Part shown: one piece after another, positions 1 to 64,000 of the stretch
Layout: each line of letters begins with the position of its first letter
Position numbering within the stretch: the first letter of the stretch is position 1
The notes under the pieces: model-generated
The model's input: the letters and a program-made list of their open reading frames with translations, nothing else
What the model was told of the DNA's origin: nothing
Database searches by the model: none
DNA from: a virus
Virus record (IMG/VR): IMGVR_UViG_3300031873_000001
Coordinates: 62,001 to 126,000 of that record
DNA: 64,000 bases
Reading direction: 5' to 3' (one strand)
Made by a program: the position numbers and the translations under genes

Positions 1-1
1 T

Positions 2-619
2 ACGGAGGTCCAGAAGCCGAAGGCGCCAGCAGAGGAGAAGTCTGTCCCTGCGGGCGAGCCGGTCTCGGAGCCCGAGGCGACCGTTCCTGTTTCGGGTGTG
101 GCCGCCCGGATCGTTCAGCTCAGGGACGACGGGAAGACCCACTTGCAGATCGCCAACGAGCTCGGGGTCTCGAGGGGGAAGGTGTGGAGAGTTCTAAAGG
201 GGGGATCCAGCGGCGGGGGTCAATCCGAAAGCTCCCGTCGTGATGCAGGGCCGGAGTCTGCGGAGCCCCCCGATGGAGATGCCCCGCTGAAGTCCGTTGC
301 CCCGCAGACGCAGGGAGAGGCGCAGGAGGCTGAAGTTCCAGCCGCAGAGGTCTGTCCTGGAACTGCCCCGGCAGATGACGCGCCGGTCAAGTCTCCTCAA
401 GTGCAGGTCAAGATAATCAAGCCGTCCTTTGAAGGCCCGGAGATCGGGACGCTCGAGCCGGAGACGGTCTGCCGGACGGAGTGGGGGACGAAGGTCGTGG
501 TCAAGGAACAGCGTCCGACCACGACCGGGATATTCGTAGACCACCAGGGAGGCTTCACGAACAGCGTTCCCAAGACCTTGAAGGTGGAAGTCGTTCCCCC
601 GAACGGGAAGAGGGCGTGA
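2..619 (+). CDS. HTH-containing Pro/Ala/Glu-rich protein, 5' end outside window
   Basis: The frame is open from the first bases of the window, so the gene starts upstream. A GTG at 98 is in frame but has no convincing ribosome site, and the Pro/Ala/Glu/Lys-rich composition continues upstream of it. About 35 residues in is a resolvase-like helix-turn-helix (IANELGVSRGKVWRVL). Long Pro/Ala/Glu linkers flank it, and a charged C-terminal domain follows (from about IIKPSFEGPEIG). Possible DNA-binding or virion protein; the function is not recognised. The stop overlaps the next ATG. Confidence 0.7.
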   Translation, partial: TEVQKPKAPAEEKSVPAGEPVSEPEATVPVSGVAARIVQLRDDGKTHLQIANELGVSRGKVWRVLKGGSSGGGQSESSRRDAGPESAEPPDGDAPLKSVAPQTQGEAQEAEVPAAEVCPGTAPADDAPVKSPQVQVKIIKPSFEGPEIGTLEPETVCRTEWGTKVVVKEQRPTTTGIFVDHQGGFTNSVPKTLKVEVVPPNGKRA

Positions 620-831
620 TGATTACGGATCAGAATCGGGCCGAGCTCCAGCGGATCAGCCGGGGGATGAACTCCTGGATGCAGAGGCGGTTCTTCGGAA
701 GGCCAGCGCCCGTGGCTCCCGTCCGGGTCGTGTGCCCGAAGTGCGGAGGGCAGGCCGAGCAGAAGCGTGGCCGGGTGTGGGCTCACAGAAAACCGGACGG
801 GTCTGGGGTGTGCAACGGCATAGTGAAATGA
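619..831 (+). CDS. Small zinc-ribbon protein, 70 aa
   Basis: Starts at an ATG overlapping the upstream TGA, a translational-coupling arrangement. Encodes MITDQNRAELQR..., with one CPKCGG knuckle and a later Cys (GVCNG), suggesting a single zinc-binding site. No family recognised. It ends just before a strongly structured non-coding stretch. Confidence 0.6.
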   Translation: MITDQNRAELQRISRGMNSWMQRRFFGRPAPVAPVRVVCPKCGGQAEQKRGRVWAHRKPDGSGVCNGIVK

Positions 832-832
832 T

Positions 833-945
833 TCAGCGTGGCGAGCGCGATCTGGCGTGGAGGGACCCGTTTCTCCCCTCCTGCCTAAGCGGGTTGGATG
901 AACGAAGGCTTGGGGCTGATCGCCCAACCCACCGCGCCACGCTGA
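833..945 (+). ncRNA. Candidate structured RNA (three-way junction)
   Basis: A perfect 11-bp outer stem (TCAGCGTGGCG at 833-843 with CGCCACGCTGA at 935-945) encloses two more perfect stems: GGAGGG/CCCTCC (859-864 with 876-881) and GGGTTGG/CCAACCC (891-897 with 924-930). Together they form a closed three-way junction. It ends one base before the ATG of the next gene, which then has no room for a Shine-Dalgarno site, so it could be a cis-regulatory leader or a processed small RNA. The pairing is seen directly; the role is inferred. Confidence 0.5.
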
Positions 946-946
946 T

Positions 947-1138
947 ATGAAGAGACTGCTGAACGTTTCGGAGGCCGCTGAGTATCTCGGCCTCAAGAAG
1001 CAGACCCTCTACAAGTGGGTCTGCCTGAAGAAGATCGCCTACGTCAAGGCAGGCCGGAGGACGATGTTCGATATGGCCGATCTGAATACCTTTATCGAAT
1101 TGAACCGGGTCGATCCGGTCGTCGTGAGGAGTAGATGA
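947..1138 (+). CDS. Excisionase/AlpA-type helix-turn-helix protein
   Basis: A 63-aa protein of the MerR-like HTH_17 type: LLNVSEAAEYLGLKKQTLYKW is the helix-turn-helix, followed by a basic wing (VKAGRRTMFDMADLNTFI). Such proteins act as excisionases or small regulators. The start lies directly against the structured element at 833-945, suggesting that structure controls its translation. The stop overlaps the next gene. Confidence 0.75.
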   Translation: MKRLLNVSEAAEYLGLKKQTLYKWVCLKKIAYVKAGRRTMFDMADLNTFIELNRVDPVVVRSR

Positions 1139-1494
1139 GAGTCGGGTCTGTGGTGACCTTGAAGGTTGAAGGGATGCTCGGGTGTCCGGCAGGGACCCGG
1201 GGCGTGGCCTACGAAGAGTATGACATCGGCGCCGGGCATCCCGGACTCTCATTTATCTTCGCGAACGGGAACTATGACGGCTTCTCTCGGGAGGAGCAGG
1301 TGGCCTACCTGCATGAGATCGGATTCGACGGGGCCGTGGCGGGCTACCAGTTCTCGAATGTCATGAATTTGACCAGGGACTTCTCGATGGGGGTATTCGA
1401 CTTATGCCTGAAGATGGATCGGTTCACATGGAAGGATATTGCCGGGGAGACTGCTGTAGAGGAGGAAAAGTTTGGGGTCCAGGGAGGGCTGTGA
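1135..1494 (+). CDS. Unknown protein with C-terminal FGVQGGL motif
   Basis: 119 aa, start codon overlapping the previous stop. The N-terminus (MRVGSVVTLKVEGMLGCPAGTRG) looks like a small beta-barrel of the SH3/KOW type. It ends in an acidic stretch and FGVQGGL, the terminal motif shared by many proteins in this window (10.5-14.2, 50.1 and 60-63 kb). Function not recognised. Confidence 0.65.
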   Translation: MRVGSVVTLKVEGMLGCPAGTRGVAYEEYDIGAGHPGLSFIFANGNYDGFSREEQVAYLHEIGFDGAVAGYQFSNVMNLTRDFSMGVFDLCLKMDRFTWKDIAGETAVEEEKFGVQGGL

Positions 1495-1495
1495 G

Positions 1496-1753
1496 ATGGA
1501 GTGGAACGCTGGTGACTATTTCGTGGGATCGAGCGGTGACTCAAGGGGAGTTCGTGGATGCAGTTCGTGGGTGAGCTTTCCGTCCGTGGGCGTGGAGGTT
1601 CCTCTGGGGCCGTCTCCAACCATGCGGGGGTTCTTGCCCAACCGGATCGTGGAATGCGGTCACTGCGGGTATCAGACCGTGATCGGAGATCTGTCTAAGG
1701 CCGGGCTCACGGTCCTGAAGTGCCCGGAGTGCGCTGGTCCACTTAAAGTGTAA
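1496..1753 (+). CDS. Small zinc-ribbon protein, 85 aa
   Basis: The ATG at 1496 follows an AGGGAGGG ribosome site located in the end of the previous gene. The C-terminal half carries two CxxC knuckles (CGHC and CPEC), a typical zinc ribbon. The N-terminal half is Gly/Ser-rich. No specific function recognised. Confidence 0.6.
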   Translation: MEWNAGDYFVGSSGDSRGVRGCSSWVSFPSVGVEVPLGPSPTMRGFLPNRIVECGHCGYQTVIGDLSKAGLTVLKCPECAGPLKV

Positions 1754-1773
1754 TCACAGAAGGGAGAGGAGCA

Positions 1774-2442
1774 ATGCCAGACAGATTAGTTAAGATGTCG
1801 ATGTGGAAGGGAATCCTGAAGGACGTTCTCGGGATGACGACCTACGCCACGATACGGGATCCCGACACGGGCCGGGACAACCTGAAGAGCATCCGGATCA
1901 GGGGAGCGAAGGATAAGATCGGCTTCGTGGCGACCAACGGCCACCAGTTCGTTTCCTTAGAGCTCGACCTCGTCAAGGTTGGCGTGGAGGGCGAGGAGAT
2001 GCCGGAGGTTCTTTTGAACTACCGGGACGCCATCAGGATCGTGGACTTTCTCGAGCGTTCCGTCGTCGGGTTGGAGTCTGCGGATATCACCTTCAACCTG
2101 GGGGATCCCGAGGTGGACCTGAAGGAGCGGAAGGCGAGCCTCAGCATCTCGATGAACGGGCGTTCCCTGCAGGTTCCCCTGGCCTACGAGCCTGCCTATC
2201 CGAGCGTCGCCGATATCACGGCGAAGGCCAAGAGCATTCCCGTATCCGTCTGTTTCAACGCCAAGTATCTGATGGAGATGTGCCAGCACATCGGGGCCGA
2301 CGACATCAAGCTCTGCATAGACAAAGAGGCGGGATCTCTTACGCAGGTGACCTTGCTCCCGTCCGGAGTAAGGAAGAACGACAGCATCGATGCCCTGTGC
2401 ATCTTGATGCCGGTCCGTCTTCCGGGAGAGGTGCCGATTTGA
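1774..2442 (+). CDS. Sliding-clamp (DnaN-like) protein, shortened
   Basis: 222 aa; a GGGAGAGG site precedes the ATG. Two features recall bacterial beta clamps: an ATNGHQFVSLEL segment like the ATDGHRLA segment of DnaN, and a C-terminus CILMPVRL like the conserved YxIMPMRL end. Bacterial DnaN is about 370 aa with three domains, so this would hold only about two, perhaps forming a ring from more subunits. It would tether a polymerase, but no polymerase is recognised in this window. The call rests on short motifs. Confidence 0.55.
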   Translation: MPDRLVKMSMWKGILKDVLGMTTYATIRDPDTGRDNLKSIRIRGAKDKIGFVATNGHQFVSLELDLVKVGVEGEEMPEVLLNYRDAIRIVDFLERSVVGLESADITFNLGDPEVDLKERKASLSISMNGRSLQVPLAYEPAYPSVADITAKAKSIPVSVCFNAKYLMEMCQHIGADDIKLCIDKEAGSLTQVTLLPSGVRKNDSIDALCILMPVRLPGEVPI

Positions 2443-2663
2443 GCCCGACTGCTGGCGCCAGCAGTCATCGAGCTCACGAAAAAGTTGAGCTCACGAAGAG
2501 GCGGCTCGAAGTAACTTATCAGTGTCCCAACCTCCACCAGTGGAGCAAGGACTACGAGACGGATATCGTCGGGAAGCCTCTTAGAGCGTTCCCGTCGACC
2601 GACACGTGCTCGGTCTGCGGGAAGGTCGGCAAGACGATCTGCTGGGGATACTCATTGAAATGA
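2439..2663 (+). CDS. Small zinc-finger protein with TTG start
   Basis: A TTG at 2439 overlaps the upstream stop, with GGGAGAGG seven bases before it; the same TTG-in-stop arrangement occurs at 10561. The 74-aa product has C..H and CSVCG motifs suggesting a zinc site. Its first codons contain the 20-bp palindrome at 2447-2466. Function unknown. Confidence 0.55.
   Translation: MSPTAGASSHRAHEKVELTKRRLEVTYQCPNLHQWSKDYETDIVGKPLRAFPSTDTCSVCGKVGKTICWGYSLK
2447..2466. repeat. 20-bp perfect palindrome, copy 1 of 3
   Basis: GACTGCTGGCGCCAGCAGTC is its own reverse complement. Its core TGCTGGCGCCAGCA occurs at 24912-24925 and again, extended, at 57530-57547, each time at a gene boundary. No T-run follows, so it is not a standard intrinsic terminator. 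It may be a protein-binding site or an RNA hairpin. Confidence 0.8.
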
Positions 2664-3000
2664 TGTTAGGCAGGGAGGGGCCTGTGGTGACCCCCGAGCG
2701 GTTTAACTCCGCATGTTTGTAAGGGCGAGCAGGTACTCTAATTGAAATCGTGGAATCCAAAATTAACGAACGGATTCCCAAATTCCCTCCCTGCCTGGAA
2801 TTATAAAGGGCGCGGCGCCGTCATGCGGGCGGTGCGATCAAGTCGGGATTATCTCTACTGGCAAGTGGGGAGTGAGCCCCGGACGTCGCGCTCGATGATA
2901 TCGTGGGGAGCTGACGACTGCCGAGAAGGGACTGCCGTGCCCGGCGACGGTCTCGGATCAGCTGAAGCACTCCCCACGCAGGAATCATAAGGAGGATACG
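2664..3000 (+). ncRNA. Non-coding stretch with two long inverted repeats
   Basis: 337 bp without a convincing gene. It holds a perfect 11-bp inverted repeat (GGCAGGGAGGG 2669-2679 with CCCTCCCTGCC 2785-2795) and a perfect 9-bp one (TGGGGAGTG 2866-2874 with CACTCCCCA 2968-2976), each enclosing about 90-105 nt. Two separate structured RNA domains are plausible. No promoter was recognised directly upstream. Confidence 0.4.
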
Positions 3001-3219
3001 ATGAACGTGACGTTAGAGCAGATTGAAAAGATGGAGACGTTCAAGCCTCTTGAGCGTTGCGAGTCGTCTCGGGCGGAAGATCGGGAATGCCAGGGCTTCT
3101 TGAGGCTAGCTCAGGTGCGACGGGCGAAGGATGCTTCTCATGCGGTCGTGGTTCGGGTCTGTGATGCCTGTGGCCGGAAGCAGGAATCCCACATGGGCTT
3201 CTTTAAGGCGTCATTATGA
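3001..3219 (+). CDS. Small Cys-containing protein, 72 aa
   Basis: A strong AAGGAGG site precedes the ATG. Contains a CDACG knuckle and earlier cysteines (RC, ECQ), suggesting a zinc site. The stop overlaps the next start. Function not recognised. Confidence 0.6.
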   Translation: MNVTLEQIEKMETFKPLERCESSRAEDRECQGFLRLAQVRRAKDASHAVVVRVCDACGRKQESHMGFFKASL

Positions 3220-3812
3220 GGGGACGAACCATCGCGCTTAATAAGACCCAAGAAAGCGACCGAAGGTGGGTTAGAGAAAATAGGGATAAGATTAATAAGT
3301 GGCACCGAAGGTGGCGCGAGAAGAATCCCGAAAGAGTTAGGATTTATGAACAGGCGCGTAGGGCTCGGGAATATGCCAGCGAAGGAACGTTTACTCTGAG
3401 AGAGTGGAAGTTATTGAAGGTTATATATGGCTATCGTTGTCCTGTTTGTGGTGAGAGTGAACCAGAAATTAAACTTACGGTAGACCATATTATTCCACTG
3501 ATAAAGCATGGAAGTAACTTTATAGAAAATATTCAACCTCTCTGCCTGAAATGTAATATACGTAAGGGCGCAGAGGTCTGGAAGGTCTTGCCGAATGGTC
3601 AGAAGATTTTTTTCGACCTTCAAACTATAAACAACGGAAATACTATGAGGGCAAAAAGAATGGAAACGTCTCAACAGGTTCTTCGAGATTGGAAGGCAAT
3701 AATGACGACATGGCCATCCAGGGGGATACCGGGTAGCCCGGCTACCCCCCTGGACGCCTTCCAGGAGGGCAGGAAAGCCCCCTGGGTGCGAGAAGGGGGG
3801 TCGGGTCGATGA
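3216..3812 (+). CDS. HNH homing-type endonuclease
   Basis: 198 aa. The HNH core is clear: CPVCGE, then LTVDHIIPL with the catalytic His pair region, then ENIQPLCLKCN. A basic region rich in Arg/Trp precedes it. The first 450 bp are much more AT-rich than the neighbours, a sign of a mobile gene. The last 30 or so codons run through a strong hairpin (3717-3754) and GC-rich sequence, so the natural C-terminus may be longer than in the original gene. No duplicated neighbour gene end was found here, unlike the other endonucleases of the window. Confidence 0.8.
   Translation: MRGRTIALNKTQESDRRWVRENRDKINKWHRRWREKNPERVRIYEQARRAREYASEGTFTLREWKLLKVIYGYRCPVCGESEPEIKLTVDHIIPLIKHGSNFIENIQPLCLKCNIRKGAEVWKVLPNGQKIFFDLQTINNGNTMRAKRMETSQQVLRDWKAIMTTWPSRGIPGSPATPLDAFQEGRKAPWVREGGSGR
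3717..3754. repeat. Strong hairpin, terminator-like
   Basis: GGGTAGCC c GGCTACCC (3731-3747) is nested inside TCCAGGGGG (3717-3725) and CCCTGGA (3748-3754). There is no T-run. It lies inside the 3' end of the HNH reading frame. Confidence 0.6.
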
Positions 3813-4369
3813 AGTACCTCACCCGCTGGGAAAGGCCTATGGTGATCGGGATGAAAGCCTATGGCAGTATCACGGGGGACTTCCGGAAGCTCATGCCCCG
3901 CCTGGCCGGGGAAGGAGTCCGGCTCGCCGGAGAGCATGGCGTGGGGAACGCCCGGATCGGGATGGACGGGGTGTGCTTCTCAAGGCAGTGTGAGTTCACG
4001 AGCAAGCCCCGGAAGGTCATGGTCGGGGGATGGGATGGAGGAGCGGACGGAGGAGTCGCCGTAGCCGAGCAGAAGAAGGTCGGAGTCGATCCCTGGGAAG
4101 CGTTCTGCTTTCCCCGGACGATCCTTCCGGTCGACTGTGAGCCCTCCCGGGAACATCAGAGCATGGAGTTCGTGGCGACCGACGATGATAACTACCAGCT
4201 CGCCGTGGAGAGCTTCCTTCTGATCGCCAGTTTCTACCTGGGGGAGAATGTGGATGTCCAGACGCAGAGGGATGAGAATGCCAAGAAGGTATTCGCTCGG
4301 GCCATTGAGGTTTGCCGGGCCGTCCTGGGTTACAAAGTCGAGCGCATCCTTGAGAAGGTGGCCGAGTGA
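3809..4369 (+). CDS. Unknown protein, 186 aa
   Basis: The ATG overlaps the HNH stop. No recognisable domain. The N-terminal half is Gly-rich; the C-terminal half is helical (LAVESFLLIASFYL, then a charged helix ending KVERILEKVAE). The stop overlaps the GTG of the next gene. Confidence 0.55.
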   Translation: MKYLTRWERPMVIGMKAYGSITGDFRKLMPRLAGEGVRLAGEHGVGNARIGMDGVCFSRQCEFTSKPRKVMVGGWDGGADGGVAVAEQKKVGVDPWEAFCFPRTILPVDCEPSREHQSMEFVATDDDNYQLAVESFLLIASFYLGENVDVQTQRDENAKKVFARAIEVCRAVLGYKVERILEKVAE

Positions 4370-4728
4370 AGGTCTGTAGGTGGAAGAAGTGCCGGAAGAA
4401 GTTCAAGCCCCGGGCCAATGCTCAGGCGTATTGTAGCACCCGCTGTATGATGGATTCCGGTAACGAGAGGGATAAGCTTTGGTGGAAGGCTCACCCGGAT
4501 AAGGCGAAGAAGATGAACCGGAGGAAGCATCTGCGGAGGCGCCGGGATCCGAAGAAGTGGGAAGCCTACAAGAAGTATCATCGGGATTATAACGCCGTGC
4601 GGTTGGAGCTCGATAAGACCTTCAGGAAGCGTCGGAGGCTCTGGGAGAAGAAGGGACGCCTGAAGCGTCAGCTAATACGGATGGGAGTCGATCCGGCTAC
4701 TCTTGAAAGTCTAACATCGAAAGGATGA
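4366..4728 (+). CDS. Basic zinc-finger protein (CxxxxC...CxxxC)
   Basis: GTG start overlapping the upstream TGA. A short Cys4 finger (C-RWKK-C then Y-C-STR-C) is followed by a very basic helical tail. This finger occurs in phage HNH-associated proteins, and a related small one is at 45060. Probably nucleic-acid binding. Confidence 0.6.
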   Translation: MKVCRWKKCRKKFKPRANAQAYCSTRCMMDSGNERDKLWWKAHPDKAKKMNRRKHLRRRRDPKKWEAYKKYHRDYNAVRLELDKTFRKRRRLWEKKGRLKRQLIRMGVDPATLESLTSKG

Positions 4729-4729
4729 A

Positions 4730-4921
4730 ATGGGAAGAGTCAAGTTCGTGACTGTCCGGCATGTCTGTGGTCACACGGAGACGTTTGAGGTTTTCGGAGA
4801 CCCTCAGAGCAATGCTCTGCTCATGAAGGTCCAGAAGCAAAGGCCGTGCCCGACGTGCGTAACGAAGGCTAAGTCGATCGGCCTTCAGGAGCCCTCGAAG
4901 AATTTTCCGGCGAGGCCTTGA
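4730..4921 (+). CDS. Small zinc-binding protein, 63 aa
   Basis: Has a VCGH knuckle and a CPTC knuckle 30-35 residues apart, fitting one zinc site. The stop overlaps the -35 box of the promoter at 4918. Function unknown. Confidence 0.55.
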   Translation: MGRVKFVTVRHVCGHTETFEVFGDPQSNALLMKVQKQRPCPTCVTKAKSIGLQEPSKNFPARP

Positions 4922-4946
4922 CAATTACATTGAGAACCGTTATAAT
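4918..4946 (+). promoter_or_regulatory. Sigma-70 type promoter (family copy 1)
   Basis: TTGACA (4918-4923), a 17-nt spacer and TATAAT (4941-4946), all perfect consensus. The spacer resembles those of 21260 and 42432 (ATTACxTTGxGAAxCCG-like), so these look like copies of one promoter type. It drives the nucleotidyltransferase gene at 4970. Confidence 0.9.
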
Positions 4947-4969
4947 AAAGCCCATGAAGGAACGATCCG

Positions 4970-5479
4970 ATGGCGAAGGGTAAGCAAATCCCGAGGGAGA
5001 CCGTCGATCCGATCATTGACAAGGTCAACAAGCGACTGCAGGGCGTGGCGTTAAACTTTATGGTCTGCGGGTCGTATCGCCGGGGTTGTCCTCTCGTGAG
5101 GGACGTCGACCTTGTGGCGATCGCATCTCAGGAATCGGACAGGGATCAAATCTTGGAAGCCTTCGGGGAGCTTCTGGATCCGACGTTCCCCCGCTTCCAC
5201 GTCCAGGGCAACCGGGTCCACTCCGGCCCGATCGACTACGTCATGGTCGATCTGAACGTCGGCCTGCCGGACGAGTGGGCGGCGATGGTCTGCTACGCAA
5301 CGGGGAGCATGATGTTTAATATCAAGATGCGTGGCCTTGCCAAGAAGCAGGGATTCAAGCTGTCCCAATATGGCCTGTTCAGGCCGGACGGATCGAAGGT
5401 CGTTACGCCTACGGAGGAGGACGTCTTTAAGGCGATCGGGATGGAGTTCAAGTTTCCGGAAGAGAGAAATATCTACTAG
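4970..5479 (+). CDS. PolX-family nucleotidyltransferase, minimal form
   Basis: 169 aa. CGSYRRG followed by RDVDLVAI is the palm of family X polymerases (GS-x-RRG...D-x-D), a further Asp lies in IDYVMVDL, and the C-terminus has the thumb motifs GSMMFNIKMRGLAKK...YGLF and PTEEDVFKAIG. The N-terminal lyase and fingers domains of cellular PolX are absent. It should transfer nucleotides to DNA or RNA ends; the substrate is unknown. It is the first gene after a consensus promoter. Confidence 0.8.
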   Translation: MAKGKQIPRETVDPIIDKVNKRLQGVALNFMVCGSYRRGCPLVRDVDLVAIASQESDRDQILEAFGELLDPTFPRFHVQGNRVHSGPIDYVMVDLNVGLPDEWAAMVCYATGSMMFNIKMRGLAKKQGFKLSQYGLFRPDGSKVVTPTEEDVFKAIGMEFKFPEERNIY

Positions 5480-5497
5480 ATGGGAGGTGGATGCACG

Positions 5498-6022
5498 ATG
5501 AAGAGCAAAAAGAAACCGACACCCAAGAGGCCAAAGGCGAAGGCGAAGACCGAGGCCCCGAAGGTCAAGACACCCGAGGAGCCCAAGGGTCCAGCGGCTC
5601 CAGAGGCTCCAGCGGCTCCGGAGGCCAAGGCGCCGGAGAAGACTGCCCTTCCGACGTTCCCTGCGGACGTCGAGCTCAAGAACCTTCTGTTGTTTGAGGG
5701 GAGGCTTGGGCCCTTCCAGGTGGGAGAGAAGGTTTACAAGCACATCCTGGACTTTATGTGCGGCCGCTGGTTCTGGGACGAGTCCCTTTACGGTAGTTAC
5801 GTTCCGGAGGAAATTCGGGGGGGCTACGTCCTGCTGTCTAGAGGATGGGGGAATAGCCCGACCGAGAAGTGGAGGGAGTACCTGAGCAAGACTGCCGTCG
5901 ATCGGGGATCTCGAAGGTCGGACGGGACGCTTCCTTCGTGGATGGTGGATTCCCACATGGTCATGACCATTGATCAGTTCAAGGCATGGTTCAATAAGAT
6001 GCTTGATCTTAAATCCCAGTAG
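5498..6022 (+). CDS. Unknown protein with basic and Pro/Ala-rich N-terminus
   Basis: The ATG at 5498 is chosen because GGGAGGTGG lies just before it. The first 60 residues are Lys/Pro/Ala/Glu repeats of KTPEEPKGPAAPEAPAAPEA type, likely disordered. A folded domain of about 110 residues follows, rich in Trp/Tyr/Phe. No family recognised. Confidence 0.6.
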   Translation: MKSKKKPTPKRPKAKAKTEAPKVKTPEEPKGPAAPEAPAAPEAKAPEKTALPTFPADVELKNLLLFEGRLGPFQVGEKVYKHILDFMCGRWFWDESLYGSYVPEEIRGGYVLLSRGWGNSPTEKWREYLSKTAVDRGSRRSDGTLPSWMVDSHMVMTIDQFKAWFNKMLDLKSQ

Positions 6023-6051
6023 GGACTGAGTTCTTAGAGAGGAGGTGAATC

Positions 6052-6579
6052 GTGGCTCAGGAAATTGTCTATACGGGGGAGCCCCCGCAGTTCGTCGATC
6101 CACAGCTCATGCAGGTGTGGGCGTATGTGACGACCCTGGACCCGCTTGACGAGAAGCGGGACGTCGTGGTCGTCGACAATCTCTCTGCGGAGTGGCAGGA
6201 GCGGTATCGGGAGGTGTTCTTCTGGCGCTTCCACCGTCTGCGGACGAAGAACGAAATCGACTTCCACATGAGCGTGAAGGACTTCGAGCAGGTTGCCAAA
6301 CTGGCGGTCGAATACTTCCGCTTCGAGACGATGGAGAACGTCGCTATGCAGGTGTTCTACCGGGATATCCGGGAGAAGTTCAAGCAGTGGGACAAGACCC
6401 AGCTCGGACTCCGGGTGAATACCGAGAAGGACGGGAGGCAACAGCCCGTGGACGTCTGGAAGGTCGTGTGGGTGCCGCCCGTGACCGAATCGGGCAAGCA
6501 AGACACCCTCGTGGATATCATCAAGGCCAACCCGGATCAGGTTCGTCTCATGACCGATCCGTCCTTGAGGACGGGTTAG
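6052..6579 (+). CDS. Unknown protein preceding the Ubl cassette
   Basis: GTG start after GAGGAGGTGAA. 175 aa, mainly helical with many aromatic residues (WRFHRL, VEYFRF). No motif recognised. It lies 42 bp upstream of the Ubl gene and may be co-transcribed with it. Confidence 0.55.
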   Translation: MAQEIVYTGEPPQFVDPQLMQVWAYVTTLDPLDEKRDVVVVDNLSAEWQERYREVFFWRFHRLRTKNEIDFHMSVKDFEQVAKLAVEYFRFETMENVAMQVFYRDIREKFKQWDKTQLGLRVNTEKDGRQQPVDVWKVVWVPPVTESGKQDTLVDIIKANPDQVRLMTDPSLRTG

Positions 6580-6621
6580 TCTTAATCGTTAACTCATTTC
6601 AAACGAAGGGAGGTGACGTAA

Positions 6622-6858
6622 GTGGAGAACGAAAACTTCTTCTATCTGACCAAGCTCGGAGCGACGCCATCGACGCCTCAGCTTCCAACGGATGGGCAGA
6701 GGCTCACCGTAGCCGAGATGATGGAACAGCAGGTCGGCGCGAAGGGGAAGGAGGCCGAGGCCTACACGGTCAACGTCGACGGACGGTCGGTTGGTCTGAA
6801 CGACGTGATCATGCCCGGCTCGAAGGTCGTGGTGATGAAGTCCCTTAGACTTGGGTAA
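6622..6858 (+). CDS. Ubiquitin-like modifier (Ubl)
   Basis: GTG start with a GGGAGGTGA site. 78 aa with a beta-grasp-like pattern (AYTVNVDGRSVGLNDVIMPGSKVVVM), similar in size to the Ubl (protein C) of bacterial PRTRC systems. The chain ends KSLRLG, a free C-terminal glycine after a ubiquitin-like LRL, as needed for E1 activation without trimming. The next genes encode E2, JAB and E1 proteins, which makes the modifier reading strong. The target is unknown. Confidence 0.8.
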   Translation: MENENFFYLTKLGATPSTPQLPTDGQRLTVAEMMEQQVGAKGKEAEAYTVNVDGRSVGLNDVIMPGSKVVVMKSLRLG

Positions 6859-6859
6859 G

Positions 6860-6930
6860 TCCCCTCGGGGGTCCAAGCTCTAGGTCTGCAGACTCGGCGG
6901 CTTGTGGAGACCCCACAGCCGCCGAGGGGA
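6860..6930 (+). promoter_or_regulatory. Alternative hairpins between Ubl and E2 genes
   Basis: An inner 13-nt stem (6895-6907 with 6912-6924, one bulge) competes with an outer stem TCCCCTCGG (6860-6868) with CCGAGGGGA (6922-6930); both use the CCG at 6922-6924. It may adjust the ratio of modifier to enzyme by attenuation or processing. Confidence 0.5.
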
Positions 6931-6961
6931 CATTTAACGAAACGAGAAAGGACATGGCGCA

Positions 6962-7114
6962 ATGGAGGGCATTTACATGCTCAAGGGAGCAGGAGGAACT
7001 CCTGAGAGGATCCCGCATCAAGTATGCCCGTATCAATTCCTCAGAGGTTCAGGTTCCGGAGGGGGATGCCCAACGGGTTGCGGGGCTTCTCTGCTCGGGG
7101 CCGTGGAGCAATGA
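6962..7114 (+). CDS. Short Gly/Cys-rich peptide, 50 aa
   Basis: The ATG at 6962 is well spaced from AAAGGA at 6947-6952, whereas the ATG at 6954 is too close. It encodes MEGIYMLKGAGG... with the segment GSGSGGGCPTGCGASLLG. The stop at 7112 is one base before the E2 ATG at 7116. It lies in another frame from the E2 gene, where a longer open frame could hide it. It could be a Ubl target, a metal-binding peptide or merely a coupling leader. Confidence 0.5.
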   Translation: MEGIYMLKGAGGTPERIPHQVCPYQFLRGSGSGGGCPTGCGASLLGAVEQ

Positions 7115-7115
7115 T

Positions 7116-8423
7116 ATGAGCACCGCCAACGATATCGCCTTTCCCCCGATCACGGGTCGGAGGGATCGCAGGGACGCCGTAGAGGCGCCCAAGAAGCCAG
7201 CGCCGGCACCGGGGCCCCGGTTTATCATTCCCAATCTCGAGAACGCCGATGGGATGTTCTCGTGGCTCAACAAGTTTGCCGGGCTCAAGGCGGAGGTGAT
7301 CATCCCCCATGCGGAGACGCCTCCCAAGAATGTTCGGATCGACGTGGATCAGTTCGTCGATGAGAGGTTCCGGATTTTCGTTCTGGCCTTTCCGGATGCC
7401 GAGGCCGGGAACGTAGTTAAGAAGGGAACCCGGGAACGGTTCACCGTCCTGGGTCGGGATTTCAAGATGGTGTCCGGGGAGGAGGACTGTCTCGAGCTGT
7501 CTAACCCTAAAGCCTTCACGGATAAGGGATGGAAGATCATGACCGACGATCAGGGGGCCGCCCTGGCTCTCTGGAAGGATCGGAATCTATTCTTCCTGTG
7601 GGATATCGCCCACCGGAAAGACCTGAGCGGGGTCGAGCTCGAGGACAAGGTCAACCTATCGAAGTATATCGTCTTACTGTGGCTGTCGGACGTTAAGGAT
7701 CCCGAGCCCCTCAAGAAGTGGGTTGAGGAAGTTAAGTCCAGGTTCTCAAAGGATTTCGTGGTCGGTCCGATCCTACTTGATGCGCTGAAGGCCCGGCATA
7801 ATACGGAGGTCGAGAAGGTCGGTGCCGCCCTGAAGGACTTGAAGGGGAAGATCGATCAGGCCGCCCGGACGCTTCGCCTGCACTACGACGAGCGGCACAC
7901 CCTTGAGATCACTCTCGAGATTCACAAGACCCTGTCCGGGAAGGTCGATCAGATGTTCAAGGAGCAGATCGAAGCCCTTAGAGATCATCCTAAGATCGAC
8001 CGGATCAGGTTCATTGCGGCAGATGGCCGGGGAGATAACAACATGCGGTTGGAGGTCGTGACCAAGCCGATCTCCTGGCAGGACTGGTGGCTCGGGCAGT
8101 ATCAGTTCACGGTTCCTCTGGCGGAGGGGGCCCATCAGGTCATCGTGACCAATCTCTATCCCCCGCCATCGGGACGGCCTCACCCTCACATCAAGACGCC
8201 GGACAACGTCTGCTGGGGGAATTCCGGGTCGACGGTCCAGGAGCTCCTTTCCGGGATGAGGTTCTTCGAGCTCATCGATCTGATGGTGGGGATCGTGCAG
8301 TCTGTGACGCCCTCGGACGGATGGGGACAGACGATCTCGGAGTGGAAGGATAATTCGGTTCAAAGCAGGTACGTGAAGATTTTCGGTAAGGTTTCTAAAT
8401 CAAAAACGGAGGATGCGAGATGA
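7116..8423 (+). CDS. E2-like conjugating enzyme with long N-terminal region
   Basis: The ATG at 7116 has GGAG seven bases upstream and sits one base after the short peptide's stop. Of 435 aa, the last 120 form a UBC fold: YPPP, then H356-P-H358, then the expected catalytic cysteine C366 in NVCWG, then helices. The first 300 residues are a separate region with a helical middle, not recognised. Expected role: accept activated Ubl from the E1 and pass it on. No RING or other E3 is seen, so the N-terminal region may select targets. Confidence 0.8.
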   Translation: MSTANDIAFPPITGRRDRRDAVEAPKKPAPAPGPRFIIPNLENADGMFSWLNKFAGLKAEVIIPHAETPPKNVRIDVDQFVDERFRIFVLAFPDAEAGNVVKKGTRERFTVLGRDFKMVSGEEDCLELSNPKAFTDKGWKIMTDDQGAALALWKDRNLFFLWDIAHRKDLSGVELEDKVNLSKYIVLLWLSDVKDPEPLKKWVEEVKSRFSKDFVVGPILLDALKARHNTEVEKVGAALKDLKGKIDQAARTLRLHYDERHTLEITLEIHKTLSGKVDQMFKEQIEALRDHPKIDRIRFIAADGRGDNNMRLEVVTKPISWQDWWLGQYQFTVPLAEGAHQVIVTNLYPPPSGRPHPHIKTPDNVCWGNSGSTVQELLSGMRFFELIDLMVGIVQSVTPSDGWGQTISEWKDNSVQSRYVKIFGKVSKSKTEDAR

Positions 8424-9052
8424 AAACTAGGAGGACGGACGACGACGTTGTTGGGGTGCCGTCGTTGAAGATTACCCTCAAGGCGTGGCGTAAAATCCTG
8501 CTCTTCACCCAGGAGACGGACGTGGAGGTGGCCGGGCTCGGGACGGTCAAGATGCAGGGCAACAAACCCATCATCGACGACGTGATGGTTTTCAAGCACG
8601 AGAATCGCAGTGCGGCGGCGGCGGACCTCGACCCGCAGGATATCGCCGATGAGTTCTCCCGGCTGATGGAGGCGAAGCAGGACACCGGGAAGTATCGTCT
8701 GTGCTGGCATAGCCATGTGAATATGCCAGCGTCCTTCAGCGGGACGGACAGGGCCTGCATGAATAGCCTTGCCGATCTCTCGGAGTGGTTCCTGTGGATC
8801 GTGGTCAACAAGAGCGGGGAATATTCGGCGCAGATCGAAGTCTACTCCCCGACCAGGTTCAGAGCGGAGGCCAAGCTCGACATTCTCTTCGACGAGTACG
8901 ACAAGGGCTTGATCGCCGGGGTGAAGCAGGAGATGACGGAGAAACTTTTTCGTTCTACGGAGAAGGGCGAAGAGGACTTTGAAGAAACTCCTGCGGTGGA
9001 GGGGTTGATCGAAGCCTCGAAGACCGGGTCGCAGGTCCTGGAGGGCCCATGA
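8420..9052 (+). CDS. JAB/JAMM metallopeptidase (deubiquitinase-like)
   Basis: 210 aa. The zinc JAMM set is complete: E36 in VEVAG, H97-S-H99, S107 and D110 (HxH-x7-S-x2-D). Proteins of this family cleave isopeptide bonds to, or trim tails of, Ubl proteins. The Ubl here already ends in Gly, so removal of Ubl from targets seems more likely than maturation. Start overlaps the E2 stop; a GGAGGATGCGAGATG leader precedes it. Confidence 0.85.
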   Translation: MKTRRTDDDVVGVPSLKITLKAWRKILLFTQETDVEVAGLGTVKMQGNKPIIDDVMVFKHENRSAAAADLDPQDIADEFSRLMEAKQDTGKYRLCWHSHVNMPASFSGTDRACMNSLADLSEWFLWIVVNKSGEYSAQIEVYSPTRFRAEAKLDILFDEYDKGLIAGVKQEMTEKLFRSTEKGEEDFEETPAVEGLIEASKTGSQVLEGP

Positions 9053-9132
9053 CCACTCCGTCTACCATGAACCGGGACTTCTGGCGGCAGACGGACTTCT
9101 TCGATCCCATGAAGACGCCTGTGACTGCATAG
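9049..9132 (+). pseudogene. Orphan first exon-like piece of the E1 gene
   Basis: The ATG overlaps the JAB stop, the place where E1 would be expected to start. It encodes 27 residues, MTTPSTMNRDFWRQTDFF and onward, then stops. The intact E1 at 9555 starts with almost the same peptide (MNRDFWRQTDFFNPEKTPVSA) but with different synonymous codons. This is the original E1 start, cut off by the insertion of the endonuclease gene at 9148. Confidence 0.85.
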
Positions 9133-9147
9133 GAGAAAAGGAGAGAA

Positions 9148-9567
9148 ATGAGAGATTTCAAGTATGCGCACCCGGAAACTACGAAACATCATTACTATGC
9201 AAAAAATAGGGAGCGCATACTAGAGGCGCAGAAGGCTTTGCGTCCTGGATATAACACAGATATCGTATGGAGGAGAAGAATAAAAGAGCTGGGCATAGCT
9301 GATCCTCTAAAATTTTACGAGTCTGAACTTTGCAAGCAGGGCGGAGTGTGTAAAATTTGTCACGAACCACCAGAGAACGGAGTGCGGTTGTGTATTGACC
9401 ACGAGGAAGATTTTGACCACACCGGATATGTTCGGACGGTCAAAATCCGTGGACTTCTACACTATGAATGCAATCTCGGACTGGGGAACTTTCGCCACGA
9501 CCCCATATTGCTACGTAATGCCGCTGATTATTTAGGTCAAGGAGGTGAGTTGAAATGCAGAGCATGA
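9148..9567 (+). CDS. Endonuclease VII-type homing endonuclease in the E1 gene
   Basis: 139 aa of the phage recombination endonuclease VII fold: CKICHEPP, then LCIDHEEDFDHTG, then IRGLLHYECNLGLGNFRHD and an LLRNAADYL helix. These enzymes have Cys4 zinc and an H-D/N active site. The gene is AT-rich against GC-rich neighbours. It overlaps the replacement E1 start by 13 nt. Confidence 0.85.
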   Translation: MRDFKYAHPETTKHHYYAKNRERILEAQKALRPGYNTDIVWRRRIKELGIADPLKFYESELCKQGGVCKICHEPPENGVRLCIDHEEDFDHTGYVRTVKIRGLLHYECNLGLGNFRHDPILLRNAADYLGQGGELKCRA

Positions 9568-10259
9568 ATCGTGATTTTTGGCGTCAGACAGACTTTTTTA
9601 ATCCCGAAAAGACTCCAGTCTCCGCCACGGTCATAGGCGTCGGAGGGATCGGGTCGTTCACCGCGCTCGCTCTCGGGAAGCTGGGGATCAAGAGCCTCGT
9701 GCTCGTCGATCCGGACGTTGTGGAAGCCCACAACGTTCCTAATCAGCTCTTCCGGATGAATGACGTGGAGGAGGCAAAGGTCGTTGCCGCCGCTCGCTTA
9801 ATTAAGGAGCTTACGGGCATTGAGGAGATCAAGACCTGGGTCATGAGGTTTCCTCCGAAGGATAACCCGTACCCGAAGGATTTGATCACGACCGACCTCG
9901 TGGTCTGCGGGGTGGACACAATGCAAGGTCGGAAGGAGATCTGGGAGTCCGGGATCCGGCGCAACCCCGGGGTGAAGCTGTTTATCGACGGGCGGCTCGG
10001 GGGTCAACAGTTACGCATCCTGTCCGTCAAGGATACCGTCTCGACGGAGTCCATCGAACGCTACGAGCAGACGATCGTGCCGGATGAGACGGTTCCCGAC
10101 CTGCCCTGCACGGCCAGGGCGATCATCGACGTGGGCTTTCTCATCGCCTCTTACATCACCCGGATCGTCCGGAGGCACTTCACCGGACAGCCCATCCCGT
10201 TCGAGACCGTAGCCGACGTGAGCTTCCAGCTTCAGGATCAGCTCTTTGAGTGGGAGTGA
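9555..10259 (+). CDS. E1-like activating enzyme (ThiF/PRTRC type)
   Basis: 234 aa, AAGGAGG site. The ATP-binding loop is VIGVGGIGS, followed by LVLVDPDVVEAHNVPNQLF, where family members have D-x-D...N..R/Q, and VCGVDTM for magnesium. A PCTARA segment near the C-terminus resembles ThiF relatives. It should adenylate the terminal Gly of the Ubl. The first 25 codons are AT-rich and recoded relative to the orphan piece at 9049, showing the front of the gene came with the endonuclease. Confidence 0.85.
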   Translation: MQSMNRDFWRQTDFFNPEKTPVSATVIGVGGIGSFTALALGKLGIKSLVLVDPDVVEAHNVPNQLFRMNDVEEAKVVAAARLIKELTGIEEIKTWVMRFPPKDNPYPKDLITTDLVVCGVDTMQGRKEIWESGIRRNPGVKLFIDGRLGGQQLRILSVKDTVSTESIERYEQTIVPDETVPDLPCTARAIIDVGFLIASYITRIVRRHFTGQPIPFETVADVSFQLQDQLFEWE

Positions 10260-10564
10260 TGTCCTTCAAGCTCCAGGATTTCAAGGTGGGCGACACCGTC
10301 AAGGTCACCTGCCGTTGTGCGATGCATCGCAACGAGTTCAAGAACGATATGGGGGTCGTCGTTGCCCTCAAGCCTGCGGAGGGGGCTCTCCACTACGATA
10401 CCATGTTCATCTGCCTCGACCTGAAGCGGAAGGACAGGAAGAGGTCGTTTCCTCCTCGGGGAGTGGACATTCCATCGGACGAGTGCCTGGCCTTGTTTTC
10501 TCACCGATGCAGTGTGGAGTTCATCACTTCCGAGGAGAGGATATTTTTGAGGGAGCCGATTTGA
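10259..10564 (+). CDS. Small barrel protein, family member 1, ends FLREPI
   Basis: The ATG overlaps the E1 stop, so it is coupled to the cassette. 101 aa. Begins FKLQDFKVGDTVKVTC, the FxxGDxVKV start shared with the next genes. The end FLREPI is a weaker form of the shared C-terminal motif. Function unknown. Confidence 0.65.
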   Translation: MSFKLQDFKVGDTVKVTCRCAMHRNEFKNDMGVVVALKPAEGALHYDTMFICLDLKRKDRKRSFPPRGVDIPSDECLALFSHRCSVEFITSEERIFLREPI

Positions 10565-10890
10565 GTAGGAAGAGGAGGTTCAGGATCGGAGACGTGGTGA
10601 AGGCTACGAAGATAGCCTCTCAGAAGGAATCTGGGGAGCCCATCAGGGCCGTCACCACGGAGGGAGAGCTAGCTGATCGGAGCAGTCTTATTGGGCGATT
10701 GGGTGTCATTGAGGATGTCAGAGTGGTTCGGAATGAAAAATTGAAGGTCACGGCCTATGTCGTGGCCTTCTTTAAGTCCGGTTCCGGGGTCCAAGACAAG
10801 TCCTTCGACGGGTATGCCCCGTTTCTGGGGGACGAGCTCGAGCTCGTATCGAAGGTCGGGGAGAAGGCTATCGTGATCGGGGGGATATGA
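10561..10890 (+). CDS. Small barrel protein, family member 2, ends IVIGGI
   Basis: TTG start inside the upstream TGA, with GAGGGAG before it, as at 2439. About 109 aa starting with basic residues and FRIGDVVKATK. Ends KAIVIGGI, a clear case of the shared C-terminal motif. Likely an SH3/KOW-like fold by pattern only. Confidence 0.6.
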   Translation: MSRKRRFRIGDVVKATKIASQKESGEPIRAVTTEGELADRSSLIGRLGVIEDVRVVRNEKLKVTAYVVAFFKSGSGVQDKSFDGYAPFLGDELELVSKVGEKAIVIGGI

Positions 10891-11342
10891 TGTCCGTGAA
10901 ATACGATCTCTCTTTGATACCGAATCTCGATAAGTTCCGGCGTTTGGAAGTGATAGGCGTGGACTGGGGCGAGGGAGTTAATACCTCTACCGACCCCGAG
11001 CCGAAGCCGGAGCCCAAGTTCAAGGTGGGGGATGCTGTGAGGGTTATAGTCTCTCCCGAAGATGAAGTCATGGGGGAATGGCTGAGTAGGAAGCCCGGGC
11101 TCAAAGATTTATTCCGGATGACTGCGGGAATCATTATTGAGGTTGATCAAACCGAAGGGCCCTTCGGCCCGTTCTACCAGTATGCTATCGGGTTCGGGGT
11201 GGAGCATCCCGCCCTATCGGATTGCGGCCAGAGGCTTTCTCCTTACAGCGGGATCTGGATGCGGGAGGACGGTCTCATGCCCGCCCGGCTTGAGGATGTC
11301 CTGTCCGAATCCAAGCAGGTCTTTGTGATCGGGTCGCTCTGA
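10887..11342 (+). CDS. Small barrel protein, family member 3, ends FVIGSL
   Basis: Two adjacent ATGs (10887, 10890); either may be used. A variable Pro/Glu-rich N-terminus precedes the conserved FKVGDAVRVIVS segment at about residue 48. Ends VFVIGSL. One of six tandem relatives, probably arising by repeated duplication. Confidence 0.65.
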   Translation: MMSVKYDLSLIPNLDKFRRLEVIGVDWGEGVNTSTDPEPKPEPKFKVGDAVRVIVSPEDEVMGEWLSRKPGLKDLFRMTAGIIIEVDQTEGPFGPFYQYAIGFGVEHPALSDCGQRLSPYSGIWMREDGLMPARLEDVLSESKQVFVIGSL

Positions 11343-11617
11343 TGCCGTTTAGCATTGGGGATCCCGTCAAGGTGATATCTGTGAGCGACGCTCTGGACCC
11401 GGACGACAAGGCGTTCAGGGAGTTCATGATCGGTCGGGTCGGGGTCGTCGGGGCTATCTGTGCGGAGTGCCATGAGGAGTATGCCGTTCGCTTCGAAGCC
11501 GAATCGCAATTCCTAACGGACTGCGATGGGGTTCTTCCTGACGCCCACGGCTGGTGGTTTACGGAGGACGAGCTCGAGGCGACGGAGGGTGAGTTCGGGA
11601 TTGTAGGCGGGTTATGA
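11342..11617 (+). CDS. Small barrel protein, family member 4, ends FGIVGGL
   Basis: 91 aa starting directly with FSIGDPVKVISV. Contains a CAEC pair. Ends after a Glu-rich linker in FGIVGGL. Start overlaps the previous stop. Confidence 0.65.
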   Translation: MPFSIGDPVKVISVSDALDPDDKAFREFMIGRVGVVGAICAECHEEYAVRFEAESQFLTDCDGVLPDAHGWWFTEDELEATEGEFGIVGGL

Positions 11618-11979
11618 TCTCAGGGCTGAATAAATTAGTTAATTATCCTGGCTATCCTGGCGCGATAGAGCTACCCGGACATAAAACCAAGTTCAATCTT
11701 GGCGATCCAGTAAAGATTTTGGGTTATCCAGGGGTCCAGGAAGAGTATATTGGGTTGGAGGGCGAGGTAGTTAACATCGTTCATATTGTCAAAGAAGCCG
11801 AGGTGACCGGGGCGAACCTCGATCCGACCGATGGGACTCTCCATGTCGACATGAAAGTTAAGATCGATCACACCGAGTATATTATTAAAATTACGGGTCC
11901 GGCGAAAACTACCCTTACTTTCAAAGAGAACGAGCTCGTTCTTATACCAGAGAAGTTTGGGGTTAAGGAGGGTATCTGA
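11614..11979 (+). CDS. Small barrel protein, family member 5, ends FGVKEGI
   Basis: 121 aa; FNLGDPVKILGYPG at about residue 28 is the family segment. Ends PEKFGVKEGI, a variant of the terminal motif in which Glu replaces the first Gly. Base composition is more AT-rich than its neighbours. Confidence 0.65.
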   Translation: MISGLNKLVNYPGYPGAIELPGHKTKFNLGDPVKILGYPGVQEEYIGLEGEVVNIVHIVKEAEVTGANLDPTDGTLHVDMKVKIDHTEYIIKITGPAKTTLTFKENELVLIPEKFGVKEGI

Positions 11980-12353
11980 TGGCTATGCCAATGCGAGAGA
12001 GGGATATCGACCGTGTAGACGGTGGTCCTGGGTATTACTTGTCTCGAGTTCTCGATTCCCTTCAACGGATTGAGCACAGAATAGAACGCCTTCATGTCGT
12101 TATGGAAGAGCTCCGGAGAGAGCTTCGCATGAGAACCGGCGGGACCACCGAACCCCACCGGGGAATGGCAGGCGATCTGGATACCCCGGCGAGAGCGGCT
12201 CGGGAAGCGCTAGATGAACTGCGCCGTGAGATGGGGCTGGGTGGTTTTGACGACGATACTCCTCCGACGCAGGTAATAGAGCCCGATCCCGAACCGCCAG
12301 AGGAGGAGCAGGTCACTCCGGATGACACCCCGCACGTTGTGGGATCGATCTGA
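11979..12353 (+). CDS. Helical protein with acidic linker, ends HVVGSI
   Basis: 124 aa. Lacks the barrel segment; instead a coiled-coil-like helix (LSRVLDSLQRIEHRIERL) and a second helix. A long acidic Pro linker (EPDPEPPEEE...) leads to HVVGSI. This shows the terminal motif attached to a different fold. Confidence 0.65.
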   Translation: MAMPMRERDIDRVDGGPGYYLSRVLDSLQRIEHRIERLHVVMEELRRELRMRTGGTTEPHRGMAGDLDTPARAAREALDELRREMGLGGFDDDTPPTQVIEPDPEPPEEEQVTPDDTPHVVGSI

Positions 12354-12592
12354 TGAAGTTCGAGGTGGGAGACCGGATCAAGATCGTTCGGAATCTCACC
12401 GAGAAGGGTTGCAAGCTCAGGGGCAAGAAGGGGATGATCATGGGCGTGATTACAAAGAGAAAGCGTAACGGAGGGCCCCGGCTTTACTCCGTCCGCCTGG
12501 AAAGGTGTGCGGGGCTGTGGATTCTCGATGAGGCCGACCTCGACTTTGAGAGTAAGAAGCGTGAGCCCTTCCGTCTGATAGGAGCAATCTGA
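12353..12592 (+). CDS. Small barrel protein, family member 6, ends FRLIGAI
   Basis: 79 aa, start FEVGDRIKIVRNL, then a KGMIMGVI strand typical of KOW/SH3-like barrels. Ends PFRLIGAI. Overlaps both neighbours by the ATGA pattern. Confidence 0.65.
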   Translation: MKFEVGDRIKIVRNLTEKGCKLRGKKGMIMGVITKRKRNGGPRLYSVRLERCAGLWILDEADLDFESKKREPFRLIGAI

Positions 12593-13347
12593 TGTCCGAT
12601 TCTGGTAATGAGTCCCTGTTTGAACGGGTAATCCGGGGCATCGGACTGCAGAGGAGGCGAGAGTCGCCGCCGATAGTGATGTCGACCATGCCTTCCGGGG
12701 GGACGCAGGTGGACTTGGTTGAGAGAATAATGAATGAAGATCTCGCGAGGGCAATGCGAGCTCACGGGGAAGCGTATGGAGGTATGTCCGGATTCTCTGG
12801 ATTTTCCTTTGCCTCCGGTCTCTCCGGCTCTAGCTGGGCGCCTGGTGGAACGTGGGGCATGGCGGATCCAGCGACCGGGGTAAGGTTTGAAGGCCAGCGG
12901 GGTTATTTCGGCGTCCCGGGCTGGGAGGGAGTACCTGGGCTTCCCGAAGGTTGGCCGGAAGCCAAGCCTGCAGAGGGTTACAAGCCCGGGGAAAGAATAG
13001 CTCGGGTCGATGAGTCGACGGGACAGGTGGTCGTGGACGGTCCAGAGCATCCGACGACCCTCTACGGGTTGTCGATCGGGGACTTCGTCGTGGTGGATAG
13101 TGTTTTCCCCTTGGTGTCCCACGACAAGAAGTTTATTTTCAATAAGACGAGCGGTTACATTAAGCATATCATCCGGGCCGGGTACGCCTGGGTCGAGATC
13201 GACGGGCAGTGCCCCTGCAATGACGATTCCCGGGAGAGAAAGCAGTTATGGCATTCCGATAAGGGCCACTGCCACTGGTTTCCCAATTCCGTCCTCTTCC
13301 TTGCGGACGAGAGCACGGCAAAGTTCTATGTGAGGGGTTATCTATAG
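12592..13347 (+). CDS. Gly-rich protein with barrel segment, ends FYVRGYL
   Basis: 251 aa. A helical N-terminus, then a Gly/Phe/Ser/Trp-rich stretch (residues about 60-110), then a domain with LSIGDFVVVDSVFP and CPCN. Ends KFYVRGYL. Could be a virion or assembly protein; unknown. Confidence 0.65.
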   Translation: MSDSGNESLFERVIRGIGLQRRRESPPIVMSTMPSGGTQVDLVERIMNEDLARAMRAHGEAYGGMSGFSGFSFASGLSGSSWAPGGTWGMADPATGVRFEGQRGYFGVPGWEGVPGLPEGWPEAKPAEGYKPGERIARVDESTGQVVVDGPEHPTTLYGLSIGDFVVVDSVFPLVSHDKKFIFNKTSGYIKHIIRAGYAWVEIDGQCPCNDDSRERKQLWHSDKGHCHWFPNSVLFLADESTAKFYVRGYL

Positions 13348-13400
13348 CCGGGGCGAGAGGATCGCACCTGGGGGCATTTAAGGGGCTAAGGAGGGCTGAA

Positions 13401-14195
13401 ATGAGCGAGACGTTGGGGGGAGATACTACGATGGGCCCGACGGGTCCAGGGGAGGGAATGCCTGGGTTGGACACTCCCCGAGAAAGAGAGGCTCCGAATA
13501 GGAGGAATCCCGCACAAATCCTTACGGAGAGGATGAGGACGGGGGCGGCAATAGACCCGATGGAGTTTCCCGAGGGTAGCACGATCGGCGCGTGGGGGAC
13601 GACTCCACCGGATCAGGCGTGGACGCAGTCTCTGGCTCGGAAGCAGGTGATCGTCGGGGGCGCCATGCGGAGAATTCTACGAGTTCTCGGTCCCGCAGTT
13701 CCTGATCCCGGGATCCGAGATGATTCTGGTTTGATAAGGACCAGGATCGTTGCCATCCTGAAGGAGGTCTATCACGCCGGTGAGTTTTATGGTCGGAGTG
13801 TAAGCGGCAGGCCGGAATTCAACGTCATGGAGTTTCAGGCCGACTTCGAGAGGTTCCGTAGCCACACGGACGAGCGGCTTGATAACCTCTTTGGGCAGTA
13901 CCGGACTATTCTAAGGAGGCTCGAGAGCTTAATGCAGGAGAGGAGACCACCGACCGGAGTGAGGGTTGGCGCAGGGATCGGACCCCACAGAGAGGATCAC
14001 ATGGAAGGATTCGATCGGGCGTTGAGGGATATCCTGGGAGTAGATGATCCCCCGATCGGTGGGCCCCAGCCACCAGGGGAGGACCCCCCTGGGTTAGGGC
14101 CTATGCCGGAGAGACTTGATACGGATGATATCCTTGGTCCGGGAACCGATCTTATTGACCCTGAAGAGAGCCCGCACGTGGTGGGAGGAATATAA
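13401..14195 (+). CDS. Helical protein with Pro-rich tail, ends HVVGGI
   Basis: 264 aa, ATG after AAGGAGGG. A Gly/Pro-rich N-terminus, helical middle with coiled-coil character (QADFERFRSHTDERLDNL...), then an acidic Pro-rich linker ending SPHVVGGI. Pairs with the gene at 11979, which has the same layout. Confidence 0.65.
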   Translation: MSETLGGDTTMGPTGPGEGMPGLDTPREREAPNRRNPAQILTERMRTGAAIDPMEFPEGSTIGAWGTTPPDQAWTQSLARKQVIVGGAMRRILRVLGPAVPDPGIRDDSGLIRTRIVAILKEVYHAGEFYGRSVSGRPEFNVMEFQADFERFRSHTDERLDNLFGQYRTILRRLESLMQERRPPTGVRVGAGIGPHREDHMEGFDRALRDILGVDDPPIGGPQPPGEDPPGLGPMPERLDTDDILGPGTDLIDPEESPHVVGGI

Positions 14196-14207
14196 TTGCC
14201 CAACCTC

Positions 14208-14236
14208 TTGACACGCAATTTCGTTTATGATATAAT
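14208..14236 (+). promoter_or_regulatory. Sigma-70 type promoter
   Basis: TTGACA (14208-14213), 17-nt spacer, TATAAT (14231-14236). Only a partial match to the spacer of the 4918/21260/42432 group. Starts the replication module. Confidence 0.9.
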
Positions 14237-14269
14237 GGTTTTGCATTTAGCAAAGGAGCGGTGGTAAAC

Positions 14270-14491
14270 ATGGATGGTTTAAACGACCTCGTGGGACGCA
14301 CAATTTTACTGCGGGGGAGAGCCTATAAGGTGGAGGGGATCAAGGTGCGGGATGGTTACCCCTTGAGGATCGTGGCCATGCGGGCGCTCGACGATGGGAT
14401 CATGACTACGAAACTCGTGCCCGATCCGGAAGAGTTCCTCCACTTGGTGAAGGTAATCGACGGACGCTCACGACTTGCCAAAGTATCGTAG
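14270..14491 (+). CDS. Unknown small protein, 73 aa
   Basis: ATG at 14270 preferred to the GTG at 14261, which is only 2 nt from AAAGGAG. Begins MDGLNDLVGRTILLRGRAYKVEGIKV, a small beta-rich domain. First gene of the replication operon. Function unknown. Confidence 0.6.
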   Translation: MDGLNDLVGRTILLRGRAYKVEGIKVRDGYPLRIVAMRALDDGIMTTKLVPDPEEFLHLVKVIDGRSRLAKVS

Positions 14492-14494
14492 ACC

Positions 14495-15217
14495 GTGGTG
14501 CCTGCAGAGTCGCATGATGATGCTCGGCTTATAAGAAGATATGAAGACAGGACGGTCACAAACTTCAGCGACAGGGCACTCAAGATATACCTCGATGCCC
14601 GTAAAAGAAAGGGGATGCCCACCGATGCCGATACCATTTGTGAGGCTATCGGGATCCACCGGGCGACCTTCTTCCGGAAGATGGCAAGGTTGGAGAACGG
14701 AAACGGAAAGAGACCTGTGATGAGCGATGATGCGAGACCTTCTGAAGAGCTGGGAGCCATTCACCAGCGAGCGATCGCCAAGAGCGAGGCGGCCAGGAAC
14801 GAAAACCAACTAAAGAGAGATTCCAAGCTCCGGCAGAATCGCGACGAGCGCCAGATGAAGAAGGAAGCGGAACGGAAACCGATTATTCCTGTTATGAATG
14901 CCTATCGGGAGGGATTCAGGAGGCATCTCCCGGATGTCGAACCCATCCAGTGGTCTTCAAGGGAATGGAGCCAGGCCAAGATGCTGATAACTAACGTCGG
15001 GCCGGATCGGGCTCGTGTTCTCGTGGAGTATATTTTCAAAAACTGGGGTTCTCTTCGTGCGAGGTGGAAGCTGTCAAATGCGAGCGTCCCGACAATGGGA
15101 ATCATCTTAGGTTTTGGGGTTCAGCTGATCGGAGAGCTCGCACCTAAGACGGTGGAACGCAGGGCCGTTCCGGTATTGATACATAGACCGGCTCCCCCCG
15201 AGAGGAAATCAAAATGA
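14495..15217 (+). CDS. Putative replication initiation/organiser protein
   Basis: GTG start, 240 aa. An N-terminal winged or simple HTH (ICEAIGIHRATFFRKMARLE) is followed by a basic linker and a C-terminal helical domain (VLVEYIFKNWGSLRARW). It directly precedes a helicase loader and helicase, the place of origin-binding or DnaD-like proteins. Role inferred from context. Confidence 0.5.
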   Translation: MVPAESHDDARLIRRYEDRTVTNFSDRALKIYLDARKRKGMPTDADTICEAIGIHRATFFRKMARLENGNGKRPVMSDDARPSEELGAIHQRAIAKSEAARNENQLKRDSKLRQNRDERQMKKEAERKPIIPVMNAYREGFRRHLPDVEPIQWSSREWSQAKMLITNVGPDRARVLVEYIFKNWGSLRARWKLSNASVPTMGIILGFGVQLIGELAPKTVERRAVPVLIHRPAPPERKSK

Positions 15218-15963
15218 TACCCGAAGATAAAAAGGGACCTTACGCTCGAGCTGGAATACCGAAGGACTTTTGGGAAGCGGATATTTCCCAAGTCCCTGAG
15301 TCCGATCCAAACCCGGAGATAGACCTTTCTTATCGTAAGGCTGTTGCTGGCTACAAAGGAGATCTTCCCAGGATGGTTTCCGAGGGGTTAGGGTTGTGTC
15401 TTTATGGTCCAGCCAAGAGTGGGAAAACGTTTCTTGGATGTATTCTACTCAAGGAAGCCTTTGATAAAGGGAAACTTATTTACCGTGTAACGTTAGAAAA
15501 CTTAACCGAGAATGGTAAGAACACTTTTAATGATGCCTGCACCATTAGCGAGAGAGCTAGGGAGGTAAATGTCCTTCTCTTGGATGATGTTTTTCTTCAT
15601 GAGAAGGAGCTTCCTGCGCCTCAGGCTATAGTCCTTCGGACCATCCTGAAGTATAGGAATCTCGAGCGTAGAACGACGATTCTGGTAATTCAGGGTGATC
15701 TCGAAGAGGTCGTAGAGAAGGACACCCAAACCGGAGAAGTGATAAGGGAGGTCGACCCCGAGACCGGAAAAGAGATAAAGCGATACCGATTTAAGAACGT
15801 TTCTGATGCAGATCAAAAAGATATAGTGGAGGCAATGAAAATGGTGAAGGTGGCCGCCTACGACTACGGGGAAGCGAAGGTGAAGGAGAAGGAGAGGAAG
15901 ATGGATGCCTACATTGAGGAGGGGCTGAAAAACTTAGAGAACAATAATAAGCCTGCTTCTTAG
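15214..15963 (+). CDS. DnaC/IstB-like helicase loader ATPase
   Basis: 249 aa AAA+ protein. Walker A is LYGPAKSGKTFLG, Walker B is VLLLDDVFL, followed by a sensor-like strand (RRTTILVIQGD). DnaC-like proteins load the hexameric helicase, which is the next gene. The C-terminus is a basic coiled coil. Confidence 0.8.
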   Translation: MIPEDKKGPYARAGIPKDFWEADISQVPESDPNPEIDLSYRKAVAGYKGDLPRMVSEGLGLCLYGPAKSGKTFLGCILLKEAFDKGKLIYRVTLENLTENGKNTFNDACTISERAREVNVLLLDDVFLHEKELPAPQAIVLRTILKYRNLERRTTILVIQGDLEEVVEKDTQTGEVIREVDPETGKEIKRYRFKNVSDADQKDIVEAMKMVKVAAYDYGEAKVKEKERKMDAYIEEGLKNLENNNKPAS

Positions 15964-15995
15964 GTCCACTTAACAATTCCCGTTTAAAAGAAACG

Positions 15996-17255
15996 ATGGC
16001 GCAATCTATCCCCAAGATTGACATTCTGTTTCTAAGCAGTCTTATCCTTGCAGGGAAGGCTGGCTTTCTTGATGCTCGGGAGAAGGGGATCAATGACGAC
16101 CTTCTCTCGGGAAATGCTAAGGATGTCTGGGCGTTCATCGAGCGATATTACGCCGAGCACGGGAATACTCCCAACAAAGAAATCGTAAGAGTCGAAACTG
16201 GGTTTGTCACCCAACGAATAGGAGAGGAAGGCGACCTCTCCTACTTCATTGAGGAGGTGTGGAAGAGGCTCTTGCAGAACCTCCTCAAGAACAGGCTCCG
16301 GGACGTCGCCCGGGAGCTCGATACCTTCAAGCCGAGGGAAGCCTTTACCAAGCTTGAAGAGGTTATCACGGAGATTAGGCGGTCGGGGAGCGCTAGGGGG
16401 CTCGTGGACAACCTCATGAACTACGGGGATAAAGTTCGGGAGGACTACGAGAGGGCGAAGAACGGGGTCCTGGGGGTCTGCACTCCGTGGGGGACGGTCA
16501 ACCAGATCACGATGGGGTTTCAGGAGGCTGACCTCGCGACCTTCGTGGCAAGGACGAGCATCGGGAAGACTTGGCTTCTCCTGATTATGGCGCATCACGC
16601 TTGGAGGGATGGAAAGAACGTCCTCTTTGTGACGACGGAGATGGCCCGGCCAAAGATCGCCCTCCGCTTCGTGTCCCTCTATCTCCGGATCGCCTACGGG
16701 AAGCTCCGCAGGGGCCGGCTCGGGGAATACGGAGAGCCCCTGTTGTGGGAAGGGCTTGAACGTCTAAGAACCGAGCGCCCGTTCCACATTCTCGGTGACG
16801 TCTTCAACGTCGACATCTCCACGATCGATGCCGCCATCGAAAGGGTGAGGCCGGACATTGTGTTCGTGGACGGACTCTATCTAGTGAAGGCGACGGGTAA
16901 GGATCGGTTTGATAGGGTTTCCAATGTGGCCGATGAATTTAAGAGGATGGCTCATCACTGGAAGATGCCGATCATCGTGTCCACGCAGTTCAACCGGAGC
17001 GTTCCGCAGAACGCCCGTAGGGCAGACCTCACGTCAATGGCCATGTCCGACGTCGTTAACTTCGACTCCGACTGGGTGTTTGCGGCCTTTCAGGACGACG
17101 ACTTAAAGGACGGTCATAAGATGGCTCTCCTGCCACTTAAGACCCGTGAGAGTGAGGGGAATAAGGAGATCATCATTAACTGGAATTTTAATCACATGGA
17201 CTTTTCGGAAATCCCGATAGAAGGGGGGGTAGAGTTCGAGACTGAACCGCTATGA
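15996..17255 (+). CDS. Replicative DNA helicase, DnaB type
   Basis: 419 aa. A helical N-terminal domain (about 170 residues) is joined to a RecA-fold core: Walker A ARTSIGKTW (about residue 185), then NVLFVTTEM, Walker B IVFVDGLYLV, and the STQFNR motif. It should unwind the fork 5'-3' with the primase encoded next. 4-nt overlap with the primase gene. Confidence 0.85.
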   Translation: MAQSIPKIDILFLSSLILAGKAGFLDAREKGINDDLLSGNAKDVWAFIERYYAEHGNTPNKEIVRVETGFVTQRIGEEGDLSYFIEEVWKRLLQNLLKNRLRDVARELDTFKPREAFTKLEEVITEIRRSGSARGLVDNLMNYGDKVREDYERAKNGVLGVCTPWGTVNQITMGFQEADLATFVARTSIGKTWLLLIMAHHAWRDGKNVLFVTTEMARPKIALRFVSLYLRIAYGKLRRGRLGEYGEPLLWEGLERLRTERPFHILGDVFNVDISTIDAAIERVRPDIVFVDGLYLVKATGKDRFDRVSNVADEFKRMAHHWKMPIIVSTQFNRSVPQNARRADLTSMAMSDVVNFDSDWVFAAFQDDDLKDGHKMALLPLKTRESEGNKEIIINWNFNHMDFSEIPIEGGVEFETEPL

Positions 17256-18361
17256 AATACGAAAACGTAATGGAACTTCTCAGGACGTTGGATTGCCGGG
17301 GGATCGAGGTGACCAACCCGAAGGGATGGATCAGGGCGTCCTGTCCGTTCGCCCCGTACTCGCATTCTAAGGGGACGGATGTTCATCCATCGTTCGGAAT
17401 CAAGGTCCAGGAGGACGGTTATTCGTCGTTTAAGTGCTACTCCTGTGGGAGGATGGGGTCGTTGATGCTCTTGGCTCACGATATCTCCGTTTTTGATCGG
17501 AGTAAGCTTCCCATCCGGCAGTTCGTTATCGAAAAGGAAGTGAAGCCGACCGAGGAGAACATCGCGGGCAGGGTTCCGGACGGGGACTCGAAGTTTGATC
17601 CCATGCGGGGTGTGTTTAGCCCCGTGCCAACGGAGGGTGTCGTGTTTCCCAAGCCTCTTGGGAAGTCAGCAGAGGACTACGTGGAGTCCTGTGCGGGGCA
17701 GGCCCACAAATCCGTGATCGCCCGGGGGATCCCGAAGGAGATCATGAAGCTCTACAACATCGGCTACGATGCGAAGGAGCGTAAGACCCTCTTCCCGATC
17801 TACGACTGGGGAGGGAATCTCGTCGGGATCCTGCGACGGTCTGTCGATCGCAAGGAGTTCGGGTTCAACGTGGGGTTTAAGCGGAGCGTGTTCTATGGGG
17901 AGAGGGAGTTCACTTCAAGCCCCATCGAACGGGAGCCCTTCAACATCGTGTTCATCGTGGAGGGGCCATTTGACGTCATGTATCTCCGGGCTCTCGGCTT
18001 CAATGCCATCGGGCTCTTCGGTAAGGAATGCACGAGGGAGCAGTTAACGAAGCTCGATGAGATGAGGCTGTTCGGGGAGAGGTTATTCTTTAACCCCTAC
18101 ATATTTTTGGATGGGGATACGGTCCAGGCCAACGCCACGGCTACGGAGAAGCTCGTCCGGATATTTGAACCGCACTTTCCCGTCTACACCATTAAGACAC
18201 CAGAAGGGAGGGATCCAGACCAATTCACAAAAGAAGAGATTGAGAAGCTGATCACCGACGCAGAGTTCCGAGGATGGGAGACAGAGCCCCCGGCGCCGAA
18301 AGCACAGGCGGCACAGGTGGGTGAGCAACAAACCTTAACGCCAACAGAGGAGAAGAAATGA
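17252..18361 (+). CDS. DNA primase (CHC2 zinc finger plus Toprim)
   Basis: 369 aa. N-terminal zinc finger: CPFAPYSHSKG with C/H ligands, then CYSCGR. Toprim domain: IVEGPFDVMYL (the catalytic Glu) and IFLDGD (the DxD). Makes RNA primers for replication. Located between helicase and SSB-like genes in a compact operon. Confidence 0.85.
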   Translation: MKYENVMELLRTLDCRGIEVTNPKGWIRASCPFAPYSHSKGTDVHPSFGIKVQEDGYSSFKCYSCGRMGSLMLLAHDISVFDRSKLPIRQFVIEKEVKPTEENIAGRVPDGDSKFDPMRGVFSPVPTEGVVFPKPLGKSAEDYVESCAGQAHKSVIARGIPKEIMKLYNIGYDAKERKTLFPIYDWGGNLVGILRRSVDRKEFGFNVGFKRSVFYGEREFTSSPIEREPFNIVFIVEGPFDVMYLRALGFNAIGLFGKECTREQLTKLDEMRLFGERLFFNPYIFLDGDTVQANATATEKLVRIFEPHFPVYTIKTPEGRDPDQFTKEEIEKLITDAEFRGWETEPPAPKAQAAQVGEQQTLTPTEEKK

Positions 18362-19071
18362 GTGAATGGTATAAGCGAGGATTCGGAGGCCTCGACGAGT
18401 CGAGGAGAGCCCGTGTGTTCCGGTTCGGGATCCGGTTGGACAGGGGGATCGTCCAGGCCGGACGTCCGCAGAACGTAACCAAGAAGATTCTCTTCTTGGA
18501 TGACGAGCCGTTCTGCTTCTACGAACACTCCGTCAATCTGGGGGCGTCTCCGGCCACCCCGGATTGGCAACACTACACCTGCGGGGCAGACACTTACGGA
18601 CAGTGCCCTCTCTGCAACCCGGCCTTGAAGTGCAGTCCCTGGTATAAGGGGGTCTTCACGATCGTGGATCTCGAGGCTTGGAAGGCGAGGGATACCGGGG
18701 AGATAGTTCGGAACGTCCGGATGCTGTTCGTGGCCTCCGTAGAGCCCCTTGAGCTCTTGAGGCTGAAGAAGGGAACGAACGGGCTGAGGAACTGCCTCTA
18801 CAACGTCACGAGGGTGGACACCGGGACCGGCAAGTCGTCCGTGGTCGGGAGCGTCTTTGACTTCGTGGGAACGGTGACCGATCTGGCGCCCTACGCCGAC
18901 GGTCGGCGCAACATGCCTACGCCGTATAACTACGAGGATATTTTCAGACCGCTTCCTGTGGATACCCTTATCCGGGTAGCCGCACGAGTGGGCGGACCCC
19001 GGTTGATCGAAGATCCTCCGGAGACTGAGGCGCATCCGGAAACCACGCAGGACCAACCCGTCCGGTTTTAA
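18358..19071 (+). CDS. Zinc-containing ssDNA-binding-like protein
   Basis: 237 aa. A Cys cluster (CGADTYGQCPLC, then C) followed by long beta-strand segments (FTIVDLEAW, VRMLFVASVEPLELL, VFDFVGTV) recalls T4 gp32-like and other phage SSBs with structural zinc. Placement between primase and helicase supports a role at the fork. A true SSB of bacterial type is also present at 46773. Confidence 0.55.
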   Translation: MSEWYKRGFGGLDESRRARVFRFGIRLDRGIVQAGRPQNVTKKILFLDDEPFCFYEHSVNLGASPATPDWQHYTCGADTYGQCPLCNPALKCSPWYKGVFTIVDLEAWKARDTGEIVRNVRMLFVASVEPLELLRLKKGTNGLRNCLYNVTRVDTGTGKSSVVGSVFDFVGTVTDLAPYADGRRNMPTPYNYEDIFRPLPVDTLIRVAARVGGPRLIEDPPETEAHPETTQDQPVRF

Positions 19072-19098
19072 CCAACCCGAAGGTCTGTCGAGGGTCGC

Positions 19099-20556
19099 AT
19101 GCCCCGAAAAGTTATAATCAGCGATATGGCATGGCTCGAGCTCAAGACGCTCGATCCACTGCTTATCCACCGGCTCAAGAACGAGCTGACGATCTACCCG
19201 CATGTTTCTCCCCGGTTCAAGCCTGCGGCTAAGGACTACCATCCGATCATCCTGTGGAAGGAGGATCGGGGGTTCTTAGGCGTTCCTCGGGCTTACTTCC
19301 TGCAGAGGGCTAAGACCCTCTACGATATCGAATGGAAGGTGTCCGATGGGGGGAACTTGTCTCGGAGGATCGTAAATAAGTTTGCCCCAAACATGAGGGA
19401 GGAGCAGGGGCCGGTGGTGCAGGCGGCTCTCGACAGACTTCAAGGGAAGGGAGATATCTCATTTACGATTGGGGGAATCATCCGTTGCCGGAAGGGGTTC
19501 GGGAAGACCCTTCTCGGATTGGAGGTGGCCTATCGTCTTGGGATGAGGACGCTGATTATCGTGCAGACGAATCTCCTGGCCGCACAGTGGGAGAGGGCGA
19601 TCAAGGAGTGGTATCCCGGGGCGAAGATTGGCAAGATCCAGGGGAAGGATATTGATTACAACAAGAAGGACTTCACAGTCGCCATGCTTCAGACGCTTCT
19701 CGAATCGCACTCGAGAAAATTCACACCTCTCTTCTACTGGGAGTTCGGGACGGTCATTACGGACGAGGTAAACCGACTGGGGGCCCCGGAGTGGTCCAGA
19801 GTTGCTCCAATGTTCAAGTGCAAATACCGGATCGGGCTCACGGCAACCCTCGATCGGTTCGATCACTGTGAGAAGGTCTTTCTTTACCACATCGGGCAGA
19901 TCATAGCCGGGACGTCGGAGGAGCAGGATGCCGAAGCCTTGCAACCTAAAATCCTGCGTGTCTTTACGGACTTCGAGATTTTTAGGTCGTCGGGCTTTGA
20001 CCCCGACAGGATGTCCAGGGATACCCTTCTTAAGCCGCTCGTCCGGGATGGGGAGAGGAGTAATTTGATCGTTCGGAAGATCATGGAGGCTTACGAGAAG
20101 GATAGAAATATCCTCGTCCTAACCGAGCGGCTAGAGCAGATTAAGATTCTGATGGAGCTTTTGAAGCAAGCCCTTTTGCTTAGGGGGAGTGAGACTTCGG
20201 AGGTCGGCGTTATGATCGGGGGGATGAAGATCGATGAGATTGAGAAGTCCTCCCTCTGTCGGATAATCCTGGCGACGTTCCAATACTTTTCAGTCGGAGG
20301 GGATGTCCCCCGGCTCGATACCCTTTTCTTCGCCACGCCCAAGATCGGAATCGACCAGAGCATCGGGCGTATCCTTCGGGAGATGCCGGAGAAAGTTTTG
20401 GATGATCACCACACGCCAATAGTAGTGGATTTTTGTGATTGGAGAATGCCTGTCTTTAGGAAAGATGCTATTCGGCGTATGAGTTATTATAGGGAACATG
20501 GATGGGTTGTGGGAGATACTAATAAACCTAAATCTTTTGGGGGTGAATCATGTTAA
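19099..20556 (+). CDS. SF2 helicase (UvsW/SNF2-related)
   Basis: 485 aa. Walker A CRKGFGKTLLGLE (about residue 131), then TLIIVQTNLLAAQW, Walker B TDEVNRLG (DEVN instead of DExH), GLTATLDR, and C-terminal motifs VLTERLEQ and QSIGRILRE. Likely branch migration or recombination-dependent replication. The last 45 codons are AT-rich and recoded; an older version of the same end survives downstream of the HNH gene at 21133. Confidence 0.8.
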   Translation: MPRKVIISDMAWLELKTLDPLLIHRLKNELTIYPHVSPRFKPAAKDYHPIILWKEDRGFLGVPRAYFLQRAKTLYDIEWKVSDGGNLSRRIVNKFAPNMREEQGPVVQAALDRLQGKGDISFTIGGIIRCRKGFGKTLLGLEVAYRLGMRTLIIVQTNLLAAQWERAIKEWYPGAKIGKIQGKDIDYNKKDFTVAMLQTLLESHSRKFTPLFYWEFGTVITDEVNRLGAPEWSRVAPMFKCKYRIGLTATLDRFDHCEKVFLYHIGQIIAGTSEEQDAEALQPKILRVFTDFEIFRSSGFDPDRMSRDTLLKPLVRDGERSNLIVRKIMEAYEKDRNILVLTERLEQIKILMELLKQALLLRGSETSEVGVMIGGMKIDEIEKSSLCRIILATFQYFSVGGDVPRLDTLFFATPKIGIDQSIGRILREMPEKVLDDHHTPIVVDFCDWRMPVFRKDAIRRMSYYREHGWVVGDTNKPKSFGGESC

Positions 20557-21134
20557 GTGATAAACCGTCGAGAGGACTTGAATGGTGGAAGGGATTATCC
20601 CTTAAGAGAAGGAGGGAATATTTGAGAAAACATAGAAGTTATATAAAGATTCTTAAGGAGAAAGGATTATGCATAGATGATGGTAGGGAAAAAGTGGTTG
20701 AGGGGCATCTGGTGTGCGCTAGACATCTCCGGCTTAGACGCTTAAGGGGTCGGAAACGCTACCAAGACTTTACACCCGCCCAAAAGAGGTCGCACTATCT
20801 CGGGAATGTAAAGTATAGGAAAGACAATAAGGAGAGGCTCGCTGAAATTCGGAACCAGCGGAAGCGAGAAGTTAAGCGGGAAACTCTTAACGCCTATGGC
20901 GGAAAATGCATTTGTTGTGGGGAGGCCCGGTTAGAATTTTTGACTCTTCATCACGTGGATGGAGGTGGGGCCAAGCACAGGAAGAAAATCGGTTCTTGGT
21001 CTCGGGGTGGAGCATTTTATAGGTGGCTGAAGAAGAGAAGGTTCCCCAAGGTTCCCCGGCTTGTTGTGGAGTGTATGAATTGTCATTTAGCTATAGATCA
21101 ATATGGGTATTGCCCCCACAAGAAAAAGACGTGA
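20550..21134 (+). CDS. HNH homing endonuclease at the helicase 3' end
   Basis: 194 aa. Zinc/HNH residues: CICCGE, LTLHHVDG, then ECMNCHLAIDQYGYCPH. A very basic N-terminal half. The AT-rich composition starts inside the end of the helicase gene and continues through this gene, marking one imported segment. Immediately downstream lies the displaced original helicase end. Confidence 0.85.
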   Translation: MLSDKPSRGLEWWKGLSLKRRREYLRKHRSYIKILKEKGLCIDDGREKVVEGHLVCARHLRLRRLRGRKRYQDFTPAQKRSHYLGNVKYRKDNKERLAEIRNQRKREVKRETLNAYGGKCICCGEARLEFLTLHHVDGGGAKHRKKIGSWSRGGAFYRWLKKRRFPKVPRLVVECMNCHLAIDQYGYCPHKKKT

Positions 21135-21255
21135 CTTCGTCGACTGGCGAATGCCCGTTTACAGGAAAGACGCTATCCGAAGATCTGAATATTACCGGGA
21201 GCACGGTTGGGTAATTGGGGATACCGGGAAGCCAAAATCTTGGGGTGGCGCCTAA
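21133..21255 (+). pseudogene. Displaced original C-terminus of the SF2 helicase
   Basis: Without a start codon, this frame encodes DFVDWRMPVYRKDAIRR...YYREHGWVIGDTGKPKSWGGA and then TAA. The working helicase ends with DFCDWRMPVFRKDAIRR...YYREHGWVVGDTNKPKSFGG. The remnant has the GC-rich codon choice of the phage; the working copy is AT-rich, like the endonuclease. Confidence 0.9.
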
Positions 21256-21259
21256 CCTC

Positions 21260-21288
21260 TTGACAATTACTTTGGAATCCGCTATAAT
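21260..21288 (+). promoter_or_regulatory. Sigma-70 type promoter (family copy 2)
   Basis: TTGACA (21260-21265), 17 nt, TATAAT (21283-21288). Shares TTGACAATTACTTTGGAA with the promoter at 42432. Starts the methyltransferase pair. Confidence 0.9.
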
Positions 21289-21297
21289 ACTTCTGTC

Positions 21298-22152
21298 ATG
21301 AGCCTCTATTTCACAGCTAGGGATCAGAAGGTTTATCACGGGGACTTCCTTAAGGCGAAGGACGTTCCTGCAGGGTCGGTCGATCTGATAGTTACGTCAC
21401 CGCCGTATAACGTCGGGATTAACTACTCCGGCCACGAGGACAACCTTCCCTACGATGAGTTCCTCAAGTTCAGCGAGACCTGGATGGCGAAGTGTTTCCG
21501 GTTGGCGAAAGACGATTGCCGTTTCTGTTTGAACGTGCCGTTCAACACGCACAAGTGGGGGCATCGGGGGACGCTGGCCGACTTCACTTGGCTCGCCCAG
21601 AAGGTCGGTTGGCTGTATCACTCGACCGTCGTGTGGAACAAGCAGGCAGTTCCAAGCCGGACAGCCTGGGGATCGTGGATGTCAGCGAGTGCCCCGCACA
21701 TCCTTCAACCTGCGGAGGCCATCGTCGTCCTCTACAAGAAGAACTGGGCGAAGAACAAAGCGGGGGAGTCGAATATCACCCGGGAGGAGTTCATTGAATG
21801 GACGATCGGGATCTGGAACATCGGAGGGGAGGATCCCGCAGTGGCCGGACACCCGGCGCCTTTTCCCGTCGAGCTTCCCCGAAGGTGTATGCGCCTCTTG
21901 AGCTACGTCGGGGACACCGTGCTGGATCCCTTCGTCGGATCGGGGACGACTCTGGTGGCCTGCGCGCTCGATCGACGAATAGGGATCGGCTTCGAGAAAG
22001 ACGTTGCTTACTGTGAGGTCACAAAGAATAGACTGGTTCGGGACGGGATGGTTTTGCAGGAGGGTCTATTCGATCATCTCGAACGTGGGGAGACCTGCTT
22101 TCTGAAAACCAAACCGCAGGGGACGTTCCTCGAGGAGCTAGAGTTTGAGTAG
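21298..22152 (+). CDS. DNA amino-methyltransferase 1
   Basis: 284 aa. TSPPYNVG is the catalytic motif IV of N4-cytosine/N6-adenine beta-class enzymes, and DPFVGSGTT near residue 210 binds SAM. Short leader after a consensus promoter. No restriction partner is seen; it probably protects phage DNA. Confidence 0.85.
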   Translation: MSLYFTARDQKVYHGDFLKAKDVPAGSVDLIVTSPPYNVGINYSGHEDNLPYDEFLKFSETWMAKCFRLAKDDCRFCLNVPFNTHKWGHRGTLADFTWLAQKVGWLYHSTVVWNKQAVPSRTAWGSWMSASAPHILQPAEAIVVLYKKNWAKNKAGESNITREEFIEWTIGIWNIGGEDPAVAGHPAPFPVELPRRCMRLLSYVGDTVLDPFVGSGTTLVACALDRRIGIGFEKDVAYCEVTKNRLVRDGMVLQEGLFDHLERGETCFLKTKPQGTFLEELEFE

Positions 22153-22978
22153 GGAGTTAATCTCGAAGGTTTACGAAGGTGATTGCCTCGAGGTTCTCCG
22201 GAGCCACGAGGCTGATAAATTCGATCTCATTATGACGTCGCCTCCCTACGCCGATCGCCGGAAGAAAACGTATCAGGGTGTCCCTCCGGAGAAGTATGTG
22301 GAATGGTTTCTCCCCCGCAGTGAGCAGTTCCTGCGGACCCTGAAGCCGACCGGGACGTTCATCTTAAATATCAAGGAGAGTGCGGAGAACGGACAGCGGC
22401 TTACCTACGTCCTCGAATTGATTCTGGCGTTGGTCGATCAGGGATGGCTGTGGACGGAGGAGTTTATCTGGAACAAGGTCTGCTGTTATCCCGGGAAGTG
22501 GCCGAACCGATTCCGGGATGCCTGGGAGCGTCTCCTGCAGTTCAACAAGACGCCGAAGTTCAAGATGTTCCAGGATCGGGTGATGATTCCGGCCAGCGAG
22601 CGGACGGTCACCCGGGCTAAGAAAATGCGGGGCGACGACTACGTCCGGAGGACGAATAAGACGCAGAGCGGATTCGGGTCCAGGATCGCAAACTGGGTTG
22701 GTCGGACGAAGGTCTATCCGACGAACGTTTTGACCCTGCCGACCGAGACGCAGAACCGGATTCACAGTGCCGCATTCCCGCAGGTGCTTCCGGAGTGGTT
22801 TATCACGCTGTTCACGGACGAGTGGGACTGGGTTCTGGATCCGTTTGTGGGGGTTGGGACGACGCTCGATGCGTCGATCAAGCTCAACCGTCATTCGGTG
22901 GGCATCGAATTGAAACCGAGCTATGCGAAGATTGCAGAAGACCATACGCAAAAGTCCAGGGCACTGTTCTTCTTCTAA
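22145..22978 (+). CDS. DNA amino-methyltransferase 2
   Basis: 277 aa, TTG start overlapping the previous gene's end. Motif IV TSPPYAD near residue 30 and SAM-binding DPFVGVGTT near residue 235. A second specificity alongside the first enzyme. The target sequence cannot be read from the protein by eye. Confidence 0.85.
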   Translation: MSRELISKVYEGDCLEVLRSHEADKFDLIMTSPPYADRRKKTYQGVPPEKYVEWFLPRSEQFLRTLKPTGTFILNIKESAENGQRLTYVLELILALVDQGWLWTEEFIWNKVCCYPGKWPNRFRDAWERLLQFNKTPKFKMFQDRVMIPASERTVTRAKKMRGDDYVRRTNKTQSGFGSRIANWVGRTKVYPTNVLTLPTETQNRIHSAAFPQVLPEWFITLFTDEWDWVLDPFVGVGTTLDASIKLNRHSVGIELKPSYAKIAEDHTQKSRALFFF

Positions 22979-23241
22979 GGTGACTTCACTGATGTGCGCC
23001 AGGGTCCAGGTGCTCTACATGATGAGGCCGGGATGTAAAGTGAGGGACCGGATACTGGAAACGCTCGGAGATAATCTCCATAAGGGCGGGATCCTTAGAA
23101 CGTGGAAAGCGTGGGACAGGATAATGGCGATGGTGATTACGTCCATGCGGAGGAGGACAAAACAGCCTCGTCGGGAAGAGCTATTGGGTAGGGTCCTGGA
23201 CGGTATCGAATTTATGCTTCGGAAGAACGGGTATCGCAGAT
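22979..23241. other. Gap between methyltransferase 2 and tRNA-Glu
   Basis: 263 bp. A frame open from about 22992 to 23384 runs through the tRNA and into the next gene, so it is not trusted as a gene. No other structure was noticed. Confidence 0.4.
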
Positions 23242-23317
23242 CGGGGCGTGGTGTAGTCCGGCCTAACACACCTGCCCTTCAAGCAGGCGATCATGGGTTC
23301 AAATCCCATCGCCCCGA
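23242..23317 (+). tRNA. tRNA-Glu (TTC), C33
   Basis: Acceptor CGGGGCG/CGCCCCG; anticodon loop CCTTCAA, so position 33 is C rather than U. T-loop TTCAAAT. CCA is not encoded. The D-arm (GTGGTGTAGTCCGGCC) resembles archaeal tRNA-Glu. It lies apart from the main array. Confidence 0.85.
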
Positions 23318-23376
23318 CAAGGGAGCTATTACAGTCCGGAGCCCACGACGTGCCCGAACCATAATTTTAAACCTGG

Positions 23377-24930
23377 ATGGTTAAGCTCTTCATCGGAGAT
23401 GCCCGGGACGTGCTGGCCGCCCTGCCGGAGAAGAGCGTCCACGCCGTAATAACCAGCCCGCCCTACTACGGACTCCGGGCGTATAAGAGTCCACCTTCCG
23501 TGTGGGGAGGTAAGAGGGACTGCAAGCACAAGTGGGGGGCTACGATCCCTCACCCCATGCGAAAGTCTGGCCAGCACGGTCCGGGGAGCTGTGTGGCGGT
23601 CGGGACGAAGGCCGCTCAGCACGGGCTCAGGAAGACGGGGGATCAAGGATGCTTCTGTGGGCGTTGCGGGGCGTGGAGGGGTGTCCTTGGCATGGAGCCT
23701 ACCCTGGAGCTCTACGTGGAGCATCTGGGCGTGATTGGGGAGGGTATCCGGAGGGTCTTGCGGGACGACGGGATATTCTGGCTTAACCTCGGAGACTCCT
23801 ATATGGGGAGCGGCGGTCCAGGCGGGGATTTCCGAGACGGGAAGGGAGGAGACATCTACTGCCGACCCTACAACCGGAGTGGGGACGGCCTCAAGATGAA
23901 GGACATGTGCGCCGTGCCGTGGAGGGTCGCCCTGGCCTTCCAGATGAGCGGCTGGTGGCTACGATCCGACTGCATCTGGAAGAAGGAGAACGTCATGCCC
24001 GAGAGCATCGACGGATGGCGTTGGGAGAAGCACAGGGTGAAAGTGAAGAATCTCCGGAAGGCGTCTACCGAGTGGGCTACCAAGAGCGGGAATACTTCGG
24101 GAGACGCCGGGCCGGGCCTGTCCCACAATCCCTGGGCTGAATATAAGCCCTGCCCCGGGTGTGCGGAGTGCCTCCCGAACGATGGCCTCGTTCTTCGGAG
24201 GGGAGCGTGGAGGCCGACGAAGGCTCACGAGTACGTCTTTATGTTTACGAAGGGCGAGCGTTACTTCGGAGACGGGGATGCTGTCAGGGAAGAGGCCGTC
24301 ACCTCGGAGTGGCCGGGGATCGGACCGAAGCACATCTCAGCACGGTCCAGGCTTGAAGAATACGTTCCGATGGAAACCAGGGAGACCCGAAACCGCAGGA
24401 CGGTCTGGACGATCAACACGACGGGATTCAAAGGCGCCCACTTCGCCACCTTCCCTCCGGCCCTCGTGGAGGTCATGGTGAACGTGTCGACGAGCTTCCG
24501 GGGCGTCTGCAGGAAGTGCGGATCCCAGTGGGCCCGGGTCGTGAACCGGAAGAGCCTCGAGCGTCACGAGCTCGACCGAACAGATCCACGGTTCCGTCCG
24601 TCAAGATACAAGGGGAAATACGGAGAGCTCAAAGGCGAGACGGGGAACGCCCAACGGTATGTGGAGATCGAACATCTCGGATGGCGACCGACGTGCAAGT
24701 GCAACGCCGGGGAGCCCATTCCGGCAGTCGTCCTGGATCCATTCGTGGGATCGGGGACAGCCTGCTTCGAGGCCCAGCGTCTCGGGAGGGATGCCATCGG
24801 GATAGACGTCTCGGATGAGTATATCCAGATGAGCCTGAAGAGGGTGCGGGACGATGCCCCGCTGTTCAATCAGGTCGAAGTGATTTACGCGAATGGCCGG
24901 GTGAAGCGATGTGCTGGCGCCAGCAGGTAG
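23377..24930 (+). CDS. DNA amino-methyltransferase 3
   Basis: 517 aa. TSPPYYGLR near the start and DPFVGSGTA near residue 453. The middle has two Cys pairs (HKWG..., CFCGRC; CPGCAEC; CRKCGS), so it carries zinc ribbons. Related in layout to the enzyme at 29778. The stop lies beside the palindrome at 24912. Confidence 0.85.
   Translation: MVKLFIGDARDVLAALPEKSVHAVITSPPYYGLRAYKSPPSVWGGKRDCKHKWGATIPHPMRKSGQHGPGSCVAVGTKAAQHGLRKTGDQGCFCGRCGAWRGVLGMEPTLELYVEHLGVIGEGIRRVLRDDGIFWLNLGDSYMGSGGPGGDFRDGKGGDIYCRPYNRSGDGLKMKDMCAVPWRVALAFQMSGWWLRSDCIWKKENVMPESIDGWRWEKHRVKVKNLRKASTEWATKSGNTSGDAGPGLSHNPWAEYKPCPGCAECLPNDGLVLRRGAWRPTKAHEYVFMFTKGERYFGDGDAVREEAVTSEWPGIGPKHISARSRLEEYVPMETRETRNRRTVWTINTTGFKGAHFATFPPALVEVMVNVSTSFRGVCRKCGSQWARVVNRKSLERHELDRTDPRFRPSRYKGKYGELKGETGNAQRYVEIEHLGWRPTCKCNAGEPIPAVVLDPFVGSGTACFEAQRLGRDAIGIDVSDEYIQMSLKRVRDDAPLFNQVEVIYANGRVKRCAGASR
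24912..24925. repeat. Palindrome, copy 2 of 3
   Basis: TGCTGGCGCCAGCA, a 14-bp self-complementary core identical to the centre of the copies at 2447 and 57530. It forms the last codons of methyltransferase 3 and precedes the tRNA array. Confidence 0.8.
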
Positions 24931-24933
24931 CGT

Positions 24934-24961
24934 TGCGGGGTAGACCAACAGTAAGTCAGGG
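24934..24961 (+). pseudogene. 5' half of a tRNA (fMet-like acceptor)
   Basis: TGCGGGG, TA and a D-arm GACC...GTC. It lacks a matching 3' part nearby; the complementary 3' acceptor CCCCGCA plus ACCA lies at 25779-25789. A second similar 5' half (GCGGGATAGACC...GTAAGTCAG) follows at about 24966-24992. Confidence 0.6.
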
Positions 24962-24965
24962 GCGT

Positions 24966-24992
24966 AGCGGGATAGACCAATCCGGTAAGTCA
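24966..24992 (+). pseudogene. Second tRNA 5'-half repeat
   Basis: AGCGGGATAGACCAATCCGG and onward repeats the acceptor-plus-D-arm pattern of 24934 about 34 nt later. No anticodon arm follows; the intact fMet-type tRNA starts directly after it. Confidence 0.5.
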
Positions 24993-24997
24993 GAAGG

Positions 24998-25072
24998 GGC
25001 GGGGTGGAGCAATAGCAACTCGTCAGGCCCATAACCTGAAAATTCTCGGTGCGAATCCGAGCCCCGCTCCCA
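24998..25072 (+). tRNA. tRNA-fMet (CAT), C33
   Basis: Acceptor GGCGGGG/CCCCGCT with G-U at 1-72, as initiators have a weak first pair; disc C, CCA encoded. Body GGGGTGGAGCA resembles bacterial initiator tRNA. Anticodon loop CCCATAA (C33). T-loop TGCGAAT is odd, lacking T54-T55. Confidence 0.8.
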
Positions 25073-25083
25073 GATTAAGAAGA

Positions 25084-25689
25084 TTATAGTAATCCGTTTT
25101 CATGTTCCCAGTGATGGTTAGGGCAGAGATAAGAAAGGTTCTTGATATTGTTAATTTCAGATATGAAAGCCGTGTCCGGGAAGTCTGCGACCCTTTTATT
25201 GTGAGAGCATTCAACGTGTTTTCGATATCCACAGATTCTACATTTTGCTTTAATCCCGGATTTCCTTATGATCAGTCTTGCCATGCGAGCTATTTTGCTC
25301 CTAGCTAATTGCCAAGTGTTCTTTGATTTAAAGAATTCGCCTTTGGTTTTGCTCGCAATGCTTCTTTCGAACTTGATAATTTGAAGGCAGTCATTGCAAA
25401 ACCGTCTTTTGAAATTATATTGAATGGGATATGAACCGTGGCATCGTTCACATTCATAGGAGTATGTTTTGTGGGTTCGGCGTCTTCGGGCATTATTGAA
25501 AATTGCGGCACAAGTGTGGTTGCAGAAGCATTTGGATTTCGTTTCTCCAACCTTGTGGCCATCTGGAACCTCGATAACCTTATGGCATTGAAGGCAGACT
25601 GAGGGATGCTTGTAATATTTTTTGAGGGCCCGTTCTCTGAGGATTTTAGCTGTGGCTATGCCACCGGCGGACTGCCATACTTTTCTCAT
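25084..25689 (-). CDS. HNH endonuclease inside a split tRNA, antisense
   Basis: 201 aa on the minus strand, the only confident minus-strand gene here. Zinc fingers CLQCHK, CFCNHTC, CERCHG, CNDC and CRICGY lead to an HNH end (VECSHNKRVADFPD...LCPNHHWEHENG). AT-rich. It lies between tRNA 5' halves plus an intact fMet tRNA and the leftover 3' half. Confidence 0.85.
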   Translation of the reverse strand: MRKVWQSAGGIATAKILRERALKKYYKHPSVCLQCHKVIEVPDGHKVGETKSKCFCNHTCAAIFNNARRRRTHKTYSYECERCHGSYPIQYNFKRRFCNDCLQIIKFERSIASKTKGEFFKSKNTWQLARSKIARMARLIIRKSGIKAKCRICGYRKHVECSHNKRVADFPDTAFISEINNIKNLSYLCPNHHWEHENGLL

Positions 25690-25734
25690 GGGTATCTCCG
25701 ATTTAGGTTACGGTTAAATCATAGCACAGTAGGG

Positions 25735-25789
25735 TTACGGAAAGCAAGTCCTTGTCGGATTCTGGGTGCGACTCCCAGCCCCGCAACCA
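25735..25789 (+). pseudogene. 3' half of a split tRNA (fMet-like)
   Basis: T-arm CTGGG TGCGACT CCCAG, then CCCCGCA, A and CCA. Very similar to the 3' end of the intact fMet tRNA, including the unusual TGCGA T-loop. Its acceptor pairs perfectly with TGCGGGG at 24934-24940. Left end approximate. Confidence 0.65.
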
Positions 25790-25802
25790 GGACTTATAAA
25801 AG

Positions 25803-25891
25803 GGCGGGCTGATGAAATGGTAGACAAGTGAGGCTTAAACCCTCATGGCCTTTACATAGCCGTCTGGGTCCGAATCCCAGGCCCGCCACCA
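25803..25891 (+). tRNA. tRNA-Leu (TAA)
   Basis: Acceptor GGCGGGC/GCCCGCC, A, CCA. Anticodon loop CTTAAAC with U33. Long variable arm as expected for Leu. Confidence 0.95.
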
Positions 25892-25892
25892 T

Positions 25893-25969
25893 AGGAGCGT
25901 AGTTCAATGGATCAGAACGCACGGCTCCAACCCGTGTTGATAGGGGTTCAAATCCTCTCGCTCCTGCCA
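25893..25969 (+). tRNA. tRNA-Trp (CCA)
   Basis: Acceptor AGGAGCG/CGCTCCT, G73, CCA. Loop CTCCAAC, U33. Confidence 0.95.
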
Positions 25970-25975
25970 AAAATT

Positions 25976-26051
25976 GGGGATGTATTTCAATGGCGAGAAT
26001 GCCTGCCCTACAAGCAGGAGATTGGAGGTTCGAGTCCTCCCGTCCCCACCA
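25976..26051 (+). tRNA. tRNA-Val (TAC), C33
   Basis: Acceptor GGGGATG/CGTCCCC, A, CCA. Stem CCTGC/GCAGG, loop CCTACAA, so C33. Confidence 0.93.
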
Positions 26052-26052
26052 G

Positions 26053-26128
26053 AGGCCCTTAGCTCAAATGGAAGAGCGCCGGTCTCATAAGCCGAAGGTT
26101 CCGGGTTCGATTCCCGGAGGGCCCACCA
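26053..26128 (+). tRNA. tRNA-Met elongator (CAT), or Ile2
   Basis: Acceptor AGGCCCT/AGGGCCC with an A-C mismatch at 1-72; CCA encoded. Loop CTCATAA, U33. Could be an Ile tRNA modified at C34; the sequence alone does not decide. Confidence 0.9.
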
Positions 26129-26131
26129 AAC

Positions 26132-26216
26132 GGGGGAGTGGTGAAATTTGGTAGACACGCTGGTTCCAGACACCAGTGCTTATGGCGTAAGGGTTCAAAT
26201 CCCTTCTCCCCCACCA
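26132..26216 (+). tRNA. tRNA-Leu (CAG), C33
   Basis: Acceptor GGGGGAG/CTCCCCC, CCA. Stem CTGGT/ACCAG, loop TCCAGAC, C33. Confidence 0.93.
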
Positions 26217-26220
26217 ATGT

Positions 26221-26295
26221 TCTGGCGTGACTCAACGGTAGAGTGCCCGCCTGTTAAGCGGGTTGTTGGAGGTTCGACTCCTCCCGCCAGAGCCA
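26221..26295 (+). tRNA. tRNA-Asn (GTT)
   Basis: Acceptor TCTGGCG/CGCCAGA, G, CCA. Loop CTGTTAA, U33. Confidence 0.95.
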
Positions 26296-26299
26296 GAAT

Positions 26300-26373
26300 G
26301 CCGATGTAGCTCAACCCGGTAGAGCAACGCACCTGTAATGCGAAGGTTGGGGGTTCGACTCCTCTCGTCGGCT
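26300..26373 (+). tRNA. tRNA-Thr (TGT), C33
   Basis: Acceptor GCCGATG/CGTCGGC; CCA not encoded. Stem CGCA/TGCG, loop CCTGTAA, C33. Confidence 0.92.
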
Positions 26374-26376
26374 TAT

Positions 26377-26449
26377 GGTGGCCGTCGTCCAACGGTAGGA
26401 CACGTGGCTGTGGCCCACGGAACAGGAGTTCGACACTCCCCGGTCACCC
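26377..26449 (+). tRNA. tRNA-His (GTG)
   Basis: Acceptor GGTGGCC/GGTCACC, C73. Loop CTGTGGC, U33. Confidence 0.93.
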
Positions 26450-26457
26450 CAAGATAT

Positions 26458-26534
26458 CGCGGCATCGCCAAGTGGCTAAAGGCGGCGGTCTGCAGAACCG
26501 CTATGCGGGGGTTCGACTCCCCCTGCCGCGTCCA
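26458..26534 (+). tRNA. tRNA-Cys (GCA)
   Basis: Acceptor CGCGGCA/TGCCGCG, T73, CCA. Loop CTGCAGA, U33. Confidence 0.95.
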
Positions 26535-26538
26535 GAAT

Positions 26539-26611
26539 GCTGGCATAGCTCAAACGGTAGAGCGTCTCTTTCGTAAGGAGAAGGTTGGGGGTTCGATGCC
26601 TCTTGCCAGCT
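26539..26611 (+). tRNA. tRNA-Thr (CGT)
   Basis: Acceptor GCTGGCA/TGCCAGC; CCA not encoded. Loop TTCGTAA, U33. Confidence 0.93.
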
Positions 26612-26633
26612 TTAACCAAAGGAGGGATGCGAG

Positions 26634-26870
26634 ATGAAGAAATCGGTTAGGTCTCACAAGAAGAAGGAGCCGGAGATTCCGGCGAGAGGGACGGTGGCCT
26701 GGGCCGACAAGCAGTTAGGCGAGCGTCAATTTAAGGCTCTGGTCGAGCGGGGAAACTCGAAGGAGAGCCTTCAAGCCTTCTGCTTCTTTGCCGGGAAGGT
26801 GGAAGGGATCATGGAAGTTCGGGGGATTCTGTCCACGGTCCGGATCCCGAAGGTCAAGAAGAAAGGGTGA
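26634..26870 (+). CDS. Small basic protein inside the tRNA array
   Basis: 78 aa with AAAGGAGGG and the GGATGCGAGATG leader seen at 8408 and 29483. Lys-rich ends, a helical middle (ERQFKALVERGNSKESLQAF). The last codons overlap the first bases of tRNA-Tyr. Function unknown. Confidence 0.65.
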   Translation: MKKSVRSHKKKEPEIPARGTVAWADKQLGERQFKALVERGNSKESLQAFCFFAGKVEGIMEVRGILSTVRIPKVKKKG

Positions 26871-26953
26871 GGTGCCAGAGTCCGGTCGATTGGGTCCGCC
26901 TGTAGAGCGGAAGCCGACAAGCCACGCAGGTTCAAATCCTGCCCTCACCACCA
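26866..26953 (+). tRNA. tRNA-Tyr (GTA)
   Basis: Acceptor GGTGAGG/CCTCACC, A, CCA; loop CTGTAGA, U33; long variable arm. Its acceptor 5' strand includes the stop codon of the upstream gene. Confidence 0.94.
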
Positions 26954-26960
26954 ATTTCAG

Positions 26961-27047
26961 GGAGAGTGTCCGGTTGGTCGAGGAAGCGGTTCCGAAAACC
27001 GTTACCGTTAACTGCGGTCGAGGGTTCGATTCCCTCACTCTCCGCCA
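26961..27047 (+). tRNA. tRNA-Ser (CGA), C33
   Basis: Acceptor GGAGAGT/ACTCTCC, G, CCA. Loop TCCGAAA, C33. Long variable arm. Confidence 0.93.
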
Positions 27048-27052
27048 TAGAT

Positions 27053-27139
27053 GGAGGGCGATCCGGCTGGTACGAGGAGGCAGTCCTGAAAACTGCTGGC
27101 GTGTAAAAGCGCTCGGGGGTTCGAGTCCCCTGCCCTCCG
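27053..27139 (+). tRNA. tRNA-Ser (TGA), C33
   Basis: Acceptor GGAGGGC/GCCCTCC, G; CCA not encoded. Stem GCAGT/ACTGC, loop CCTGAAA, C33. Confidence 0.93.
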
Positions 27140-27147
27140 CTGTAATG

Positions 27148-27235
27148 GGAGACGTGATCGAGAGGCTTAAGATGGCTGTCCGGAAAGCAGTCGAGCTGAA
27201 AAGCTCCCCGGGTTCAAATCCCGGCGTCTCCGCCA
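27148..27235 (+). tRNA. tRNA-Ser (GGA), C33
   Basis: Acceptor GGAGACG/CGTCTCC, G, CCA. Loop CCGGAAA, C33. All three UCN serine tRNAs carry C33, while the AGY one (27654) does not. Confidence 0.93.
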
Positions 27236-27238
27236 TTC

Positions 27239-27314
27239 TGGGGGATCATCTAATTGGATAGGATACGAGGCTCTGACCCTCGGTATCTGGGTTCGAATCC
27301 CAGTCCCTCAGCCA
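27239..27314 (+). tRNA. tRNA-Gln (CTG)
   Basis: Acceptor TGGGGGA/TCCCTCA, G, CCA. Loop CTCTGAC, U33. Confidence 0.94.
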
Positions 27315-27317
27315 AAC

Positions 27318-27401
27318 GTCGGGCTGGCGGAACTTGGTATACGCGAATGGCTCAAACCCATTTGAGCGATCGTCGGGGTTCGAATCCCCGGCCCGACACC
27401 A
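27318..27401 (+). tRNA. tRNA-Leu (CAA)
   Basis: Acceptor GTCGGGC/GCCCGAC, A, CCA. Loop CTCAAAC, U33. Confidence 0.95.
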
Positions 27402-27404
27402 CGA

Positions 27405-27475
27405 TGGGGGATAGGCCAACGGTAGGCCGCAAGGCTTTGAACCTTGTGATGAGGGTTCGACTCCTTCTCCCTCAG
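27405..27475 (+). tRNA. tRNA-Gln (TTG)
   Basis: Acceptor TGGGGGA/TCCCTCA, G; CCA not encoded. Loop CTTTGAA, U33. Confidence 0.94.
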
Positions 27476-27481
27476 CTTAAT

Positions 27482-27566
27482 GCCGAGATGGTGAAACTTG
27501 GTAGACACGCACGTTCGAGGGGCGTGTGCCTTTGGCGTGAGGGTTCAAATCCCTCTCTCGGCACCA
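27482..27566 (+). tRNA. tRNA-Leu (GAG), C33
   Basis: Acceptor GCCGAGA/TCTCGGC, A, CCA. Loop TCGAGGG, C33. Both CUN leucine tRNAs have C33; the UUR ones have U33. Confidence 0.92.
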
Positions 27567-27571
27567 GATTA

Positions 27572-27647
27572 GCCGGAGTAGCTCAAATAGTAGAGCGCAG
27601 GTCTGAAGAGCCTGGCGTAGGCGGCGCGATACCGCCCTCCGGCACCA
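27572..27647 (+). tRNA. tRNA-Phe (GAA)
   Basis: Acceptor GCCGGAG/CTCCGGC, A, CCA. Loop CTGAAGA, U33. T-loop CGCGATA lacks the usual TTC. Confidence 0.92.
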
Positions 27648-27653
27648 GATCCC

Positions 27654-27741
27654 GGAGCGATGGCCGAGTGGTCGAAGGCGACGGTTTGCTAAACCGTTGG
27701 ACTCACGGGTCCCGAATGTTCGAATCATTCTCGCTCCGCCA
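27654..27741 (+). tRNA. tRNA-Ser (GCT)
   Basis: Acceptor GGAGCGA/TCGCTCC, G, CCA. Loop TTGCTAA, U33. Confidence 0.94.
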
Positions 27742-27749
27742 TAAGACGA

Positions 27750-27825
27750 GCGGGTGTAGCTCAGATGGTAGAGCGCCTGTATGCCACGCAGGAGGTCGCG
27801 GGATCGAAACCCGTCACCCGCTCCA
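27750..27825 (+). tRNA. tRNA-Gly (GCC)
   Basis: Acceptor GCGGGTG/CACCCGC, T73, CCA. Loop ATGCCAC, U33. Confidence 0.94.
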
Positions 27826-27829
27826 GATC

Positions 27830-27901
27830 GCAGGTGTGATGCAATGGTAGCAGACCTGGCTTTTAACCAGGGGGTTGGAGGTTCGACTCCTCTCACCTGC
27901 A
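27830..27901 (+). tRNA. tRNA-Lys (TTT)
   Basis: Acceptor GCAGGTG/CACCTGC, A; CCA not encoded. Loop CTTTTAA, U33. Confidence 0.94.
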
Positions 27902-27904
27902 CTA

Positions 27905-27979
27905 GCGGGCGTAGCTCAATGGTAGAGTACCAGATTCTTAATCTGGGTGTTGAGGGTTCCAATCCCTCCGCCCGCACCA
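27905..27979 (+). tRNA. tRNA-Lys (CTT)
   Basis: Acceptor GCGGGCG/CGCCCGC, A, CCA. Loop TTCTTAA, U33. Confidence 0.94.
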
Positions 27980-27985
27980 AGATAC

Positions 27986-28060
27986 GCAGGCACAGCTTAG
28001 GGGTCAAGCATCCGGCTGATATCCGGACGAGCACAGGTTCGATTCCTGTTGCCTGCACCA
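27986..28060 (+). tRNA. tRNA-Ile (GAT)
   Basis: Acceptor GCAGGCA/TGCCTGC, A, CCA. Loop CTGATAT, U33. Confidence 0.94.
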
Positions 28061-28066
28061 GAACGG

Positions 28067-28143
28067 ACGCCCGTAGTTTAACTGGACAGAACGCCAGGCT
28101 ACGAACCTGGAGGCTGGGGGTTCGACTCCTCTCGGGCGTACCA
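28067..28143 (+). tRNA. tRNA-Arg (ACG)
   Basis: Acceptor ACGCCCG/CGGGCGT, A, CCA. Loop CTACGAA, U33. Confidence 0.95.
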
Positions 28144-28146
28144 ATT

Positions 28147-28222
28147 GCGCCTGTAACTCAATGGATCGAGTATCGGGTTTCTACCCCGAGAGTTGAGGGT
28201 TCGACTCCCCCCAGGCGCGCCA
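28147..28222 (+). tRNA. tRNA-Arg (TCT)
   Basis: Acceptor GCGCCTG/CAGGCGC, G, CCA. Loop TTTCTAC, U33. Confidence 0.95.
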
Positions 28223-28224
28223 AC

Positions 28225-28300
28225 ATGCCCGTAGCTCAATGGATAGAGCGTCTGCGTCCTAAGCAGAGGGCTGAGGGTTCGAGTCCCTCCGGGCGTACCA
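28225..28300 (+). tRNA. tRNA-Arg (CCT)
   Basis: Acceptor ATGCCCG/CGGGCGT, A, CCA. Loop GTCCTAA, U33. Sequence close to the next tRNA, so the pair likely arose by duplication. Confidence 0.95.
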
Positions 28301-28309
28301 GAAGATCGT

Positions 28310-28386
28310 ATGCCCGTAGCTCAAATGGATAGAGCGATGGCCTCCGGAGCCGTAGGTTGGAGGTTCGAGTCCTCTCGGGCATACCA
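28310..28386 (+). tRNA. tRNA-Arg (CCG)
   Basis: Acceptor ATGCCCG/CGGGCAT, A, CCA. Loop CTCCGGA, U33. Confidence 0.95.
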
Positions 28387-28398
28387 AAGGAGGAAGCG

Positions 28399-28569
28399 AT
28401 GTGGGCATTGATACAGCATTACTGGTGGATCCCGGTCGGGGTGATCATTCTCTTTGGGATTGAAAGAGGAGCCGATCGAAGGGCCAAGGAGGAGCATGCC
28501 CACCGGGAGGGGCATTGTTTGGATCATTACTGTTCGATCTGTCGGGACCGTATCGATGATGAATTTTAG
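28399..28569 (+). CDS. Small membrane protein with C-terminal Cys/His cluster
   Basis: 56 aa from the ATG at 28399 after AAAGGAGG. One N-terminal membrane segment ([15 protein letters not shown]) and a tail with [12 protein letters not shown]. Sits inside the tRNA array. Function unknown. Confidence 0.65.
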
Positions 28570-28575
28570 GCCATT

Positions 28576-28649
28576 GCGGTTGTGGTGAAGCGATATCATG
28601 TCTGCCTTCCAAGCAGAGGTCGCGGGTTTGATTCCCGCCAGCCGCACCA
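28576..28649 (+). tRNA. tRNA-Gly (TCC)
   Basis: Acceptor GCGGTTG/CAGCCGC, A, CCA. Loop CTTCCAA, U33. T-loop TTTGATT and a D-loop without a clear GG. Confidence 0.9.
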
Positions 28650-28652
28650 TGT

Positions 28653-28694
28653 GGGACCGTCGTCTAACGGGAGGACTACTGGTTTGCACCCGTT
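28653..28694 (+). pseudogene. 5' two-thirds of a split tRNA-Ala (TGC)
   Basis: GGGACCG, D-arm GTC TAACGGGA GGAC, then an anticodon arm with loop TTTGCAC (TGC, U33). The sequence then leaves the tRNA pattern. A matching T-arm and acceptor (GAGGG TTTGACT CCCTC, CGGCTCC, ACCA) lies at 29447-29474. Confidence 0.65.
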
Positions 28695-28723
28695 GACTTC
28701 GGTAAGCCTTCCTATGCTATAAT
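28693..28723 (+). promoter_or_regulatory. Possible promoter within a hairpin
   Basis: TTGACT (28693-28698), a long 19-nt spacer and TGCTATAAT (TATAAT 28718-28723), an extended -10. It could drive the endonuclease frame at 28763. The -10 lies in the left arm of the inverted repeat at 28711-28754. Confidence 0.45.
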
Positions 28724-28754
28724 TGCTTGAAGTTTCAAGTAGTTATAGCATAGG
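28711..28754. repeat. 44-nt near-perfect hairpin
   Basis: CCTATGCTATAA (28711-28722) pairs with TTATAGCATAGG (28743-28754), and inside it CTTGAA (28726-28731) pairs with TTCAAG (28734-28739). It marks the left side of the inserted segment in tRNA-Ala and may be an element end or a regulator of the endonuclease. Confidence 0.75.
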
Positions 28755-28762
28755 AGAATGAC

Positions 28763-29359
28763 ATGAAGCAAGATTTATGGGTGCTGGAAGGAGGAATCGA
28801 ACCTCCAGCCGCTACGTTAGGAAAACGAAGGCGAGCAAAGAGGACGGCGTGTGGAACTTGTAAGAAAGGTTTCCTTTAGAGGAAAAGCGGGACGAAACGG
28901 TTTTGCTCGAGAAAGTGTCGGGACATATCGCTTCAGAATAGAGAAGAGCTAAAGTGCTTTACTTGCGGGCGGAAATTCTTTAGGCCAATAGGTCATATCA
29001 AAAAGTCGAAACATGGAATTTTCTTTTGTCGCAGGAAGTGCAAGGACAAAGGGCAAAGATTAGAAGGCGGATGCAGGGAAATATGGCCTTCTCATTATGG
29101 CAAGATAGATGCTACGGGAATCGACTACCGGAGCAAGATGGAGAGGGAACTCAAGCGAGGGTGCGTGGATTGCGGGGAGAAAACGCATTACCTTTTAACC
29201 GTTCATCATATCGATGGAGACAGGGGAAGCCGCAAGAAATCAAACTGGGAAGTGGTCTGTTGGAATCATCATGCTAAAAGGCATTTAAGAAAGACGGCCA
29301 ATGGATGGGTGGTGGCTTGGGGATGCTTAACTCCGAGACGACTTTTGAAGAAGATTTGA
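28763..29359 (+). pseudogene. HNH endonuclease frame broken by one in-frame TAG
   Basis: From the ATG at 28763 the frame reads MKQDLWVLEGGIEPPAATLG... through a zinc finger start (ACGTCKKGF) to TAG at 28877-28879, and continues in the same frame (RFCSRKC, CFTCGRKF, FFCRRKCKD) to a full HNH end (CVDCGEKTHYLLTVHHIDG...VVCWNHHAKRH) at 29359. The stop splits one Cys4 finger. The first codons are the reverse complement of a tRNA T-arm. Either a recent knock-out or a read-through stop. Confidence 0.75.
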
Positions 29360-29368
29360 AAACCGTGT

Positions 29369-29443
29369 GGGCTGGTGGTGTAATTGATAGCATCGTAGAC
29401 CTGCAATCTATGGGTCGGGGTTTGAGTCCCCGCCGGTCCACCA
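29369..29443 (+). tRNA. tRNA-Ala (TGC), C33
   Basis: Acceptor GGGCTGG/CCGGTCC, A, CCA. Stem TAGA/TCTA, loop CCTGCAA, C33. T-loop TTTGAGT. An intact replacement next to the split tRNA-Ala. Confidence 0.92.
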
Positions 29444-29446
29444 AAT

Positions 29447-29474
29447 GAGGGTTTGACTCCCTCCGGCTCCACCA
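29447..29474 (+). pseudogene. 3' part of the split tRNA-Ala
   Basis: T-arm GAGGG TTTGACT CCCTC, acceptor CGGCTCC, A, CCA. The acceptor pairs with GGGACCG at 28653 with one mismatch. Confidence 0.65.
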
Positions 29475-29496
29475 AAAATTAAACGGAGGATGCGAG

Positions 29497-29700
29497 ATGG
29501 ATCAGGCAACGAAGGAGCGGATCGACGGGATGGACTACGAGTCGATGCTCCGGCTGTGGAGGAATGCTCCGGTTGGGGAGCCGTTGTTCCAGGGGGAGAC
29601 GGGGGATTACTTTTCTAAGGTCATGGCAGAGAAGCGGGACGCCCTTCCCGAAGGGGCCCACGTTGCGGCCAGCAAGAAGATAGGATGGACGGGGGCGTAG
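29497..29700 (+). CDS. Unknown small protein, 67 aa
   Basis: ATG after ACGGAGGATGCGAG, the leader shared with 8420 and 26634. An acidic/aromatic helical protein. Its last codons overlap tRNA-Asp. Function unknown. Confidence 0.6.
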   Translation: MDQATKERIDGMDYESMLRLWRNAPVGEPLFQGETGDYFSKVMAEKRDALPEGAHVAASKKIGWTGA

Positions 29701-29766
29701 TTCAGGTGGGAGAACGCCTGATTGTCGATCAGGAGGTCGCGGGTTCGAGTCCGGCCTCCCCGACCA
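29690..29766 (+). tRNA. tRNA-Asp (GTC)
   Basis: Acceptor CGGGGGC/CTCCCCG, A, CCA; a mismatch in the acceptor and one in the T-stem. Loop TTGTCGA, U33. Last tRNA of the array. Confidence 0.88.
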
Positions 29767-29777
29767 AGAGAGGGAAT

Positions 29778-31079
29778 GTGATTCTTAAAGGGCACGTCTT
29801 GGATATCCTTCCCTCGTTAGAATCCGATCACTTTCACGCCGTCGTGACCAGCCCGCCCTACTGGTCGCTCAGAAAATACGACATCCCGGACGTGACCTGG
29901 CCGGATTCCTGGCGTGGTCAGCTCGGCCTTGAGCCAACGATAGGACTTTATGTTTCTCACCTGATTGTCGTATTCCGTGCGGTCAAGAGGGTGCTCAGGC
30001 CGGATGGGACGCTGTGGGTTAATATCGGGGACTCTTACTTCGGGGACAGCCCGGTGAGGTCGAGCTCGATGGAACAGTTCGATCCGACCAAGCAGACCGT
30101 TCTGAAGCGAAGTGCGGGAGGGATTAGGCGATCCGCCGCCTCTACCGATGGCCTAAAGCCAAAGGACCTCTGTTTAATTCCCGCTCGCTTCGCCCTGGCG
30201 ATGCAGGAAGACGGCTGGTGGCTCCGCTCGGACATAATCTGGGCCAAGCCGAACCCCATGCCAGAGGCGGTGGATGGTTGGCACTGGGAAAGGCATAAGA
30301 TTAAAGTGAATGCCGCCCGGCGCCCGAGGCAATGCTTTCACCATTCCGAGGGTCGTGAAATCTCGGTTCCCGTTAGCCAGCAACCGAAGACCGAATGGAC
30401 CGACTGTCCCGGCTGTCCAAAGTGTTCTCCGAATGATGGGCTTGTTCTGGAACGGGGGTCGTGGAGGCCGACCAATTCCTTTGAGCATATTTACATGTTC
30501 ACCAAGTCCCCGAAATACTTCTGCGATGCAGACGCAGTGAGAGAGAAGAATGCCGACCCCACTCGAACTAACTTCACGGCTGGTGGTCGTTCACGTGGAA
30601 TTAACAAGGATAGGAACGATAACGATTTAGGTGAGAGGTCGAAGAATTTTGTGGCCGCAGGGCGAAATCTAAGGTCGGTCTGGGAGATAGTTACGCAACC
30701 CTACCGGGAAGCCCACTTTGCTACCTATCCAGAGGAAGTCCCCCGCCGTTGCATCCTTGCCGGAACGAGCTCGAGAGGGTGTTGCCCGCAGTGTGGGTCT
30801 CCGTGGGCTAGGGTGATTAAGAAATCTTTAATCTCTCTACGCCCAAACTTTGACAAACAACGTGGAAATTATTTATCCCGAACCATCGGATGGCGACGAA
30901 CCTGCGAGCATGACACGTCGGGTATTGCTATTCCTTGCCGGGTGCTGGATCCTTTTATCGGCTCGGGCACGACGGGGAAGGTTGCGGAGAGTCTGAGTCG
31001 GGACTGGGTTGGGATCGACCTGGGATACAAAAGCATGTCTCGAAAACGATCCGTCACGACAATGGGACTAGCGTTATGA
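29778..31079 (+). CDS. DNA amino-methyltransferase 4
   Basis: GTG at 29778 chosen because the longer frame would run through tRNA-Asp. 433 aa. TSPPYWSLRKYD near the start, DPFIGSGTT near residue 393, and zinc-ribbon pairs (CPGCPKC, CCPQCGS) as in methyltransferase 3, its likely relative. Confidence 0.85.
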   Translation: MILKGHVLDILPSLESDHFHAVVTSPPYWSLRKYDIPDVTWPDSWRGQLGLEPTIGLYVSHLIVVFRAVKRVLRPDGTLWVNIGDSYFGDSPVRSSSMEQFDPTKQTVLKRSAGGIRRSAASTDGLKPKDLCLIPARFALAMQEDGWWLRSDIIWAKPNPMPEAVDGWHWERHKIKVNAARRPRQCFHHSEGREISVPVSQQPKTEWTDCPGCPKCSPNDGLVLERGSWRPTNSFEHIYMFTKSPKYFCDADAVREKNADPTRTNFTAGGRSRGINKDRNDNDLGERSKNFVAAGRNLRSVWEIVTQPYREAHFATYPEEVPRRCILAGTSSRGCCPQCGSPWARVIKKSLISLRPNFDKQRGNYLSRTIGWRRTCEHDTSGIAIPCRVLDPFIGSGTTGKVAESLSRDWVGIDLGYKSMSRKRSVTTMGLAL

Positions 31080-31500
31080 ATGATCAGATTATAAATCCGG
31101 AGGCGGTTCTGGATCCGCAGGGATCGCAGAAGGAGTTCCTCGTGGCGGTGACTACGGAGACGCCGGGGGAGGTGGCTTGGAAGCGGGAGCTCGGGGAGGA
31201 GATAACCGTTCCCGGCCTTGAGGAGTTCCGGCTGTTTATCCAGCGACCCATCCAGTTACAGAGGTTCAAAGACGGCGTTCCGATGTCCGAGAAGAAGGAA
31301 GGGCTTTGCGTCGTCGAGGTCACTACGGGCAGGATACTTTTCAGTTTGGATTATAATGCTTCTCTCGATGAAGTATTTCGCTATACCACTACCTTTCTCG
31401 GTGCGGAGGGTCGGATCGAAGCGATGAGAAACGCTTTGGCGATCTTCGATTTGGCGCCTTTCGTTCCGGATGGGGAAATCCGAGTTAAGGAGCCAATCTG
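31076..31500 (+). CDS. Unknown protein, ends IRVKEPI
   Basis: 140 aa, ATG overlapping the upstream TGA. Mixed alpha/beta, no family recognised. The end GEIRVKEPI is a weak match to the shared C-terminal motif (compare FGVKEGI at 11979 and FLREPI at 10564). Confidence 0.6.
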
Positions 31501-31725
31501 ATGGATGCTAAAAAGCTGATAGAGTTCATGCAGTCCGACCAGTTCGATGAGATGAGCAAGCATCTTATGGAGAAAGTTGTCCCTCGGTATCTCCGGGGAA
31601 CGGTTGCCGTTGCCCCGATAAGAAAATGCCAGAAAGAGAAGTTCCTTCGGAAGATCAACGGGGGGCTTAATATGGCGCAGTCAGCTCATGGGATCGCACG
31701 GCAGTTTATCAGGAGGAAAACATGA
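31501..31725 (+). CDS. Unknown small basic protein, 74 aa
   Basis: Starts directly after the previous stop. Helical, with a basic C-terminal half. No family recognised. Confidence 0.55.
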   Translation: MDAKKLIEFMQSDQFDEMSKHLMEKVVPRYLRGTVAVAPIRKCQKEKFLRKINGGLNMAQSAHGIARQFIRRKT

Positions 31726-32399
31726 ACCCCGAGCTTGGTAGACTGAGGGCCCGCTGTAACGTCGTCCCTCGTTGGTTTCACAGGATTTCGATCAAGAAGG
31801 TGGGCAACGATTGGTTTCAGACGCCCGGGACGGAGCCTGCCGAGTTCTCCCTCTGGAAGATTAAAGCCATCCCCGCCGTGACCGGGAAGAAGTGCTTGGA
31901 CGTCGGCGCCTGGGATGGGCTGTTTACGTTCTACCTTCGGGAGCAGGGGGCTTCGGATGTCTTGGCGATCGACTCCTACCAGAACAAAGTCGGAATGAAA
32001 GGCTTCGAGCTCGCCCGGGAACTTCTCAACGAGGTGGGGAGGCCGGTGGACGGGATCCGCTACCTACACATGGACGTCCGGGATCTACCGTCCCTCAAGG
32101 AGGAGTTCGATGTCTCCCTTTTCTTCGGGACGATCTATCACCTGGAAGACCCCTATATGGCCATGAAGGTTCTTGCTCGGCTGACGAGGCAGTGCATGGT
32201 CTTGGAGGGGCATTTTATCAAGGGAGACGATCCGATCGGCTACTTCTACAACCCCCGGCAATTGAATAACGATGACACCAATTATTGGGGGCTTACGCTT
32301 CCCTGCATTGTGCGAATGGCGACCCGGGCCGGATTCAAGAAGCATGAGATGGTGGACACTATGGGTGACCGCTGTCTCATTCGCTTTTTCAAGGAGTAA
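31722..32399 (+). CDS. SAM methyltransferase, CmoB/DUF1698-like (copy A)
   Basis: 225 aa. FSLWKIKAIP is followed by the SAM loop CLDVGAWDGLF and IDSYQ, then TIYHLEDPYMAM, the order seen in CmoB-like proteins (tRNA wobble-uridine carboxymethyl transfer) and in related sugar O-methyltransferases. A paralogue is at 39959. The glycosyltransferase context favours glycan methylation; wobble modification of phage tRNAs is the alternative. Confidence 0.7.
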   Translation: MNPELGRLRARCNVVPRWFHRISIKKVGNDWFQTPGTEPAEFSLWKIKAIPAVTGKKCLDVGAWDGLFTFYLREQGASDVLAIDSYQNKVGMKGFELARELLNEVGRPVDGIRYLHMDVRDLPSLKEEFDVSLFFGTIYHLEDPYMAMKVLARLTRQCMVLEGHFIKGDDPIGYFYNPRQLNNDDTNYWGLTLPCIVRMATRAGFKKHEMVDTMGDRCLIRFFKE

Positions 32400-32401
32400 C
32401 A

Positions 32402-33397
32402 ATGAAGAGCATAGCCGTCTTAGGACCTACTGGAATGCTCGGGTCGATGGTCTTGGATTACTTCTACCAGGGCGTTCTCGATGGGGCGTGTCATCTGGTG
32501 GCCATAGGTCGGTTTCCAATCCGGGAAGAGGATCCCGAACCCGATCTCTACGTTAAGCTGAAGGAGTCCTACCCCGGAGTGGAGTTCCGACACCTGGATG
32601 CCGAGCTTTGTGTGTCGGGAGATGTCGGAGAATCTCTAAAGGGCGTGGATTGGGTCGTGAATTGCATCGGGGTGATCAACAAGCATATCGTAGAAAATGA
32701 CCGGGAGAGCGTCGAGCGGGCGGTTCGGGTGAATGCGATCTTCCCGTACCTCCTTGCGGTCACCTCGGAGTGGGAGAGCTTCCGGGTGATGCAGATTAAC
32801 ACGGACTGCGTGTTCTCGGGGCAGACAGGATTATACTCAGAGAACGCTCTCCATGATGCTACCGACGTCTACGGCAAGACCAAGAGCCTCGGGGAAGTTT
32901 CCTCGGATCGGTTTATCAATCTCCGGTGTTCTCTTGTCGGCCCGGAGCTCAGGACCCACCAGTCCTTGCTCGACTGGTTTCGGAGCCAGGAACGGGGGGC
33001 CAGCGTAAACGGTTTCGTTGGCCATACCTGGAACGGGATAACATCCCTGCACTTCGCCAAGATCTGCTGGGGGATCATGTGGGACTATCGCACGTTGAAG
33101 TTCCGGGGGGTCCAGCACGTCGTCCCCCGGGACCGGATCAATAAGTTTGAGCTCTTGAAGTGTTTTGCTACGGCTTATCATCGGGAGGACATCCGGATCG
33201 TACCGCATCAGGGCAGGGCTCCACATGAGATGGGTTTGGACCGATCGCTGTCAACCGTGTATGCGAATATCAACCGTGAACTATGGAGGCTCGCAGGCTA
33301 CGAAGAGATTCCTACGATTCCGAAGATGGTGGAGGAGCTTGCTTCCTACCATCCGAGGCTTCTGGACAAATCTCTCTCGGCAATCGTCTTGCCATGA
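32402..33397 (+). CDS. RmlD-like NAD(P)H sugar reductase
   Basis: 331 aa Rossmann short-chain reductase: VLGPTGMLGSMV for nucleotide binding, NTDCVFSG and YGKTKSLGE with the catalytic Y-x3-K. Similar to dTDP-4-dehydrorhamnose reductases. Probably makes or modifies a nucleotide sugar for the adjoining glycosyltransferases. Confidence 0.8.
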   Translation: MKSIAVLGPTGMLGSMVLDYFYQGVLDGACHLVAIGRFPIREEDPEPDLYVKLKESYPGVEFRHLDAELCVSGDVGESLKGVDWVVNCIGVINKHIVENDRESVERAVRVNAIFPYLLAVTSEWESFRVMQINTDCVFSGQTGLYSENALHDATDVYGKTKSLGEVSSDRFINLRCSLVGPELRTHQSLLDWFRSQERGASVNGFVGHTWNGITSLHFAKICWGIMWDYRTLKFRGVQHVVPRDRINKFELLKCFATAYHREDIRIVPHQGRAPHEMGLDRSLSTVYANINRELWRLAGYEEIPTIPKMVEELASYHPRLLDKSLSAIVLP

Positions 33398-34440
33398 TTC
33401 CCGGCAAGCCTCCCTTCGAGAACAAACTGCGGTTCGATGCGCCTTTAGGGATTGATGACGGCTATGGCCATGCCGCAGAGAAGATCATTATGTGGTTGGA
33501 TCGGCTCGGGGTCGACATGTATTCCACGACGGCCTGGGGGCATACCAGGCTCGTCGGTGTTCATCCCCGGGTCCAGCAGATCGCCCAGCGGGGCCTCCAT
33601 GTGGAGACGACCTACGGGATCCGCATGTCGACGCCTCCGAGCTTCAACCTTGCCCCGGGGAGCGTTAAGATCGGCTTTTCGATGTGGGAGTTCATTCCCT
33701 TCCCGCAAGCCTGGGTCGCCGGGACGAACATGGTAGCCGCGAACTTCGTTCCCTGCGAGCAGAATAAGCAGTTATGGATTGAGGCCGGATGCACTCAACC
33801 CGTCTACGTCATACCCCTGGGTGCGGATGTGGAGGTCTATCAGTATTATGAGCGGCCGCCCCGGGAGACTTTCACCTTCGTCATGGCCGGGACGCTCTCA
33901 GCTCGGAAGAACCCCAATATGGTCGTGGAAGCCTTTCTCGACCTGTTCAAGGACGTGGACGACGTCTACCTGTATATAAAATCCGCTCCCTATCTCGCTC
34001 ATGGATTTAACTTTGATAAGATCAAGGTCATAAATGATCTCTATGAAGAGGGGGAGATGGCTGAGATGTATAAGTCCTGTGACGTATTCGTCTATCCGTC
34101 GCAGGGGGAGGGTTGGGGGATGTCTCCCTGTGAGGCGATGGCGACGGGGATCCCGGCGATCGCCCCGGCGCACTCCGGCATGGCCGAATACATGACAGAT
34201 GAGATCGGATATCCCATACGCTTTGAGCCTACCCGGAACATAGTCGGGTCCGGCCCGGAGCTCAAGGGACAGCAGTTCGGGTTCGCTGTGATCAAGATCG
34301 AAGATCTGAAGGAGCTTATGTGGCACTGTTACAAGCACCGGGATGAGGTTCATGAGAAGGGAAAGAAGGCCGCACAAAGGATGCGAGAGAGATTTACTTG
34401 GGAAATAACGGCTCGTAGAATTTTAGAGATTTTGAGATGA
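33394..34440 (+). CDS. Glycosyltransferase, GT4-like
   Basis: 348 aa; ATG 33394 overlaps the upstream stop. The GT-B C-terminal domain is clear: FVMAGTLSARKNP, then VFVYPSQGEGWGMSPCEAM with the E-x7-E pattern. Transfers a sugar to an unknown acceptor. Its last 15 or so codons are AT-rich and end TARRILEILR; the endonuclease gene downstream ends in the leftover TARRILEVLR. Confidence 0.8.
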   Translation: MIPGKPPFENKLRFDAPLGIDDGYGHAAEKIIMWLDRLGVDMYSTTAWGHTRLVGVHPRVQQIAQRGLHVETTYGIRMSTPPSFNLAPGSVKIGFSMWEFIPFPQAWVAGTNMVAANFVPCEQNKQLWIEAGCTQPVYVIPLGADVEVYQYYERPPRETFTFVMAGTLSARKNPNMVVEAFLDLFKDVDDVYLYIKSAPYLAHGFNFDKIKVINDLYEEGEMAEMYKSCDVFVYPSQGEGWGMSPCEAMATGIPAIAPAHSGMAEYMTDEIGYPIRFEPTRNIVGSGPELKGQQFGFAVIKIEDLKELMWHCYKHRDEVHEKGKKAAQRMRERFTWEITARRILEILR

Positions 34441-34940
34441 GGAAAATAGATTTAACTACTATTGCAGACCCCCGTAGAAGAGCCAAAATTCTGAGGGATA
34501 GAAGAAACTATCAGAACAACAAACCGGCTCGCCACAAATCTTGGCAAAAGTGGTATCGTAAGAATAGGACTGCGAAGCTCGCTCGTGATAGACAATATAG
34601 GAAAGATCACCCGATAGATAAGCGCGCCTATCATCTTAAGTCTGTGTATGGACTTTCGTTGAAGGATTATGATGCTTTATATAAAAGGCATAAGGGGAGA
34701 TGTGCTATCTGTGGGGTGTCCGTTAAACATCCCTCAGATCCAGAGGCTACGCATAGTAATATGGCTACGGTTGATCATGATCACGTTACCGGGAAGGTGA
34801 GGGGTATTCTCTGTAAGATACACAACATCATGTTGGGATTGGCTGGGGATGATCATGAAATCTTAAAAGAGGCCATCAAGTATCTTAGGGAATTTGGTCG
34901 GGAACACACGGCAAGGAGAATTTTGGAGGTGCTGAGATGA
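34437..34940 (+). CDS. Endonuclease VII-type homing endonuclease with captured tail
   Basis: 167 aa. CAICGV, VDHDHVTGKVRGILC, then H-N and LLxx-like helix (HEILKEAIKYLREFG) match the endonuclease VII family. AT-rich. The final residues HTARRILEVLR are not part of the family but copy the end of the glycosyltransferase, so the frame runs into the displaced old gene end. Confidence 0.85.
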   Translation: MRKIDLTTIADPRRRAKILRDRRNYQNNKPARHKSWQKWYRKNRTAKLARDRQYRKDHPIDKRAYHLKSVYGLSLKDYDALYKRHKGRCAICGVSVKHPSDPEATHSNMATVDHDHVTGKVRGILCKIHNIMLGLAGDDHEILKEAIKYLREFGREHTARRILEVLR

Positions 34941-35212
34941 GAGCGCCTCTCGTTAAGGAAAGTTTATGGGAGCTTAGTAATTTACCGAGCATCGTTATAG
35001 ATCGAAAAGACAGGGAGGGAACGATTGCATATATCAAAAAGATATTAGGAGTTGTCCAGCGGGATGATTTGGTGCGGTTGTTTATTCTAGATTTGAACGA
35101 GGTGAGTGACTGGATTAAAGTATGCGAGGTATATGGTAGAATGGCCAATAGAAGATTCAGGGCTGTCTTGGCTAGAAAGCGATCGGAATGGGATAGGAGG
35201 TTTCATCGATGA
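34937..35212 (+). CDS. Unknown protein, 91 aa
   Basis: Starts with ATG overlapping the endonuclease stop. Charged alpha-helical protein. No family recognised. Confidence 0.55.
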   Translation: MRAPLVKESLWELSNLPSIVIDRKDREGTIAYIKKILGVVQRDDLVRLFILDLNEVSDWIKVCEVYGRMANRRFRAVLARKRSEWDRRFHR

Positions 35213-35586
35213 GTAGGTTTCTTCTTTGGATTCTGCCTATCGTAGCCCGTCTGCATCCCAAGAACTGGCGGCCCGACAGGTGGCAGTATCCCCAGCTCTG
35301 GTATTGCGGCCCGAAGAGGTGGAAGCGAAACAAGCGGGGTGTGATCTTACGGAAGGCCAGGCCGAGGCTGTTTCTCGAGTGGCTGTGCGGGGCAACGACG
35401 GGCCATGAGTTAAGCAAGACGGAGTGGGGCTACGGAGGGGGGAAGTTTATAGGCCGAAACTGCCGCTGGTGCGATAAGTTTGTTCAAGTTCCAAAGGATG
35501 AGGAGCCGACCAAGAGGGATTATCTGCTGGATATTTACCTTAGTCATGGGGAGGGAGAGGAATGGAATACAAGCCCGTCAACCTAG
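35209..35586 (+). CDS. Unknown basic protein, 125 aa
   Basis: Trp/Arg-rich N-terminal half (NWRPDRWQYPQLW), then CRWCDK. No family recognised. Its 3' end overlaps the small SEC-C gene at 35562. Confidence 0.55.
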   Translation: MSRFLLWILPIVARLHPKNWRPDRWQYPQLWYCGPKRWKRNKRGVILRKARPRLFLEWLCGATTGHELSKTEWGYGGGKFIGRNCRWCDKFVQVPKDEEPTKRDYLLDIYLSHGEGEEWNTSPST

Positions 35587-35717
35587 ACGTTCTCCCGAAG
35601 GCGTTGCGGGAGAGGATTCTGAAGGATCGGAAGTGGATCAGCCGGAACAGCAGGTGCATCTGCGGGAGCGGTGTGCGGTTCAAGCGGTGCTGTGCCAAGG
35701 GGATCAGGCTGAGATGA
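35562..35717 (+). CDS. SEC-C motif zinc-binding protein, 51 aa
   Basis: Encodes MEYKPVNLDVLPKALRERIL... ending in the SEC-C pattern CICGSGVRFKRCC (C-x-C-G-S-G-x2-F-K-x-C-C), as at the C-terminus of SecA, where zinc helps contact partners. Preceded by GAGGGAGAGG. Overlaps both neighbours. Confidence 0.7.
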   Translation: MEYKPVNLDVLPKALRERILKDRKWISRNSRCICGSGVRFKRCCAKGIRLR

Positions 35718-36397
35718 CTATAAGACAAACTCGGATCTGGATTCCCCGAACGAAACGCTTTGAGACCCTGTGGGCCGAGACGGTGTTCGGAGCAATCATC
35801 GCCCCGGTCGTGAGGAAGTATCGTGTGGCCTTGAAGTGGTTTTGGTTCACCCGTTACGGTTGTGTTCCGGAGCTCGATTCCGGGGACAGTGACTTCTCTA
35901 AAGTCCCCGCCGACTTTAAGGATCCCGAGACCGGGGAATTCCGGAGCGTCAAGTTCCGTTACTGCCTGTCCTCGCTTTCGCCCTATCTCTCGAAGCGTGT
36001 GCCGAAGTCGTTTGAGTCTATGGTCCAGAAGCTCGTTACGGAAGCCGGATGCTTGATCACGGACTTCCGGGACTACGACTACCTTGCCGACCTGGGAGGC
36101 TCCCGGCATCTCGAAGGCGAACCAACGAAGGAGCGATCGAAGGAACGCGCTTTGCTCGTGGCCGAGAACTACTGCTCTCTTTCGAAACTCGTCCTGCATG
36201 CTTTGAAGGGTCCAGACCACTGGGGTCGGTATGCCCTTCCGCACAGCTGTTGGAATCCGTATGACGGGGAGACGCCCTTCCACGTGATCCACCACATCCT
36301 TTGTAACATGACCCACCTTCCGCTGTATAACGCCTTTCCCGTTTATTTCAAGGACGATAAGACCTACGAGGTCAGACTCTGCAAGGTGAGGTTCTGA
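35714..36397 (+). CDS. Unknown protein, 227 aa
   Basis: ATG at 35714 overlaps the previous stop. Rich in Tyr/Trp, Cys and His (HSCWNPYDGETPFHVIHHILCNMTHLPLY), maybe metal binding. No family recognised. Confidence 0.55.
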   Translation: MTIRQTRIWIPRTKRFETLWAETVFGAIIAPVVRKYRVALKWFWFTRYGCVPELDSGDSDFSKVPADFKDPETGEFRSVKFRYCLSSLSPYLSKRVPKSFESMVQKLVTEAGCLITDFRDYDYLADLGGSRHLEGEPTKERSKERALLVAENYCSLSKLVLHALKGPDHWGRYALPHSCWNPYDGETPFHVIHHILCNMTHLPLYNAFPVYFKDDKTYEVRLCKVRF

Positions 36398-36858
36398 TGG
36401 ATATCCTGGTGACGACGCCCAAGTCCGAGCACGAGACCGCCAAGATGGAGGGGGAGGCGCTCGCTGATGGCAACGGGTACTGGTTCAGGGTCTTCCCGAG
36501 AAGGCCGAACGTCCAGAGGGGAGATAAAGTTTACTTCGTGGATGGGGGAGTCATCCGGGGCTACGGAGTCGTCTTCTGCGACGTGGAGCAGTTAGAGGAG
36601 CCCGAGGAATGCGACCTGACAGGCAGAATTTGGGGTCACAGGGGGTCATGGTGCGTCCGCTACCACGAATGGCAGTGGTTACCCCTCCCCGTCCCGTTCA
36701 AGGGCTTCCAGGGATTCCGGTACGTTTCCCGGATCCCGGGGCTACAGGAGAAGCTCAGGCAGGGACCCGGGAGGGCCTTGGTGGCCGTCGATAAGGCTTT
36801 GGGAGGAGCCCTATCGGTTGGCATGAAGGCTGTGCTGGGAAGCCATGCTGGAAGTTAA
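36397..36858 (+). CDS. Unknown protein, PUA/EVE-like by pattern
   Basis: 153 aa. NGYWFRVFPRRPNVQRGDKVYFVDGGVIRGYGVV resembles the opening of EVE/ASCH-type RNA or modified-base readers, a weak call. C-terminal helix. Overlaps the macro-domain gene. Confidence 0.45.
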   Translation: MDILVTTPKSEHETAKMEGEALADGNGYWFRVFPRRPNVQRGDKVYFVDGGVIRGYGVVFCDVEQLEEPEECDLTGRIWGHRGSWCVRYHEWQWLPLPVPFKGFQGFRYVSRIPGLQEKLRQGPGRALVAVDKALGGALSVGMKAVLGSHAGS

Positions 36859-37294
36859 GGGAGACATCTGGCGGTGCCACGGGGAAGGGGAGTGGGTCGT
36901 TGTCACAACCAATGGGGCGACACGCCGCGACGGGGCCTGCATTATGGGCAGAGGGGTGGCCCTGCAGGCCGCTCAGCTCTACCCTAAGCTTCCCTTCGAG
37001 CTCGGGGATCGGCTACGGATGTTCGGCAATCGGGTATTCCTTTTCGACGATCGCAAGATCGCATCCTTCCCCGTGAAGCACTCCTGGGAGCAGAAGGCCG
37101 ATCTCAAGCTCATAGAGTCGTCGGCCCGGCAGTTAGCTGTCCATGTCCGTGAGAAGGAGATCCCGATCATTTATCTGCCCCGCCCTGGGTGCGGTAACGG
37201 GCGGCTCGACTGGGAGAAGGAAGTGAAGCCCGTCCTGTCGAAGATTTTGGATGACCGTTTTTGCGTCTTAGAAAGAGAGGAGGTTAAACAATGA
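36845..37294 (+). CDS. Macro-domain protein (ADP-ribose binding)
   Basis: 149 aa. VTTNG...GACIMGRGVALQAAQLYP, ASFPVKHSWEQKADLKLI and PRPGCGNGRLDWEKEVKPVL match the phage macro-domain family. These bind or hydrolyse ADP-ribose derivatives. In a phage this could reverse ADP-ribosylation or blunt NAD-based defence; that role is inferred. Confidence 0.85.
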   Translation: MLEVKGDIWRCHGEGEWVVVTTNGATRRDGACIMGRGVALQAAQLYPKLPFELGDRLRMFGNRVFLFDDRKIASFPVKHSWEQKADLKLIESSARQLAVHVREKEIPIIYLPRPGCGNGRLDWEKEVKPVLSKILDDRFCVLEREEVKQ

Positions 37295-37428
37295 CTTTCT
37301 TCTGGAACGTCTTTTGGCCTGTCCTGGCCGCCTCACTGATCGTCCACGTCCTCGGATGGATGTGGCATCAGGCGATTTATCTTTTGAGGGCAATCGGAAT
37401 GAGGGGTCCCAAGAGGAGGGGAAAATGA
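37291..37428 (+). CDS. Small membrane protein, 45 aa
   Basis: ATG after GAGAGGAGG. One membrane segment (VFWPVLAASLIVHVLGWMW) and a basic tail (MRGPKRRGK). Function unknown. Confidence 0.6.
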   Translation: MTFFWNVFWPVLAASLIVHVLGWMWHQAIYLLRAIGMRGPKRRGK

Positions 37429-37640
37429 AGGTCGAAGTATCGGGAAAGATTAAATACGGCAAGAGGAAGAAGGCAATCGCCAGTCTCGCCAAAGACCTTA
37501 CCGGAAGGTTCGATAGGGCCGTCGAGACAGCCAGGGGCGGGCTCGTTTCGGGAGAGCAGTTCAAGACGTCCCCGATCCTTGTCGTGACCATGTCCGTGGA
37601 GATGGAGGCTGAGATCAAAGATCGGGACTATGGGCCATGA
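37425..37640 (+). CDS. Unknown small protein, 71 aa
   Basis: ATG overlapping the previous stop, AGGAGGGG upstream. Basic N-terminal half and a beta strand (SPILVVTMSVEMEAEI). No family recognised. Confidence 0.55.
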   Translation: MKVEVSGKIKYGKRKKAIASLAKDLTGRFDRAVETARGGLVSGEQFKTSPILVVTMSVEMEAEIKDRDYGP

Positions 37641-38152
37641 AGATCGATGCGATCGTAGCTTCCTCTGTCGTCCCGAATGGAACCGGAGCATTCACGCCTC
37701 CCGAGGCGTTACAACACCTTGCCAAGATGATCAAGGACACGGAGGTCTTTTTCCTTGAGGGGGATGAGTGGGGCCCTCCGAATGAGGATGGAGGTGATCT
37801 CCCGGAGAGCATGAAGAAGGTTGGGTTCGTAGACGACGCCTTCGTGAAGGAGGGCGACCTTGTGGCCAAGATCAATATGGATGACACGACCGACCTCGCC
37901 CATGCCCTTGCGATCGCAGTACCCTTCGCCCCGACGCCGGAGTCTGCTTATTCCCATATCAAGCCGGAGGCTCCGAAGGCGTTCCCCGGGATCCGCATGC
38001 TTTGCAAGATCGACGCGAATGGAGCCCTCTTTATGCCCTACTGGGCTCGGGTCTGCTTCGCTACGGTCGTTCCCAACGAGCGGTGCGGGATTTTCCGGAG
38101 GGACGGAATGAACATCTGGCACGGGCCTCCTCTCGTGCATGGGGAGGTATAG
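37637..38152 (+). CDS. Unknown protein, 171 aa
   Basis: No clear family. Acidic, with segments FFLEGDEWGPPNE and MNIWHGPPLVHG. Overlaps the following glycosyltransferase start. Confidence 0.55.
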   Translation: MKIDAIVASSVVPNGTGAFTPPEALQHLAKMIKDTEVFFLEGDEWGPPNEDGGDLPESMKKVGFVDDAFVKEGDLVAKINMDDTTDLAHALAIAVPFAPTPESAYSHIKPEAPKAFPGIRMLCKIDANGALFMPYWARVCFATVVPNERCGIFRRDGMNIWHGPPLVHGEV

Positions 38153-38907
38153 TGAGAGTCGTAATCTTTATTCCAACGCCGGATGTTAGAGGCCCGAACG
38201 CTCAGAGGTGCATTGAGTCGGTCAAGGTTTCTCTCGGAACAGCAGGGCTCGATCACTACGATATCGATAGCCGGATGGTTATCTGCGATAATGGGTGGTC
38301 CAGAACTTTCAGCCACACCCAAGAAATAAACCGAATCATGATCGGATGGGGATCGGATGCGGAAGCCTTGGTGCTTATTGACGATGACTGTTTTATCGAC
38401 CCGTTATGGTTTAAGAGAGCTATCGATGCGACGATCCAGGAGCCGAGAGGTGGCGTGTTTGGAAGCCGGATCATTACGGAAGTGGGAGCTGTGCACCACG
38501 CGGGCGGGGTGATTAAGCTGGAGCCAGAGATTTTCCCATTCCACAGGGTCGACGAAAGTGACCATGTTCGGGCCTCCATGTATGTCACCAGTGCGGCTTG
38601 CCTGATTACCCGAAGGGCGTTCATGGAGGTCGGGGCGTTCGATGCCGAATACAGGAAGTTCTACCAGGAGGTCGATTTCAGTCTCAAGGCATGGGAGAAG
38701 GGACTTGAGAGTTACTATGTCCCATCGATGGGAGCTGTCCATTTAGTCGGGGCGACGATAAACCAGACCGGGAGGACTGGTGAAATGGACATGATTGACA
38801 GAGCCACGTTTACGAGGAAGTGGAAAGAGACCGGACGCCTGATGACCCTGTTCACGAAATACGAGCAGACCTGGGGTGTCCGTCCAAACGGCGAGGTCTT
38901 TGCATGA
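38152..38907 (+). CDS. Glycosyltransferase family 2-like
   Basis: GTG start. 251 aa. N-terminal VVIFIPTP strand, the metal-binding LIDDDCF (DxD), and FYQEVDFSLKAWEKGL, which matches the ED-x-D acceptor-site region of GT2 enzymes. Part of the modification cassette. Confidence 0.8.
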   Translation: MRVVIFIPTPDVRGPNAQRCIESVKVSLGTAGLDHYDIDSRMVICDNGWSRTFSHTQEINRIMIGWGSDAEALVLIDDDCFIDPLWFKRAIDATIQEPRGGVFGSRIITEVGAVHHAGGVIKLEPEIFPFHRVDESDHVRASMYVTSAACLITRRAFMEVGAFDAEYRKFYQEVDFSLKAWEKGLESYYVPSMGAVHLVGATINQTGRTGEMDMIDRATFTRKWKETGRLMTLFTKYEQTWGVRPNGEVFA

Positions 38908-39956
38908 GGAAAATGGGCCGCCGTGGCGTGATGTATCCCACGATGAGATGTAATACCAAGTGCAAGTTTTGTTATTACTTCGACACGAAAGAACCTGCTT
39001 GGAGGACGAGGGCGGACGTCATGGCTGAAGCCTCGAAGCTGAGAGACGTCTTTAAGCTCGAGGCCGTCGACATCACCGGAGGGGAGCCCACGATCTATCC
39101 TGATATCGGGGGCCTGGTGAAGCACTGTGCGGATATAGGATTGAAGCCGACCATCATCACGAACGGGCTTCTGACCGGGAGGATCGCCGGGCTGATAGAG
39201 AGCTATGGGTTAGAGGACGTCCTGTTGTCCATCCACGGCTTTCAGGACAGGCATAGTGAAGCGGTGAGCAAGCCGATGGCCTGGACGCAGGTCGGGTTGA
39301 CGATCGAGACTCTGATCGGGAGGAAGTTTCCCTTCCGGACGAACACGACGCTGACCGGATTCTGCGTTCCCGATCTCGATCGGTTGGCCAAGTTCTTCGT
39401 TCAGATCAAGCCGAGGATCGTAAACTTTATTAGCTTCAACCCTCATCCCGGAACTAAGTGGTCGGAGAAGAACGGTGTCGTCTTCCAGCTGAAGCACTCC
39501 GATGTGGCGCCCAAATTGAGGGAGGCCATTGCCATTCTGGATGAGGCCGGGATCTGGGTGAACGTCCGCTACTTCCCGATGTGTCTCTTGAAGGGTTTTG
39601 AGGGCCACGTTTGCGGATTCCGGCAGTGGCAATATGACCCTTACGAGTGGGAATACTTTTCCGCTTACGGGACGATGACAAGTCAATTGGCGGAGCTCGA
39701 CAAACAGGCAACTAACGAGAGAGCTTTCGGGGACTCCGTGGAGGAGCGTGTCCTGAATATGTTTGCATCCAGAGTGGTCGCCTCGAGCATGTTCGGGGAG
39801 AAGTGTCAGAGATGCGCCGCCCGGGTGATCTGCGACGGTCTTTATCCGCAGTATGTTAGAAACTTTGGAACCGATGAGGTTCAGCCCTATGAAGGAGAAC
39901 CGATTCGGGATCCGTTGTTTTTCAGAGAACCTTTTAGAGACCGATGGGGAGGATAG
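38904..39956 (+). CDS. Radical SAM enzyme
   Basis: 350 aa. CNTKCKFCYYF is the C-x3-C-x2-C cluster motif, ITGGEPT the SAM-binding GGE motif. Later cysteines (CLLKGFEGHVC and CQRCAARVIC) suggest an extra SPASM-like Fe-S cluster. Such enzymes modify peptides, sugars or nucleotides. The substrate is unknown; the location between glycosyltransferase and methyltransferase suggests the same pathway. Confidence 0.85.
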   Translation: MRKMGRRGVMYPTMRCNTKCKFCYYFDTKEPAWRTRADVMAEASKLRDVFKLEAVDITGGEPTIYPDIGGLVKHCADIGLKPTIITNGLLTGRIAGLIESYGLEDVLLSIHGFQDRHSEAVSKPMAWTQVGLTIETLIGRKFPFRTNTTLTGFCVPDLDRLAKFFVQIKPRIVNFISFNPHPGTKWSEKNGVVFQLKHSDVAPKLREAIAILDEAGIWVNVRYFPMCLLKGFEGHVCGFRQWQYDPYEWEYFSAYGTMTSQLAELDKQATNERAFGDSVEERVLNMFASRVVASSMFGEKCQRCAARVICDGLYPQYVRNFGTDEVQPYEGEPIRDPLFFREPFRDRWGG

Positions 39957-39958
39957 GG

Positions 39959-40621
39959 ATGTTAAGCCCAAATGAAGTTCATGAGCGAATGTCCGTCGTC
40001 CCCCGATGGTGGGGACAGATAGAAGTCCATCCGGGTATCAGGACGCCCGGATGCGAACCGTTCGGATTTTCCGATTGGAAGCTAACCTCAATCCCGCCTA
40101 ATGATTTTAAGACAGCCCTCGATGTCGGGGCATGGGATGGCTATCATTCCTTCCGGCTGAGAGAAGGGGGATTTACGGTGACGGCGGTCGACTCGTATCA
40201 GCACAGTGCCGCTGGAATGAAGGGGTTTGAGGTTGCCCGTGACCTAAGAAGGATATGGGGGAAACCCGTAGACCAGATAGAGTATATGAATATGGATGCT
40301 CAAGATCTGTCGGGTCTAGGCGATGCCAAGTTTGATCTGGTGCTCGCTTTCGGGTTGATCTACCATATCCAGGACCCCTACAAGGCCATGTGTCAGTTAG
40401 CCAGGGTGACCGGGCAGTGCATGGTTTTGGAGGGGCATGTCTTTCCGGGCGATCAGCCGATCGGATACTTCTACAGCGATAGGGAGCTGAATAACGACCC
40501 CACGAACTTCTGGGGGCTTACGGTTGCCTGTATCGGAAAGATGGGACAGAGGGCTGGTTTCTCAAGATTTGAAGCGGTCGGACAGCAGGGAGACAGGGCT
40601 CTCGTGAGGTTCTGGAAATAG
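39959..40621 (+). CDS. SAM methyltransferase, CmoB/DUF1698-like (copy B)
   Basis: ATG at 39959 follows GGGGAGG. 220 aa, clearly a paralogue of the gene at 31722: VVPRWW, DVGAWDGYHSF, VDSYQ, LIYHIQDPYKAM, CMVLEGH and PIGYFY are all shared. Two diverged copies flank the glycosyltransferase region. Confidence 0.75.
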   Translation: MLSPNEVHERMSVVPRWWGQIEVHPGIRTPGCEPFGFSDWKLTSIPPNDFKTALDVGAWDGYHSFRLREGGFTVTAVDSYQHSAAGMKGFEVARDLRRIWGKPVDQIEYMNMDAQDLSGLGDAKFDLVLAFGLIYHIQDPYKAMCQLARVTGQCMVLEGHVFPGDQPIGYFYSDRELNNDPTNFWGLTVACIGKMGQRAGFSRFEAVGQQGDRALVRFWK

Positions 40622-41203
40622 ATGTGTGCCGATCGCTCTCGAATTAAGAGCATCGCACATGAAATTCCGGGATGGCTTCACGATGAGGATGTCGAACTGC
40701 TCTACCGCTCTGCGATGAGAGTGCCCGCAGGTTCTTGTATCGTAGAGATAGGTTCGTGGGTTGGGAAGTCGACGGTGGTGTTAGCTGAGGGTTCTTTGTC
40801 TGGCAACAAAGTGCCGGTCTACGCTGTCGATCCACATGAAGGTGGGATGGAACACGCTCGGGAAGGTGTGCTGAATACCCTCCAATCCTTTCGTAGTAAT
40901 ATCGAGAGGTTTGGGGTTAAGGAATTAGTCCATGAAGTGGTTGCGACGTCGCAGTCCGCTTCGATGCCGAGCTGTCCGATCGGACTCTTGTTCATCGATG
41001 GTGACCATGAATACGAGTCGGTCAGGATGGATTTCGACCTTTGGGTTCCGCACGTTATCTCTGGTGGCGTGGTTATCCTGCACGACGTTGTTGCTTGGTG
41101 GCCTGGACCAACGAGAGTGGCCATAGAGAGCGTGAAAAACAATCCGATGTTTGGGAATGTCCAACAGATCGGATACTGCCTATACGCAGAGAGGATGCGA
41201 TGA
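40622..41203 (+). CDS. SAM methyltransferase, Methyltransf_24-like
   Basis: 193 aa. IVEIGSWVGKSTVVLA and VYAVDPHEG form the SAM pocket, and FIDGDHEYESVRMDFDLW with LHDV matches the CmcI/Methyltransf_24 group often found with glycosyltransferases. Confidence 0.75.
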   Translation: MCADRSRIKSIAHEIPGWLHDEDVELLYRSAMRVPAGSCIVEIGSWVGKSTVVLAEGSLSGNKVPVYAVDPHEGGMEHAREGVLNTLQSFRSNIERFGVKELVHEVVATSQSASMPSCPIGLLFIDGDHEYESVRMDFDLWVPHVISGGVVILHDVVAWWPGPTRVAIESVKNNPMFGNVQQIGYCLYAERMR

Positions 41204-42435
41204 AAATCATGTATGTCGGGGAGAACACGTTCATCGGAAGCGGGTTTGCCGCCCAGGGGTCCAAGATTCTGGAAGCCCTTTCGAAGAAGCATGAAGTCCA
41301 CGCCTGTTTTTGGAGCTATAATGGGACGGACCCGATCGTGGGGGCGCCTTATAAGTGCTATCCCCTTTCGATGATCGACTACTGGGGAGTGCAGTTAATT
41401 CCCCGCTACATGGATAAGATATGCCCCGACATGGTCTTTACCTACGGCGATCCCCACTTCATGAGCGATCGTGGCCACAACGCCGTCCACGAGGCGAAGA
41501 TCCGGGAGCTTCCCGTAGCCGCCTATATCGCCATCGATTCAGAGAACCATACCCTCCACGTCAAGCACGTCGTTGAGCAGATCGACTACCCCGTGTTCTT
41601 CACGAACTGGGCGAGGGAGGTTATTGCCGGAGAATTTCCCGAGCTGGCCCCGAAGCTCCGGACGATCTACCACGGGGTCAAGCCGATGAAGGTGATCGAT
41701 GACGACAAGAAGCTAGAGTTCAAGTCCATGAACGGCTTCCAGGGCCGGTTTATCGTGGGAGCGGTATTCCGAAACTGCATACGTAAGCACCCCGAGCGCC
41801 TTATGCGGGCCTTCCGGAAGGTCCTGGAGCATATCCCTAATGCCATGCTCCTGCTTCACACCCAGCCCGTCGACGTGGCGAAGGACTGCCTGGATATCGT
41901 TCAGCTAGCATCCTACATGGGCTACAAGAAAGGGGAGCTCTTCATCTCGAAGGTTCCCAATCCAACCGACATGAGCAGGATGGCATCAGAGGAGGAGCTC
42001 AACAAAATCTACGGGATGATGGACGTCCACGTCCTGACCTCGGGTCGGGAGGGATGGGGGCTTCCTCTGATCGAAGCGGCGATGGCCGGGAGGCCGTCGG
42101 TCGGGACGAACTACGCATCGATGACGGAAATCCTTGCGGACAAGAGGGGATGGCTTGTGGACTACTCCGACTGGTATCCTCTGGACTCCGCCCTGAATTT
42201 CAAGGACGTTCTCATTGACATCGACAAGCTTGCTGAGGCGATCGTGGAGGTCTGGCGGTATCCGAAGGAGGGTGAGCTCAGGGCCCAGAGGCTCCGCCGT
42301 TGGGTCCAGGAGCACTGTGAGTGGAAGAACATTCAGGCTCAGTGGGTCGCCCTCTTCGATGAGATCGAGAAGAAACTGCCGCCCAGGATGTCTAAGGTCG
42401 ACGTTCCCGAGAAGATAGAATCTAAGCCATCTTGA
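41200..42435 (+). CDS. Glycosyltransferase, GT-B type
   Basis: 411 aa. N-terminal MKIMYVGENTFIGSGFAAQG and C-terminal VLTSGREGWGLPLIEAAMAG, the GT4 E-x7-E region. Last gene before a consensus promoter. Diverged from the GT4-like enzyme at 33394. Confidence 0.8.
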   Translation: MKIMYVGENTFIGSGFAAQGSKILEALSKKHEVHACFWSYNGTDPIVGAPYKCYPLSMIDYWGVQLIPRYMDKICPDMVFTYGDPHFMSDRGHNAVHEAKIRELPVAAYIAIDSENHTLHVKHVVEQIDYPVFFTNWAREVIAGEFPELAPKLRTIYHGVKPMKVIDDDKKLEFKSMNGFQGRFIVGAVFRNCIRKHPERLMRAFRKVLEHIPNAMLLLHTQPVDVAKDCLDIVQLASYMGYKKGELFISKVPNPTDMSRMASEEELNKIYGMMDVHVLTSGREGWGLPLIEAAMAGRPSVGTNYASMTEILADKRGWLVDYSDWYPLDSALNFKDVLIDIDKLAEAIVEVWRYPKEGELRAQRLRRWVQEHCEWKNIQAQWVALFDEIEKKLPPRMSKVDVPEKIESKPS

Positions 42436-42460
42436 CAATTACTTTGGAAACCGTTATAAT
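42432..42460 (+). promoter_or_regulatory. Sigma-70 type promoter (family copy 3)
   Basis: TTGACA (42432-42437), 17 nt, TATAAT (42455-42460). TTGACAATTACTTTGGAA is shared with 21260. Starts the recombination module. Confidence 0.9.
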
Positions 42461-42486
42461 ACACAACCAACCATAAGGAGGAAGGG

Positions 42487-42828
42487 ATGTCAGAGAACAC
42501 GCCAGGCGAGAATATCCTGTTTCGGATGCCGGAGAAGATGTTCACCGTAGCTGTGAAGGTTCGGACGCTTCTTCAGATGTATGAAGAGGCCAGGATGTCC
42601 TGTGTGGACTTCGAGACCCGGAGGGAGATGTTCCGTCAGATGGGCATGTTGGCTCAGGTCAAGGAGCTCAACATGCACATCGAAAAGCAGAAGGTCGCCG
42701 TCGACAAGACGATCTCCATGATGGCCGCCCTTCTGGACCTCCCAGACGTTGTCCTGCCGGAGGAGACGAAGGTCGCACATGCAGGAGCCGAGACGTTGAT
42801 TTTCACACCACCGGGCGTGGCTGAATAA
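42487..42828 (+). CDS. Unknown protein, 113 aa, helical
   Basis: ATG after AAGGAGGAAGG. Mostly alpha-helical with a coiled-coil-like middle (QVKELNMHIEKQKVAVDKTI). First gene behind the promoter. Function unknown. Confidence 0.6.
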   Translation: MSENTPGENILFRMPEKMFTVAVKVRTLLQMYEEARMSCVDFETRREMFRQMGMLAQVKELNMHIEKQKVAVDKTISMMAALLDLPDVVLPEETKVAHAGAETLIFTPPGVAE

Positions 42829-42848
42829 CTAATCAGGAGGTGGTTAGT

Positions 42849-43370
42849 TTGGTTCCGCAATCAGTAACCGTCAGGAAGAGATACTTCCGTAGGTGGTATC
42901 TCGATCACAAGGATGAGCTCTTGGATAAGCGACGCAAGAAGCGGGAGGAGTTTCGGATGACCCATCCCGATTACAAAGCTCCGTCCGTCATAAGGAGACT
43001 TCTGTACCGTCGGCTTAAGTTCAACAAGAAACGCCAGGAGCGGATCGCCAAGGCTCCGTTGGGCCGGACTAGACGTCCGGTCGAATCGAAGGGTGTGACT
43101 TATTTTCATAGTAGTTTTCTGTCGCACATCCTTGGAGTCCGGAAGGTGACGATCGCAAAGTGGGAGCGGCTGAGGGTGCTTCCAAAAACTCCCTTCCGTC
43201 GCCGGGGAGCCAGGCTCTACACTGCGGACATGATCGAAGCCGTCCAGGTAGCGGCGCCCTGTGTCATAGGGCTTCCCCGGGGGAAGAACGATAGGGCTCT
43301 CTTGTATCGGCTGGTTGCGGATAAGTGGAAAAAGTTAGGTGTCAACATCACTAAACCCGTAGAGATTTAG
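42849..43370 (+). CDS. Basic MerR-like DNA-binding protein
   Basis: TTG at 42849 is better spaced from AGGAGG than the GTG at 42840. 173 aa. Strongly basic N-terminal half, then SHILGVRKVTIAKWERLRVLPKTPFRRRGARLYT, a MerR-type winged helix. Probably a transcriptional or architectural DNA-binding protein. Confidence 0.65.
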   Translation: MVPQSVTVRKRYFRRWYLDHKDELLDKRRKKREEFRMTHPDYKAPSVIRRLLYRRLKFNKKRQERIAKAPLGRTRRPVESKGVTYFHSSFLSHILGVRKVTIAKWERLRVLPKTPFRRRGARLYTADMIEAVQVAAPCVIGLPRGKNDRALLYRLVADKWKKLGVNITKPVEI

Positions 43371-43382
43371 GAGGAACAGAAG

Positions 43383-43895
43383 ATGCGAGCGAAACCGAAA
43401 GGAGCAAAGGGGAAAGAGGGTGATGCCTTCAAGGGGTTATCGAAGGTGTTGGATAAGTTTCTCAAGGGTTTTGAAACCATCCTTCAGGGGGCTTCTAGAC
43501 TATCCTTTCCCGCCCCAACCCAGCCCGACGCCCGGGCGGTCCCGTCGACCATCATGGTCGAGCGTTCCTATCCGGGGGGCGATCCGGTCACGGAACGCAC
43601 CCTCGAGGTCAAGTCCTTCGTTACAGCGCCCGCCACGGTCACGGCGGGCTTCGGTTTGACGATCCCGTTGGCGCCTTACGCTTCGGGGCGTATTTACGTC
43701 CAGGTCACCCTTCCCTGCTACAAGGAGGAGCTGGATGCCACTCTGCTCGTGGCAAAGGGGATGGTGGAGAAGGAAGTCTCCGTGGAGGCTGAGAAGATTT
43801 ACGCCAAGAGGGATGAGCTCTCCGGACAGGTTCGACCCGGTGCTGAGGCTTCCCGTCCCGGCGAAGAGCATGCCCCGGAAGTTCCTGGGGCGTAG
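43383..43895 (+). CDS. Unknown protein before RecA
   Basis: 170 aa, ATG after AGGAGGAACAG. Helical start, beta-rich middle (GRIYVQVTLPCYKEEL), disordered acidic tail. Position suggests a recombination accessory role, unproven. Confidence 0.5.
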   Translation: MRAKPKGAKGKEGDAFKGLSKVLDKFLKGFETILQGASRLSFPAPTQPDARAVPSTIMVERSYPGGDPVTERTLEVKSFVTAPATVTAGFGLTIPLAPYASGRIYVQVTLPCYKEELDATLLVAKGMVEKEVSVEAEKIYAKRDELSGQVRPGAEASRPGEEHAPEVPGA

Positions 43896-43907
43896 GGAGT
43901 TTTCCTG

Positions 43908-45056
43908 ATGGCAAAAGATAGTGCCGAGAGGGAAGCTCCCAAAACAAACAGAAGCCTCAAAAGTGTAGTCTCCGATCTTAACGAGAAGTTCGGGGAAGTA
44001 ACCGCCGCTGGCTCAGAAGCGTTGGAGATAGACATTCCGAGACTGTCGACGGGTATTTTTGCTCTCGATTTCGCCTCGGGCGGCGGGATCCCCATGTGGC
44101 GGTTCTCGGAAATCTACGGAATGAAGTCGTCCGGCAAGACGACCATGTCCTTGAGGGTCTGTGCTGAGGCCCAAAAGACCTGCCGGAATTGCTACGTCTA
44201 TCTCTCTTCCTGCACGTGCGGTAAGAAAGTTCCCATGAGGGTTGTCTACATAGATGTGGAGGGGAAGCTCGACGAGGCCTGGGCGATCCATCTCGGGGTG
44301 GACATGAATAAGGACGGGCAGAACCCTTGCTACGTTTCAAAGCCGGACTCTGCCGAGCAGACGGGGAACATCGTGGAAGAGTTTATTAAGTCCACCGCCG
44401 TGGACGTTCTGGTGGTGGACAGCCTGGCCGCCATGATGCCCTTCGATGAGGGACAGCAGGCGATGGAGAAGCAGTATCAGGGACTGGCGGCAAGAATACT
44501 CAACAAGGGCATCCGGAAATGGACGTCGGCTTTCAACCACTCCTGGACGCAGAACAGAAGATGCCCGGCAGTCATCCTGCTCAACCAGATCCGTCACAAG
44601 GTTGGCGTCCTGTGGGGTGACCCCACCGTAACCCCCGGAGGGTTTGGGCACCGCTTCGCTACAGGGATCGAAATCCGGATGTGGGGAGGAAAGGTCGACT
44701 ACGATGACGACCAGAAGACGGGGATCAAGTTTCCTCTAGCTACGACTCTTGGCTTCGAGGTTAAAACTTCCTCTCTCACGACTCCCTACATACAGGGCGA
44801 ATACAAGATGGTTTTGGCGAACACCCAGACCAAGAAGATCGGGGACATATTTGATGAGGATCGGGTGTTGGCTATCGGCATGCGTTACGGGATTATCAGT
44901 AGGGCTGAGGGCCGCTACCTTATTGATGGCCGGGAGTATGCTCCGATGGAGACTCCCCTTAAATCGGAGTCCAGCATCGTGGACTTCTGGATGGCCAACC
45001 CGAAGGAATACGACAAGGTGAAGAGGCTCCTGCTCGATAAGATAAAGTTAAAGTGA
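43908..45056 (+). CDS. RecA-like recombinase with zinc insert
   Basis: 382 aa. Walker A EIYGMKSSGKTT (about residue 71), Walker B VLVVDSLAAMMPF, and a loop VILLNQIRHKVG...TPGG like RecA L2 region. Between Walker A and the next strand is CRNCYVYLSSCTCGKK, two cysteine pairs that likely bind zinc, absent from bacterial RecA. Catalyses strand exchange. Confidence 0.85.
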   Translation: MAKDSAEREAPKTNRSLKSVVSDLNEKFGEVTAAGSEALEIDIPRLSTGIFALDFASGGGIPMWRFSEIYGMKSSGKTTMSLRVCAEAQKTCRNCYVYLSSCTCGKKVPMRVVYIDVEGKLDEAWAIHLGVDMNKDGQNPCYVSKPDSAEQTGNIVEEFIKSTAVDVLVVDSLAAMMPFDEGQQAMEKQYQGLAARILNKGIRKWTSAFNHSWTQNRRCPAVILLNQIRHKVGVLWGDPTVTPGGFGHRFATGIEIRMWGGKVDYDDDQKTGIKFPLATTLGFEVKTSSLTTPYIQGEYKMVLANTQTKKIGDIFDEDRVLAIGMRYGIISRAEGRYLIDGREYAPMETPLKSESSIVDFWMANPKEYDKVKRLLLDKIKLK

Positions 45057-45059
45057 GCC

Positions 45060-45245
45060 GTGTTCGAAATTCACGTTTACAACCGTGTCTGTAAAGGATG
45101 CGGAGATTCTTTTAAGACTTATACCCGAATGGCCGTTCCGGAGCACAGACGATCTAGCTTCTGCTCCTCACACTGCTATTCTCGTTTCAGAAAGCGACAA
45201 CAAAAGCGAAAGCGAGCAAAGAGATGTCTTTCGATAAAGTCTTAG
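45060..45245 (+). CDS. Small Cys4 zinc-finger protein
   Basis: GTG start just after the RecA stop. VCKGCGDSF and FCSSHC form one finger with a basic tail (RKRQQKRKRAKR), like the protein at 4366. Probably binds nucleic acid. Overlaps the nuclease gene. Confidence 0.6.
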   Translation: MFEIHVYNRVCKGCGDSFKTYTRMAVPEHRRSSFCSSHCYSRFRKRQQKRKRAKRCLSIKS

Positions 45246-46117
45246 GGGTAGTCGGCATTCGGGATTTAATTAAGGCCGAACCATTAGCCAAGCCGCATAA
45301 GGAGAAGAAACCCGAGCCGCCCGTAGCGAAGTCGGACGTCGCATCGGCACTCGAGATGTGGACGAGAGTTCAGGTTGTGAAGCCCCTCGGCCCGGAGGAC
45401 TTTATCCGGGTGTCCAACATTGTGAATCAGGACTTTTGTCCCCGGGAGGTCGCTCTGGCTTCGATCCACAATCTTACTCTAACAAGAAAGGTGGACATCC
45501 ACAGTGGCTATATCATGGACGTCGGGACGAAGATTCACGAGTTGGTCCAGACCTACTTGGGACAGCTCGGGATCCTGATCGGGGACTGGCGGTGTCCGGA
45601 GTGTCTTACGATCGTAGAGAATACCTACTACCCGGCTAAGTGCGTTTGCGGTCAGGATGGGGAGTGGCGGTACGTGGAGCAGACGATCGAGAGCAAACAG
45701 TATCACTTGCGGGGGCATTACGATGGCCTGCTGATGCCCATGAAGAGGACGGACGGGGTCACTGGGGTGGACCGCCTCTTGGAGATCAAGACGGTCGACG
45801 CCCAGGCATTCAATCGGATGACTGCCCCGAAGGTTACTGCCGTTCACCAGACGCAGATTTACATGCATCTCAAGGGGGTCCCGAGGGGGCATATCCTTTA
45901 CGCCCCCCGGGGGAAGCCCAGGGATCCCGCCCTATTCAAGGGATTCGATGTGGATCTCGACAACTCGATAGTGAATCCCTATCTCGAGATGTCCCAGAAG
46001 ATTTTCGATGCCATCACGGGGGCCGGGCCTGTTCCGGAGGCTACCTGTGCACCATCCCGGAGGGCTTATTGCCAGACCCTCAAGCAGTGCGTCGACACAG
46101 CTTGGAAGACCCCATGA
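45224..46117 (+). CDS. Cas4/RecB-type PD-(D/E)XK exonuclease
   Basis: 297 aa. VSNIVNQDFCPREVAL, GTKIHELVQ, a zinc finger CPEC...CVCG, the active site HLRGHYDGLL...LLEIKT (D and E-x-K), and HQTQIYMHL (Q-x3-Y). Cas4-like exonucleases make ssDNA ends for RecA. Confidence 0.85.
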   Translation: MSFDKVLGVVGIRDLIKAEPLAKPHKEKKPEPPVAKSDVASALEMWTRVQVVKPLGPEDFIRVSNIVNQDFCPREVALASIHNLTLTRKVDIHSGYIMDVGTKIHELVQTYLGQLGILIGDWRCPECLTIVENTYYPAKCVCGQDGEWRYVEQTIESKQYHLRGHYDGLLMPMKRTDGVTGVDRLLEIKTVDAQAFNRMTAPKVTAVHQTQIYMHLKGVPRGHILYAPRGKPRDPALFKGFDVDLDNSIVNPYLEMSQKIFDAITGAGPVPEATCAPSRRAYCQTLKQCVDTAWKTP

Positions 46118-46671
46118 AGAAAATCAAGTCCTCTTTTGTGGGAGTTAAACGTAACTGTGTCATGGGGATCGACCTGAGCCTGCGGTCGACGGGTATCGTC
46201 CTGCTCTCCCTGGACAACGATGAGTTCCACCAATACGGGGCAGGGTGTGAAGTCAAGAAGGACGATGAGGAAGGTCGGTTTCAAAGGCTTGTCGATATCT
46301 CAACTGAGATTCAGAATCAGGTTGGGTCTTACGATCCCCGGCTGATCGGGGTGGAGGGTCCGGCCTACTCCAAGTTCCAGGGGCCTCAGTTCAGTCTCGG
46401 GAGGCTTCTGGGCTGGGTGGAGTCTGGGATCTGGTCAAACTTCGGAAAGAGGATTGTGGTCGTCAGTTCGACGGCGGCCCGAAAGTTCTTTATCGGAACG
46501 AAGGGCGGGGGAGCGATCAAGAAGGACCGGCTCTGGGAGTTCCTAACTAGTCGGGGGATGGAATTCAAAAATAAGGACATGATGGATGCCTGGATGATAG
46601 CCATCTATCTGAAGGGCAAGGTGTTGGGCATAAAAATCCCACGCATGGTTTTGAAGATGGAGGGGCTATAA
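46114..46671 (+). CDS. RuvC-like Holliday-junction resolvase
   Basis: 185 aa RNase H-fold nuclease: GIDLSLRSTG (first Asp), VEGPAYS (Glu), and KDMMDAWMIA (final Asp pair). Resolves recombination junctions. ATG overlaps the upstream stop. Confidence 0.85.
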   Translation: MKKIKSSFVGVKRNCVMGIDLSLRSTGIVLLSLDNDEFHQYGAGCEVKKDDEEGRFQRLVDISTEIQNQVGSYDPRLIGVEGPAYSKFQGPQFSLGRLLGWVESGIWSNFGKRIVVVSSTAARKFFIGTKGGGAIKKDRLWEFLTSRGMEFKNKDMMDAWMIAIYLKGKVLGIKIPRMVLKMEGL

Positions 46672-46676
46672 GGGCA

Positions 46677-46772
46677 TAGGGTTTCCTCACCCTCTTGAAA
46701 ACGGTAAACCCTTATGGTGTATTATTATCGGGTGCCTTTGGCAGAAAGACACCCTAACATGAGGAAACCCTA
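46677..46772. promoter_or_regulatory. Promoter region of ssb bracketed by a 13-bp inverted repeat
   Basis: TAGGGTTTCCTCA (46677-46689) and TGAGGAAACCCTA (46760-46772) are exact reverse complements, the second ending right at the ssb ATG. Between them lie TTGAAA (46695) and TGTATTAT (46718-46725), a plausible promoter with a long spacer. The repeats may be an operator pair or a long-range hairpin that hides the start. Confidence 0.7.
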
Positions 46773-47177
46773 ATGCTCGGAATCAACAACGTCGTCGTCG
46801 CGGGGAATGTCGCCAGGGACCCTGCGTTCGATAAGACGAAGGAAGGGATGGATGCCTGCACCTTCGTGATCGTGATCAACGAGAAGGGCTCGAGGTCGGA
46901 GGACATCGTAACGTGGGTCCGAATCAATATGTTCGGGGACGTTATTCCGGTCGTCCGGGAGAAGGTCAAGCAGGGGGACTACGTGATCATTCGGGGGGAG
47001 CTCATGAACCGAGCGGCCTCGGGGGATCCCGCCAAGTCCCTCGGAGCCCGGAACCTTCTCGAGATCAGGGGAAGGGGCTTTGTCGCTCTCCGGAAGCCGA
47101 GAGCAAACCATGTCGGGAAAATCCCGCCAGTCGAAGGAGGGGGAGCAGATTCAAGGGAGTCTCATATCCCCGAGTAG
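46773..47177 (+). CDS. ssb: Single-stranded DNA-binding protein (OB fold)
   Basis: 134 aa. NNVVVAGNVARDPAF, then TWVRINMFGD and GDYVIIRGEL follow the bacterial SSB OB-fold. The tail lacks the DDDIPF-type acidic tip. Coats ssDNA in replication and recombination. Confidence 0.85.
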   Translation: MLGINNVVVAGNVARDPAFDKTKEGMDACTFVIVINEKGSRSEDIVTWVRINMFGDVIPVVREKVKQGDYVIIRGELMNRAASGDPAKSLGARNLLEIRGRGFVALRKPRANHVGKIPPVEGGGADSRESHIPE

Positions 47178-47211
47178 ATGCAATCTCAAACGATGAGAAG
47201 GGAGAACGCCC

Positions 47212-47934
47212 ATGTTGGAGGTAGCCAGGATTCAGAAGTCTGTGGATGGACTTTCCGAGTCCGAAGTCAGGCGCCGGGCAGTGCAGTTAAAGGAGCGGGT
47301 GGAGGAGGCCTATTTTGAGCTTGCAGGGCTCCTCTACCGGGTCAGCACGAAGGAGATGTTTAGGAAGTGGGGCTTCGAAAGATTTGAGGACTATATCGAA
47401 GCCGAGATGGGTTTCAAGGGCCGGAAGGCTTATTACCTGATCTCTCTCTACGAGCACTTCTGCGTCAAGCACAAGGATAATCCTGAGATGATCAAGGGGG
47501 TCTCGGAAATTGGCTTCGAGAAGGCGAAGGAGCTCGTGGGCGTAGCTACGCCTAAGAATATCAAGAAGCTCGTTGCCCTCGCCGAGACCTCGAACGTCTT
47601 TCAGTTCCGGGAGCATGTCAAGAAAGAGGCCGGAGTTATCCCGCAGGTGGAGGAGGTGTTCCGGTCCTCCTTCGTCCTCTACCGGGATCAGCACCAGTCG
47701 GTCATGGAAGCGATCGAGATGGCGAAGAAGATGGGGCAGACGGACAAGCCCTCTCATGCCCTCTCGCTGATCTGCCTTCACTTCGTGAGTAACAATATCG
47801 GGACAAAGGGTTCGCCAGCCATAGTTCTATCTCTCCTGAAGCGTTGGGAGAAGCAGGGGGAGCTACGGTTCCTCGTGGTCGATGGCAACGACAAGGTGAT
47901 CTACAAGAGCCGTGGCCTCCCGGAGCCGGACTGA
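47212..47934 (+). CDS. Unknown protein, 240 aa, helical
   Basis: GGGAGAA site. Helical throughout; YFELAGLLYRVSTKEMFRKW and FEDYIEAEMGFKGRKAYYLI look like a DUF3102-type DNA-associated segment. Function unknown. Confidence 0.55.
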   Translation: MLEVARIQKSVDGLSESEVRRRAVQLKERVEEAYFELAGLLYRVSTKEMFRKWGFERFEDYIEAEMGFKGRKAYYLISLYEHFCVKHKDNPEMIKGVSEIGFEKAKELVGVATPKNIKKLVALAETSNVFQFREHVKKEAGVIPQVEEVFRSSFVLYRDQHQSVMEAIEMAKKMGQTDKPSHALSLICLHFVSNNIGTKGSPAIVLSLLKRWEKQGELRFLVVDGNDKVIYKSRGLPEPD

Positions 47935-47941
47935 GGATGCC

Positions 47942-48247
47942 ATGGCTCAAGCTCGACGGATCAAAGTAGACGAGTGGGAGGTAGATTCCCTCACGAATCC
48001 CGGGACGATTTACATCGTGGTTTCCGGGGCGTGGTCTTGCACCTGCCCGAGCTTCGTGTTCCAGCACGTCCGGATATGCAAGCACATCCTGCTGATTCAG
48101 GATATCATGACGAGGGTCTTCCCGATGTTTCAGTCGGCTGGAAATCCTCCCCCAAACGAATATGATATCAAAGAGTTTGAGCAGGTTGGGGTCGGGCGGG
48201 GAGGGCATGTGCTCAGGGCCGTCGACGAAAACGATCAGGCGATTTAA
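47942..48247 (+). CDS. SWIM zinc-finger protein
   Basis: 101 aa from ATG 47942. SCTCPSFVFQHVRICKHIL is the SWIM motif (CxC...CxH). Such fingers bind nucleic acid or proteins and occur with recombination genes. Confidence 0.75.
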   Translation: MAQARRIKVDEWEVDSLTNPGTIYIVVSGAWSCTCPSFVFQHVRICKHILLIQDIMTRVFPMFQSAGNPPPNEYDIKEFEQVGVGRGGHVLRAVDENDQAI

Positions 48248-48252
48248 GGAGT

Positions 48253-48462
48253 ATGATGAACGAATACGTCGGTAAGGGAATTTGCTTTATCTGTAATGGG
48301 GAAGTTCTGTTGAGGAACGACCGGGACTTCACTGGGGGTGTGGCGGTTTGTCCGAAGGATGCCCGGAAGGTCGGGAAATCTCTCGGGGCGATCCGGAGGA
48401 TGAAGGTCTGCCAATATCTCGAGGCGTCCGTTGGGTCTGTCGCACGAGAAGAAACTCGCTAA
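48253..48462 (+). CDS. Small Cys-containing protein, 69 aa
   Basis: AAGGAG upstream; ATG at 48253 or 48256. CFIC and VCPKDARK suggest a zinc ribbon. Overlaps the next gene. Function unknown. Confidence 0.55.
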   Translation: MMNEYVGKGICFICNGEVLLRNDRDFTGGVAVCPKDARKVGKSLGAIRRMKVCQYLEASVGSVAREETR

Positions 48463-48982
48463 GGAGCTGGGAGGACGTCCCCAGCCCGGGTCCGGATCGG
48501 GCCACTTCCGCAAGGAGGATGTCTTTTTCCCCGGCTTTTTATGCCAAGAGAAGGAGACTGCCAAGTCGTTTATGTCTGTCCAGTCGCAGTGGCTTCGTCA
48601 GCTCGATGTGCATGCGATGGAGAGAAGCAAGATACCCCTTCTTAATCTTTGCTTCACCCGTCCGGACGGGGTTCGGGAGTGGATGGGTTTTCCGGAGCAG
48701 GATGTTGAGAAGGTTTTGAATGAGAATACGGAAGAGTGGCAACTCGGGCCTAGCCAGCTCCCACCGATCTCTACCGAGAAGAAGAGCCAGCGGGTTTGTG
48801 TGGCTCATCTCGATGCGGCTATCCGGGACCGCAAGGAACAGGGAGACCACGACTACACCCTTGTCCGGCTTCACTTCACTAAAATATATTTCCCGGCGCC
48901 TCAGATGTGGTATCTGATGCCGCTGGATGATTTTAAGAAGGTCGTCAATCCGTCACTCCTAGGAAAGAATTGGAAACGATGA
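48431..48982 (+). CDS. Hjc-like Holliday-junction resolvase (PD-(D/E)XK)
   Basis: TTG start at 48431 is the upstream limit. KKLAKELGGRPQPGSGSGHFRKEDV, then FLCQEKETAKSFMS and QWLRQLDVHAMERSKIPLL follow phage Hjc-like resolvases (PGSG, K-D, E-x-K-x-T, S). A second resolvase besides the RuvC-like one at 46114. Confidence 0.7.
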   Translation: MGLSHEKKLAKELGGRPQPGSGSGHFRKEDVFFPGFLCQEKETAKSFMSVQSQWLRQLDVHAMERSKIPLLNLCFTRPDGVREWMGFPEQDVEKVLNENTEEWQLGPSQLPPISTEKKSQRVCVAHLDAAIRDRKEQGDHDYTLVRLHFTKIYFPAPQMWYLMPLDDFKKVVNPSLLGKNWKR

Positions 48983-49131
48983 CTACTCTAAAATTATCTG
49001 GCATTTATAGGCTAAGAAACCTCTTTAACGGACATGCGTATGTCGGCTCCGCTGTTAATTTGAAAAGACGGAATGGGGAACACTTTAGGGTTCTTCGGAG
49101 CGGGGGAAAATGCGGCAAGCGCATTTGTTAA
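48979..49131 (+). pseudogene. Truncated GIY-YIG endonuclease
   Basis: 50 aa: SGIYRLRNLFNGHAYVGSAVNLKRR...H holds the GIY and YVG strands and the Arg, but the catalytic Glu and the rest of the domain are missing before TAA. AT-rich start. Likely remnant of a homing gene. Confidence 0.7.
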
Positions 49132-49134
49132 GGT

Positions 49135-49380
49135 ATGCCAGAAGCAGATCCTAAGTGCGACCAGTGCGGGACGGAGACCGTTCCGTTCGCCGACGATGGA
49201 AGGGTGAGGACTTACTACTGCATGCACTGCAATGTCGAAACCGATAACCGAGGGGTAGCGATATGGAGTTTGAGTTCGATTCCGGATCCCGTTCTGGCCG
49301 AAGAGGAAGAGGTTCCGGACGTGATTTCAACCGAGGATTTGCTGATGGAGGAAGAGGTTGGAAGTCGTGACGATTCTTGA
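49135..49380 (+). CDS. Small zinc-ribbon protein with acidic tail
   Basis: 81 aa. CDQCGTE and CMHCNVE form a ribbon; the tail is Glu/Asp-rich. Function unknown. Confidence 0.6.
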   Translation: MPEADPKCDQCGTETVPFADDGRVRTYYCMHCNVETDNRGVAIWSLSSIPDPVLAEEEEVPDVISTEDLLMEEEVGSRDDS

Positions 49381-49411
49381 TTTACTCGTCCCCCTAATGT
49401 TGGGAGGTTTT

Positions 49412-49783
49412 ATGAAGACCCTCACCGCCTCGGTGATCATGCTGGTGGCCTTATGGGTCGGCGTGACCATTTCAGAAGAACTTAACGGGCCGATCGCCAA
49501 GGAAATTACTGCCCGGTTTAACTACGCCGGGAAATTTAAGTTAACCCACTACGTTTACGGGAAGGTTACTTCGAGCGGGGCAAAGGCCTGCTCAAGCGTC
49601 GTGGCAGTGGATCCCGCTGTCTTCCCGGAAGGCACGATTGTTTACATCGAAGGGGTTGGGTTCCGTTGGTGCGGAGACAAGGGAGGCCTTGTCAAGGGCC
49701 ACCGGATCGATCTCCGTGGACACCACGTGGACCCTCCGGACTCGGTAAACGTCTGGGTGGTATTCGATCCACCGAAGAAATGA
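49412..49783 (+). CDS. 3D-domain lysin (MltA/RlpA-like barrel) with signal anchor
   Basis: ATG at 49412, GGGAGG before it. A membrane segment (LTASVIMLVALWVGVTI) precedes a 3D domain: VVAVDPAVFPEGTIVYIEG, then CGDKGGLVKGHRIDLRG with the Asp triad. These cut peptidoglycan. The anchor suggests a secreted or SAR-type lysin. Next to a holin-like gene. Confidence 0.75.
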   Translation: MKTLTASVIMLVALWVGVTISEELNGPIAKEITARFNYAGKFKLTHYVYGKVTSSGAKACSSVVAVDPAVFPEGTIVYIEGVGFRWCGDKGGLVKGHRIDLRGHHVDPPDSVNVWVVFDPPKK

Positions 49784-49790
49784 GGTTTGG

Positions 49791-50138
49791 GTGACGGACG
49801 AGCGGAAGGAATGGATTCTCAAATGGTCGGTTAAGATGGTTTCCGGGGCAATGGGACTTGTGATTATGAAGATCATCCATCACATCACCGGCTCGAGTTT
49901 TTGGGCTTATCCGAACCTTGGTTCTATAGAGCAGATGATGACGTCCCTGGCTATGTTTGTGGGTCTCTGCTGGGGGTTGGAGAGGCCCATTAACGATATA
50001 AGAAAATTCTTTGCTTCTCACCACGTGCGCCAGGAACCTGACGGGAGAGAGCAGTGGCTAGCCAAGGAGAGGGAGAAGGCGAAGGAGGAGCAGGAACCTC
50101 CGGACGACGACAAGATCAGGGTGATAGGCTATCTATGA
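49791..50138 (+). CDS. Holin-like membrane protein, ends IRVIGYL
   Basis: GTG start. 115 aa with two membrane segments (VSGAMGLVIMKIIHHIT and MMTSLAMFVGLCWGL) and a charged tail. Its size, topology and lysin neighbour fit a holin, but any small membrane protein would fit. Ends in an acidic linker and IRVIGYL, the shared C-terminal motif, probably facing the cytoplasm. Confidence 0.6.
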   Translation: MTDERKEWILKWSVKMVSGAMGLVIMKIIHHITGSSFWAYPNLGSIEQMMTSLAMFVGLCWGLERPINDIRKFFASHHVRQEPDGREQWLAKEREKAKEEQEPPDDDKIRVIGYL

Positions 50139-50226
50139 AACGGCTAGCCCGTTCGACAGGAGCGTTTGATGGGCGAGATCCTTTTATCAAGAGCAAACCA
50201 TCGGCGGGCTGGCCGCTACTCGGGTG

Positions 50227-50439
50227 ATGGCTGTCTACACGGATGGGAAGCACCTGGTGGCGGATACCATCGATGAGCTTCATCGATTTGCTGAGAAGAT
50301 GAATTTGAAGCGGTTGTGGTTTCAGGATCATCGGCATCCGCACTACGATCTCACAACGAAGAGAGCAGTCATGCGGGCAATATCCGGAGGGGCTACGATG
50401 GTTACCCCTCGGGAGGCGGCCAGCGTAATGACTATCTAA
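50227..50439 (+). CDS. DUF4031-family protein
   Basis: 70 aa: MAVYTDGKHLVADTIDELH, then FAEKMNLKRLWFQDHRHPHYD matches DUF4031 proteins common in phages. Function unknown. Confidence 0.75.
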   Translation: MAVYTDGKHLVADTIDELHRFAEKMNLKRLWFQDHRHPHYDLTTKRAVMRAISGGATMVTPREAASVMTI

Positions 50440-50448
50440 GGAGGAACC

Positions 50449-50649
50449 GTGGATGCAATTCTAAGGTTCGTCGTCGATCACCCGCAGGTTCACGGGGCCC
50501 TGTTCTGGATCCACGTGATCAGCGGGCTCGTGGTCTTTCTGGTGGCCGTGGCCGCTCTTACGCCGCTTTTATGGTTTCTCGTCGATTCATGGCTTCGGGA
50601 GAACATCAAATACACCTACAGCCGGAAGTCCAATGAGTATATTGGATGA
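50449..50649 (+). CDS. Small membrane protein, 66 aa
   Basis: GTG start after AAGGAGGAAC. One long membrane segment (ISGLVVFLVAVAALTPLLWFL). A possible lysis accessory (spanin or antiholin), by position only. Confidence 0.6.
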   Translation: MDAILRFVVDHPQVHGALFWIHVISGLVVFLVAVAALTPLLWFLVDSWLRENIKYTYSRKSNEYIG

Positions 50650-50833
50650 AGATAAGGTTATTTCGCTCGGAGAGGATGCCATCCGGGAGTGTGCCGCCGA
50701 AGGCCACCAGGATAAGATGAAATACTTTGGCTGGGATCGATGCCGTTGCGGAGAGGTCTTTTACTGTCCTAAGTGCGGGAAGTCTGTTGTCCCGATCGGA
50801 GAATTTGTGGGAGGATGCGAGGAGCACAAATGA
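50633..50833 (+). CDS. Small zinc-ribbon protein, 66 aa
   Basis: C-R-C and CPKCGKS with later C and H form a zinc site. Overlaps both neighbours. Confidence 0.6.
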   Translation: MSILDEDKVISLGEDAIRECAAEGHQDKMKYFGWDRCRCGEVFYCPKCGKSVVPIGEFVGGCEEHK

Positions 50834-51207
50834 GAAGATTTATCAATGCGATCAGGGGGTTTTTTGGCTGGCGGGAGCGGATGATACCCGCTCGACCGAC
50901 GTGTCATATCTTGGAGCTGATAGGTAAGGCCGGACGGGGTCGGAAGCTGGACGGCGGGAATATCCACTACGTCACGATTGACCGGGTGCTTTTCAAGTGC
51001 TCGGTCTGCGGGTCGAAGAAGGAGTATGCCACTCTTCCCGTCAACCACTATAGTGAGGAATACGTCGATCTCATAAATCAAGTCCACAAGGTCGCCTTCG
51101 GGGACGATCCGAGCGACTGGGGCTTTGATACCCATGAGGTCATCCGGATGGTTTTCGATGCGATCATAACCAGGGGAAAGATTCCCGTCTCGATGGGGGT
51201 GCAATGA
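50830..51207 (+). CDS. Unknown protein, 125 aa
   Basis: ATG 50830 overlaps the previous stop. CSVCGS knuckle and a helical C-terminal half. No family recognised. Confidence 0.55.
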   Translation: MRRFINAIRGFFGWRERMIPARPTCHILELIGKAGRGRKLDGGNIHYVTIDRVLFKCSVCGSKKEYATLPVNHYSEEYVDLINQVHKVAFGDDPSDWGFDTHEVIRMVFDAIITRGKIPVSMGVQ

Positions 51208-52247
51208 AGAAGCAGAAGCAGAAAAGGTCGTTCCGAAGAGTCGTCGACAAGTTCGGGAAAGGGCGAAAGCCTGTCCCGGTCGAAGAAGCCCCAAAAGAGG
51301 GGGAGAGCCCGAGCGAGGCTACTACCCCTCCCCAGGCCGAGAAAAGCCTCCCAGAAGCCCCTGTAGCCCCTACGGAAGCCCCCCATGAGGGTTCTCAGGC
51401 GCCACAGCCTGTCCCCGGGTCGGGAATTACCCCTACGGAGGGGATCCAGGGGGTCACAGCCGTTCCGGGCGTGGTTCAGATGGTCGACCCGGACAAGCTC
51501 GTGGCCAACGACTGGAATCCCAACCAGATGACGGACGATGAGTTCGATCGACTGGTGGAGGAGATCGGAACGATGGGCTATATCTCCTACGCCGAGGTCG
51601 TCCCGCTCGACAGCGGGAATTACCGGATTCTTGGGGGAGAGCACCGGATCAGGGCGATTAAGGTCTTGCGGGAGCAGGATCCCGATAAGTGGCGCCAGAT
51701 CCCCGTGAACGTCTTGACCGATGCCCGGTTTCAGGATGTGGACCTCCAGAAGTTTCTGACCGTCCGTCTGAACGTTCTGCGGGGTAGGATGAACCCCTTG
51801 AAGTTCAAGAAACTTTACGAGGACATGGCCATCCGGTACGGCGATGAGGCGTTGCAGAAGCTGTTCGCCTTTACCGATCGGGGGAAGTTTGAAGAGCTCC
51901 TAAAAAACGTCGGGGAAGGCTTGGGGCAGTCGGGGGCCCCAAAGAAGGTCGTCGATGAGTTTGCTCGCATGTCCAAGAACGTCAACTCGATGGAGGGATT
52001 GTCCGCTCTCCTCCGGAAACTATTCTTAGAGCACGGGGATCAGCTCCGGTCGAATTTCATGGTCTTTTCGTACCAAGGGAGCGACAAGAAGATTCTGTTC
52101 GTCGTGGCCAATGATGCCGTCTTTGAACTTGCTGAGCAAATTGCTACCCGTGCCTATGATCATGGGCAGGACGTGAACGCACCCTTCGAGCAGGCTTTCC
52201 GCTGGTATCAGACTCAGAACCCTGTGCCTGCTACAGAAACTCTTTAG
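51204..52247 (+). CDS. ParB/Srx-like protein
   Basis: 347 aa. A 90-residue Pro/Glu-rich leader, then LVANDWNPNQMTDDEFDRLVEEI and YRILGGEHRIRAIKVL, the ParB N-terminal nuclease/CTPase-like fold (GGEHR). No HTH of classical ParB is obvious. Near the terminase, so it may act in genome packaging or segregation. Confidence 0.75.
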   Translation: MKKQKQKRSFRRVVDKFGKGRKPVPVEEAPKEGESPSEATTPPQAEKSLPEAPVAPTEAPHEGSQAPQPVPGSGITPTEGIQGVTAVPGVVQMVDPDKLVANDWNPNQMTDDEFDRLVEEIGTMGYISYAEVVPLDSGNYRILGGEHRIRAIKVLREQDPDKWRQIPVNVLTDARFQDVDLQKFLTVRLNVLRGRMNPLKFKKLYEDMAIRYGDEALQKLFAFTDRGKFEELLKNVGEGLGQSGAPKKVVDEFARMSKNVNSMEGLSALLRKLFLEHGDQLRSNFMVFSYQGSDKKILFVVANDAVFELAEQIATRAYDHGQDVNAPFEQAFRWYQTQNPVPATETL

Positions 52248-52270
52248 GCATTAGAATAAGGAGACCCACC

Positions 52271-53110
52271 ATGATGAAGATCGAAGAAGTAGAAGTCCTG
52301 CGGAATAAGAAGCGGGACTTTCTCGACCGCCTCGAGAAGTTTATCGGCGTGTCCCACCTGAACGGAGCCCGGTCGGCGGGCCTGAAAGCCAAGATGGAGT
52401 GGCTTTACGAGCTTCGTCGCCAAAAGAGCGATGAGGTGAACGACGTAGCCGAGGCGTTTATCAAGGTCATCGAATCCACCAGGGACATGTGCGGGAGATC
52501 TGTGGAGTTCCTGCAGGGCTACAAGGACGTCGCCCAGCGGACGCAGGAGACTGCCTCGGCCATGATGGAACGGGGCATGATCAAGATGATCACCGACGAC
52601 GACATTGGCCTTAACTTCTCCGGGGATGCCTTCCTTCTTAACTGGGAGAAGGGCGTCTCGATGATCAACGACGCTTCGGAGGAGTTTTTCTACTATCTCC
52701 TCGTCCTGATCTTCCCGGCCTGGGTCGATCCGGCCATCACGAGCGGGCAGATGGAGATCGTGCGGACGTTCGGGGCTTCCCTGTCCCGGACAAGACCGTC
52801 CAAGCACGAGGAGGACCGCCTTCTCAACCCATGCGATGTGAGCACAGCTTACGCTACTGACCTGTCTGTGAGCCTCGAGAATCTTACCATCGAAGAGCTC
52901 AAGGCTAAGTATCTCGCATCGCTCGTAAACTCCATCGGGGATATGGAGCGAAAGATGATGGAGTTCCGGGGGCAGGTCGCCGACGAGTGTAAGCGCCTGC
53001 GGGAGCTCGAGCGGACGTTGCAGTTAGCTCCTCTTCCGGAGGTGCCTGTTCCTCCGGCTGTGGAATCGCCAACCGCACCCGAATCGCCCATCCCTCCACC
53101 GGCCGTTTAA
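52271..53110 (+). CDS. Unknown helical protein, 279 aa
   Basis: ATG at 52271 (or 52274) after AAGGAGA. Long helices, a central hydrophobic helix, and a Pro-rich tail (PPLPEVPVPPAVESP-like). Could be a virion assembly protein. Confidence 0.5.
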   Translation: MMKIEEVEVLRNKKRDFLDRLEKFIGVSHLNGARSAGLKAKMEWLYELRRQKSDEVNDVAEAFIKVIESTRDMCGRSVEFLQGYKDVAQRTQETASAMMERGMIKMITDDDIGLNFSGDAFLLNWEKGVSMINDASEEFFYYLLVLIFPAWVDPAITSGQMEIVRTFGASLSRTRPSKHEEDRLLNPCDVSTAYATDLSVSLENLTIEELKAKYLASLVNSIGDMERKMMEFRGQVADECKRLRELERTLQLAPLPEVPVPPAVESPTAPESPIPPPAV

Positions 53111-53125
53111 CCCGGGAGGTGTACC

Positions 53126-53326
53126 TTGGGACCGGTAACTAAAACCGTCGTCCTCAAGATCACACTTAGGGAGGAAGAACCGGATACGTCGATCCCCGAG
53201 TTTCTTGATGCTCTCCGGACGGGAAAATCGGAGGGGATTCAAGCCATGATGAAGGGAATGAGCTTTGAAGTCTTTGAGGACGTAAGAAGCGTTTCTATCG
53301 GACCACCTTCAAAAGCAACCTCTTGA
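53126..53326 (+). CDS. Unknown small protein with TTG start
   Basis: GGGAGGTG seven bases before TTG. 66 aa, mixed alpha/beta. Function unknown. Confidence 0.5.
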   Translation: MGPVTKTVVLKITLREEEPDTSIPEFLDALRTGKSEGIQAMMKGMSFEVFEDVRSVSIGPPSKATS

Positions 53327-53332
53327 TTACGG

Positions 53333-54103
53333 ATGCCAAAACATTATCGTCATCGAGTCAACAGCGGGGGAAGGACGTTTGCTAAAATACCCTTCCCCCG
53401 AGCGAAGATTGAACGTCTTCGCGGCCTAATCTGCTTTCCCGAGGTAGATCGGAGAATCAGGGAAGGCCAGCCCGCCCTAAAAATAGCGGAGTTCATCCAG
53501 AGCCAGAACGAATACACGGACGTTAAGCTCGAAAGCCTTCGCCGGGTTGTGGACGCATTCCGAGAGTCTATTCCGCCCGGCGAACTTGCCTCGACCAGAA
53601 TCCCTCCCACCATATCTAAGGCTATCGAAGCTCTTGAGGCCGGAATCCGGCCTATCAAGGAACTGTGGGAGATTTATGCCATCCAGAAGGAACGCCTGAA
53701 TATCGATCTCGCCACCGAGCGCCAGATTCACAAGATTTTCAAGAACGCTTTTGAGGTTGAGGTCGCCCGGAAGATTCTCGAGACGATCATGGACAAGGAA
53801 ATGGATCTAGGGATTTTCAGAAGGCACGTGCCTTGGATGGAAGGTGGTGGGCCGGACGACATGAGCCGCATTATGTCGGATGCCCACAAGCAGTTCGGTC
53901 ATAGCCGGGCTCTCATGAACGTCTTGGAGACGCCGGAGAAGCGGACCAGGGTCCTCGGGGTTATCCGGAAGCTAAGGGGCCTCGGGCCGGAGGGGATGTC
54001 CAAGCTCATTGGAATGAGGCCGTCTATCGATGCGGTCCAGGAGGGAAGGCGGCCAAAAGCCAGACGGGGGAATATGGCGGTTGAGGTGGACGTGGAAAGA
54101 TGA
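53333..54103 (+). CDS. Candidate terminase small subunit
   Basis: 256 aa, helical, basic N-terminus. It overlaps the large-subunit gene by 4 nt, which is the usual place for the small subunit. No clear HTH could be assigned, so the call is from context. Confidence 0.5.
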   Translation: MPKHYRHRVNSGGRTFAKIPFPRAKIERLRGLICFPEVDRRIREGQPALKIAEFIQSQNEYTDVKLESLRRVVDAFRESIPPGELASTRIPPTISKAIEALEAGIRPIKELWEIYAIQKERLNIDLATERQIHKIFKNAFEVEVARKILETIMDKEMDLGIFRRHVPWMEGGGPDDMSRIMSDAHKQFGHSRALMNVLETPEKRTRVLGVIRKLRGLGPEGMSKLIGMRPSIDAVQEGRRPKARRGNMAVEVDVER

Positions 54104-56106
54104 TCGAAACTTCAGGGGGACATAGCCGGAGCATCCGGACGGTGGATGATGCTCTCTGGGACACCATACCTGAATTGCAGGGGTTGGGTCCCGATGAGAT
54201 CGAAGCCATCATGTTGTATGTCCGGAACCTGGATGTTATTGGGGAGGATTTCGAAAAGACCCTCAGTCGCATGGAATACAAGAGCCAGCCCGTAGATATA
54301 GAAACCTTTCTGACCAACGATTACTTTTTCGGGCGGTTGGGGATCCAGGTTTTCCCCAAGATCATCGATGATCTCTACGAGCTATTCTCCGGGGAGTATT
54401 ATGAAGCCCTGGTGACCGGGGCGATCGGATGGGGCAAGACCACGGTCGTGGATGTAGCCGAGCTCTACTCCCTCTATCAGACGTCCCTTCTGCGGAGCCC
54501 GCAGATGACCTACGGTCAGATGGAGACCACTTCGATCGTCATCTCCTTCATCTCTCTCACCCTGAAGCTTGCCAAGCACGTTGTGTTCGGGGAAATTGCC
54601 GCCATGCTGAACGCCATCCCCTACTTTCGGGAGGAGTTCAAGTTTGCAGAGACGCAGGAGGAGCTTAGGTTCCCGAACAAGATTTTCCTCTCCGTTGCCA
54701 GCTCGCAGGATACTTCCGTTCTCGGACAAAATGTGATCAGTGCTGTAGTTGATGAAACTAACTTCATGGATCTCGGTCATAAAAACAAGGCCATCCCGAT
54801 TTTCGGGACGAGGATTTATGGCAAGGCCGAGGGACTTTACTACGCCTTGAGCCGGCGCATGCAGTCCCGTTACATGAAGCACGGGAAGCTCCCCGGCATC
54901 CTGTTCCTGGTGTCGTCCAAGCGGAGCAAGACCGACTTTCTGGACCGGAAGATCGCAGAGGTCAAGAACGATCCTCACGTGTTCGTGCGGGATTATTCGC
55001 TGTGGGATACTCGGGAACAGGTTTTTATGCAGAGCAAGAGGTTCCGGGTGTTCGTCGGCAACGAGCGGATCCCGTCGCGGATTCTTTCTCCCGGAGAGGA
55101 GCCCCTCCTCGAGGAGGGGTGCTTCATTATCGAAGTCCCGGAGGACTTCCGGAAGAACTTTGAGGACGATATCGATGGGTCACTCAGGGACTTTGCCGGG
55201 ATCTCCACGACGGCGATCAACCCCTTCATCCACCGTAGGGAGAAGATCGCCCAGGCCTTCGATCGGGAGAGGGAGAGGAAGAACCCCTTCCGTTGCGGGG
55301 GAAGCCTCATCCACATGAGCGGGGAGAGGTATACGATCGACTGGGACTATCTCTGCACGACCAACGAGCGGGGTGAGAGGGTCCCACGGGAGAGCCCGGA
55401 TGCCCCACGGTTCGTTCACATTGACACATCGAAGTCCGGCGACCGAACGGGTGTGGTCATCGCTCACTCTGCGGGGAAGGTTCGGGTCAAGAGGCAGAAG
55501 CGGGAGGAGTCCGAGGAGAACGTCCTCATGGAATATTTTGAGGAGGTTCCTGTCATCCGGACCGACCTTACTCTGGCGGTCCAGGCTCCACCGGGCGGGG
55601 AGATCAGCTTTGCGGAGATCAGGGGTATCATCTACGACTTCGTGGAGCATGGGTTCCACATTCTGAAGATCACGGCAGATACCTACCAGAGCGCGGACAG
55701 CATCCAGCAGTTCAACGCCCGGGGCTTCGATGCGACCATCCAGTCCGTGGACACGACGCCGGAGCCCTACCGGTCCTGCCGGACGTCTCTCTATGAGGAT
55801 CGGGCGATCTTCTACCACTACTATATCCTCGAGAAGGAACTACGGGAGCTTCAATACGACGTGGGGAGTCAGAAGATCGATCACCCCGAAGGTGGGAGCA
55901 AGGACGTCGCCGATGGGCTTGCTGGGGTGACCTACCAGATCGACATGCACACCGTGTCCGGGGCAGAGCTTCCGGAGCCGAGGCTTGGGATCAGCGAATC
56001 GCCCGAACCCGAGGATGAGGGGCCCAAGGGAGACTCCTGGGTGATCGGGGGGATGATTCCACAGGAAGAGGGAGGGAGGGGAGGATGGCCAACAAGACCC
56101 CGATAG
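54100..56106 (+). CDS. terL: Terminase large subunit
   Basis: 668 aa. ATPase Walker A TGAIGWGKTTVV (about residue 107), Walker B SAVVDETNFM, then a nuclease domain with VHIDTSKSGDRTG (first Asp), KITADTYQS and SKDVADGLAG (last Asp). Packages DNA into the prohead. Longer than many TerL proteins. Confidence 0.9.
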   Translation: MIETSGGHSRSIRTVDDALWDTIPELQGLGPDEIEAIMLYVRNLDVIGEDFEKTLSRMEYKSQPVDIETFLTNDYFFGRLGIQVFPKIIDDLYELFSGEYYEALVTGAIGWGKTTVVDVAELYSLYQTSLLRSPQMTYGQMETTSIVISFISLTLKLAKHVVFGEIAAMLNAIPYFREEFKFAETQEELRFPNKIFLSVASSQDTSVLGQNVISAVVDETNFMDLGHKNKAIPIFGTRIYGKAEGLYYALSRRMQSRYMKHGKLPGILFLVSSKRSKTDFLDRKIAEVKNDPHVFVRDYSLWDTREQVFMQSKRFRVFVGNERIPSRILSPGEEPLLEEGCFIIEVPEDFRKNFEDDIDGSLRDFAGISTTAINPFIHRREKIAQAFDRERERKNPFRCGGSLIHMSGERYTIDWDYLCTTNERGERVPRESPDAPRFVHIDTSKSGDRTGVVIAHSAGKVRVKRQKREESEENVLMEYFEEVPVIRTDLTLAVQAPPGGEISFAEIRGIIYDFVEHGFHILKITADTYQSADSIQQFNARGFDATIQSVDTTPEPYRSCRTSLYEDRAIFYHYYILEKELRELQYDVGSQKIDHPEGGSKDVADGLAGVTYQIDMHTVSGAELPEPRLGISESPEPEDEGPKGDSWVIGGMIPQEEGGRGGWPTRPR

Positions 56107-56321
56107 TTCAAAGGTTCGTGCGGGCGGTTTTAATCGATGCAGACATGTCTACGATAACCGGACGGGGATTCGATCCAAATGGCCTTCAGGATCTCGCCAC
56201 GAAGGTCATGGGGACAGAGGTCACGATCGCCGGTGAGGGGGCAGGTAAGATAATCAAGTCGTGGGTTGAGGGCCGGAAGGTGTGTGTGGATATCCGGATG
56301 AAGAAAGGGCTGTGGCTATGA
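56085..56321 (+). CDS. Unknown small protein, 78 aa
   Basis: Overlaps the TerL end; GGGAGG upstream. Basic N-terminus. No family recognised. Confidence 0.55.
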   Translation: MANKTPIVQRFVRAVLIDADMSTITGRGFDPNGLQDLATKVMGTEVTIAGEGAGKIIKSWVEGRKVCVDIRMKKGLWL

Positions 56322-56596
56322 GCGTCCTTCCCCGTATCCCCCGGAATTACGAAGAGGATCCCGATCTGACGTATCTCTGGCGTAGGATATGCGAGGCCTT
56401 CAAGCTGAAGAACATGTTTCACGTTACGTGCCCGAAATGCCACCAGGAAACCATCGTTCATCTCGGAATGCGGAAGTGCCAGATCAAGCACCTTCTTGAT
56501 TGCTGTCTGCATGTCATTACGAGACGCATGACGATGGAGAGAGGGGCCGGACTTGTGGATCAGCTCTACAAAAAATACTCTGATACGTCCGAGTAG
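56318..56596 (+). CDS. Small zinc-binding protein, 92 aa
   Basis: ATG 56318 overlaps the previous stop. CPKCHQE and later CC form a possible zinc site; helical C-terminus. Confidence 0.55.
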   Translation: MSVLPRIPRNYEEDPDLTYLWRRICEAFKLKNMFHVTCPKCHQETIVHLGMRKCQIKHLLDCCLHVITRRMTMERGAGLVDQLYKKYSDTSE

Positions 56597-56791
56597 ATGA
56601 CCCATTATTACGCCTGGAAAAACAACCCAAAGCGAAAACAGCTATACGGTCGGGAGTGCCGTGTTATCGCACGGGGTTCAATGAATAGCATTCTAGTGGA
56701 GTTTACTGACGGCCAGCGGGAATGCGTATCCCGAAATTCCGTTCGGAGGCTTCCCCTGCGATCTGGGATGAATGGCCATGCCCGAGGCTGA
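56597..56791 (+). CDS. Unknown small basic protein
   Basis: 64 aa, starts directly after the previous stop. GRECRVIARGSMNSILVEFTDG looks like a small barrel. Function unknown. Confidence 0.5.
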   Translation: MTHYYAWKNNPKRKQLYGRECRVIARGSMNSILVEFTDGQRECVSRNSVRRLPLRSGMNGHARG

Positions 56792-57065
56792 AGAGATTAT
56801 CAGGATTCTTACGGCGTCTGCCCCGATGTGGAACGGGTCTAAGTTCGATGAGATCATTAAGACCCTGCCAGTCTGCTCGGCCTGTGTCCGGAGGATCAGG
56901 AACAAGAAGAACCGGGGGCTGAGGAAGTGCAAGAAGCAGGAAATGATTCGGTGTTGTCTGCTGGACCGGGAGCACGATGCCCGACGCTGGCCAGTCCTGC
57001 GGGATGCCAAGAGGATGCTTCGGAGGATGGGGATCACGACTTCTGCTGTGACCGATATGACGTAG
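56772..57065 (+). CDS. Cys-rich basic protein, 97 aa
   Basis: ATG at 56772 or 56778. CSACVRRIRNKKNRGLRKC and CC suggest a zinc-binding, nucleic-acid-contacting protein similar in style to 56318. Confidence 0.5.
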   Translation: MAMPEAEEIIRILTASAPMWNGSKFDEIIKTLPVCSACVRRIRNKKNRGLRKCKKQEMIRCCLLDREHDARRWPVLRDAKRMLRRMGITTSAVTDMT

Positions 57066-57095
57066 TGCAGTTAACCTTTAATGCAAGGAGGAAGT

Positions 57096-57530
57096 ATGTC
57101 GAGAGCGGAGTGGATGTCGGATGAAGGGGGAGGATCGTTCGTCGAACTAAGGCAGTATGTCGGTCGGGACGTGACGGTGGTCTTGCGGGAGAGAAGGACG
57201 TGCGTCCTTCAGACCGTGATTGGGCCCCTTATCGGGGTGGACGAGGAGAAGAAGGTCGTCCACATCGGAAGGGGTCTTGTCTACGATGTGAACGTCGTAT
57301 CGAAAGCCTCGGCCAAGAAAGCTCGATTGAGGCCGACCTATCTCTATGTCGGCCCGGGAGCGGTCGACCCGATCGGCCCCGGAAAGATATGGGCCGCGAA
57401 TTGGATCACCCTTGCTTCGATTCCCGGGAAGCTCATTCGGGAGGTCGTCATTCGGGATGAGACCCTCGGGAACATTAAGATCACGCCGGTCCTTCCGGAT
57501 GTCAAGGTTCGTCGCGATCACCATTCCTAA
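57096..57530 (+). CDS. Unknown protein, 144 aa, beta-rich
   Basis: ATG 57096 chosen because AAGGAGG lies just upstream and inside any longer frame. YVGRDVTVVLRERRTCVLQ and later strands suggest a barrel. Stop touches the palindrome at 57530. Confidence 0.6.
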   Translation: MSRAEWMSDEGGGSFVELRQYVGRDVTVVLRERRTCVLQTVIGPLIGVDEEKKVVHIGRGLVYDVNVVSKASAKKARLRPTYLYVGPGAVDPIGPGKIWAANWITLASIPGKLIREVVIRDETLGNIKITPVLPDVKVRRDHHS

Positions 57531-57547
57531 CTGCTGGCGCCAGCAGT
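57530..57547. repeat. Palindrome, copy 3 of 3
   Basis: ACTGCTGGCGCCAGCAGT, 18-bp perfect, beginning on the last base of the upstream stop codon. Same core as 2447 and 24912. Confidence 0.8.
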
Positions 57548-57562
57548 GGCTATAGCCGCCCA

Positions 57563-57805
57563 TTGAAGACGGGATGGAGTGATACGACAGCCGGTCCGGG
57601 ATCCAACGACCCTCTTGGCGATCTCAAGAGGAGCATGGAGAAGATTCTAAATACCCCTCCCCAACCCCCGGTAGACGTCCCGTTCAATGAGCCCCACAGC
57701 AAGAGGTTCTGGAATGCCTTCTTCGGGTCTATGCTAACGTCGTCCCGTAGAGCTACGAGACGCTCGTTCATAGCGTGGGTTAAGTCGAGAAGGAAAATTT
57801 CGTAG
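57563..57805 (+). CDS. Small unknown protein, TTG start
   Basis: 80 aa with a Pro-rich middle and basic end. Weak ribosome site. Lies just before a promoter. Low confidence. Confidence 0.4.
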   Translation: MKTGWSDTTAGPGSNDPLGDLKRSMEKILNTPPQPPVDVPFNEPHSKRFWNAFFGSMLTSSRRATRRSFIAWVKSRRKIS

Positions 57806-57809
57806 GGAC

Positions 57810-57838
57810 TTGACTGTTACGTTGGGAATAGGTATAAT
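57810..57838 (+). promoter_or_regulatory. Sigma-70 type promoter for a structured RNA
   Basis: TTGACT (57810-57815), 17 nt, TATAAT (57833-57838). The expected start, about 7 nt downstream, falls on the first base of the stem GGCGGGC at 57845. Confidence 0.85.
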
Positions 57839-57844
57839 GTTTCT

Positions 57845-57942
57845 GGCGGGCGTGGGAAGTGGGACGGGGGATAGGCCAACCTGTCCGGCTGAATCCTAAG
57901 CCCGGAAGCTAGGGGATAGGTACTGCTTCCTCCCTGCCCGCC
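57845..57942 (+). ncRNA. Candidate structured RNA, first domain
   Basis: A perfect 7-bp closing stem GGCGGGC (57845-57851) with GCCCGCC (57936-57942), continued by GTGGGAAG with CTTCCTCCC-type pairing. The inside contains GGGGGATAGGCCAAC, similar to the 5' end of the Gln tRNA at 27405. No reading frame of note. Confidence 0.55.
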
Positions 57943-57953
57943 TTGAAAATGAA

Positions 57954-58082
57954 CTGACGGTGCGGTGTGGTGGGAACACGCCCGATGACCGAATGTAGGC
58001 GTTGCACGCTGTCGGTAGCGGTTGCCGTATGCGATCCTATAAAAGCGAAACACGTAAGCCGGTTCGAATCCGGCCCCGTCAG
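57954..58082 (+). ncRNA. tRNA-like RNA of unusual length
   Basis: CTGACGG (57954) pairs with CCGTCAG near 58082, and just inside is a perfect T-arm GCCGG TTCGAAT CCGGC and a D-arm-like GTGT GGTGGGA ACAC. Total about 127 nt, far longer than a tRNA, with extra hairpins (ACCGA...TCGGT, CGGTTGCCG) in place of the anticodon arm. No CCA. Could be a tRNA with an insert, a tmRNA-like decoy or a new RNA. Confidence 0.5.
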
Positions 58083-58111
58083 TTAAGAACTTATAATACG
58101 AGGAGAGACCG

Positions 58112-58297
58112 ATGGCCGAGAAGAAGGAAGTCAAATACGACTGGACCGATCCGATGGAGAGATGCCCGAATCCAGACTGCCGGAGTCGGGTCATCCAGCT
58201 CGGAGGATGCGGTCATGGTCATTGCTTGGCCTGTGGTCTTACCTGGGACTACCGGACGCATGAAATCGTGCAGGACATGTTCAGGATGACGCCATGA
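58112..58297 (+). CDS. Small zinc-binding protein, 61 aa
   Basis: CPNPDC and HCLAC knuckles form a zinc ribbon. GAGGAGA upstream. Function unknown. Confidence 0.65.
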   Translation: MAEKKEVKYDWTDPMERCPNPDCRSRVIQLGGCGHGHCLACGLTWDYRTHEIVQDMFRMTP

Positions 58298-58683
58298 TGT
58301 TTAAGATCGGGCATATCGTTCTGAACGCCACAACGGGAAAGAAGGGCCTCGTCGTTCCCGACTTTATGGGAACCTGTGCGTCTTACGAGATTCCCGTCGT
58401 CTACGAAGGGACGACGAGTTTCTGCGGGACGAACAAGGAGGAGCTCGAAGATCTGGGTCCAGAGAACCCGAATCCCTCCTTCGAGAAGTGCGGGGGAGGC
58501 AAGGGAGCGAACTGCTGTATGTTCCTGGTGGCCGGAGGGGAGCTCATGTGTGCCCGGGCAACCGAGATGAGGTATGACATCATCTTTAAGGCCTCGAGCC
58601 CGGGGTGGAGGGCCAAGAGGCATCCTGTATCTCTCTTTCCGGCCTGTCAGCTTAACGGGAAGGCTCCGTGGCCAGAAAGGTGA
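58294..58683 (+). CDS. Cys-rich unknown protein, 129 aa
   Basis: Begins MMFKIGHIVLNATTGKKG, a barrel-like start. Cysteines in KCGGGKGANCCMF and MCA may bind metal. No family recognised. Confidence 0.55.
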   Translation: MMFKIGHIVLNATTGKKGLVVPDFMGTCASYEIPVVYEGTTSFCGTNKEELEDLGPENPNPSFEKCGGGKGANCCMFLVAGGELMCARATEMRYDIIFKASSPGWRAKRHPVSLFPACQLNGKAPWPER

Positions 58684-58901
58684 GGGGAGGCTGGACGGAC
58701 AAGGTGCATGGGATTTACATAGCCCATAACCCTTCTCCTCGTGAAAGAAAGGAGGATGGTGGGCTGTCCGTTGCTCGGGCCGACCTGCCGAGGCATTTTA
58801 GGCCGACATTATATCCGGGTCGAAGTCCGGGGTATCGACTTATGGGGAGGATGCTTCTCGATATGGGCTACAGGGAGGAGGGCTGTGATGCGAGATTTTA
58901 A
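58668..58901 (+). CDS. Possible small protein, GTG start
   Basis: 77 aa, basic, overlapping both neighbours. Kept with low confidence because the region would otherwise be a gap of about 200 bp. Confidence 0.35.
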   Translation: MARKVRGGWTDKVHGIYIAHNPSPRERKEDGGLSVARADLPRHFRPTLYPGRSPGYRLMGRMLLDMGYREEGCDARF

Positions 58902-59424
58902 CGAGCTGTTGGGTGTGGCGAAGCGGGCGTATGAGCCGGTGGCGGAGACGATGTCTGCCGAGACGATGCAGAAGCACATGATCGAGGCCGAGAAAATGAA
59001 GGCTATGATCAAGAAGAAGCTCGGATTCGATGCGGAGATCGTGCAGGTGGAGAACTGGCGAGCCCACCACGATCCGAAGTATGCCGGGAAGATCGTCGTG
59101 GTCAAAGAACCTTCCTATGCCGGTCCGGCCTTTGTTGTGAACTCCGTCGTGCGGATACTGCTCGTCGAAAATAACTGGCCGACCGGGAGGTTGACTGAAG
59201 GGGTGCATGCCAAGTATGAAGGGGTCATGGGGGATTACCTGATGGGATCGAACATGCTCGGGTACATCTCGAAGATGCCGTCGGCGGTCTACTCTCATAC
59301 TGACGTCCTGATTGTTTCGCTTGCCGACCTCGGGGGCTTCGTCGAGCAGAGCAAACCGTTGGAGGAGTGGGTCAGGAAGCACGGCGGGATGAAGCTGTTT
59401 ATCGAGCGGGATAAGAGGGATTAG
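58889..59424 (+). CDS. Unknown protein, 178 aa
   Basis: ATG 58889 after GGGAGGAGGG; a longer in-frame start at 58741 has poor spacing. Helical N-terminus and a barrel-like middle (KIVVVKEPSYAGPAFVVNSVVRILL). No family recognised. Confidence 0.6.
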
Positions 59425-59426
59425 AT

Positions 59427-59636
59427 GTGGCTAAGTTCGAGACAATCCTCGGGATCACCGACATCATAGAGCACTGCGGGGAATGCTTCTACTGCCAGGT
59501 GCCGCTTGGAAGTCATTCTCCACTCTGTTCCCGGAGGGTCTTCCTTCCCGTTCAGGCTCATTTACCGCCCCCCAAGAGATGTCCTTTAAGGGACCTCGAG
59601 CACGCAAATCTTGATTTTCACAAAGTATCGGTATAG
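59427..59636 (+). CDS. Small Cys-rich protein, 69 aa
   Basis: GTG start. CGECFYCQ and further cysteines suggest zinc binding. Function unknown. An AT-richer 90-bp gap follows, with nothing recognised. Confidence 0.55.
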   Translation: MAKFETILGITDIIEHCGECFYCQVPLGSHSPLCSRRVFLPVQAHLPPPKRCPLRDLEHANLDFHKVSV

Positions 59637-59725
59637 GTTTGGCACTTCAAAATCCACAACGAGCACTTTTTCAATGACTTATGATTTTCCCGACTGCATA
59701 CTCCTGCACTCACTAGCATTGATGG

Positions 59726-60064
59726 ATGCCCTTTTCAGACCCCTTAGAGGCCCTGTTTAGCCCCATGAGAATCAAGAAGACCCTGCGCCATTGGATAGAG
59801 GTGGATCCCGCCCTCTACTACGACACCCCCCGGAACTGGGAGGATGCGGCTGAGGATCTCGAGAAGCTCTTGAAGGAGCATGATGCCTTCTCGAAGTACC
59901 GGGTATCGCTCGAGAAGGAGGAGTTCGACGTCTGCTCGCTCTGTGGCCGGGACTGGGAGGTGGACGAGGAGGGGACTCCGGCCTGTTGCGAGAAGGCGGT
60001 AGCCGAGCATGAGGCCGAGCAGGAGCGGAAGCGGAAGGAGATTGCCGTGGTGGGGAGTTTGTGA
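59726..60064 (+). CDS. Small zinc-site protein, ends IAVVGSL
   Basis: 112 aa. CSLCGRDWE and CC form a zinc site. Ends in a charged linker and IAVVGSL, a good copy of the shared C-terminal motif. Confidence 0.65.
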   Translation: MPFSDPLEALFSPMRIKKTLRHWIEVDPALYYDTPRNWEDAAEDLEKLLKEHDAFSKYRVSLEKEEFDVCSLCGRDWEVDEEGTPACCEKAVAEHEAEQERKRKEIAVVGSL

Positions 60065-60786
60065 TGGCTGATCTCAGCACTCCCGACTTAGGACCTTACT
60101 CGGTTGGCTTCCGGGAGGATGTCGTCAGGGCCCCGGATGGGCGGGTCGTCAGGGATCGGGGGAGTGCCGTGATGCGAAGGTGCAATCTTTGCAGTGGGGT
60201 GTTCAATAACATCGGGAGCCCGTCCTGCCCGTATTGTGGTTCGATAGACACCATAGAGACGGTGGCCTCGGCAGGGGTCAACATCGGGCAGTTATATCAA
60301 GTGCTTGACGCGATGGAGCCGGGGGAGTTTATGGACATCCGCATCGCCCGGGAAGTTATCATAGAAGAAGTCTTTGAGCATCGGGAGGAATTCTGGGGGA
60401 AGTATCCCGGGTTTCCTCTCGGCCCAGACGTTCATCCCAACCGTCCGATCTGCGTGGGGATAGTAAATCCTTCTTCGAACCTTCCCGTTCATCCCCATCC
60501 CCTCCGTTTTTATTCTACCAACGAAGAATGGGTCTGGCAGGTTGTCTCGATGATGAGGGCCCATACGAGCTTGTGTTCTCTGACTTACGATAGCCGCCGT
60601 TACCGTGCGAGCTTTATTGATGTCGGGGACGGTGTTCACGTCTTCCCGCTCAAGGGCGAGTTTGGGGCTACGAACTTTCCCGAGGCGATCTGCAAGGCCG
60701 CTCTCTTTGCCGTCCGGTCGGCGAAGGGGATGGTGCCTTTAAACCCGCCCGGAGAGGAAGCCTTCGGGGTCCGGGGAGCTATATGA
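60061..60786 (+). CDS. Unknown protein with zinc ribbon, ends FGVRGAI
   Basis: 241 aa. CNLCSGVF and CPYCGS form a ribbon near residue 40. The C-terminal end is PPGEEAFGVRGAI. No enzyme motif recognised. Confidence 0.65.
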   Translation: MMADLSTPDLGPYSVGFREDVVRAPDGRVVRDRGSAVMRRCNLCSGVFNNIGSPSCPYCGSIDTIETVASAGVNIGQLYQVLDAMEPGEFMDIRIAREVIIEEVFEHREEFWGKYPGFPLGPDVHPNRPICVGIVNPSSNLPVHPHPLRFYSTNEEWVWQVVSMMRAHTSLCSLTYDSRRYRASFIDVGDGVHVFPLKGEFGATNFPEAICKAALFAVRSAKGMVPLNPPGEEAFGVRGAI

Positions 60787-60947
60787 GGACGGGTCACATA
60801 GCGATCTGCGTCCCGGCCACCAAGAAGTGCTATGCCATCATGTGGAGCTACGGGGAGATCTGCGTCCATTGTAACTGTTGCGGGGTGATGCAGAAGGGCT
60901 TGGCTATGTGGGTCGCCCGGGCTCGCTACCACACATCCACGAGATAG
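60783..60947 (+). CDS. Small Cys-rich protein, 54 aa
   Basis: ATG 60783 overlaps the previous stop. Encodes MRTGHIAICVPATKKC..., with CVHCNCCG. Likely binds metal. Function unknown. Confidence 0.5.
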   Translation: MRTGHIAICVPATKKCYAIMWSYGEICVHCNCCGVMQKGLAMWVARARYHTSTR

Positions 60948-61096
60948 CCGAGGCCTGCGAGAAGGCGATCAAAGACCCGAAGTGGTATCTGGACCGAACG
61001 AAGGCTGTTTACTTTCATCCCAATTTAAGGCATACTATAAGGGAGTACCGTTACACCCTTCAGAAGGTGGGGGAATGGGAAGCGAGAAGAAGCTGA
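60908..61096 (+). CDS. Small unknown protein, GTG start
   Basis: About 62 aa, basic and helical. The start is uncertain (TTG 60878 or GTG 60908). Overlaps both neighbours. Confidence 0.4.
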   Translation: MGRPGSLPHIHEIAEACEKAIKDPKWYLDRTKAVYFHPNLRHTIREYRYTLQKVGEWEARRS

Positions 61097-61251
61097 CCGT
61101 AGACGTCACGGAAATGATCACGGATGAGATTCAGCGTTGCGAGGCGAACGCCAAGACCTGGGCCCACTGCAAGTGCGCCACCTGCCAGGGGATGGCGAAG
61201 GCGTTCCGTGCAAGGGCCGATCGCTTGCGGGACAAACTGAGGAGGCTGTGA
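61075..61251 (+). CDS. Small Cys-containing protein, 58 aa
   Basis: ATG 61075 after GGTGGGGG. CEANAKTWAHCKCATC may bind zinc; helical basic tail. Function unknown. Confidence 0.55.
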   Translation: MGSEKKLTVDVTEMITDEIQRCEANAKTWAHCKCATCQGMAKAFRARADRLRDKLRRL

Positions 61252-61415
61252 TGCGATATCTATTCTGTATTCTAACGGGCGTGGTTCTCGGGTTTATTCC
61301 TCTCGGGGTTGCTCTGGCGGTTCCCCACTCTAAGATCGGGTTTTACATGGGGTTCGCCTCGGGCACCGTTTACCTGGGCGGGATGATCGCACGGAGAATC
61401 TGGAAGGTGCTGTGA
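61251..61415 (+). CDS. Small membrane protein, 54 aa
   Basis: Two membrane segments (LFCILTGVVLGFIPLGVALAV and FYMGFASGTVYLGGMI). GAGGAGG upstream. Function unknown. Confidence 0.6.
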   Translation: MRYLFCILTGVVLGFIPLGVALAVPHSKIGFYMGFASGTVYLGGMIARRIWKVL

Positions 61416-61446
61416 TGCGGAAGAAGAACAAGCGGGGGAAACGAAG

Positions 61447-61815
61447 ATGAGCGAGCCCATTCAAGTAGAGCAGTTTGGGAAAGACCACTGGTCCACGCTG
61501 ACCTACGCCGAGAGCCGGTGCGTGGACAACAAGGGCGAGCTGGACTTCCGGCACATGAGAACGAACCCGGAGAAGCATCCGGGATCTCAGGGAGGCCACT
61601 GGGCCCCGGGCTACGCTACCCGACTCAGGGACGGGTCAGTCATTCCCGGTCACGACGACTGGGACTGCCTGGACGATCTCGAGAAGTCCGGGATGGTCAC
61701 CGTGATGTCGATGGTCAACGGGTCGGTCCGGATGACGGATTTGGGCTTTGAGGTGGTTGCCCGGATTCGTAAACACCTAGCATCAGGAGGGAATTATGCG
61801 GGATTCATTTTCTAA
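61447..61815 (+). CDS. Unknown protein, 122 aa, winged-helix-like end
   Basis: The C-terminal DDLEKSGMVTVMSMVNGSVRMTDLGFEVV looks like the helix and wing of a small DNA-binding domain. No family recognised. Confidence 0.55.
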   Translation: MSEPIQVEQFGKDHWSTLTYAESRCVDNKGELDFRHMRTNPEKHPGSQGGHWAPGYATRLRDGSVIPGHDDWDCLDDLEKSGMVTVMSMVNGSVRMTDLGFEVVARIRKHLASGGNYAGFIF

Positions 61816-61960
61816 CCTCAAGTTCATGGACGGGACGACGGTGCCTCCGGAGTATATGGAGAAGCTCGCTCCGCTCATTTCAGTGGCCGCCCGGGCCCAG
61901 GAACTCATGACCACGGAGGAGCTCGATGCGCTCGAGCGACAAGTTCAAAAAGCAGGTTAG
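61796..61960 (+). CDS. Small helical protein, 54 aa
   Basis: AGGAGGG upstream of ATG 61796. MRDSFSNLKFMDG... with an amphipathic C-terminal helix. Overlaps both neighbours. Confidence 0.5.
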   Translation: MRDSFSNLKFMDGTTVPPEYMEKLAPLISVAARAQELMTTEELDALERQVQKAG

Positions 61961-62276
61961 GATGGTTTCGAGAAAGATACGGAAACTGAAGGCGGACTTA
62001 GCGGACGCGAGAACCGCTCTTCTCACGCCCAAGCAGAAGCAAGCCCTGGCGATCGTGCAGGCCAACCCCGGGATCCGGCCTCAGCGGTTTGCGAAGCTGA
62101 TGTGGCCGGACTCGGAGTGCTGGGAGAAGCGGTATCGGTGCGGGAACGGGACCCACAAGGGAGGCGGGATGCACACGGCGGGCGGTGCTTATCTCGGGAA
62201 GCTCCGGAAGCTCAGACTGGTTCATCTCGAAGGGGAGTGGGGACACGAGGGCTACTATGTCTCAAAAAGGGTCTGA
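61926..62276 (+). CDS. Winged-helix-like basic protein, 116 aa
   Basis: Coiled basic N-terminus, then QALAIVQANPGIRPQRFAKLMW and GAYLGKLRKLRLV, a winged-helix pattern, with a CGNGTH insertion. Possibly DNA binding. Confidence 0.55.
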   Translation: MRSSDKFKKQVRMVSRKIRKLKADLADARTALLTPKQKQALAIVQANPGIRPQRFAKLMWPDSECWEKRYRCGNGTHKGGGMHTAGGAYLGKLRKLRLVHLEGEWGHEGYYVSKRV

Positions 62277-62706
62277 TCTGTTCGCCCGCTGGGCCCCCGG
62301 AATAGCTCAGGCTATCATCTACGCCTATTTCACCGTGATGTTTTCCCGGGAGTATTTTGTGAGCCATAAGCCGTGGTATTATCTTCTTCTGTCCGCCGTC
62401 TGTTGCCTCGTTTCTGCTGGGATGATATCCTTCACAATTTATAAGACCGTGTTGGAGGACAAGATAAAGGAAGCCCGCCGAGCGGTCGATGAGGCTTGCC
62501 CTCGCTGTGGCGGTCTGGGTGAAGTGGGAATTGATGGCTATCCCGGGAGCCGTAGTTCCTGTCCAGTCTGTAATGGGAGCGGAAGGACCATAGAGAGAGA
62601 CCTTCTGTGGGTAGCGGGCGGTCAGGCCCGCCGGGTCGCCCCGGGCAAAAGACCGACCCCGGATCCCGACAAGGAAGAACCCTTCGGCGTGAAGGGGAGC
62701 CTGTAG
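62257..62706 (+). CDS. Membrane protein with zinc-finger tail, ends FGVKGSL
   Basis: 149 aa. Two membrane segments in the first 70 residues, a DnaJ-type CPRCGGLG...CPVCNGSG finger, a Pro/Asp linker and FGVKGSL. The shared terminal motif here is on the cytoplasmic side if both ends are inside. Confidence 0.65.
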   Translation: MSQKGSDLFARWAPGIAQAIIYAYFTVMFSREYFVSHKPWYYLLLSAVCCLVSAGMISFTIYKTVLEDKIKEARRAVDEACPRCGGLGEVGIDGYPGSRSSCPVCNGSGRTIERDLLWVAGGQARRVAPGKRPTPDPDKEEPFGVKGSL

Positions 62707-62730
62707 TGGCTCACGTCCGTCCCCGCCATA

Positions 62731-62806
62731 CTTCTCTTCCCGTTCGATCTTGTGGATATCCTTGAGCGGGACCCCGGCAAACGTCAAGATCGAACGGGAA
62801 GAGAAG
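62731..62806. repeat. 22-bp perfect inverted repeat
   Basis: Left arm 62731-62752 begins CTTCTCTTCCCG, right arm 62785-62806 ends CGGGAAGAGAAG; all 22 positions pair, with a 32-nt loop. It lies in the only sizeable gap between the two membrane-protein genes. No T-run follows. Strong candidate for a regulatory or processing hairpin. Confidence 0.85.
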
Positions 62807-62823
62807 TTCGGAGCGGAGGGGTT

Positions 62824-63033
62824 ATGAATGTGCTAGATTGGATAAACGTAATACTCGGCTTAATTCTGTGTTTGGTCGTTTCGATTTCCCTACTGATGAT
62901 GTTTCTCGGATGGGTTGCGGATGGATGTGGGGACTGGATCATAGCTCGGGTTTTCCGGAGAAAGAAACGGGTCGTTATGGAGAGAGACGATGGATCCCGG
63001 GAAGAAAAGTTCGGGGTGCGAGGGTATTTATAA
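62824..63033 (+). CDS. Small membrane protein, ends FGVRGYL
   Basis: 69 aa. One or two membrane segments (VILGLILCLVVSISLLMMF), a basic stretch (RRKKR), an acidic linker and FGVRGYL. Same build as the 62257 protein without the zinc finger. Confidence 0.65.
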   Translation: MNVLDWINVILGLILCLVVSISLLMMFLGWVADGCGDWIIARVFRRKKRVVMERDDGSREEKFGVRGYL

Positions 63034-63048
63034 ACGGAGGGATGCACG

Positions 63049-63510
63049 ATGGATATCAAGATGTTCGAGATCAGGGACGTGGGGACGCTTATTCCCGCAA
63101 TCGGGATCCGGCTAAACCCTACCGATGGAGGCGAGCGATGGCTTCTGGCTCTGGCCGGGTTCGGGCAAGACGTGGAAGGAGTGGATGGGCAGGGTTCTTA
63201 CGTCCTTCTCATTTTTCTCACCAGGGACATAGCTCATTACGATCCGGCCCAGTGGGGAGACCGGACGATGCTTCAAGCCCACCTGTTCATCCGTGATAAG
63301 TGGTTTGCCTTAAGGACAGGGGACGTGGTCGACGTGCAGTTCGTTTTGGGCGAGACGGATCATCCCAAAACTGCGGAACGGTGGGGCCCATCTCTGTTGG
63401 AGCTTGCGGGAAAAGATATGCCTAGCCTCAAGAGAGCTTCAGCGTCTCCTGCGCCTCGGGCGGATGTGGTTGGGGGAACGGTTCCTTCTGACGCAGATAT
63501 CCCGTTTTAA
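63049..63510 (+). CDS. Unknown protein, 153 aa
   Basis: GGAGGGATGCACG precedes the ATG. Beta-rich N-terminal 110 residues and a Ser/Pro/Ala tail. No family recognised. Confidence 0.6.
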   Translation: MDIKMFEIRDVGTLIPAIGIRLNPTDGGERWLLALAGFGQDVEGVDGQGSYVLLIFLTRDIAHYDPAQWGDRTMLQAHLFIRDKWFALRTGDVVDVQFVLGETDHPKTAERWGPSLLELAGKDMPSLKRASASPAPRADVVGGTVPSDADIPF

Positions 63511-63515
63511 GTATA

Positions 63516-63641
63516 ATGAGCCTGTCCGAGGTTAACGAGCTCCGCAGGTGCAATGCCTGTGGTCACGAATGGGAGGACGAAGGGGATGTCAAGTGCCCCC
63601 GTTGCGATTCAGAGGATACCGATATTGTCCGGAATGATTGA
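63516..63641 (+). CDS. Small rubredoxin-like zinc ribbon, 41 aa
   Basis: Encodes MSLSEVNELRRC... with CNACGHEWE and CPRCDSED, a compact zinc ribbon. Function unknown. Confidence 0.65.
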   Translation: MSLSEVNELRRCNACGHEWEDEGDVKCPRCDSEDTDIVRND

Positions 63642-63652
63642 AAGGAGATCGC

Positions 63653-64000
63653 ATGAAGCGTAAGAATAAGGAGCAGTCGCTCTCCCGCTGGGACTGCCTC
63701 CGGTTTTGCCTTCCCGAGCGGGGATCGGACGTTCCCTATGTCCCGCCCATTGTCCGTCCCCCTCACTATGCCCCCAAAATGCCTCCCAAAGCCCCAGAAT
63801 ATGCCCTACGGCCTCTCTTCGTGACGGGTCCAGGGAGTAAGGCCTCCGACAAGGCCTACCCCCTTAACAGCCTACCCGTGTCGGAGCTCGGACCGGGATG
63901 CCGGGGCGTGTCGATCTACGGGGTGGAGTTCCGGGTCAGCAGGTACTTCAAGGCCCGGGGGGACGTCAAGGTCGAGGTGGACGTGTTCGACGTGAACGGG
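63653..64000 (+). CDS. Unknown protein, 3' end outside window
   Basis: ATG after AAAGGAG; open to the window end (116 codons). Pro-rich N-terminal part, then a beta-rich domain beginning VSIYGVEFRVSRYF. Function unknown. Confidence 0.6.
   Translation, partial: MKRKNKEQSLSRWDCLRFCLPERGSDVPYVPPIVRPPHYAPKMPPKAPEYALRPLFVTGPGSKASDKAYPLNSLPVSELGPGCRGVSIYGVEFRVSRYFKARGDVKVEVDVFDVNG

Follow-up and report, generated by a model that had tools for sequence, protein, structure and literature searches.

Four adjoining genes, for a ubiquitin-like protein (Ubl), an E2-like protein, a JAB peptidase and an E1, are located in the window, the 64-kb stretch of DNA analysed here, which corresponds to bases 62001–126000 of a viral record of 159,536 bases. 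The record carries tailed-phage genes for tail, tail fibre, baseplate wedge, terminase, DnaB helicase, primase and a UvsX-like recombinase, together with 32 tRNAs. The nearest terminases belong to Vibrio and actinobacterial phages with identities of 37% at most, and the lineage of the window phage is therefore remote. A sister phage record of 160,139 bases in IMG/VR has Ubl, E2, JAB and E1 in the same order, with 84–90% protein identity to the window. The features of the cassette are as follows.

6622–6858, + strand: Ubl, 78 aa, predicted MoaD/ThiS-like β-grasp, ending ...VVVMKSLRLG at the stop codon
6859–6945, + strand: cloverleaf-like structured intergenic RNA, predicted from folding energy, near-identical in the sister
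6954–8423, + strand: E2-like protein, 489 aa, with a UBC-like core at about aa 333–464 (nt 7950–8345)
8181–8189, + strand: HPH motif of the E2, H410-P411-H412
8211–8213, + strand: candidate catalytic C420 of the E2, in register with E2s in the PDB
8420–9052, + strand: JAB/JAMM metallopeptidase, 210 aa, with E36, H97-S-H99, S107 and D110
9050–9131, + strand: truncated original E1 start, 27 codons, with one mismatch to the sister E1 start over about 80 nt
9148–9567, + strand: HNH/endonuclease VII ORF (Pfam Endonuclease_7, E 5.5e-11), splitting the E1 5′ end
9555–10259, + strand: E1, 234 aa, single adenylation domain (Pfam ThiF, E 1.3e-18)

The preliminary description of this stretch had listed five parts, namely a Ubl ending in LRLG, a short Cys/Gly peptide, an E2, a JAB peptidase with all JAMM residues and an E1 with GxGGIG. 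The Ubl, JAB and E1 are all present as described and the E2 is present with a different numbering, but the peptide is not, and the HNH ORF was absent from that list. The central claim, a complete Ubl/E2/JAB/E1 set in a phage, is supported by homology (strong for E1 and JAB, through intermediates for E2 and Ubl), by synteny and by conserved catalytic residues.

The E1 and JAB were recognised most directly. The E1 possesses R10, the sequence GVGGIG, D52, K75, D121 and the candidate catalytic residue C185. Among 90 distinct homologues, R10 is conserved in 94%, G28/G30, D52, K75 and D121 in 100% and C185 in 99%; judged from the sequence, C185 would be the catalytic cysteine. An E1 profile that includes the phage homologues reaches UBA5, the E1 of UFM1, with an E-value of 1.6e-13. 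In the E1 tree the window protein groups with those of five other loci (L001, L068, L062, L060 and L015) with a support of 0.94, and the split between all phage E1s and the bacterial E1s is weakly supported (0.67). The JAB scores higher than the curated cut-off of the Pfam model Prok-JAB (E 4e-9), and its family profile, with the phage homologues included, reaches JAMM1 of Pyrococcus, an archaeal SAMP protease, with an E-value of 5.8e-6. The JAMM residues E36, H97, H99, S107 and D110 are invariant (100%) in 105 distinct JAB homologues.

The E2 is much more divergent, and the full 489-aa protein gave no match in direct sequence searches of Pfam, PHROG, NCBIfam and the PDB. The HPH...C motif noted earlier is indeed present, but the residues given as H356-P-H358 and C366 are renumbered H410-P-H412 and C420, since the start of the gene lies 54 codons upstream, at ATG 6954, a start that is kept in the sister. 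Classical E2s have an HPN motif where the window E2 has HPH. Relatives with similar neighbours were found in L015, L062, L060 and the Xanthomonas phage PhiXhv-16, and in an alignment of the core with those of L015, L062 and PhiXhv-16 the HP...C.G pattern, a Tyr-containing strand and Pro/Trp near the end are conserved. With profile A9, the PDB matches are ubiquitin-conjugating enzymes only and the catalytic cysteine stays in register, the best of them being UBC12 (E 0.047); with profile A6 there are 44 matches, all of them E2s except for a few helices of RNF168. The relative in L062 matches Pfam UQ_con at the active site with an E-value of 0.014. An AlphaFold model built from three sequences was too poor (pLDDT 36), and the Foldseek list obtained with it, which contains E2s, was not counted as evidence. 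The scores are individually weak; combined with the synteny, they make a UBC domain in the window E2 a well supported, though indirect, prediction. The long N-terminal region, described before as unusual, is confirmed and extends over about 330 residues ahead of this core. Three relatives bear Cys-rich arrays on the E2 itself, and the N-terminal region of the window E2 may take the part of these arrays. The residues after C420 are WGNSGSTVQELLSG, without E-x-H...H within 14 residues. Across the viral loci, H[SP]H...C-x-G is present in 63 of 79 distinct E2s, and examples among the others have variants such as QSH...CVG.

The structure model of the Ubl has a pLDDT of 66. Its 16 best PDB matches in Foldseek are nearly all MoaD, SAMP1, ThiS, TtuB and SAMP2, with E-values of 0.03–0.3. 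The corresponding Ubl of L060, a phage contig of 231 kb that carries these cassette parts as well, matches Pfam ThiS (E 0.0025) and SAMP2 (0.047). A β-grasp fold of the window Ubl is thus a well supported, though indirect, prediction. The sister Ubl ends in ...SLRLGD, and the C-termini within the clade of the window are LRLG, LRLG-D, DGG-K, KGG-K, KGG-IA and KSG-D, i.e. Gly followed by zero to two residues. Among the crAss-type Ubls, 74 of 79 distinct sequences have K-x-SG followed by a C-terminal extension of 2–217 residues. Both kinds of C-termini, Gly with a short tail and K-x-SG with an extension, have the pattern expected for maturation by a JAB. In PhiXhv-16, where no JAB was detected, the Ubl ends in KASGG, with the Gly already terminal. 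Profile–profile comparison (hhalign) gave no significant link between the window Ubl and the crAss-type Ubls, nor between the window E2 and the crAss-type E2s; position, motif order and the Gly are similar in the two kinds of cassette.

The region between Ubl and E2 (6859–6953), formerly taken for a gene of a short Cys/Gly peptide, was rejected as such: the frame has no start codon, and indels break it in the sister at a nearly identical DNA sequence. What is conserved here is a structured RNA, with a predicted folding energy of −43 kcal/mol (z −3.5) and the same cloverleaf-like fold in the sister. This RNA is present as a single copy and has no match to an Rfam family.

The E1 gene is interrupted near its 5′ end. 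The HNH ORF has a G+C content of 46%, compared with 58–59% in its flanks, and is absent from the sister, in which JAB and E1 overlap by 4 bases. Downstream of it, the new 5′ end of E1 is recoded over about 61 shared nt (9564–9624): the new and old copies are identical at 43 of 60 nt, and the codon changes comprise 11 synonymous and 3 nonsynonymous ones. Beyond the recoded stretch, identity with the sister E1 returns to about 97% (next 60 nt). The simplest interpretation of these sequences is that the ORF would be a homing endonuclease carrying a recoded, uncuttable copy of the 5′ end of its target. In this way the E1 would stay intact. The restoration of the E1 start by mostly synonymous changes suggests that the E1 is worth keeping.

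Comparison of the window with the sister gives dN/dS values of 0.16–0.53 for the four cassette genes, the highest being that of JAB (0.53). The cassette is positioned about 5 kb ahead of the DnaB/primase genes. An ORF of the polymerase-β fold upstream of it is of the PolX type (palm and thumb) and is the sole neighbour of this fold that was recognised. Consecutive ORFs 3′ of E1 share C-termini of the form [IV]xG[GSA][IL] before the stop. A conjugation signal in these ends was considered and rejected, as they largely reflect a G-rich, Shine-Dalgarno-like sequence directly 5′ of overlapping TGATG starts.

The same arrangement recurs widely in phages. Ubl, E2, JAB and E1 follow one another in the same order in three cultured phages, crAss001 (Gp79–Gp76) and DAC15, both Bacteroides phages, and the Flavobacterium phage FpV4, as well as in about 100 viral loci; the jumbo Xanthomonas phage PhiXhv-16 carries Ubl, E2 and E1. 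By profile, 41 viral contigs were matched for E1 and 96 for JAB, and the Ubl profile matched 101 loci. JAB and then E1 are neighbours in 115 of the 127 loci having either gene (some contigs being counted more than once), and an E2-like gene with His...Cys-x-Gly adjoins JAB in most loci. Because of this recurrence in about 100 loci, together with the near-invariant catalytic residues, the linkage of the four genes goes beyond chance. In crAss phages the cassette adjoins the primase and UDG genes.

Among 84,980 prokaryote species, by contrast, a single E1 relative was found, on a 3.7-kb MAG contig, in a scan that required exact short motifs and may let remote forms escape. None of 68 plasmid matches covers 80% of the E1, versus 44 phage records that do. 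In the cassettes of Crassvirales and Fipvunavirus, the annotations do not go beyond hypothetical, metalloprotease or thiamine biosynthesis. The crAss001 virion atlas makes no mention of Gp76–79 in its main text.

Taken together, we consider it probable, at roughly 0.72, that the window encodes a self-contained Ubl conjugation pathway of the phage, used on host or phage proteins of replication and takeover. Every catalytic step, the timing and the targets are inferred here, as follows. The JAB would trim the Ubl to its C-terminal Gly where needed; as the window Ubl is already Gly-terminated, this maturation would be unnecessary in the window phage. The E1 would adenylate the Gly of the Ubl and probably hold the Ubl on C185, from which C420 of the E2 would take it over. 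The E2 would then pass the Ubl to a target lysine, proteins being the likely targets, and the JAB could undo the bond between Ubl and target. As no separate E3 was found, target binding probably falls to the long N-terminal region of the E2. The set would be used early in infection. Its location close to primase and helicase genes points to targets in early replication or host takeover, and the gene context favours such a role over one in virion assembly.

What else could such a set do for the phage? It might be carried as cargo defence, as a Bil/Bub-like anti-phage module that tags the virion proteins of competing phages. Bil shares the four components, with BilC exposing the C-terminal Gly of BilA (PMC11354881), and the PADLOC models for E1-E2 and JAB match the window E1 and JAB. 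However, the tandem Ubl, two-domain E1 and CEHH-type E2 of Bil are all missing; the place of the cassette near replication genes is fixed, not sporadic, in many crAss-type phages; and the E1 family occurs only once in the bacterial genomes scanned. We therefore regard cargo defence as unlikely. Counter-defence, in which the set strips the conjugates of a host Ubl defence such as Bil or CBASS Cap2/Cap3, or competes for them, is more doubtful still. Removal of conjugates is possible for JAB homologues, and bacterial Ubl defences do exist (PMC10097602), but a JAB alone would suffice for this purpose, yet the phages have also retained Ubl, E1 and E2, their active sites intact, and PhiXhv-16 even has these three with no detected JAB.

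The Ubl could also be a sulfur carrier rather than a protein modifier, donating a thiocarboxylate like ThiS or TtuB for tRNA thiolation or cysteine supply. The nearest folds of its model are indeed sulfur carriers, public records name the phage E1 "thiamine biosynthesis ThiF", and the window phage has many tRNAs. Against this, a rhodanese and a PP-loop ATPase (ATP_bind_3) were looked for in the record and not found, and an E2-like gene with His...Cys-x-Gly recurs beside JAB in most loci; we hold a sulfur carrier to be very improbable. Conjugation of the Ubl to replication and takeover proteins is the reading we prefer.

Bacterial Ubl conjugation systems of known role serve mostly to defend against phages. 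Retention of a complete E1-E2-Ubl-JAB set by the phages themselves would reverse this usual direction, and Ubl-type tagging is perhaps a tool of bacterial viruses too, besides being a defence against them. That crAss001-like phages and several other phage groups use reversible Ubl conjugation as a core function of their own, kept beside the replication genes and reprogramming replication proteins of host or phage instead of acting as bacterial defence, we consider as likely as not. The cassette would offer a likely function for four adjoining genes of crAss001-like gut phages. Since cultured phage–host pairs exist (crAss001, DAC15 and PhiXhv-16), the targets can be sought directly. The minimal single-domain E1 and the separate HPH-type E2 may also bear on the origin of eukaryotic ubiquitination.

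An earlier phage report was found for a pair only, the Ubl (TAPI) and JAB (TAPK) of Lambda/T1 tail assembly, for which no E1 or E2 is described (PMC1779556). These are likewise a phage-encoded Ubl and JAB, but they lie in a tail-assembly cluster, whereas the window set lies near replication genes. No report of a phage conjugation system with E1 and E2 was found in the literature searched, papers on crAss phages included, and on that literature the cassette is undescribed; subscription journals and preprints lay outside the search, so priority is uncertain.

PRTRC and Bil had been proposed as parallels, and they are parallels of the right kind, but membership itself fails for both. Operon type 6d of Iyer 2006, from plasmids and mobile elements, combines a small single Ubl having a C-terminal Gly with separate genes for E2, JAB and E1 (PMC1779556), and PRTRC/6d resembles the window in this make-up. 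The window E1 reaches the PRTRC_ThiF model with 9.9e-8 and 31.6 bits, below the cut-off of 144.75; the window Ubl, E2, JAB and neighbours have no match to the PRTRC models, PRTRC A, B and C included, and neither a PRTRC-type helical partner nor a JAB-N domain was seen in the cassette. In the type 6d E2s a conserved His lies downstream of the Cys (PMC1779556), whereas in the window E2 and its relatives HPH is upstream of C420. Bil and Bub share the presence of Ubl, E2, JAB and E1 with the window. Different from the single 78-aa Ubl of the window, BilA consists of Ubl domains in tandem; BilD contains an inactive and an active adenylation domain plus a Cys domain, in contrast to one ThiF domain in the 234-aa window E1; and BilB has the motif CEHH, a Cys followed downstream by Glu, His and His, instead of HPH...C420 without CEHH (PMC11354881). 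Type II CBASS has E1, E2 and JAB components in common with the window, but Cap2 is a fused E1-E2 beside the CD-NTase and conjugates cGAS without a Ubl (PMC10097602), whereas the window E1 and E2 are separate and accompanied by a Ubl and a PolX-type neighbour. One C-terminal Gly is enough for conjugation in CBASS and by Atg8 (PMC10097602). On the features compared, the window cassette would fall outside PRTRC, Bil and CBASS, and its working is presumably similar to their conjugation. With the cassettes of Crassvirales and Fipvunavirus the differences are that the Ubl there is K-x-SG with a long C-terminal extension instead of ending in LRLG, and that the E2 is of the HSH...C-x-G type rather than HPH...C; the gene order is the same as in the window, the JAB (HSH...SGTD) is homologous, and the E1s are about 26–34% identical.

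Within 9050–9630 of the window, the E1 gene is interrupted at its 5′ end by an HNH/endonuclease VII gene. Comparison of the window with the sister phage, a 160-kb IMG/VR contig carrying the same four cassette genes, showed that this insert is missing from the sister. The original E1 start persists as a stub ahead of the insert, and the first 61 shared nucleotides of E1 are repeated on its 3′ side in recoded form. The HNH gene looks like a homing endonuclease recoding its own target.

Between Ubl and E2 (6859–6945) lies a cloverleaf-like RNA, single-copy and conserved, with a fold of −43 kcal/mol (z −3.5) and a near-identical copy in the sister. It has no Rfam family, and tRNA calling did not pick it up. 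The following features surround the cassette or lie further downstream in the window.

4970–5479, small PolX-type DNA polymerase beta (169 aa, palm and thumb)
10250–13347, series of small overlapping ORFs after E1
23242–29766, dense array of 32 tRNA genes
23377–24930, DNA methyltransferase ORF with the tRNA array
29685–31079, DNA methyltransferase ORF overlapping the last tRNA call of the array
33283–34440 and 41041–42435, pair of glycosyltransferase ORFs related to each other and matching PHROG 2170 at an E-value near 1e-35

The polymerase ORF sits 1.1 kb upstream of the cassette. Most of the small ORFs after E1 end in [IV]xG[GSA][IL]*, an ending largely explained by the Shine-Dalgarno-like sequence that precedes their TGATG start/stop overlaps; several also share a GDxVKV stretch. 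The two glycosyltransferases may modify DNA or the host surface.

The E2-like proteins of three related phages, encoded at the positions listed below, bear C-terminal Cys-rich, zinc-ribbon-like arrays, which are possibly E3-like or target-binding.

L015, 5091–7007
L062, 6712–7926
L135 (Xanthomonas phage PhiXhv-16), 2256–4934

PhiXhv-16, a cultured jumbo phage, encodes at L135 1754–5630 a Ubl ending in KASGG*, an 892-aa E2 and an E1, with no detectable JAB. In crAss001 (L143, 1895–6305), Gp76–Gp79 correspond to E1, JAB, E2-like protein and Ubl; their existing annotation reads thiamine biosynthesis, metalloprotease and hypothetical.

Follow-up and report, generated by a model that had tools for sequence, protein, structure and literature searches.

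A phage endonuclease VII gene inserted in an E1 gene together with a recoded gene start: a probable splicing-free homing element

Introduction

The locus considered here raises the question of how an E1/ThiF gene can be broken near its start by a nuclease gene and still be read from a start codon to its end. An earlier note, made by a model from the letters and their open reading frames, proposed that the old E1 start was stranded upstream of an endonuclease VII gene, that the element brought its own start in different codons, and that this recoding keeps the host gene working and hides it from the enzyme. Our comparison with a sister phage and with other nuclease loci leads to the view that this is probably a homing element that does without splicing and keeps its host gene alive by re-encoding one of its ends, with the cleavage and homing themselves being inferences.

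The E1 locus and its parts

The E1 locus lies in the window, i.e., the whole 64,000-nucleotide stretch analysed here, inside a virus record of 159,536 bases. The gene order is JAB, stranded E1 start, endonuclease VII, and E1/ThiF, and its parts are as follows.

8420-9052, plus strand: JAB-domain gene (PF14464, E 4e-9), upstream of E1, in a gene order shared with sister L003
9049-9132, plus strand: stranded original E1 start, 27 codons, with 97% DNA identity over 66 nt to the sister's uninterrupted E1 start
9130-9626, plus strand: inserted element, 497 bp, GC 0.455, left edge possibly 9129
9148-9567, plus strand: endonuclease VII-type homing nuclease (putative), 139 aa (PF02945, E 5.5e-11; phrog_2914, E 3.8e-17)
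9541-9548, plus strand: ribosome-binding-site-like GGAGGTGA, within the endonuclease gene and ahead of the new E1 start
9555-9626, plus strand: recoded E1 start brought in by the element, making up the final 72 bases of the insert
9627-10259, plus strand: original E1/ThiF gene body, colinear with the sister

The stop of the JAB gene overlaps the original E1 start codon, from which the frame at 9049-9132 is translated as MTTPSTMNRDFWRQTDFFDPMKTPVTA and then ends at a TAG that was created at the insertion junction. This TAG runs into AGGAGAAAAGGAG, a ribosome-site-like stretch serving the nuclease gene, so that the insert consists, in order, of a stop/ribosome-site leader, the endonuclease VII gene, and the recoded E1 start. 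The 3' end of the nuclease gene, GGAGGTGAGTTGAAATG, provides the new E1 with both its ribosome site and its start; nuclease gene and E1 share 13 bases. The working E1/ThiF gene (9555-10259; PF00899, E 1.3e-18) starts MQSMNRDFWRQTDFFNPEKTPVSA.

When the whole record was searched with E1, exactly two places were found, the gene itself and, at 82% over 22 aa (E 1.3e-7), the stranded start. Over 21 codons, the recoded and stranded starts share 6 identical codons, 12 differ synonymously and 3 non-synonymously, and the recoding ends exactly at the insertion point. The descriptive claims of the earlier note thus held: the stranding of the start at 9049-9132 is correct to the base, the peptide MNRDFWRQTDFF does recur in other codons at the E1 start 500 bases downstream, and the recoded start does resemble the endonuclease in its AT-rich composition (GC 0.44 and 0.45, respectively, vs 0.57 for the stranded start).

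The wider surroundings (window 6954-10259) hold an E2-like gene, with an HPHI...CWG motif and no Pfam match, followed by JAB and E1/ThiF. We infer a phage ubiquitin-like conjugation cassette, with the resemblance to E2 resting on the motif.

The nuclease

The E1-linked protein scores 42.7 bits against PF02945, for which the curated cut-off is 23.6, and in the PDB, T4 endonuclease VII and Hpy99I come up as matches to a profile of the three endonuclease VII proteins that these phages encode. Residues C68, C71, D84, H85, D90, H91 and N109 are conserved with the two other endonuclease VII proteins, and the second cysteine pair has His in its first position (HYEC); activity is inferred. A search of IMG/VR for close relatives of this nuclease found none.

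The empty site in the sister phage

The only close relative in IMG/VR is L003 (genome G001; 160,139 bases), whose E1 is 89-90% identical. It has one uninterrupted E1, reading MTTPSTMNRDFWRQTDFFDPMKTPVTATVIGVGG, in the GC-rich codons of the stranded copy, to which it is 97% identical over the 66 nt compared, vs 73% for the working copy. The stranded copy tracks the sister (L015) to position 1692, with one mismatch in the last 80 bases, and the working E1 regains identity from position 1694; therefore, 497 bases were inserted at one point (9129/9130-9626), with an ambiguity of at most one base. The comparison shows that the unit entered an intact E1 at a single point, left the old start upstream and restored the frame with a new one.

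The earlier note had asked for relatives lacking the insert, and the one that exists has the predicted uninterrupted E1 in the codons of the stranded copy, with the insert joined at a single point. Neither of the findings named as refuting the idea was met: the short frame at 9049 is not an independent conserved gene, and no uninterrupted E1 with the AT-rich codons was found, either in the sister or by an IMG/VR profile search with E1. Since this search returned nothing beyond the one sister, the donor of the recoded start cannot be named.

Eight insertions in two sister genomes

The sister genomes, compared on genome stretches, are colinear, with approximately 83-92% DNA identity over most of their aligned length. 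Cases of the same build were found by comparing ORF ends with their own flanking DNA, followed by inspection by eye and alignment to the sister. Eight such insertions are present in the two genomes, every one empty in the other, four at gene starts and four at gene ends, and they employ endonuclease VII (three), HNH (two), LAGLIDADG (two) and Vsr-like (one) nucleases. Among the unmatched stretches of at least 250 bases, those that bear a nuclease and have a clean empty partner are exactly these eight.

Gene start: E1, endonuclease VII
Gene start: glycosyltransferase, endonuclease VII, carried by G001
Gene start: DUF932 gene, HNH
Gene start: nucleoside deoxyribosyltransferase-like gene, Vsr-like nuclease, carried by G001
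Gene end: ResIII helicase, HNH
Gene end: glycosyltransferase, endonuclease VII
Gene end: Dam methylase, LAGLIDADG
Gene end: tail sheath, LAGLIDADG related to I-SceI (E 1.9e-5)

The Vsr-like assignment relies on sequence motifs only, with no library match. Further features of the window belonging to these cases are listed below.

19099-20556, plus strand: ResIII-type helicase (PF04851, E 2.1e-19), its end recoded from about 20413 in a three-way alignment with the sister
20550-21134, plus strand: HNH nuclease of the helicase-end element (phrog_2255, E 7e-7)
21136-21255, plus strand: stranded original helicase end, 86% identical to the sister in DNA vs 58% for the working end
33283-34440, plus strand: glycosyltransferase gene (PF00534, E 7.6e-18), its last codons recoded from about 34389
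34437-34940, plus strand: endonuclease VII gene (PF02945, E 9.5e-20), its frame entering the stranded glycosyltransferase end
41190-41320, plus strand: empty site for the sister's element at the start of another glycosyltransferase

The helicase-end element is the mirror image of the E1-start case. At the glycosyltransferase, the stranded end lies at 34899-34940, and 34900-34941 is 95% identical to the sister's glycosyltransferase end; because the nuclease frame enters the stranded end and uses its stop, the endonuclease VII has gained a piece of its victim as its own C-terminus. In the tail sheath, the last 15 residues, EFVVFQFMQKTTKAQ, are the same as in the sister, with nearly every codon different. 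In all cases, the nuclease gene adjoins or overlaps the recoded end. Recoding ends 0-18 bp past the insertion point, in several cases reaching into the gene body by up to 18 bases, and, to judge by the alignments, no target sequence was lost at the joins.

These parallel cases support two further claims of the earlier note, that the mobile unit combines an endonuclease with a substitute gene end and that the host gene keeps an open frame. That note had missed both the recurrence of the arrangement and the probable working role of the stranded piece as a homology arm.

Some observations lie beside this set. The sisters carry different HNH-like genes at one and the same slot (window 2996-3808 and L014 15003-15862), and both of these overlap the start of the same next gene; the slot was left outside the eight and may have been invaded repeatedly. 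A leader between the stranded end and the nuclease gene is common to L008 10405-10540 and L018 8505-8640, and the elements sharing it differ in their nuclease (endonuclease VII in G001, HNH in G000). These leaders have in common ACCGGATGAGGGGGCT and a possible pseudoknot; nothing in Rfam matches them, and among the loci analysed the 16-mer is confined to these two places and the loci overlapping them. The same phage genome also has a Type-P5 twister ribozyme (RF02684) outside the window, at L018 15745-15802, and 31 tRNA genes are clustered at window 24998-29766.

Selection on the recoded ends

For the seven gap-free cases (450 nt), identity to the sister is 91% in the stranded copies and 68% in the working copies. 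The codon comparison covered eleven cases and 258 codons, four cases from other phages included; recoded and stranded copies share 71 codons, 136 differ synonymously and 51 non-synonymously. The synonymous share of the changed codons is 73%, whereas 1000 neutral simulations, without selection, averaged 14% and never exceeded 22.5%, and for this reason the recoded segments are functional protein ends rather than decayed duplicates: the comparison shows that selection acted on them. Differences from the native ends are near saturation at silent positions, and in most cases the recoded ends are AT-richer, like the nucleases.

Other phages and controls

Elsewhere in IMG/VR, 62 nuclease loci were sampled, of which 60 are related to the HNH pair. 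A strict filter was passed by nine of the 62, which reduce to four lineages once near-identical contigs are removed, and these unrelated HNH-carrying lineages include three clear cases and a weaker fourth: the build is clear in L065 and L044/L066-069, good though short in L062, and weaker in L050/051 (57% aa identity over 30 residues). L065 carries the build, and its relatives L184-186 are uninterrupted, directly behind the same tail gene. In L066-069, an internal deletion has removed the middle of the HNH gene, and the host start persists in both its recoded and its stranded copy (L066 3618-4254 vs L044 3384-4396), a state that, as an inference, fits what is expected of an element no longer homing. 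The host gene at the L044/L066 locus is on the strand opposite to the nuclease; empty relatives of this host gene were looked for and not found.

As a control, 204 non-nuclease ORFs of the same loci went through the same scan and gave no genuine match; the three raw matches were all repeated HNH genes. No case of the build was seen in 92 nuclease loci from other phages, of which 80, all endonuclease VII, came from IMG/VR and the other 12 (nine endonuclease VII, three HNH) from annotated phage genomes. With none in 92 loci, nearly all endonuclease VII, the build is recurrent and neither universal nor the usual habit of the endonuclease VII family, and our claim is limited to the sister phages and part of the HNH loci. 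Bacterial genomes searched with the HNH pair yielded one locus, without the build.

Candidate matches dropped on inspection were tandem methyltransferases (L043), repeated HNH genes (L027), collagen-like repeats, and tRNA genes read as protein.

Proposed mechanism

In the mechanism that we propose, the mobile unit would pair a nuclease gene with a second version of one host-gene end, diverged and synonymously recoded. The nuclease would cut at the insertion point or beside it (in the sister, GTGACTGC/TACGGTC) in an intact E1 carried by a co-infecting relative, and repair of the break from the carrier would copy nuclease and recoded start together. The homology arms would be the upstream genes plus the stranded start on one side and the E1 body on the other, the stranded end being the left half of the target as well as the left arm. 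The altered codons would stop the enzyme from cutting its own carrier, and would also stop the two copies from recombining and deleting the element; these are the least certain steps. That the recoded sequence escapes the enzyme is inferred, with no cleavage data here, and it fits the tested yeast WHO6/FBA1 system (PMC7282813).

Several results speak for the homing reading: the sister's empty allele is in the stranded codons and joined within 1 bp; the eight insertions have the same build at both gene ends and with four nuclease kinds; the stranded copies exceed the working ones in identity to the sister (91% vs 68%), with the nuclease always against the recoded end; the synonymous share of changed codons is far above neutral (73% vs 14%); L065 faces the uninterrupted L184-186, and both copies are kept in L066-069. 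The recoding overshoot of 0-18 bp also counts in its favour, compared with the conversion tracts of yeast WHO6, which overshoot the cut by only 5-14 bp (PMC7282813).

Two reservations apply, besides the reliance on sequence alone and the absence of the build from the 92 other loci. There is one close relative only and the donor is unknown, so that the recoded ends could have come from a diverged relative and not from selection for resistance. Moreover, insertion alone already splits the target, and recoding may be unneeded for immunity.

Alternative explanations

The rival that survives best, though we consider it unlikely, is passive capture, in which a single illegitimate recombination with a diverged phage brought in a nuclease and the neighbouring gene end, and the altered codons reflect phylogenetic distance only and give no protection. 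In its favour, the recoded ends are mostly AT-rich like the nucleases, the silent differences are near saturation, and free-standing phage nucleases are known to drag flanking DNA along (PMC12724721). Against it stand eight events in two sisters with the same build, no target loss seen and the nuclease always against the recoded end, as well as the absence of the build from all 204 other genes scanned.

Much less plausible is a remnant of a group I intron or intein, in which splicing would join the parts and the second start would be secondary. Many phage homing nucleases do live in introns, and a structured leader precedes two of the nuclease genes; however, a search of the E1, GT-N, DUF932, Dam, Ndt and sheath regions gave no Rfam intron, the nuclease is encoded from a start codon to a stop codon of its own, and no splicing is needed to complete the host gene. 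An intein is contradicted by the TAG stop at the left junction and the separate E1 start.

Chance similarity, tandem gene duplication or assembly error, suggested by the shortness of the duplicated stretches (11-39 aa) and by contigs that are metagenome assemblies, is all but excluded, being refuted by the sister genome and opposed by the E value of 1.3e-7 in the whole record, by the recurrence of the build at other loci and contigs with intact nuclease frames and, for misassembly, by the different codons of the two copies.

Significance

A bolder reading, which to us is as likely to fail as to hold, is that phages host a general class of splicing-free homing elements, open to any nuclease family, that swap recoded ends into the first or last codons of genes; repeated rounds would exchange gene termini between lineages, with the nuclease later decaying and the foreign end remaining. 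If true, this would be a third phage homing strategy beside introns and inteins, and a natural counterpart of "homing rescue" gene drives. The elements would explain how an essential gene, e.g., the tail sheath, can harbour a selfish nuclease without an intron or intein. They also offer a mechanism for gene-end swaps between phage lineages; this goes unnoticed in ordinary annotation, as the stranded ends fall below the length at which genes are called. In addition, sequence alone predicts, to within about 20 bp, where eight nucleases of four kinds should cut, and each natural sensitive version (stranded) lies beside a possibly resistant one (recoded).

Comparison with known systems

In the open-access literature that we searched, no report of such elements in phages was found, and reports elsewhere are not excluded. 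Recoded gene ends are not described in the relevant passages of a phage homing nuclease survey (PMC10448857), a lactococcal HNH study (PMC12724721) or a paper on a phage gene-fragment pipeline (PMC8351571), and a duplicated recoded gene end is not mentioned in those of a review of T4 mobile elements (PMC2988022). The free-standing Seg and Mob nucleases of T4-like phages are promoter-less cassettes in phage operons, spread by cutting relatives and copying flanks (PMC2988022). Our elements satisfy the criterion for a free-standing phage homing endonuclease, in that eight sites differ between sisters by the presence or absence of the nuclease, whereas Seg and Mob differ from them by lying between genes or splitting a host gene in two.

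Fungal mitochondria offer closer likenesses. Introns in Tremella carry N-terminal duplications (PMC7315562), i.e., the 5' end of a host gene is carried along with a mobile element, the difference being that they are described as fungal mitochondrial introns, several of which are no longer intron-like. The mORFs with foreign C-termini, known from Allomyces atp6 and from Glomus atp6, atp9, cox2 and nad3 (PMC3630166), resemble the phage elements in that an endonuclease ORF is inserted with a foreign gene end and the native end is left over. Glomus atp6 has the same pattern, with a leftover end 91% identical to a relative and a diverged inserted end (63.5% between copies; PMC3630166). Unlike the phage elements, mORFs are mitochondrial, mostly LAGLIDADG plus one GIY-YIG, and involve C-terminal ends.

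Like the mORFs, the WHO elements of Torulaspora and Lachancea yeasts belong by mechanism to the same kind as the phage elements: a nuclease travels with a diverged FBA1 3' end, without splicing (Coughlan et al. 2020, PMC7282813). WHO6 was shown experimentally to cut the sensitive and not the resistant FBA1 allele, and the displaced FBA1 3' end was proposed as a second homology arm (PMC7282813); by analogy, this system supports the main homing steps by experiment or close argument. The phage elements share with it a nuclease, a diverged host-gene end, an old end pushed aside, and no splicing. By mechanism we assign them to the WHO type, whose build they show: a nuclease, a diverged end that replaces the native one, and the native end displaced to the far side. 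Cleavage of native and resistance of replacement ends are only inferred here. Membership by descent, which requires an HO-like intein fold and a zinc finger, does not apply, as profiles or motifs place the nucleases in the endonuclease VII, HNH, LAGLIDADG and Vsr-like groups. The E1 element would thus, by analogy, work like WHO, yet it is no WHO gene. WHO occupies one main target, a yeast nuclear gene, at its 3' end and with HO-like intein/zinc-finger enzymes, whereas the phage elements have many targets, four nuclease kinds, and 5' as well as 3' ends. The WHO-type, splicing-free kind of homing is already known, and what is probably new is the phage host, the use of both gene ends, and the involvement of several unrelated nucleases.

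Follow-up and report, generated by a model that had tools for sequence, protein, structure and literature searches.

Ten C33 tRNAs in the array of a T4-like phage as a possible escape from host loop-reading enzymes

Introduction

Uridine at position 33 of tRNA is treated as practically universal and as required for decoding. Why, then, would a phage encode a set of tRNAs with C33, and are such tRNAs functional? The question is raised by a stretch of 64,000 nucleotides (hereafter the window) corresponding to positions 62,001 to 126,000 of the 159,536-base virus record IMGVR_UViG_3300031873_000001. An original prediction, made from the letters alone, held that ten tRNAs encoded there carry C33 and that they might either escape host anticodon nucleases or reflect the host's own tRNAs. 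Evasion of anticodon nucleases by mutation of the loop has indeed been proposed for phage tRNAs (van den Berg et al. 2023, PMC10264068).

Judging from protein matches to DnaB helicase and primase, UvsX, Gp23 capsid, Gp20 portal, gp19 tail tube, gp25 and terminase, the phage is a T4-like myovirus. Isolate relatives of its terminase and DnaB helicase are distant only and spread over many hosts. Terminase and methyltransferase searches gave one close relative in the collection searched, with about 90% identity (IMGVR 3300035660_000001, 160,139 bases; hereafter L013). Profile searches of the phage genome gave no match to the PF00383 deaminase, to the PF09414 RNA ligase or to RtcB, and Ro60 (PF05731) was matched neither in the phage genome nor in L013.

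Results

Ten tRNAs of the array carry C33

ARAGORN predicted 32 tRNAs and Rfam one more, tRNA-Phe(GAA). Anticodon loops were taken by script from the predicted structures, that of tRNA-Phe(GAA) being read by eye. The ten C33 tRNAs originally proposed were recovered, the remaining 23 having U33. All ten lie within the span first given for the array, 23242-29443, but the array itself extends to a tRNA-Asp at 29766. The features are as follows.

23242..29766, plus strand: whole tRNA array (ARAGORN and Rfam), 33 tRNAs for 19 amino acids, no Pro, 10 C33 and 23 U33
23242..23318, plus strand: tRNA-Glu(UUC), loop CCUUCAA, C33; identical in L013
24934..25795, plus strand: split tRNA-Met gene, with an insert at the anticodon loop; halves match the uninterrupted L013 gene
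24998..25072, plus strand: initiator-type tRNA-Met(CAU), loop CCCAUAA, C33; L013 copy 77% identical, C33 too
25976..26051, plus strand: tRNA-Val(UAC), loop CCUACAA, C33; also C33 in L013
26132..26216, plus strand: tRNA-Leu(CAG), loop UCCAGAC, C33, also A37; C33 in L013
26300..26373, plus strand: tRNA-Thr(UGU), loop CCUGUAA, C33; L013 copy 76% identical, with another anticodon stem, C33
26961..27047, plus strand: tRNA-Ser(CGA), loop UCCGAAA, C33; also C33 in L013
27053..27140, plus strand: tRNA-Ser(UGA), loop CCUGAAA, C33; also C33 in L013
27148..27235, plus strand: tRNA-Ser(GGA), loop CCGGAAA, C33; also C33 in L013
27482..27566, plus strand: tRNA-Leu(GAG), loop UCGAGGG, C33; also C33 in L013
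27572..27644, plus strand: tRNA-Phe(GAA), Rfam, loop CUGAAGA, U33; not called by ARAGORN
28652..29475, plus strand: split tRNA-Ala gene, broken in the anticodon region; halves match the uninterrupted L013 gene
29369..29443, plus strand: tRNA-Ala(UGC), loop CCUGCAA, C33; L013 copy 65% identical, C33

tRNA-Glu(UUC) is the sole C33 tRNA of the ten with a pyrimidine at position 35. In all ten, an anticodon stem of 4-5 base pairs fixes a 7-nucleotide loop. Because these stems are intact and the loop position is thereby fixed, no re-alignment gives U33, and the idea that corrected structures might restore it is rejected.

The C33 genes are conserved and appear functional

Base 33 was unchanged between the window and L013 in 32 of 32 comparable tRNAs, and all ten C33 are common to both. 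Some C33 pairs are strongly diverged (Met, Thr and Ala) and have different anticodon stems. Across the anticodon stems of the C33 tRNAs, 11 changes are two-sided and compensatory, one is one-sided with pairing kept and two break a pair. The alanine determinant G3:U70 is present in both Ala tRNAs. Overall, the genes have the covariance scores, the paired stems and the compensatory changes between relatives of functional tRNAs. Conservation in L013, compensatory stem changes and retention of G3:U70 therefore indicate, at the level of sequence, that the ten C33 genes are functional tRNAs under selection and not decaying. Moreover, position 33 is C or U and never a purine among the matches listed in the viral survey described below; therefore, the position is constrained, again arguing against decay. 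Conservation alone is weak evidence, because it rests on one relative at about 90% identity.

The older Met and Ala genes are uninterrupted in L013 but split in the window; along with each HNH insert comes a complete tRNA for the same amino acid, and this tRNA too has C33. Within the tRNA-Met insert lie an HNH endonuclease ORF (25084-25689, minus strand; HNH_2 match) and the intact C33 tRNA-Met(CAU), which adjoins the 5′ half of the older tRNA-Met. The tRNA-Ala insert contains an HNH-like ORF, whose motif is visible in the translation without a Pfam match, followed at its 3′ end by the replacement C33 tRNA-Ala(UGC). An origin of the replacement Met and Ala tRNAs outside the lineage would mean renewed selection for C33, and an origin in sister phages would mean simple inheritance.

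C33 is rare in viral arrays and in cells

Viral arrays were collected by two patterns independent of position 33 and read with the same loop script. The sample consists of the matches listed and is non-random; only identical tRNAs were removed as kin, and P values ignore phylogeny. Among the matches listed, 156 other arrays with 1579 tRNAs contained 32 C33 (2.0%), no A33 and no G33. No array of this sample had more than 4 C33, and 131 of the 156 had none. At the rate of these listed matches, at least 10 C33 of 33 tRNAs has a binomial P of ~7e-10, tRNAs being treated as independent. Among cultured phages, Phaeobacter phage MD18, DSS3_MAL1 and mycobacteriophage McWolfish have one to three C33 tRNAs each.

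Cellular tRNAs almost always have U33. When 84,980 species genomes were scanned for C33 forms of tRNA-Ser(UGA), with a pattern restricted to the most frequent stem and T-arm types, 79 stretches matched, and ~33 loci among them were verified. For tRNA-Val(UAC) in 398 genomes of one phylum, U33 was found in 56 genomes and C33 in one, the chosen centre itself. A pattern for tRNA-Val(GAC) with C33 had no match in possible host groups and carries no weight here. The window tRNAs are at most ~84% identical to the other tRNAs collected, the close relative excluded.

C33 is associated with a purine at position 35

A purine occupies position 35 in 9 of 10 C33 tRNAs of the window versus 6 of 23 U33 tRNAs (Fisher P 6e-4 on the 32 ARAGORN tRNAs; 0.02 per codon box). 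The same association was found in the independent viral survey (odds ratio 5.7, P 7e-5 among the matches listed), where the C33 rate was 4.5% with A35, 2.2% with G35, 0.6% with C35 and 0.7% with U35 among those matches. Pooling gave an odds ratio of 3.9 and a P of 2e-5, again for the matches listed.

In the U-turn, N3 of U33 bonds to phosphate 36 and the 2′-OH of residue 33 bonds to base 35 (PMC10516636). Protonated cytosine has been described as forming typical U-turns (PMC5311481). In yeast tRNA-Gln(CUG), which has pyrimidine 35, U33C phenotypes were read as poor decoding (PMC3664417). A purine at 35 could keep the second U-turn bond despite C33. C33 together with purine 35 would be expected if the contact between 2′-OH33 and base 35 compensates in the turn.

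The C33 set had been proposed to follow codon groups. The groups are as listed, but a purine at anticodon position 35 describes the set better. A codon-family rule was dropped in favour of the purine-35 rule because C33 isoacceptors of other phages do not match the window set (7/349 versus 21/1042 among the matches listed). U-turn chemistry also explains the codon-group pattern better than does a list of nuclease targets.

Loops of the tRNAs reading UNN codons

The canonical MiaA-type motif U33...A36A37A38 is present in none of the nine UNN-reading tRNAs of the window: Ser tRNAs have C33, Leu and Trp have C38, and Phe, Tyr and Cys have G37. It is likewise present in 0 of 8 UNN readers of L013. 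Among the matches listed in the survey, 244 of 306 UNN readers have the motif, and all 41 arrays with at least 4 UNN readers have at least one, the lowest being 1/6. This absence points in the same direction as C33 without fixing the enzyme concerned. Predicted folding of isolated stem-loops gave low U33-A37 pairing except where N32-N38 pair, which lends a triloop argument no clear support.

C33 is enriched in Ro60-linked arrays

In some other arrays with C33, a Ro60/TROVE gene lies within the array or close to it. Ro60 is regarded as an RNA-repair platform (PMC7824862). Viral Ro60 loci were collected systematically, arrays of at least 5 tRNAs were retained and one array found through C33 was removed. 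Among the matches listed, C33 occurred in 22 of 315 unique tRNAs (7.0%) of Ro60 arrays versus 25 of 1259 (2.0%) of the survey (odds ratio 3.7, P 2e-5). Arrays with at least two C33 were 6 of 17 versus 5 of 97 among those matches (P 0.001). The excess persisted in both of the best-populated G+C strata, at 13/123 versus 5/145 above 60% and 5/107 versus 9/513 at 54-60% among the matches listed. The association may come partly from G+C or array size. No C33 arrays and no C33 enrichment were found at 40 Ro60 loci of Armatimonadota, and Myxococcus phage Mx1, with Ro60 and more than 30 tRNAs, has no C33. A contig of Eremiobacterota, in which 7 of 19 tRNAs have C33, was dropped as a phage: it encodes LigB and nitrile hydratase, its tRNA array encloses a Ro60 gene, and it looks cellular or accessory.

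Discussion

The reading that we tentatively favour is that C33 is a selected, structurally tolerated escape from host enzymes that read the anticodon loop, with anticodon nucleases as the most likely ones. A near-complete set of working tRNAs would allow this T4-like phage to translate independently of the host tRNA pool. C33 would lose the bond from N3-H of U33 to phosphate 36, but purine 35 would keep the 2′-OH33 bond, so that, from U-turn chemistry, the loop should still turn and decode. The observed bias would reflect a structural requirement for purine 35, limiting which tRNAs can accept C33. Selection would keep C33 by placing the loop out of range of host enzymes recognising U33 or the normal loop shape. 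The likeliest enzymes evaded would be VapC-type anticodon nucleases destroying tRNAs during infection.

Targets of VapC include the CAG and GAG Leu tRNAs (PMC6265470) as well as Ser UCN and fMet tRNAs (PMC10264068). These overlap with the C33 set, while Val, Thr, Glu and Ala fall outside the cited targets. This partial overlap, together with the missing U33...A36A37A38 motif in UNN readers, is why an escape is favoured. Avoidance rather than repair would fit, because the phage has no match to RNA ligase, RtcB or Ro60. Several observations count against evasion. PrrC, PARIS, colicin E5 and colicin D classically target Lys, Tyr, His, Asn, Asp and Arg tRNAs, all of which have U33 in the window. 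tRNA-Glu(UUC) is an exception to the purine rule, and the window isoacceptors match the C33 set of other phages no more than by chance among the matches listed. In the anticodon-nuclease literature searched, no nuclease has been demonstrated to need U33. The original nuclease-escape proposal gains indirect support from conservation in L013 despite tRNA turnover, from enrichment in Ro60 arrays and from overlap with VapC targets.

How does the array compare with known systems? This phage encodes three Ser UCN tRNAs, all with C33, a kind of tRNA that C1 mycobacteriophages avoid; McWolfish, the C1 phage sampled, has one C33 among 17 tRNAs read. Eukaryotic cytoplasmic initiator tRNA naturally has C33 beside purine 35 (anticodon CAU). 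The phage fMet tRNA is alike in C33 and CAU, but nine C33 elongator tRNAs are added to it, in a bacterial virus. The phages of van den Berg et al. are also tRNA-rich and have loop changes in VapC-targeted tRNAs (Leu, Ser, fMet); that study made its comparison with a known host and does not mention position 33 in its text. With the Ro60/TROVE-linked phage tRNA arrays of RNA-repair systems (jumbo phage survey, PMC7824862), the phage shares a large accessory array. Those arrays have C33 odds raised about 3.7-fold among the matches listed, whereas this phage, though without Ro60, RtcB or RNA ligase, exceeds in C33 every viral Ro60 array among those matches. The Anabaena trn operon, a plasmid-borne tRNA array that is silent but drawn on during translational stress (PMC10272220), is likewise an accessory second tRNA set, but a cellular one.

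Near-neutral tolerance, the main rival, is a possible but rather doubtful alternative. Selection for U33 would be weaker in phage arrays, and C33, arising by transition and tolerated with purine 35, would have reached its high number in this lineage by drift, no hostile enzyme being involved. Tolerance alone suffices for the purine-35 bias, and it agrees with the general C33 level of 2% in viral arrays (matches listed) and with a lineage-specific isoacceptor set. Against it, the lack of C33 in most survey arrays and the maximum of 4 elsewhere (matches listed) make drift to ten extreme, the replacement Met and Ala tRNAs again have C33, and C33 is enriched beside Ro60.

It is unlikely that C33 instead provides escape or independence from loop modification. 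C33 would remove a U33-A37 pairing normally blocked by i6A or t6A, so that unmodified tRNAs stay open, or would block MiaA-type binding; by published accounts, i6A37 keeps U33 and A37 from bonding (PMC10644310, PMC5874877). The missing motif in the UNN readers of both phages, so unlike the survey arrays, fits this proposal, but a host without MiaA would yield the same pattern and only 3 of the 10 C33 tRNAs are covered. Furthermore, t6A formation in human mitochondrial tRNA-Thr is unaffected by U33C (PMC7102964), and U33 is not among the determinants of CmoM (PMC10516636).

That the phage copied host tRNAs themselves bearing C33, the other answer first considered, is made very unlikely by the rarity of C33 in bacteria. 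A few bacteria do have one chromosomal C33 tRNA, such as Ser(UGA) at Dehalococcoidales and Treponema loci, but the Ser(UGA) and Val(UAC) scans gave very few cases. One genome bin has an accessory array rich in C33 and U33 in all 35 of its remaining tRNAs, and, L013 aside, no tRNA collected is more than ~84% identical to those of the window. Editing of tRNA from C to U occurs in other systems, but editing of C33 to U33 in RNA by a cytidine deaminase is highly improbable here: PF00383 is unmatched in the phage, and editing predicts neither the purine-35 bias nor a lineage-specific set. Finally, misplaced loops or decaying tRNAs, to which the broken halves at both HNH inserts could point, were tested as a source of artefact and can hardly be credited, since stems fix the loops, stem changes are compensatory, only pyrimidines occur at 33 and L013, from another record, agrees.

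Evasion of loop-reading enzymes may reach beyond this lineage. It is conceivable, if speculative, that a second class of tRNAs is maintained in phages and in certain Ro60-linked arrays of cells, and that in this class a C33 turn supported by purine 35 would act as a general shield against U33-reading enzymes, this phage having gone furthest. The cultured phages with C33 tRNAs, MD18, DSS3_MAL1 and McWolfish, offer laboratory systems in which to test this idea.

The MiaA motif and gene content of the tRNA array

The motif U33...A36A37A38 recognized by MiaA, a tRNA loop-modifying enzyme, was retained in none of the nine UNN-reading tRNAs of the window (25803-27644). Its loss was due to C33 in three of them, to C38 in three others and to G37 in the remaining three. 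Likewise, the motif was found in 0 of 8 UNN-reading tRNAs of the close relative, IMGVR 3300035660_000001.

Two tRNAs of the window, tRNA-Met and tRNA-Ala, are each split in the anticodon region by an HNH-endonuclease insert (24934-25795 and 28652-29475, respectively), and each insert is accompanied by an intact substitute tRNA of the same kind. The two inserts with their replacement tRNAs possibly represent a type of homing element that repairs the function broken by its insertion.

Four ORFs for N6/N4-type DNA methyltransferases lie within or flank the array (21298-24930; 29685-31079). In the relative (locus L066), tRNA-Pro(CGG) and tRNA-Pro(UGG) directly follow tRNA-Asp. At 29685-31079, the window carries a DNA methyltransferase ORF in place of these two tRNAs, and it has no tRNA-Pro.

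Other phage genes

The phage also encodes a very long ORF of 1861 codons (L017 7140-12725, corresponding to bases 27140-32725 of the record). On adding this ORF to the ORF group used in the Pfam scan, a match to the collagen repeat PF01391 emerged (E 2e-192). Matches to the ThiF family and to the prokaryotic JAB domain were observed among the window ORFs (alignment A2); the corresponding proteins are possibly components of a ubiquitin-like system.

C33 tRNAs in other viruses and in cellular genomes

In one group of related viral arrays, tRNA-Ile(GAU) with C33 was found repeatedly, and two cultured roseophages carry a C33 tRNA-Ile(GAU). A C33 tRNA-Val(GAC) is common to the Phaeobacter phage MD18 and mycobacteriophage McWolfish. 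Among cellular genomes, several bins of Dehalococcoidia/Chloroflexi, as well as species of Treponema, carry a C33 tRNA-Ser(UGA) that is apparently chromosomal.

Loci carrying C33 tRNAs
Recurrent Ile(GAU)/Val(GAC), examples: L025, L058, L061, L073, L084, L096; L682, L683
Ser(UGA), Dehalococcoidia/Chloroflexi: L286, L291, L310, L325, L345
Ser(UGA), Treponema: L298, L302, L306, L347

Finally, an Eremiobacterota genome bin contains a 19-tRNA array (locus L512, G002:C221, 8925-12873) with seven C33 tRNAs and, within it, a gene for Ro60, a protein linked to RNA repair. All 35 remaining tRNAs of this bin have U33. L512, which shares the C33 trait with the phage, appears to be a cellular or accessory array.
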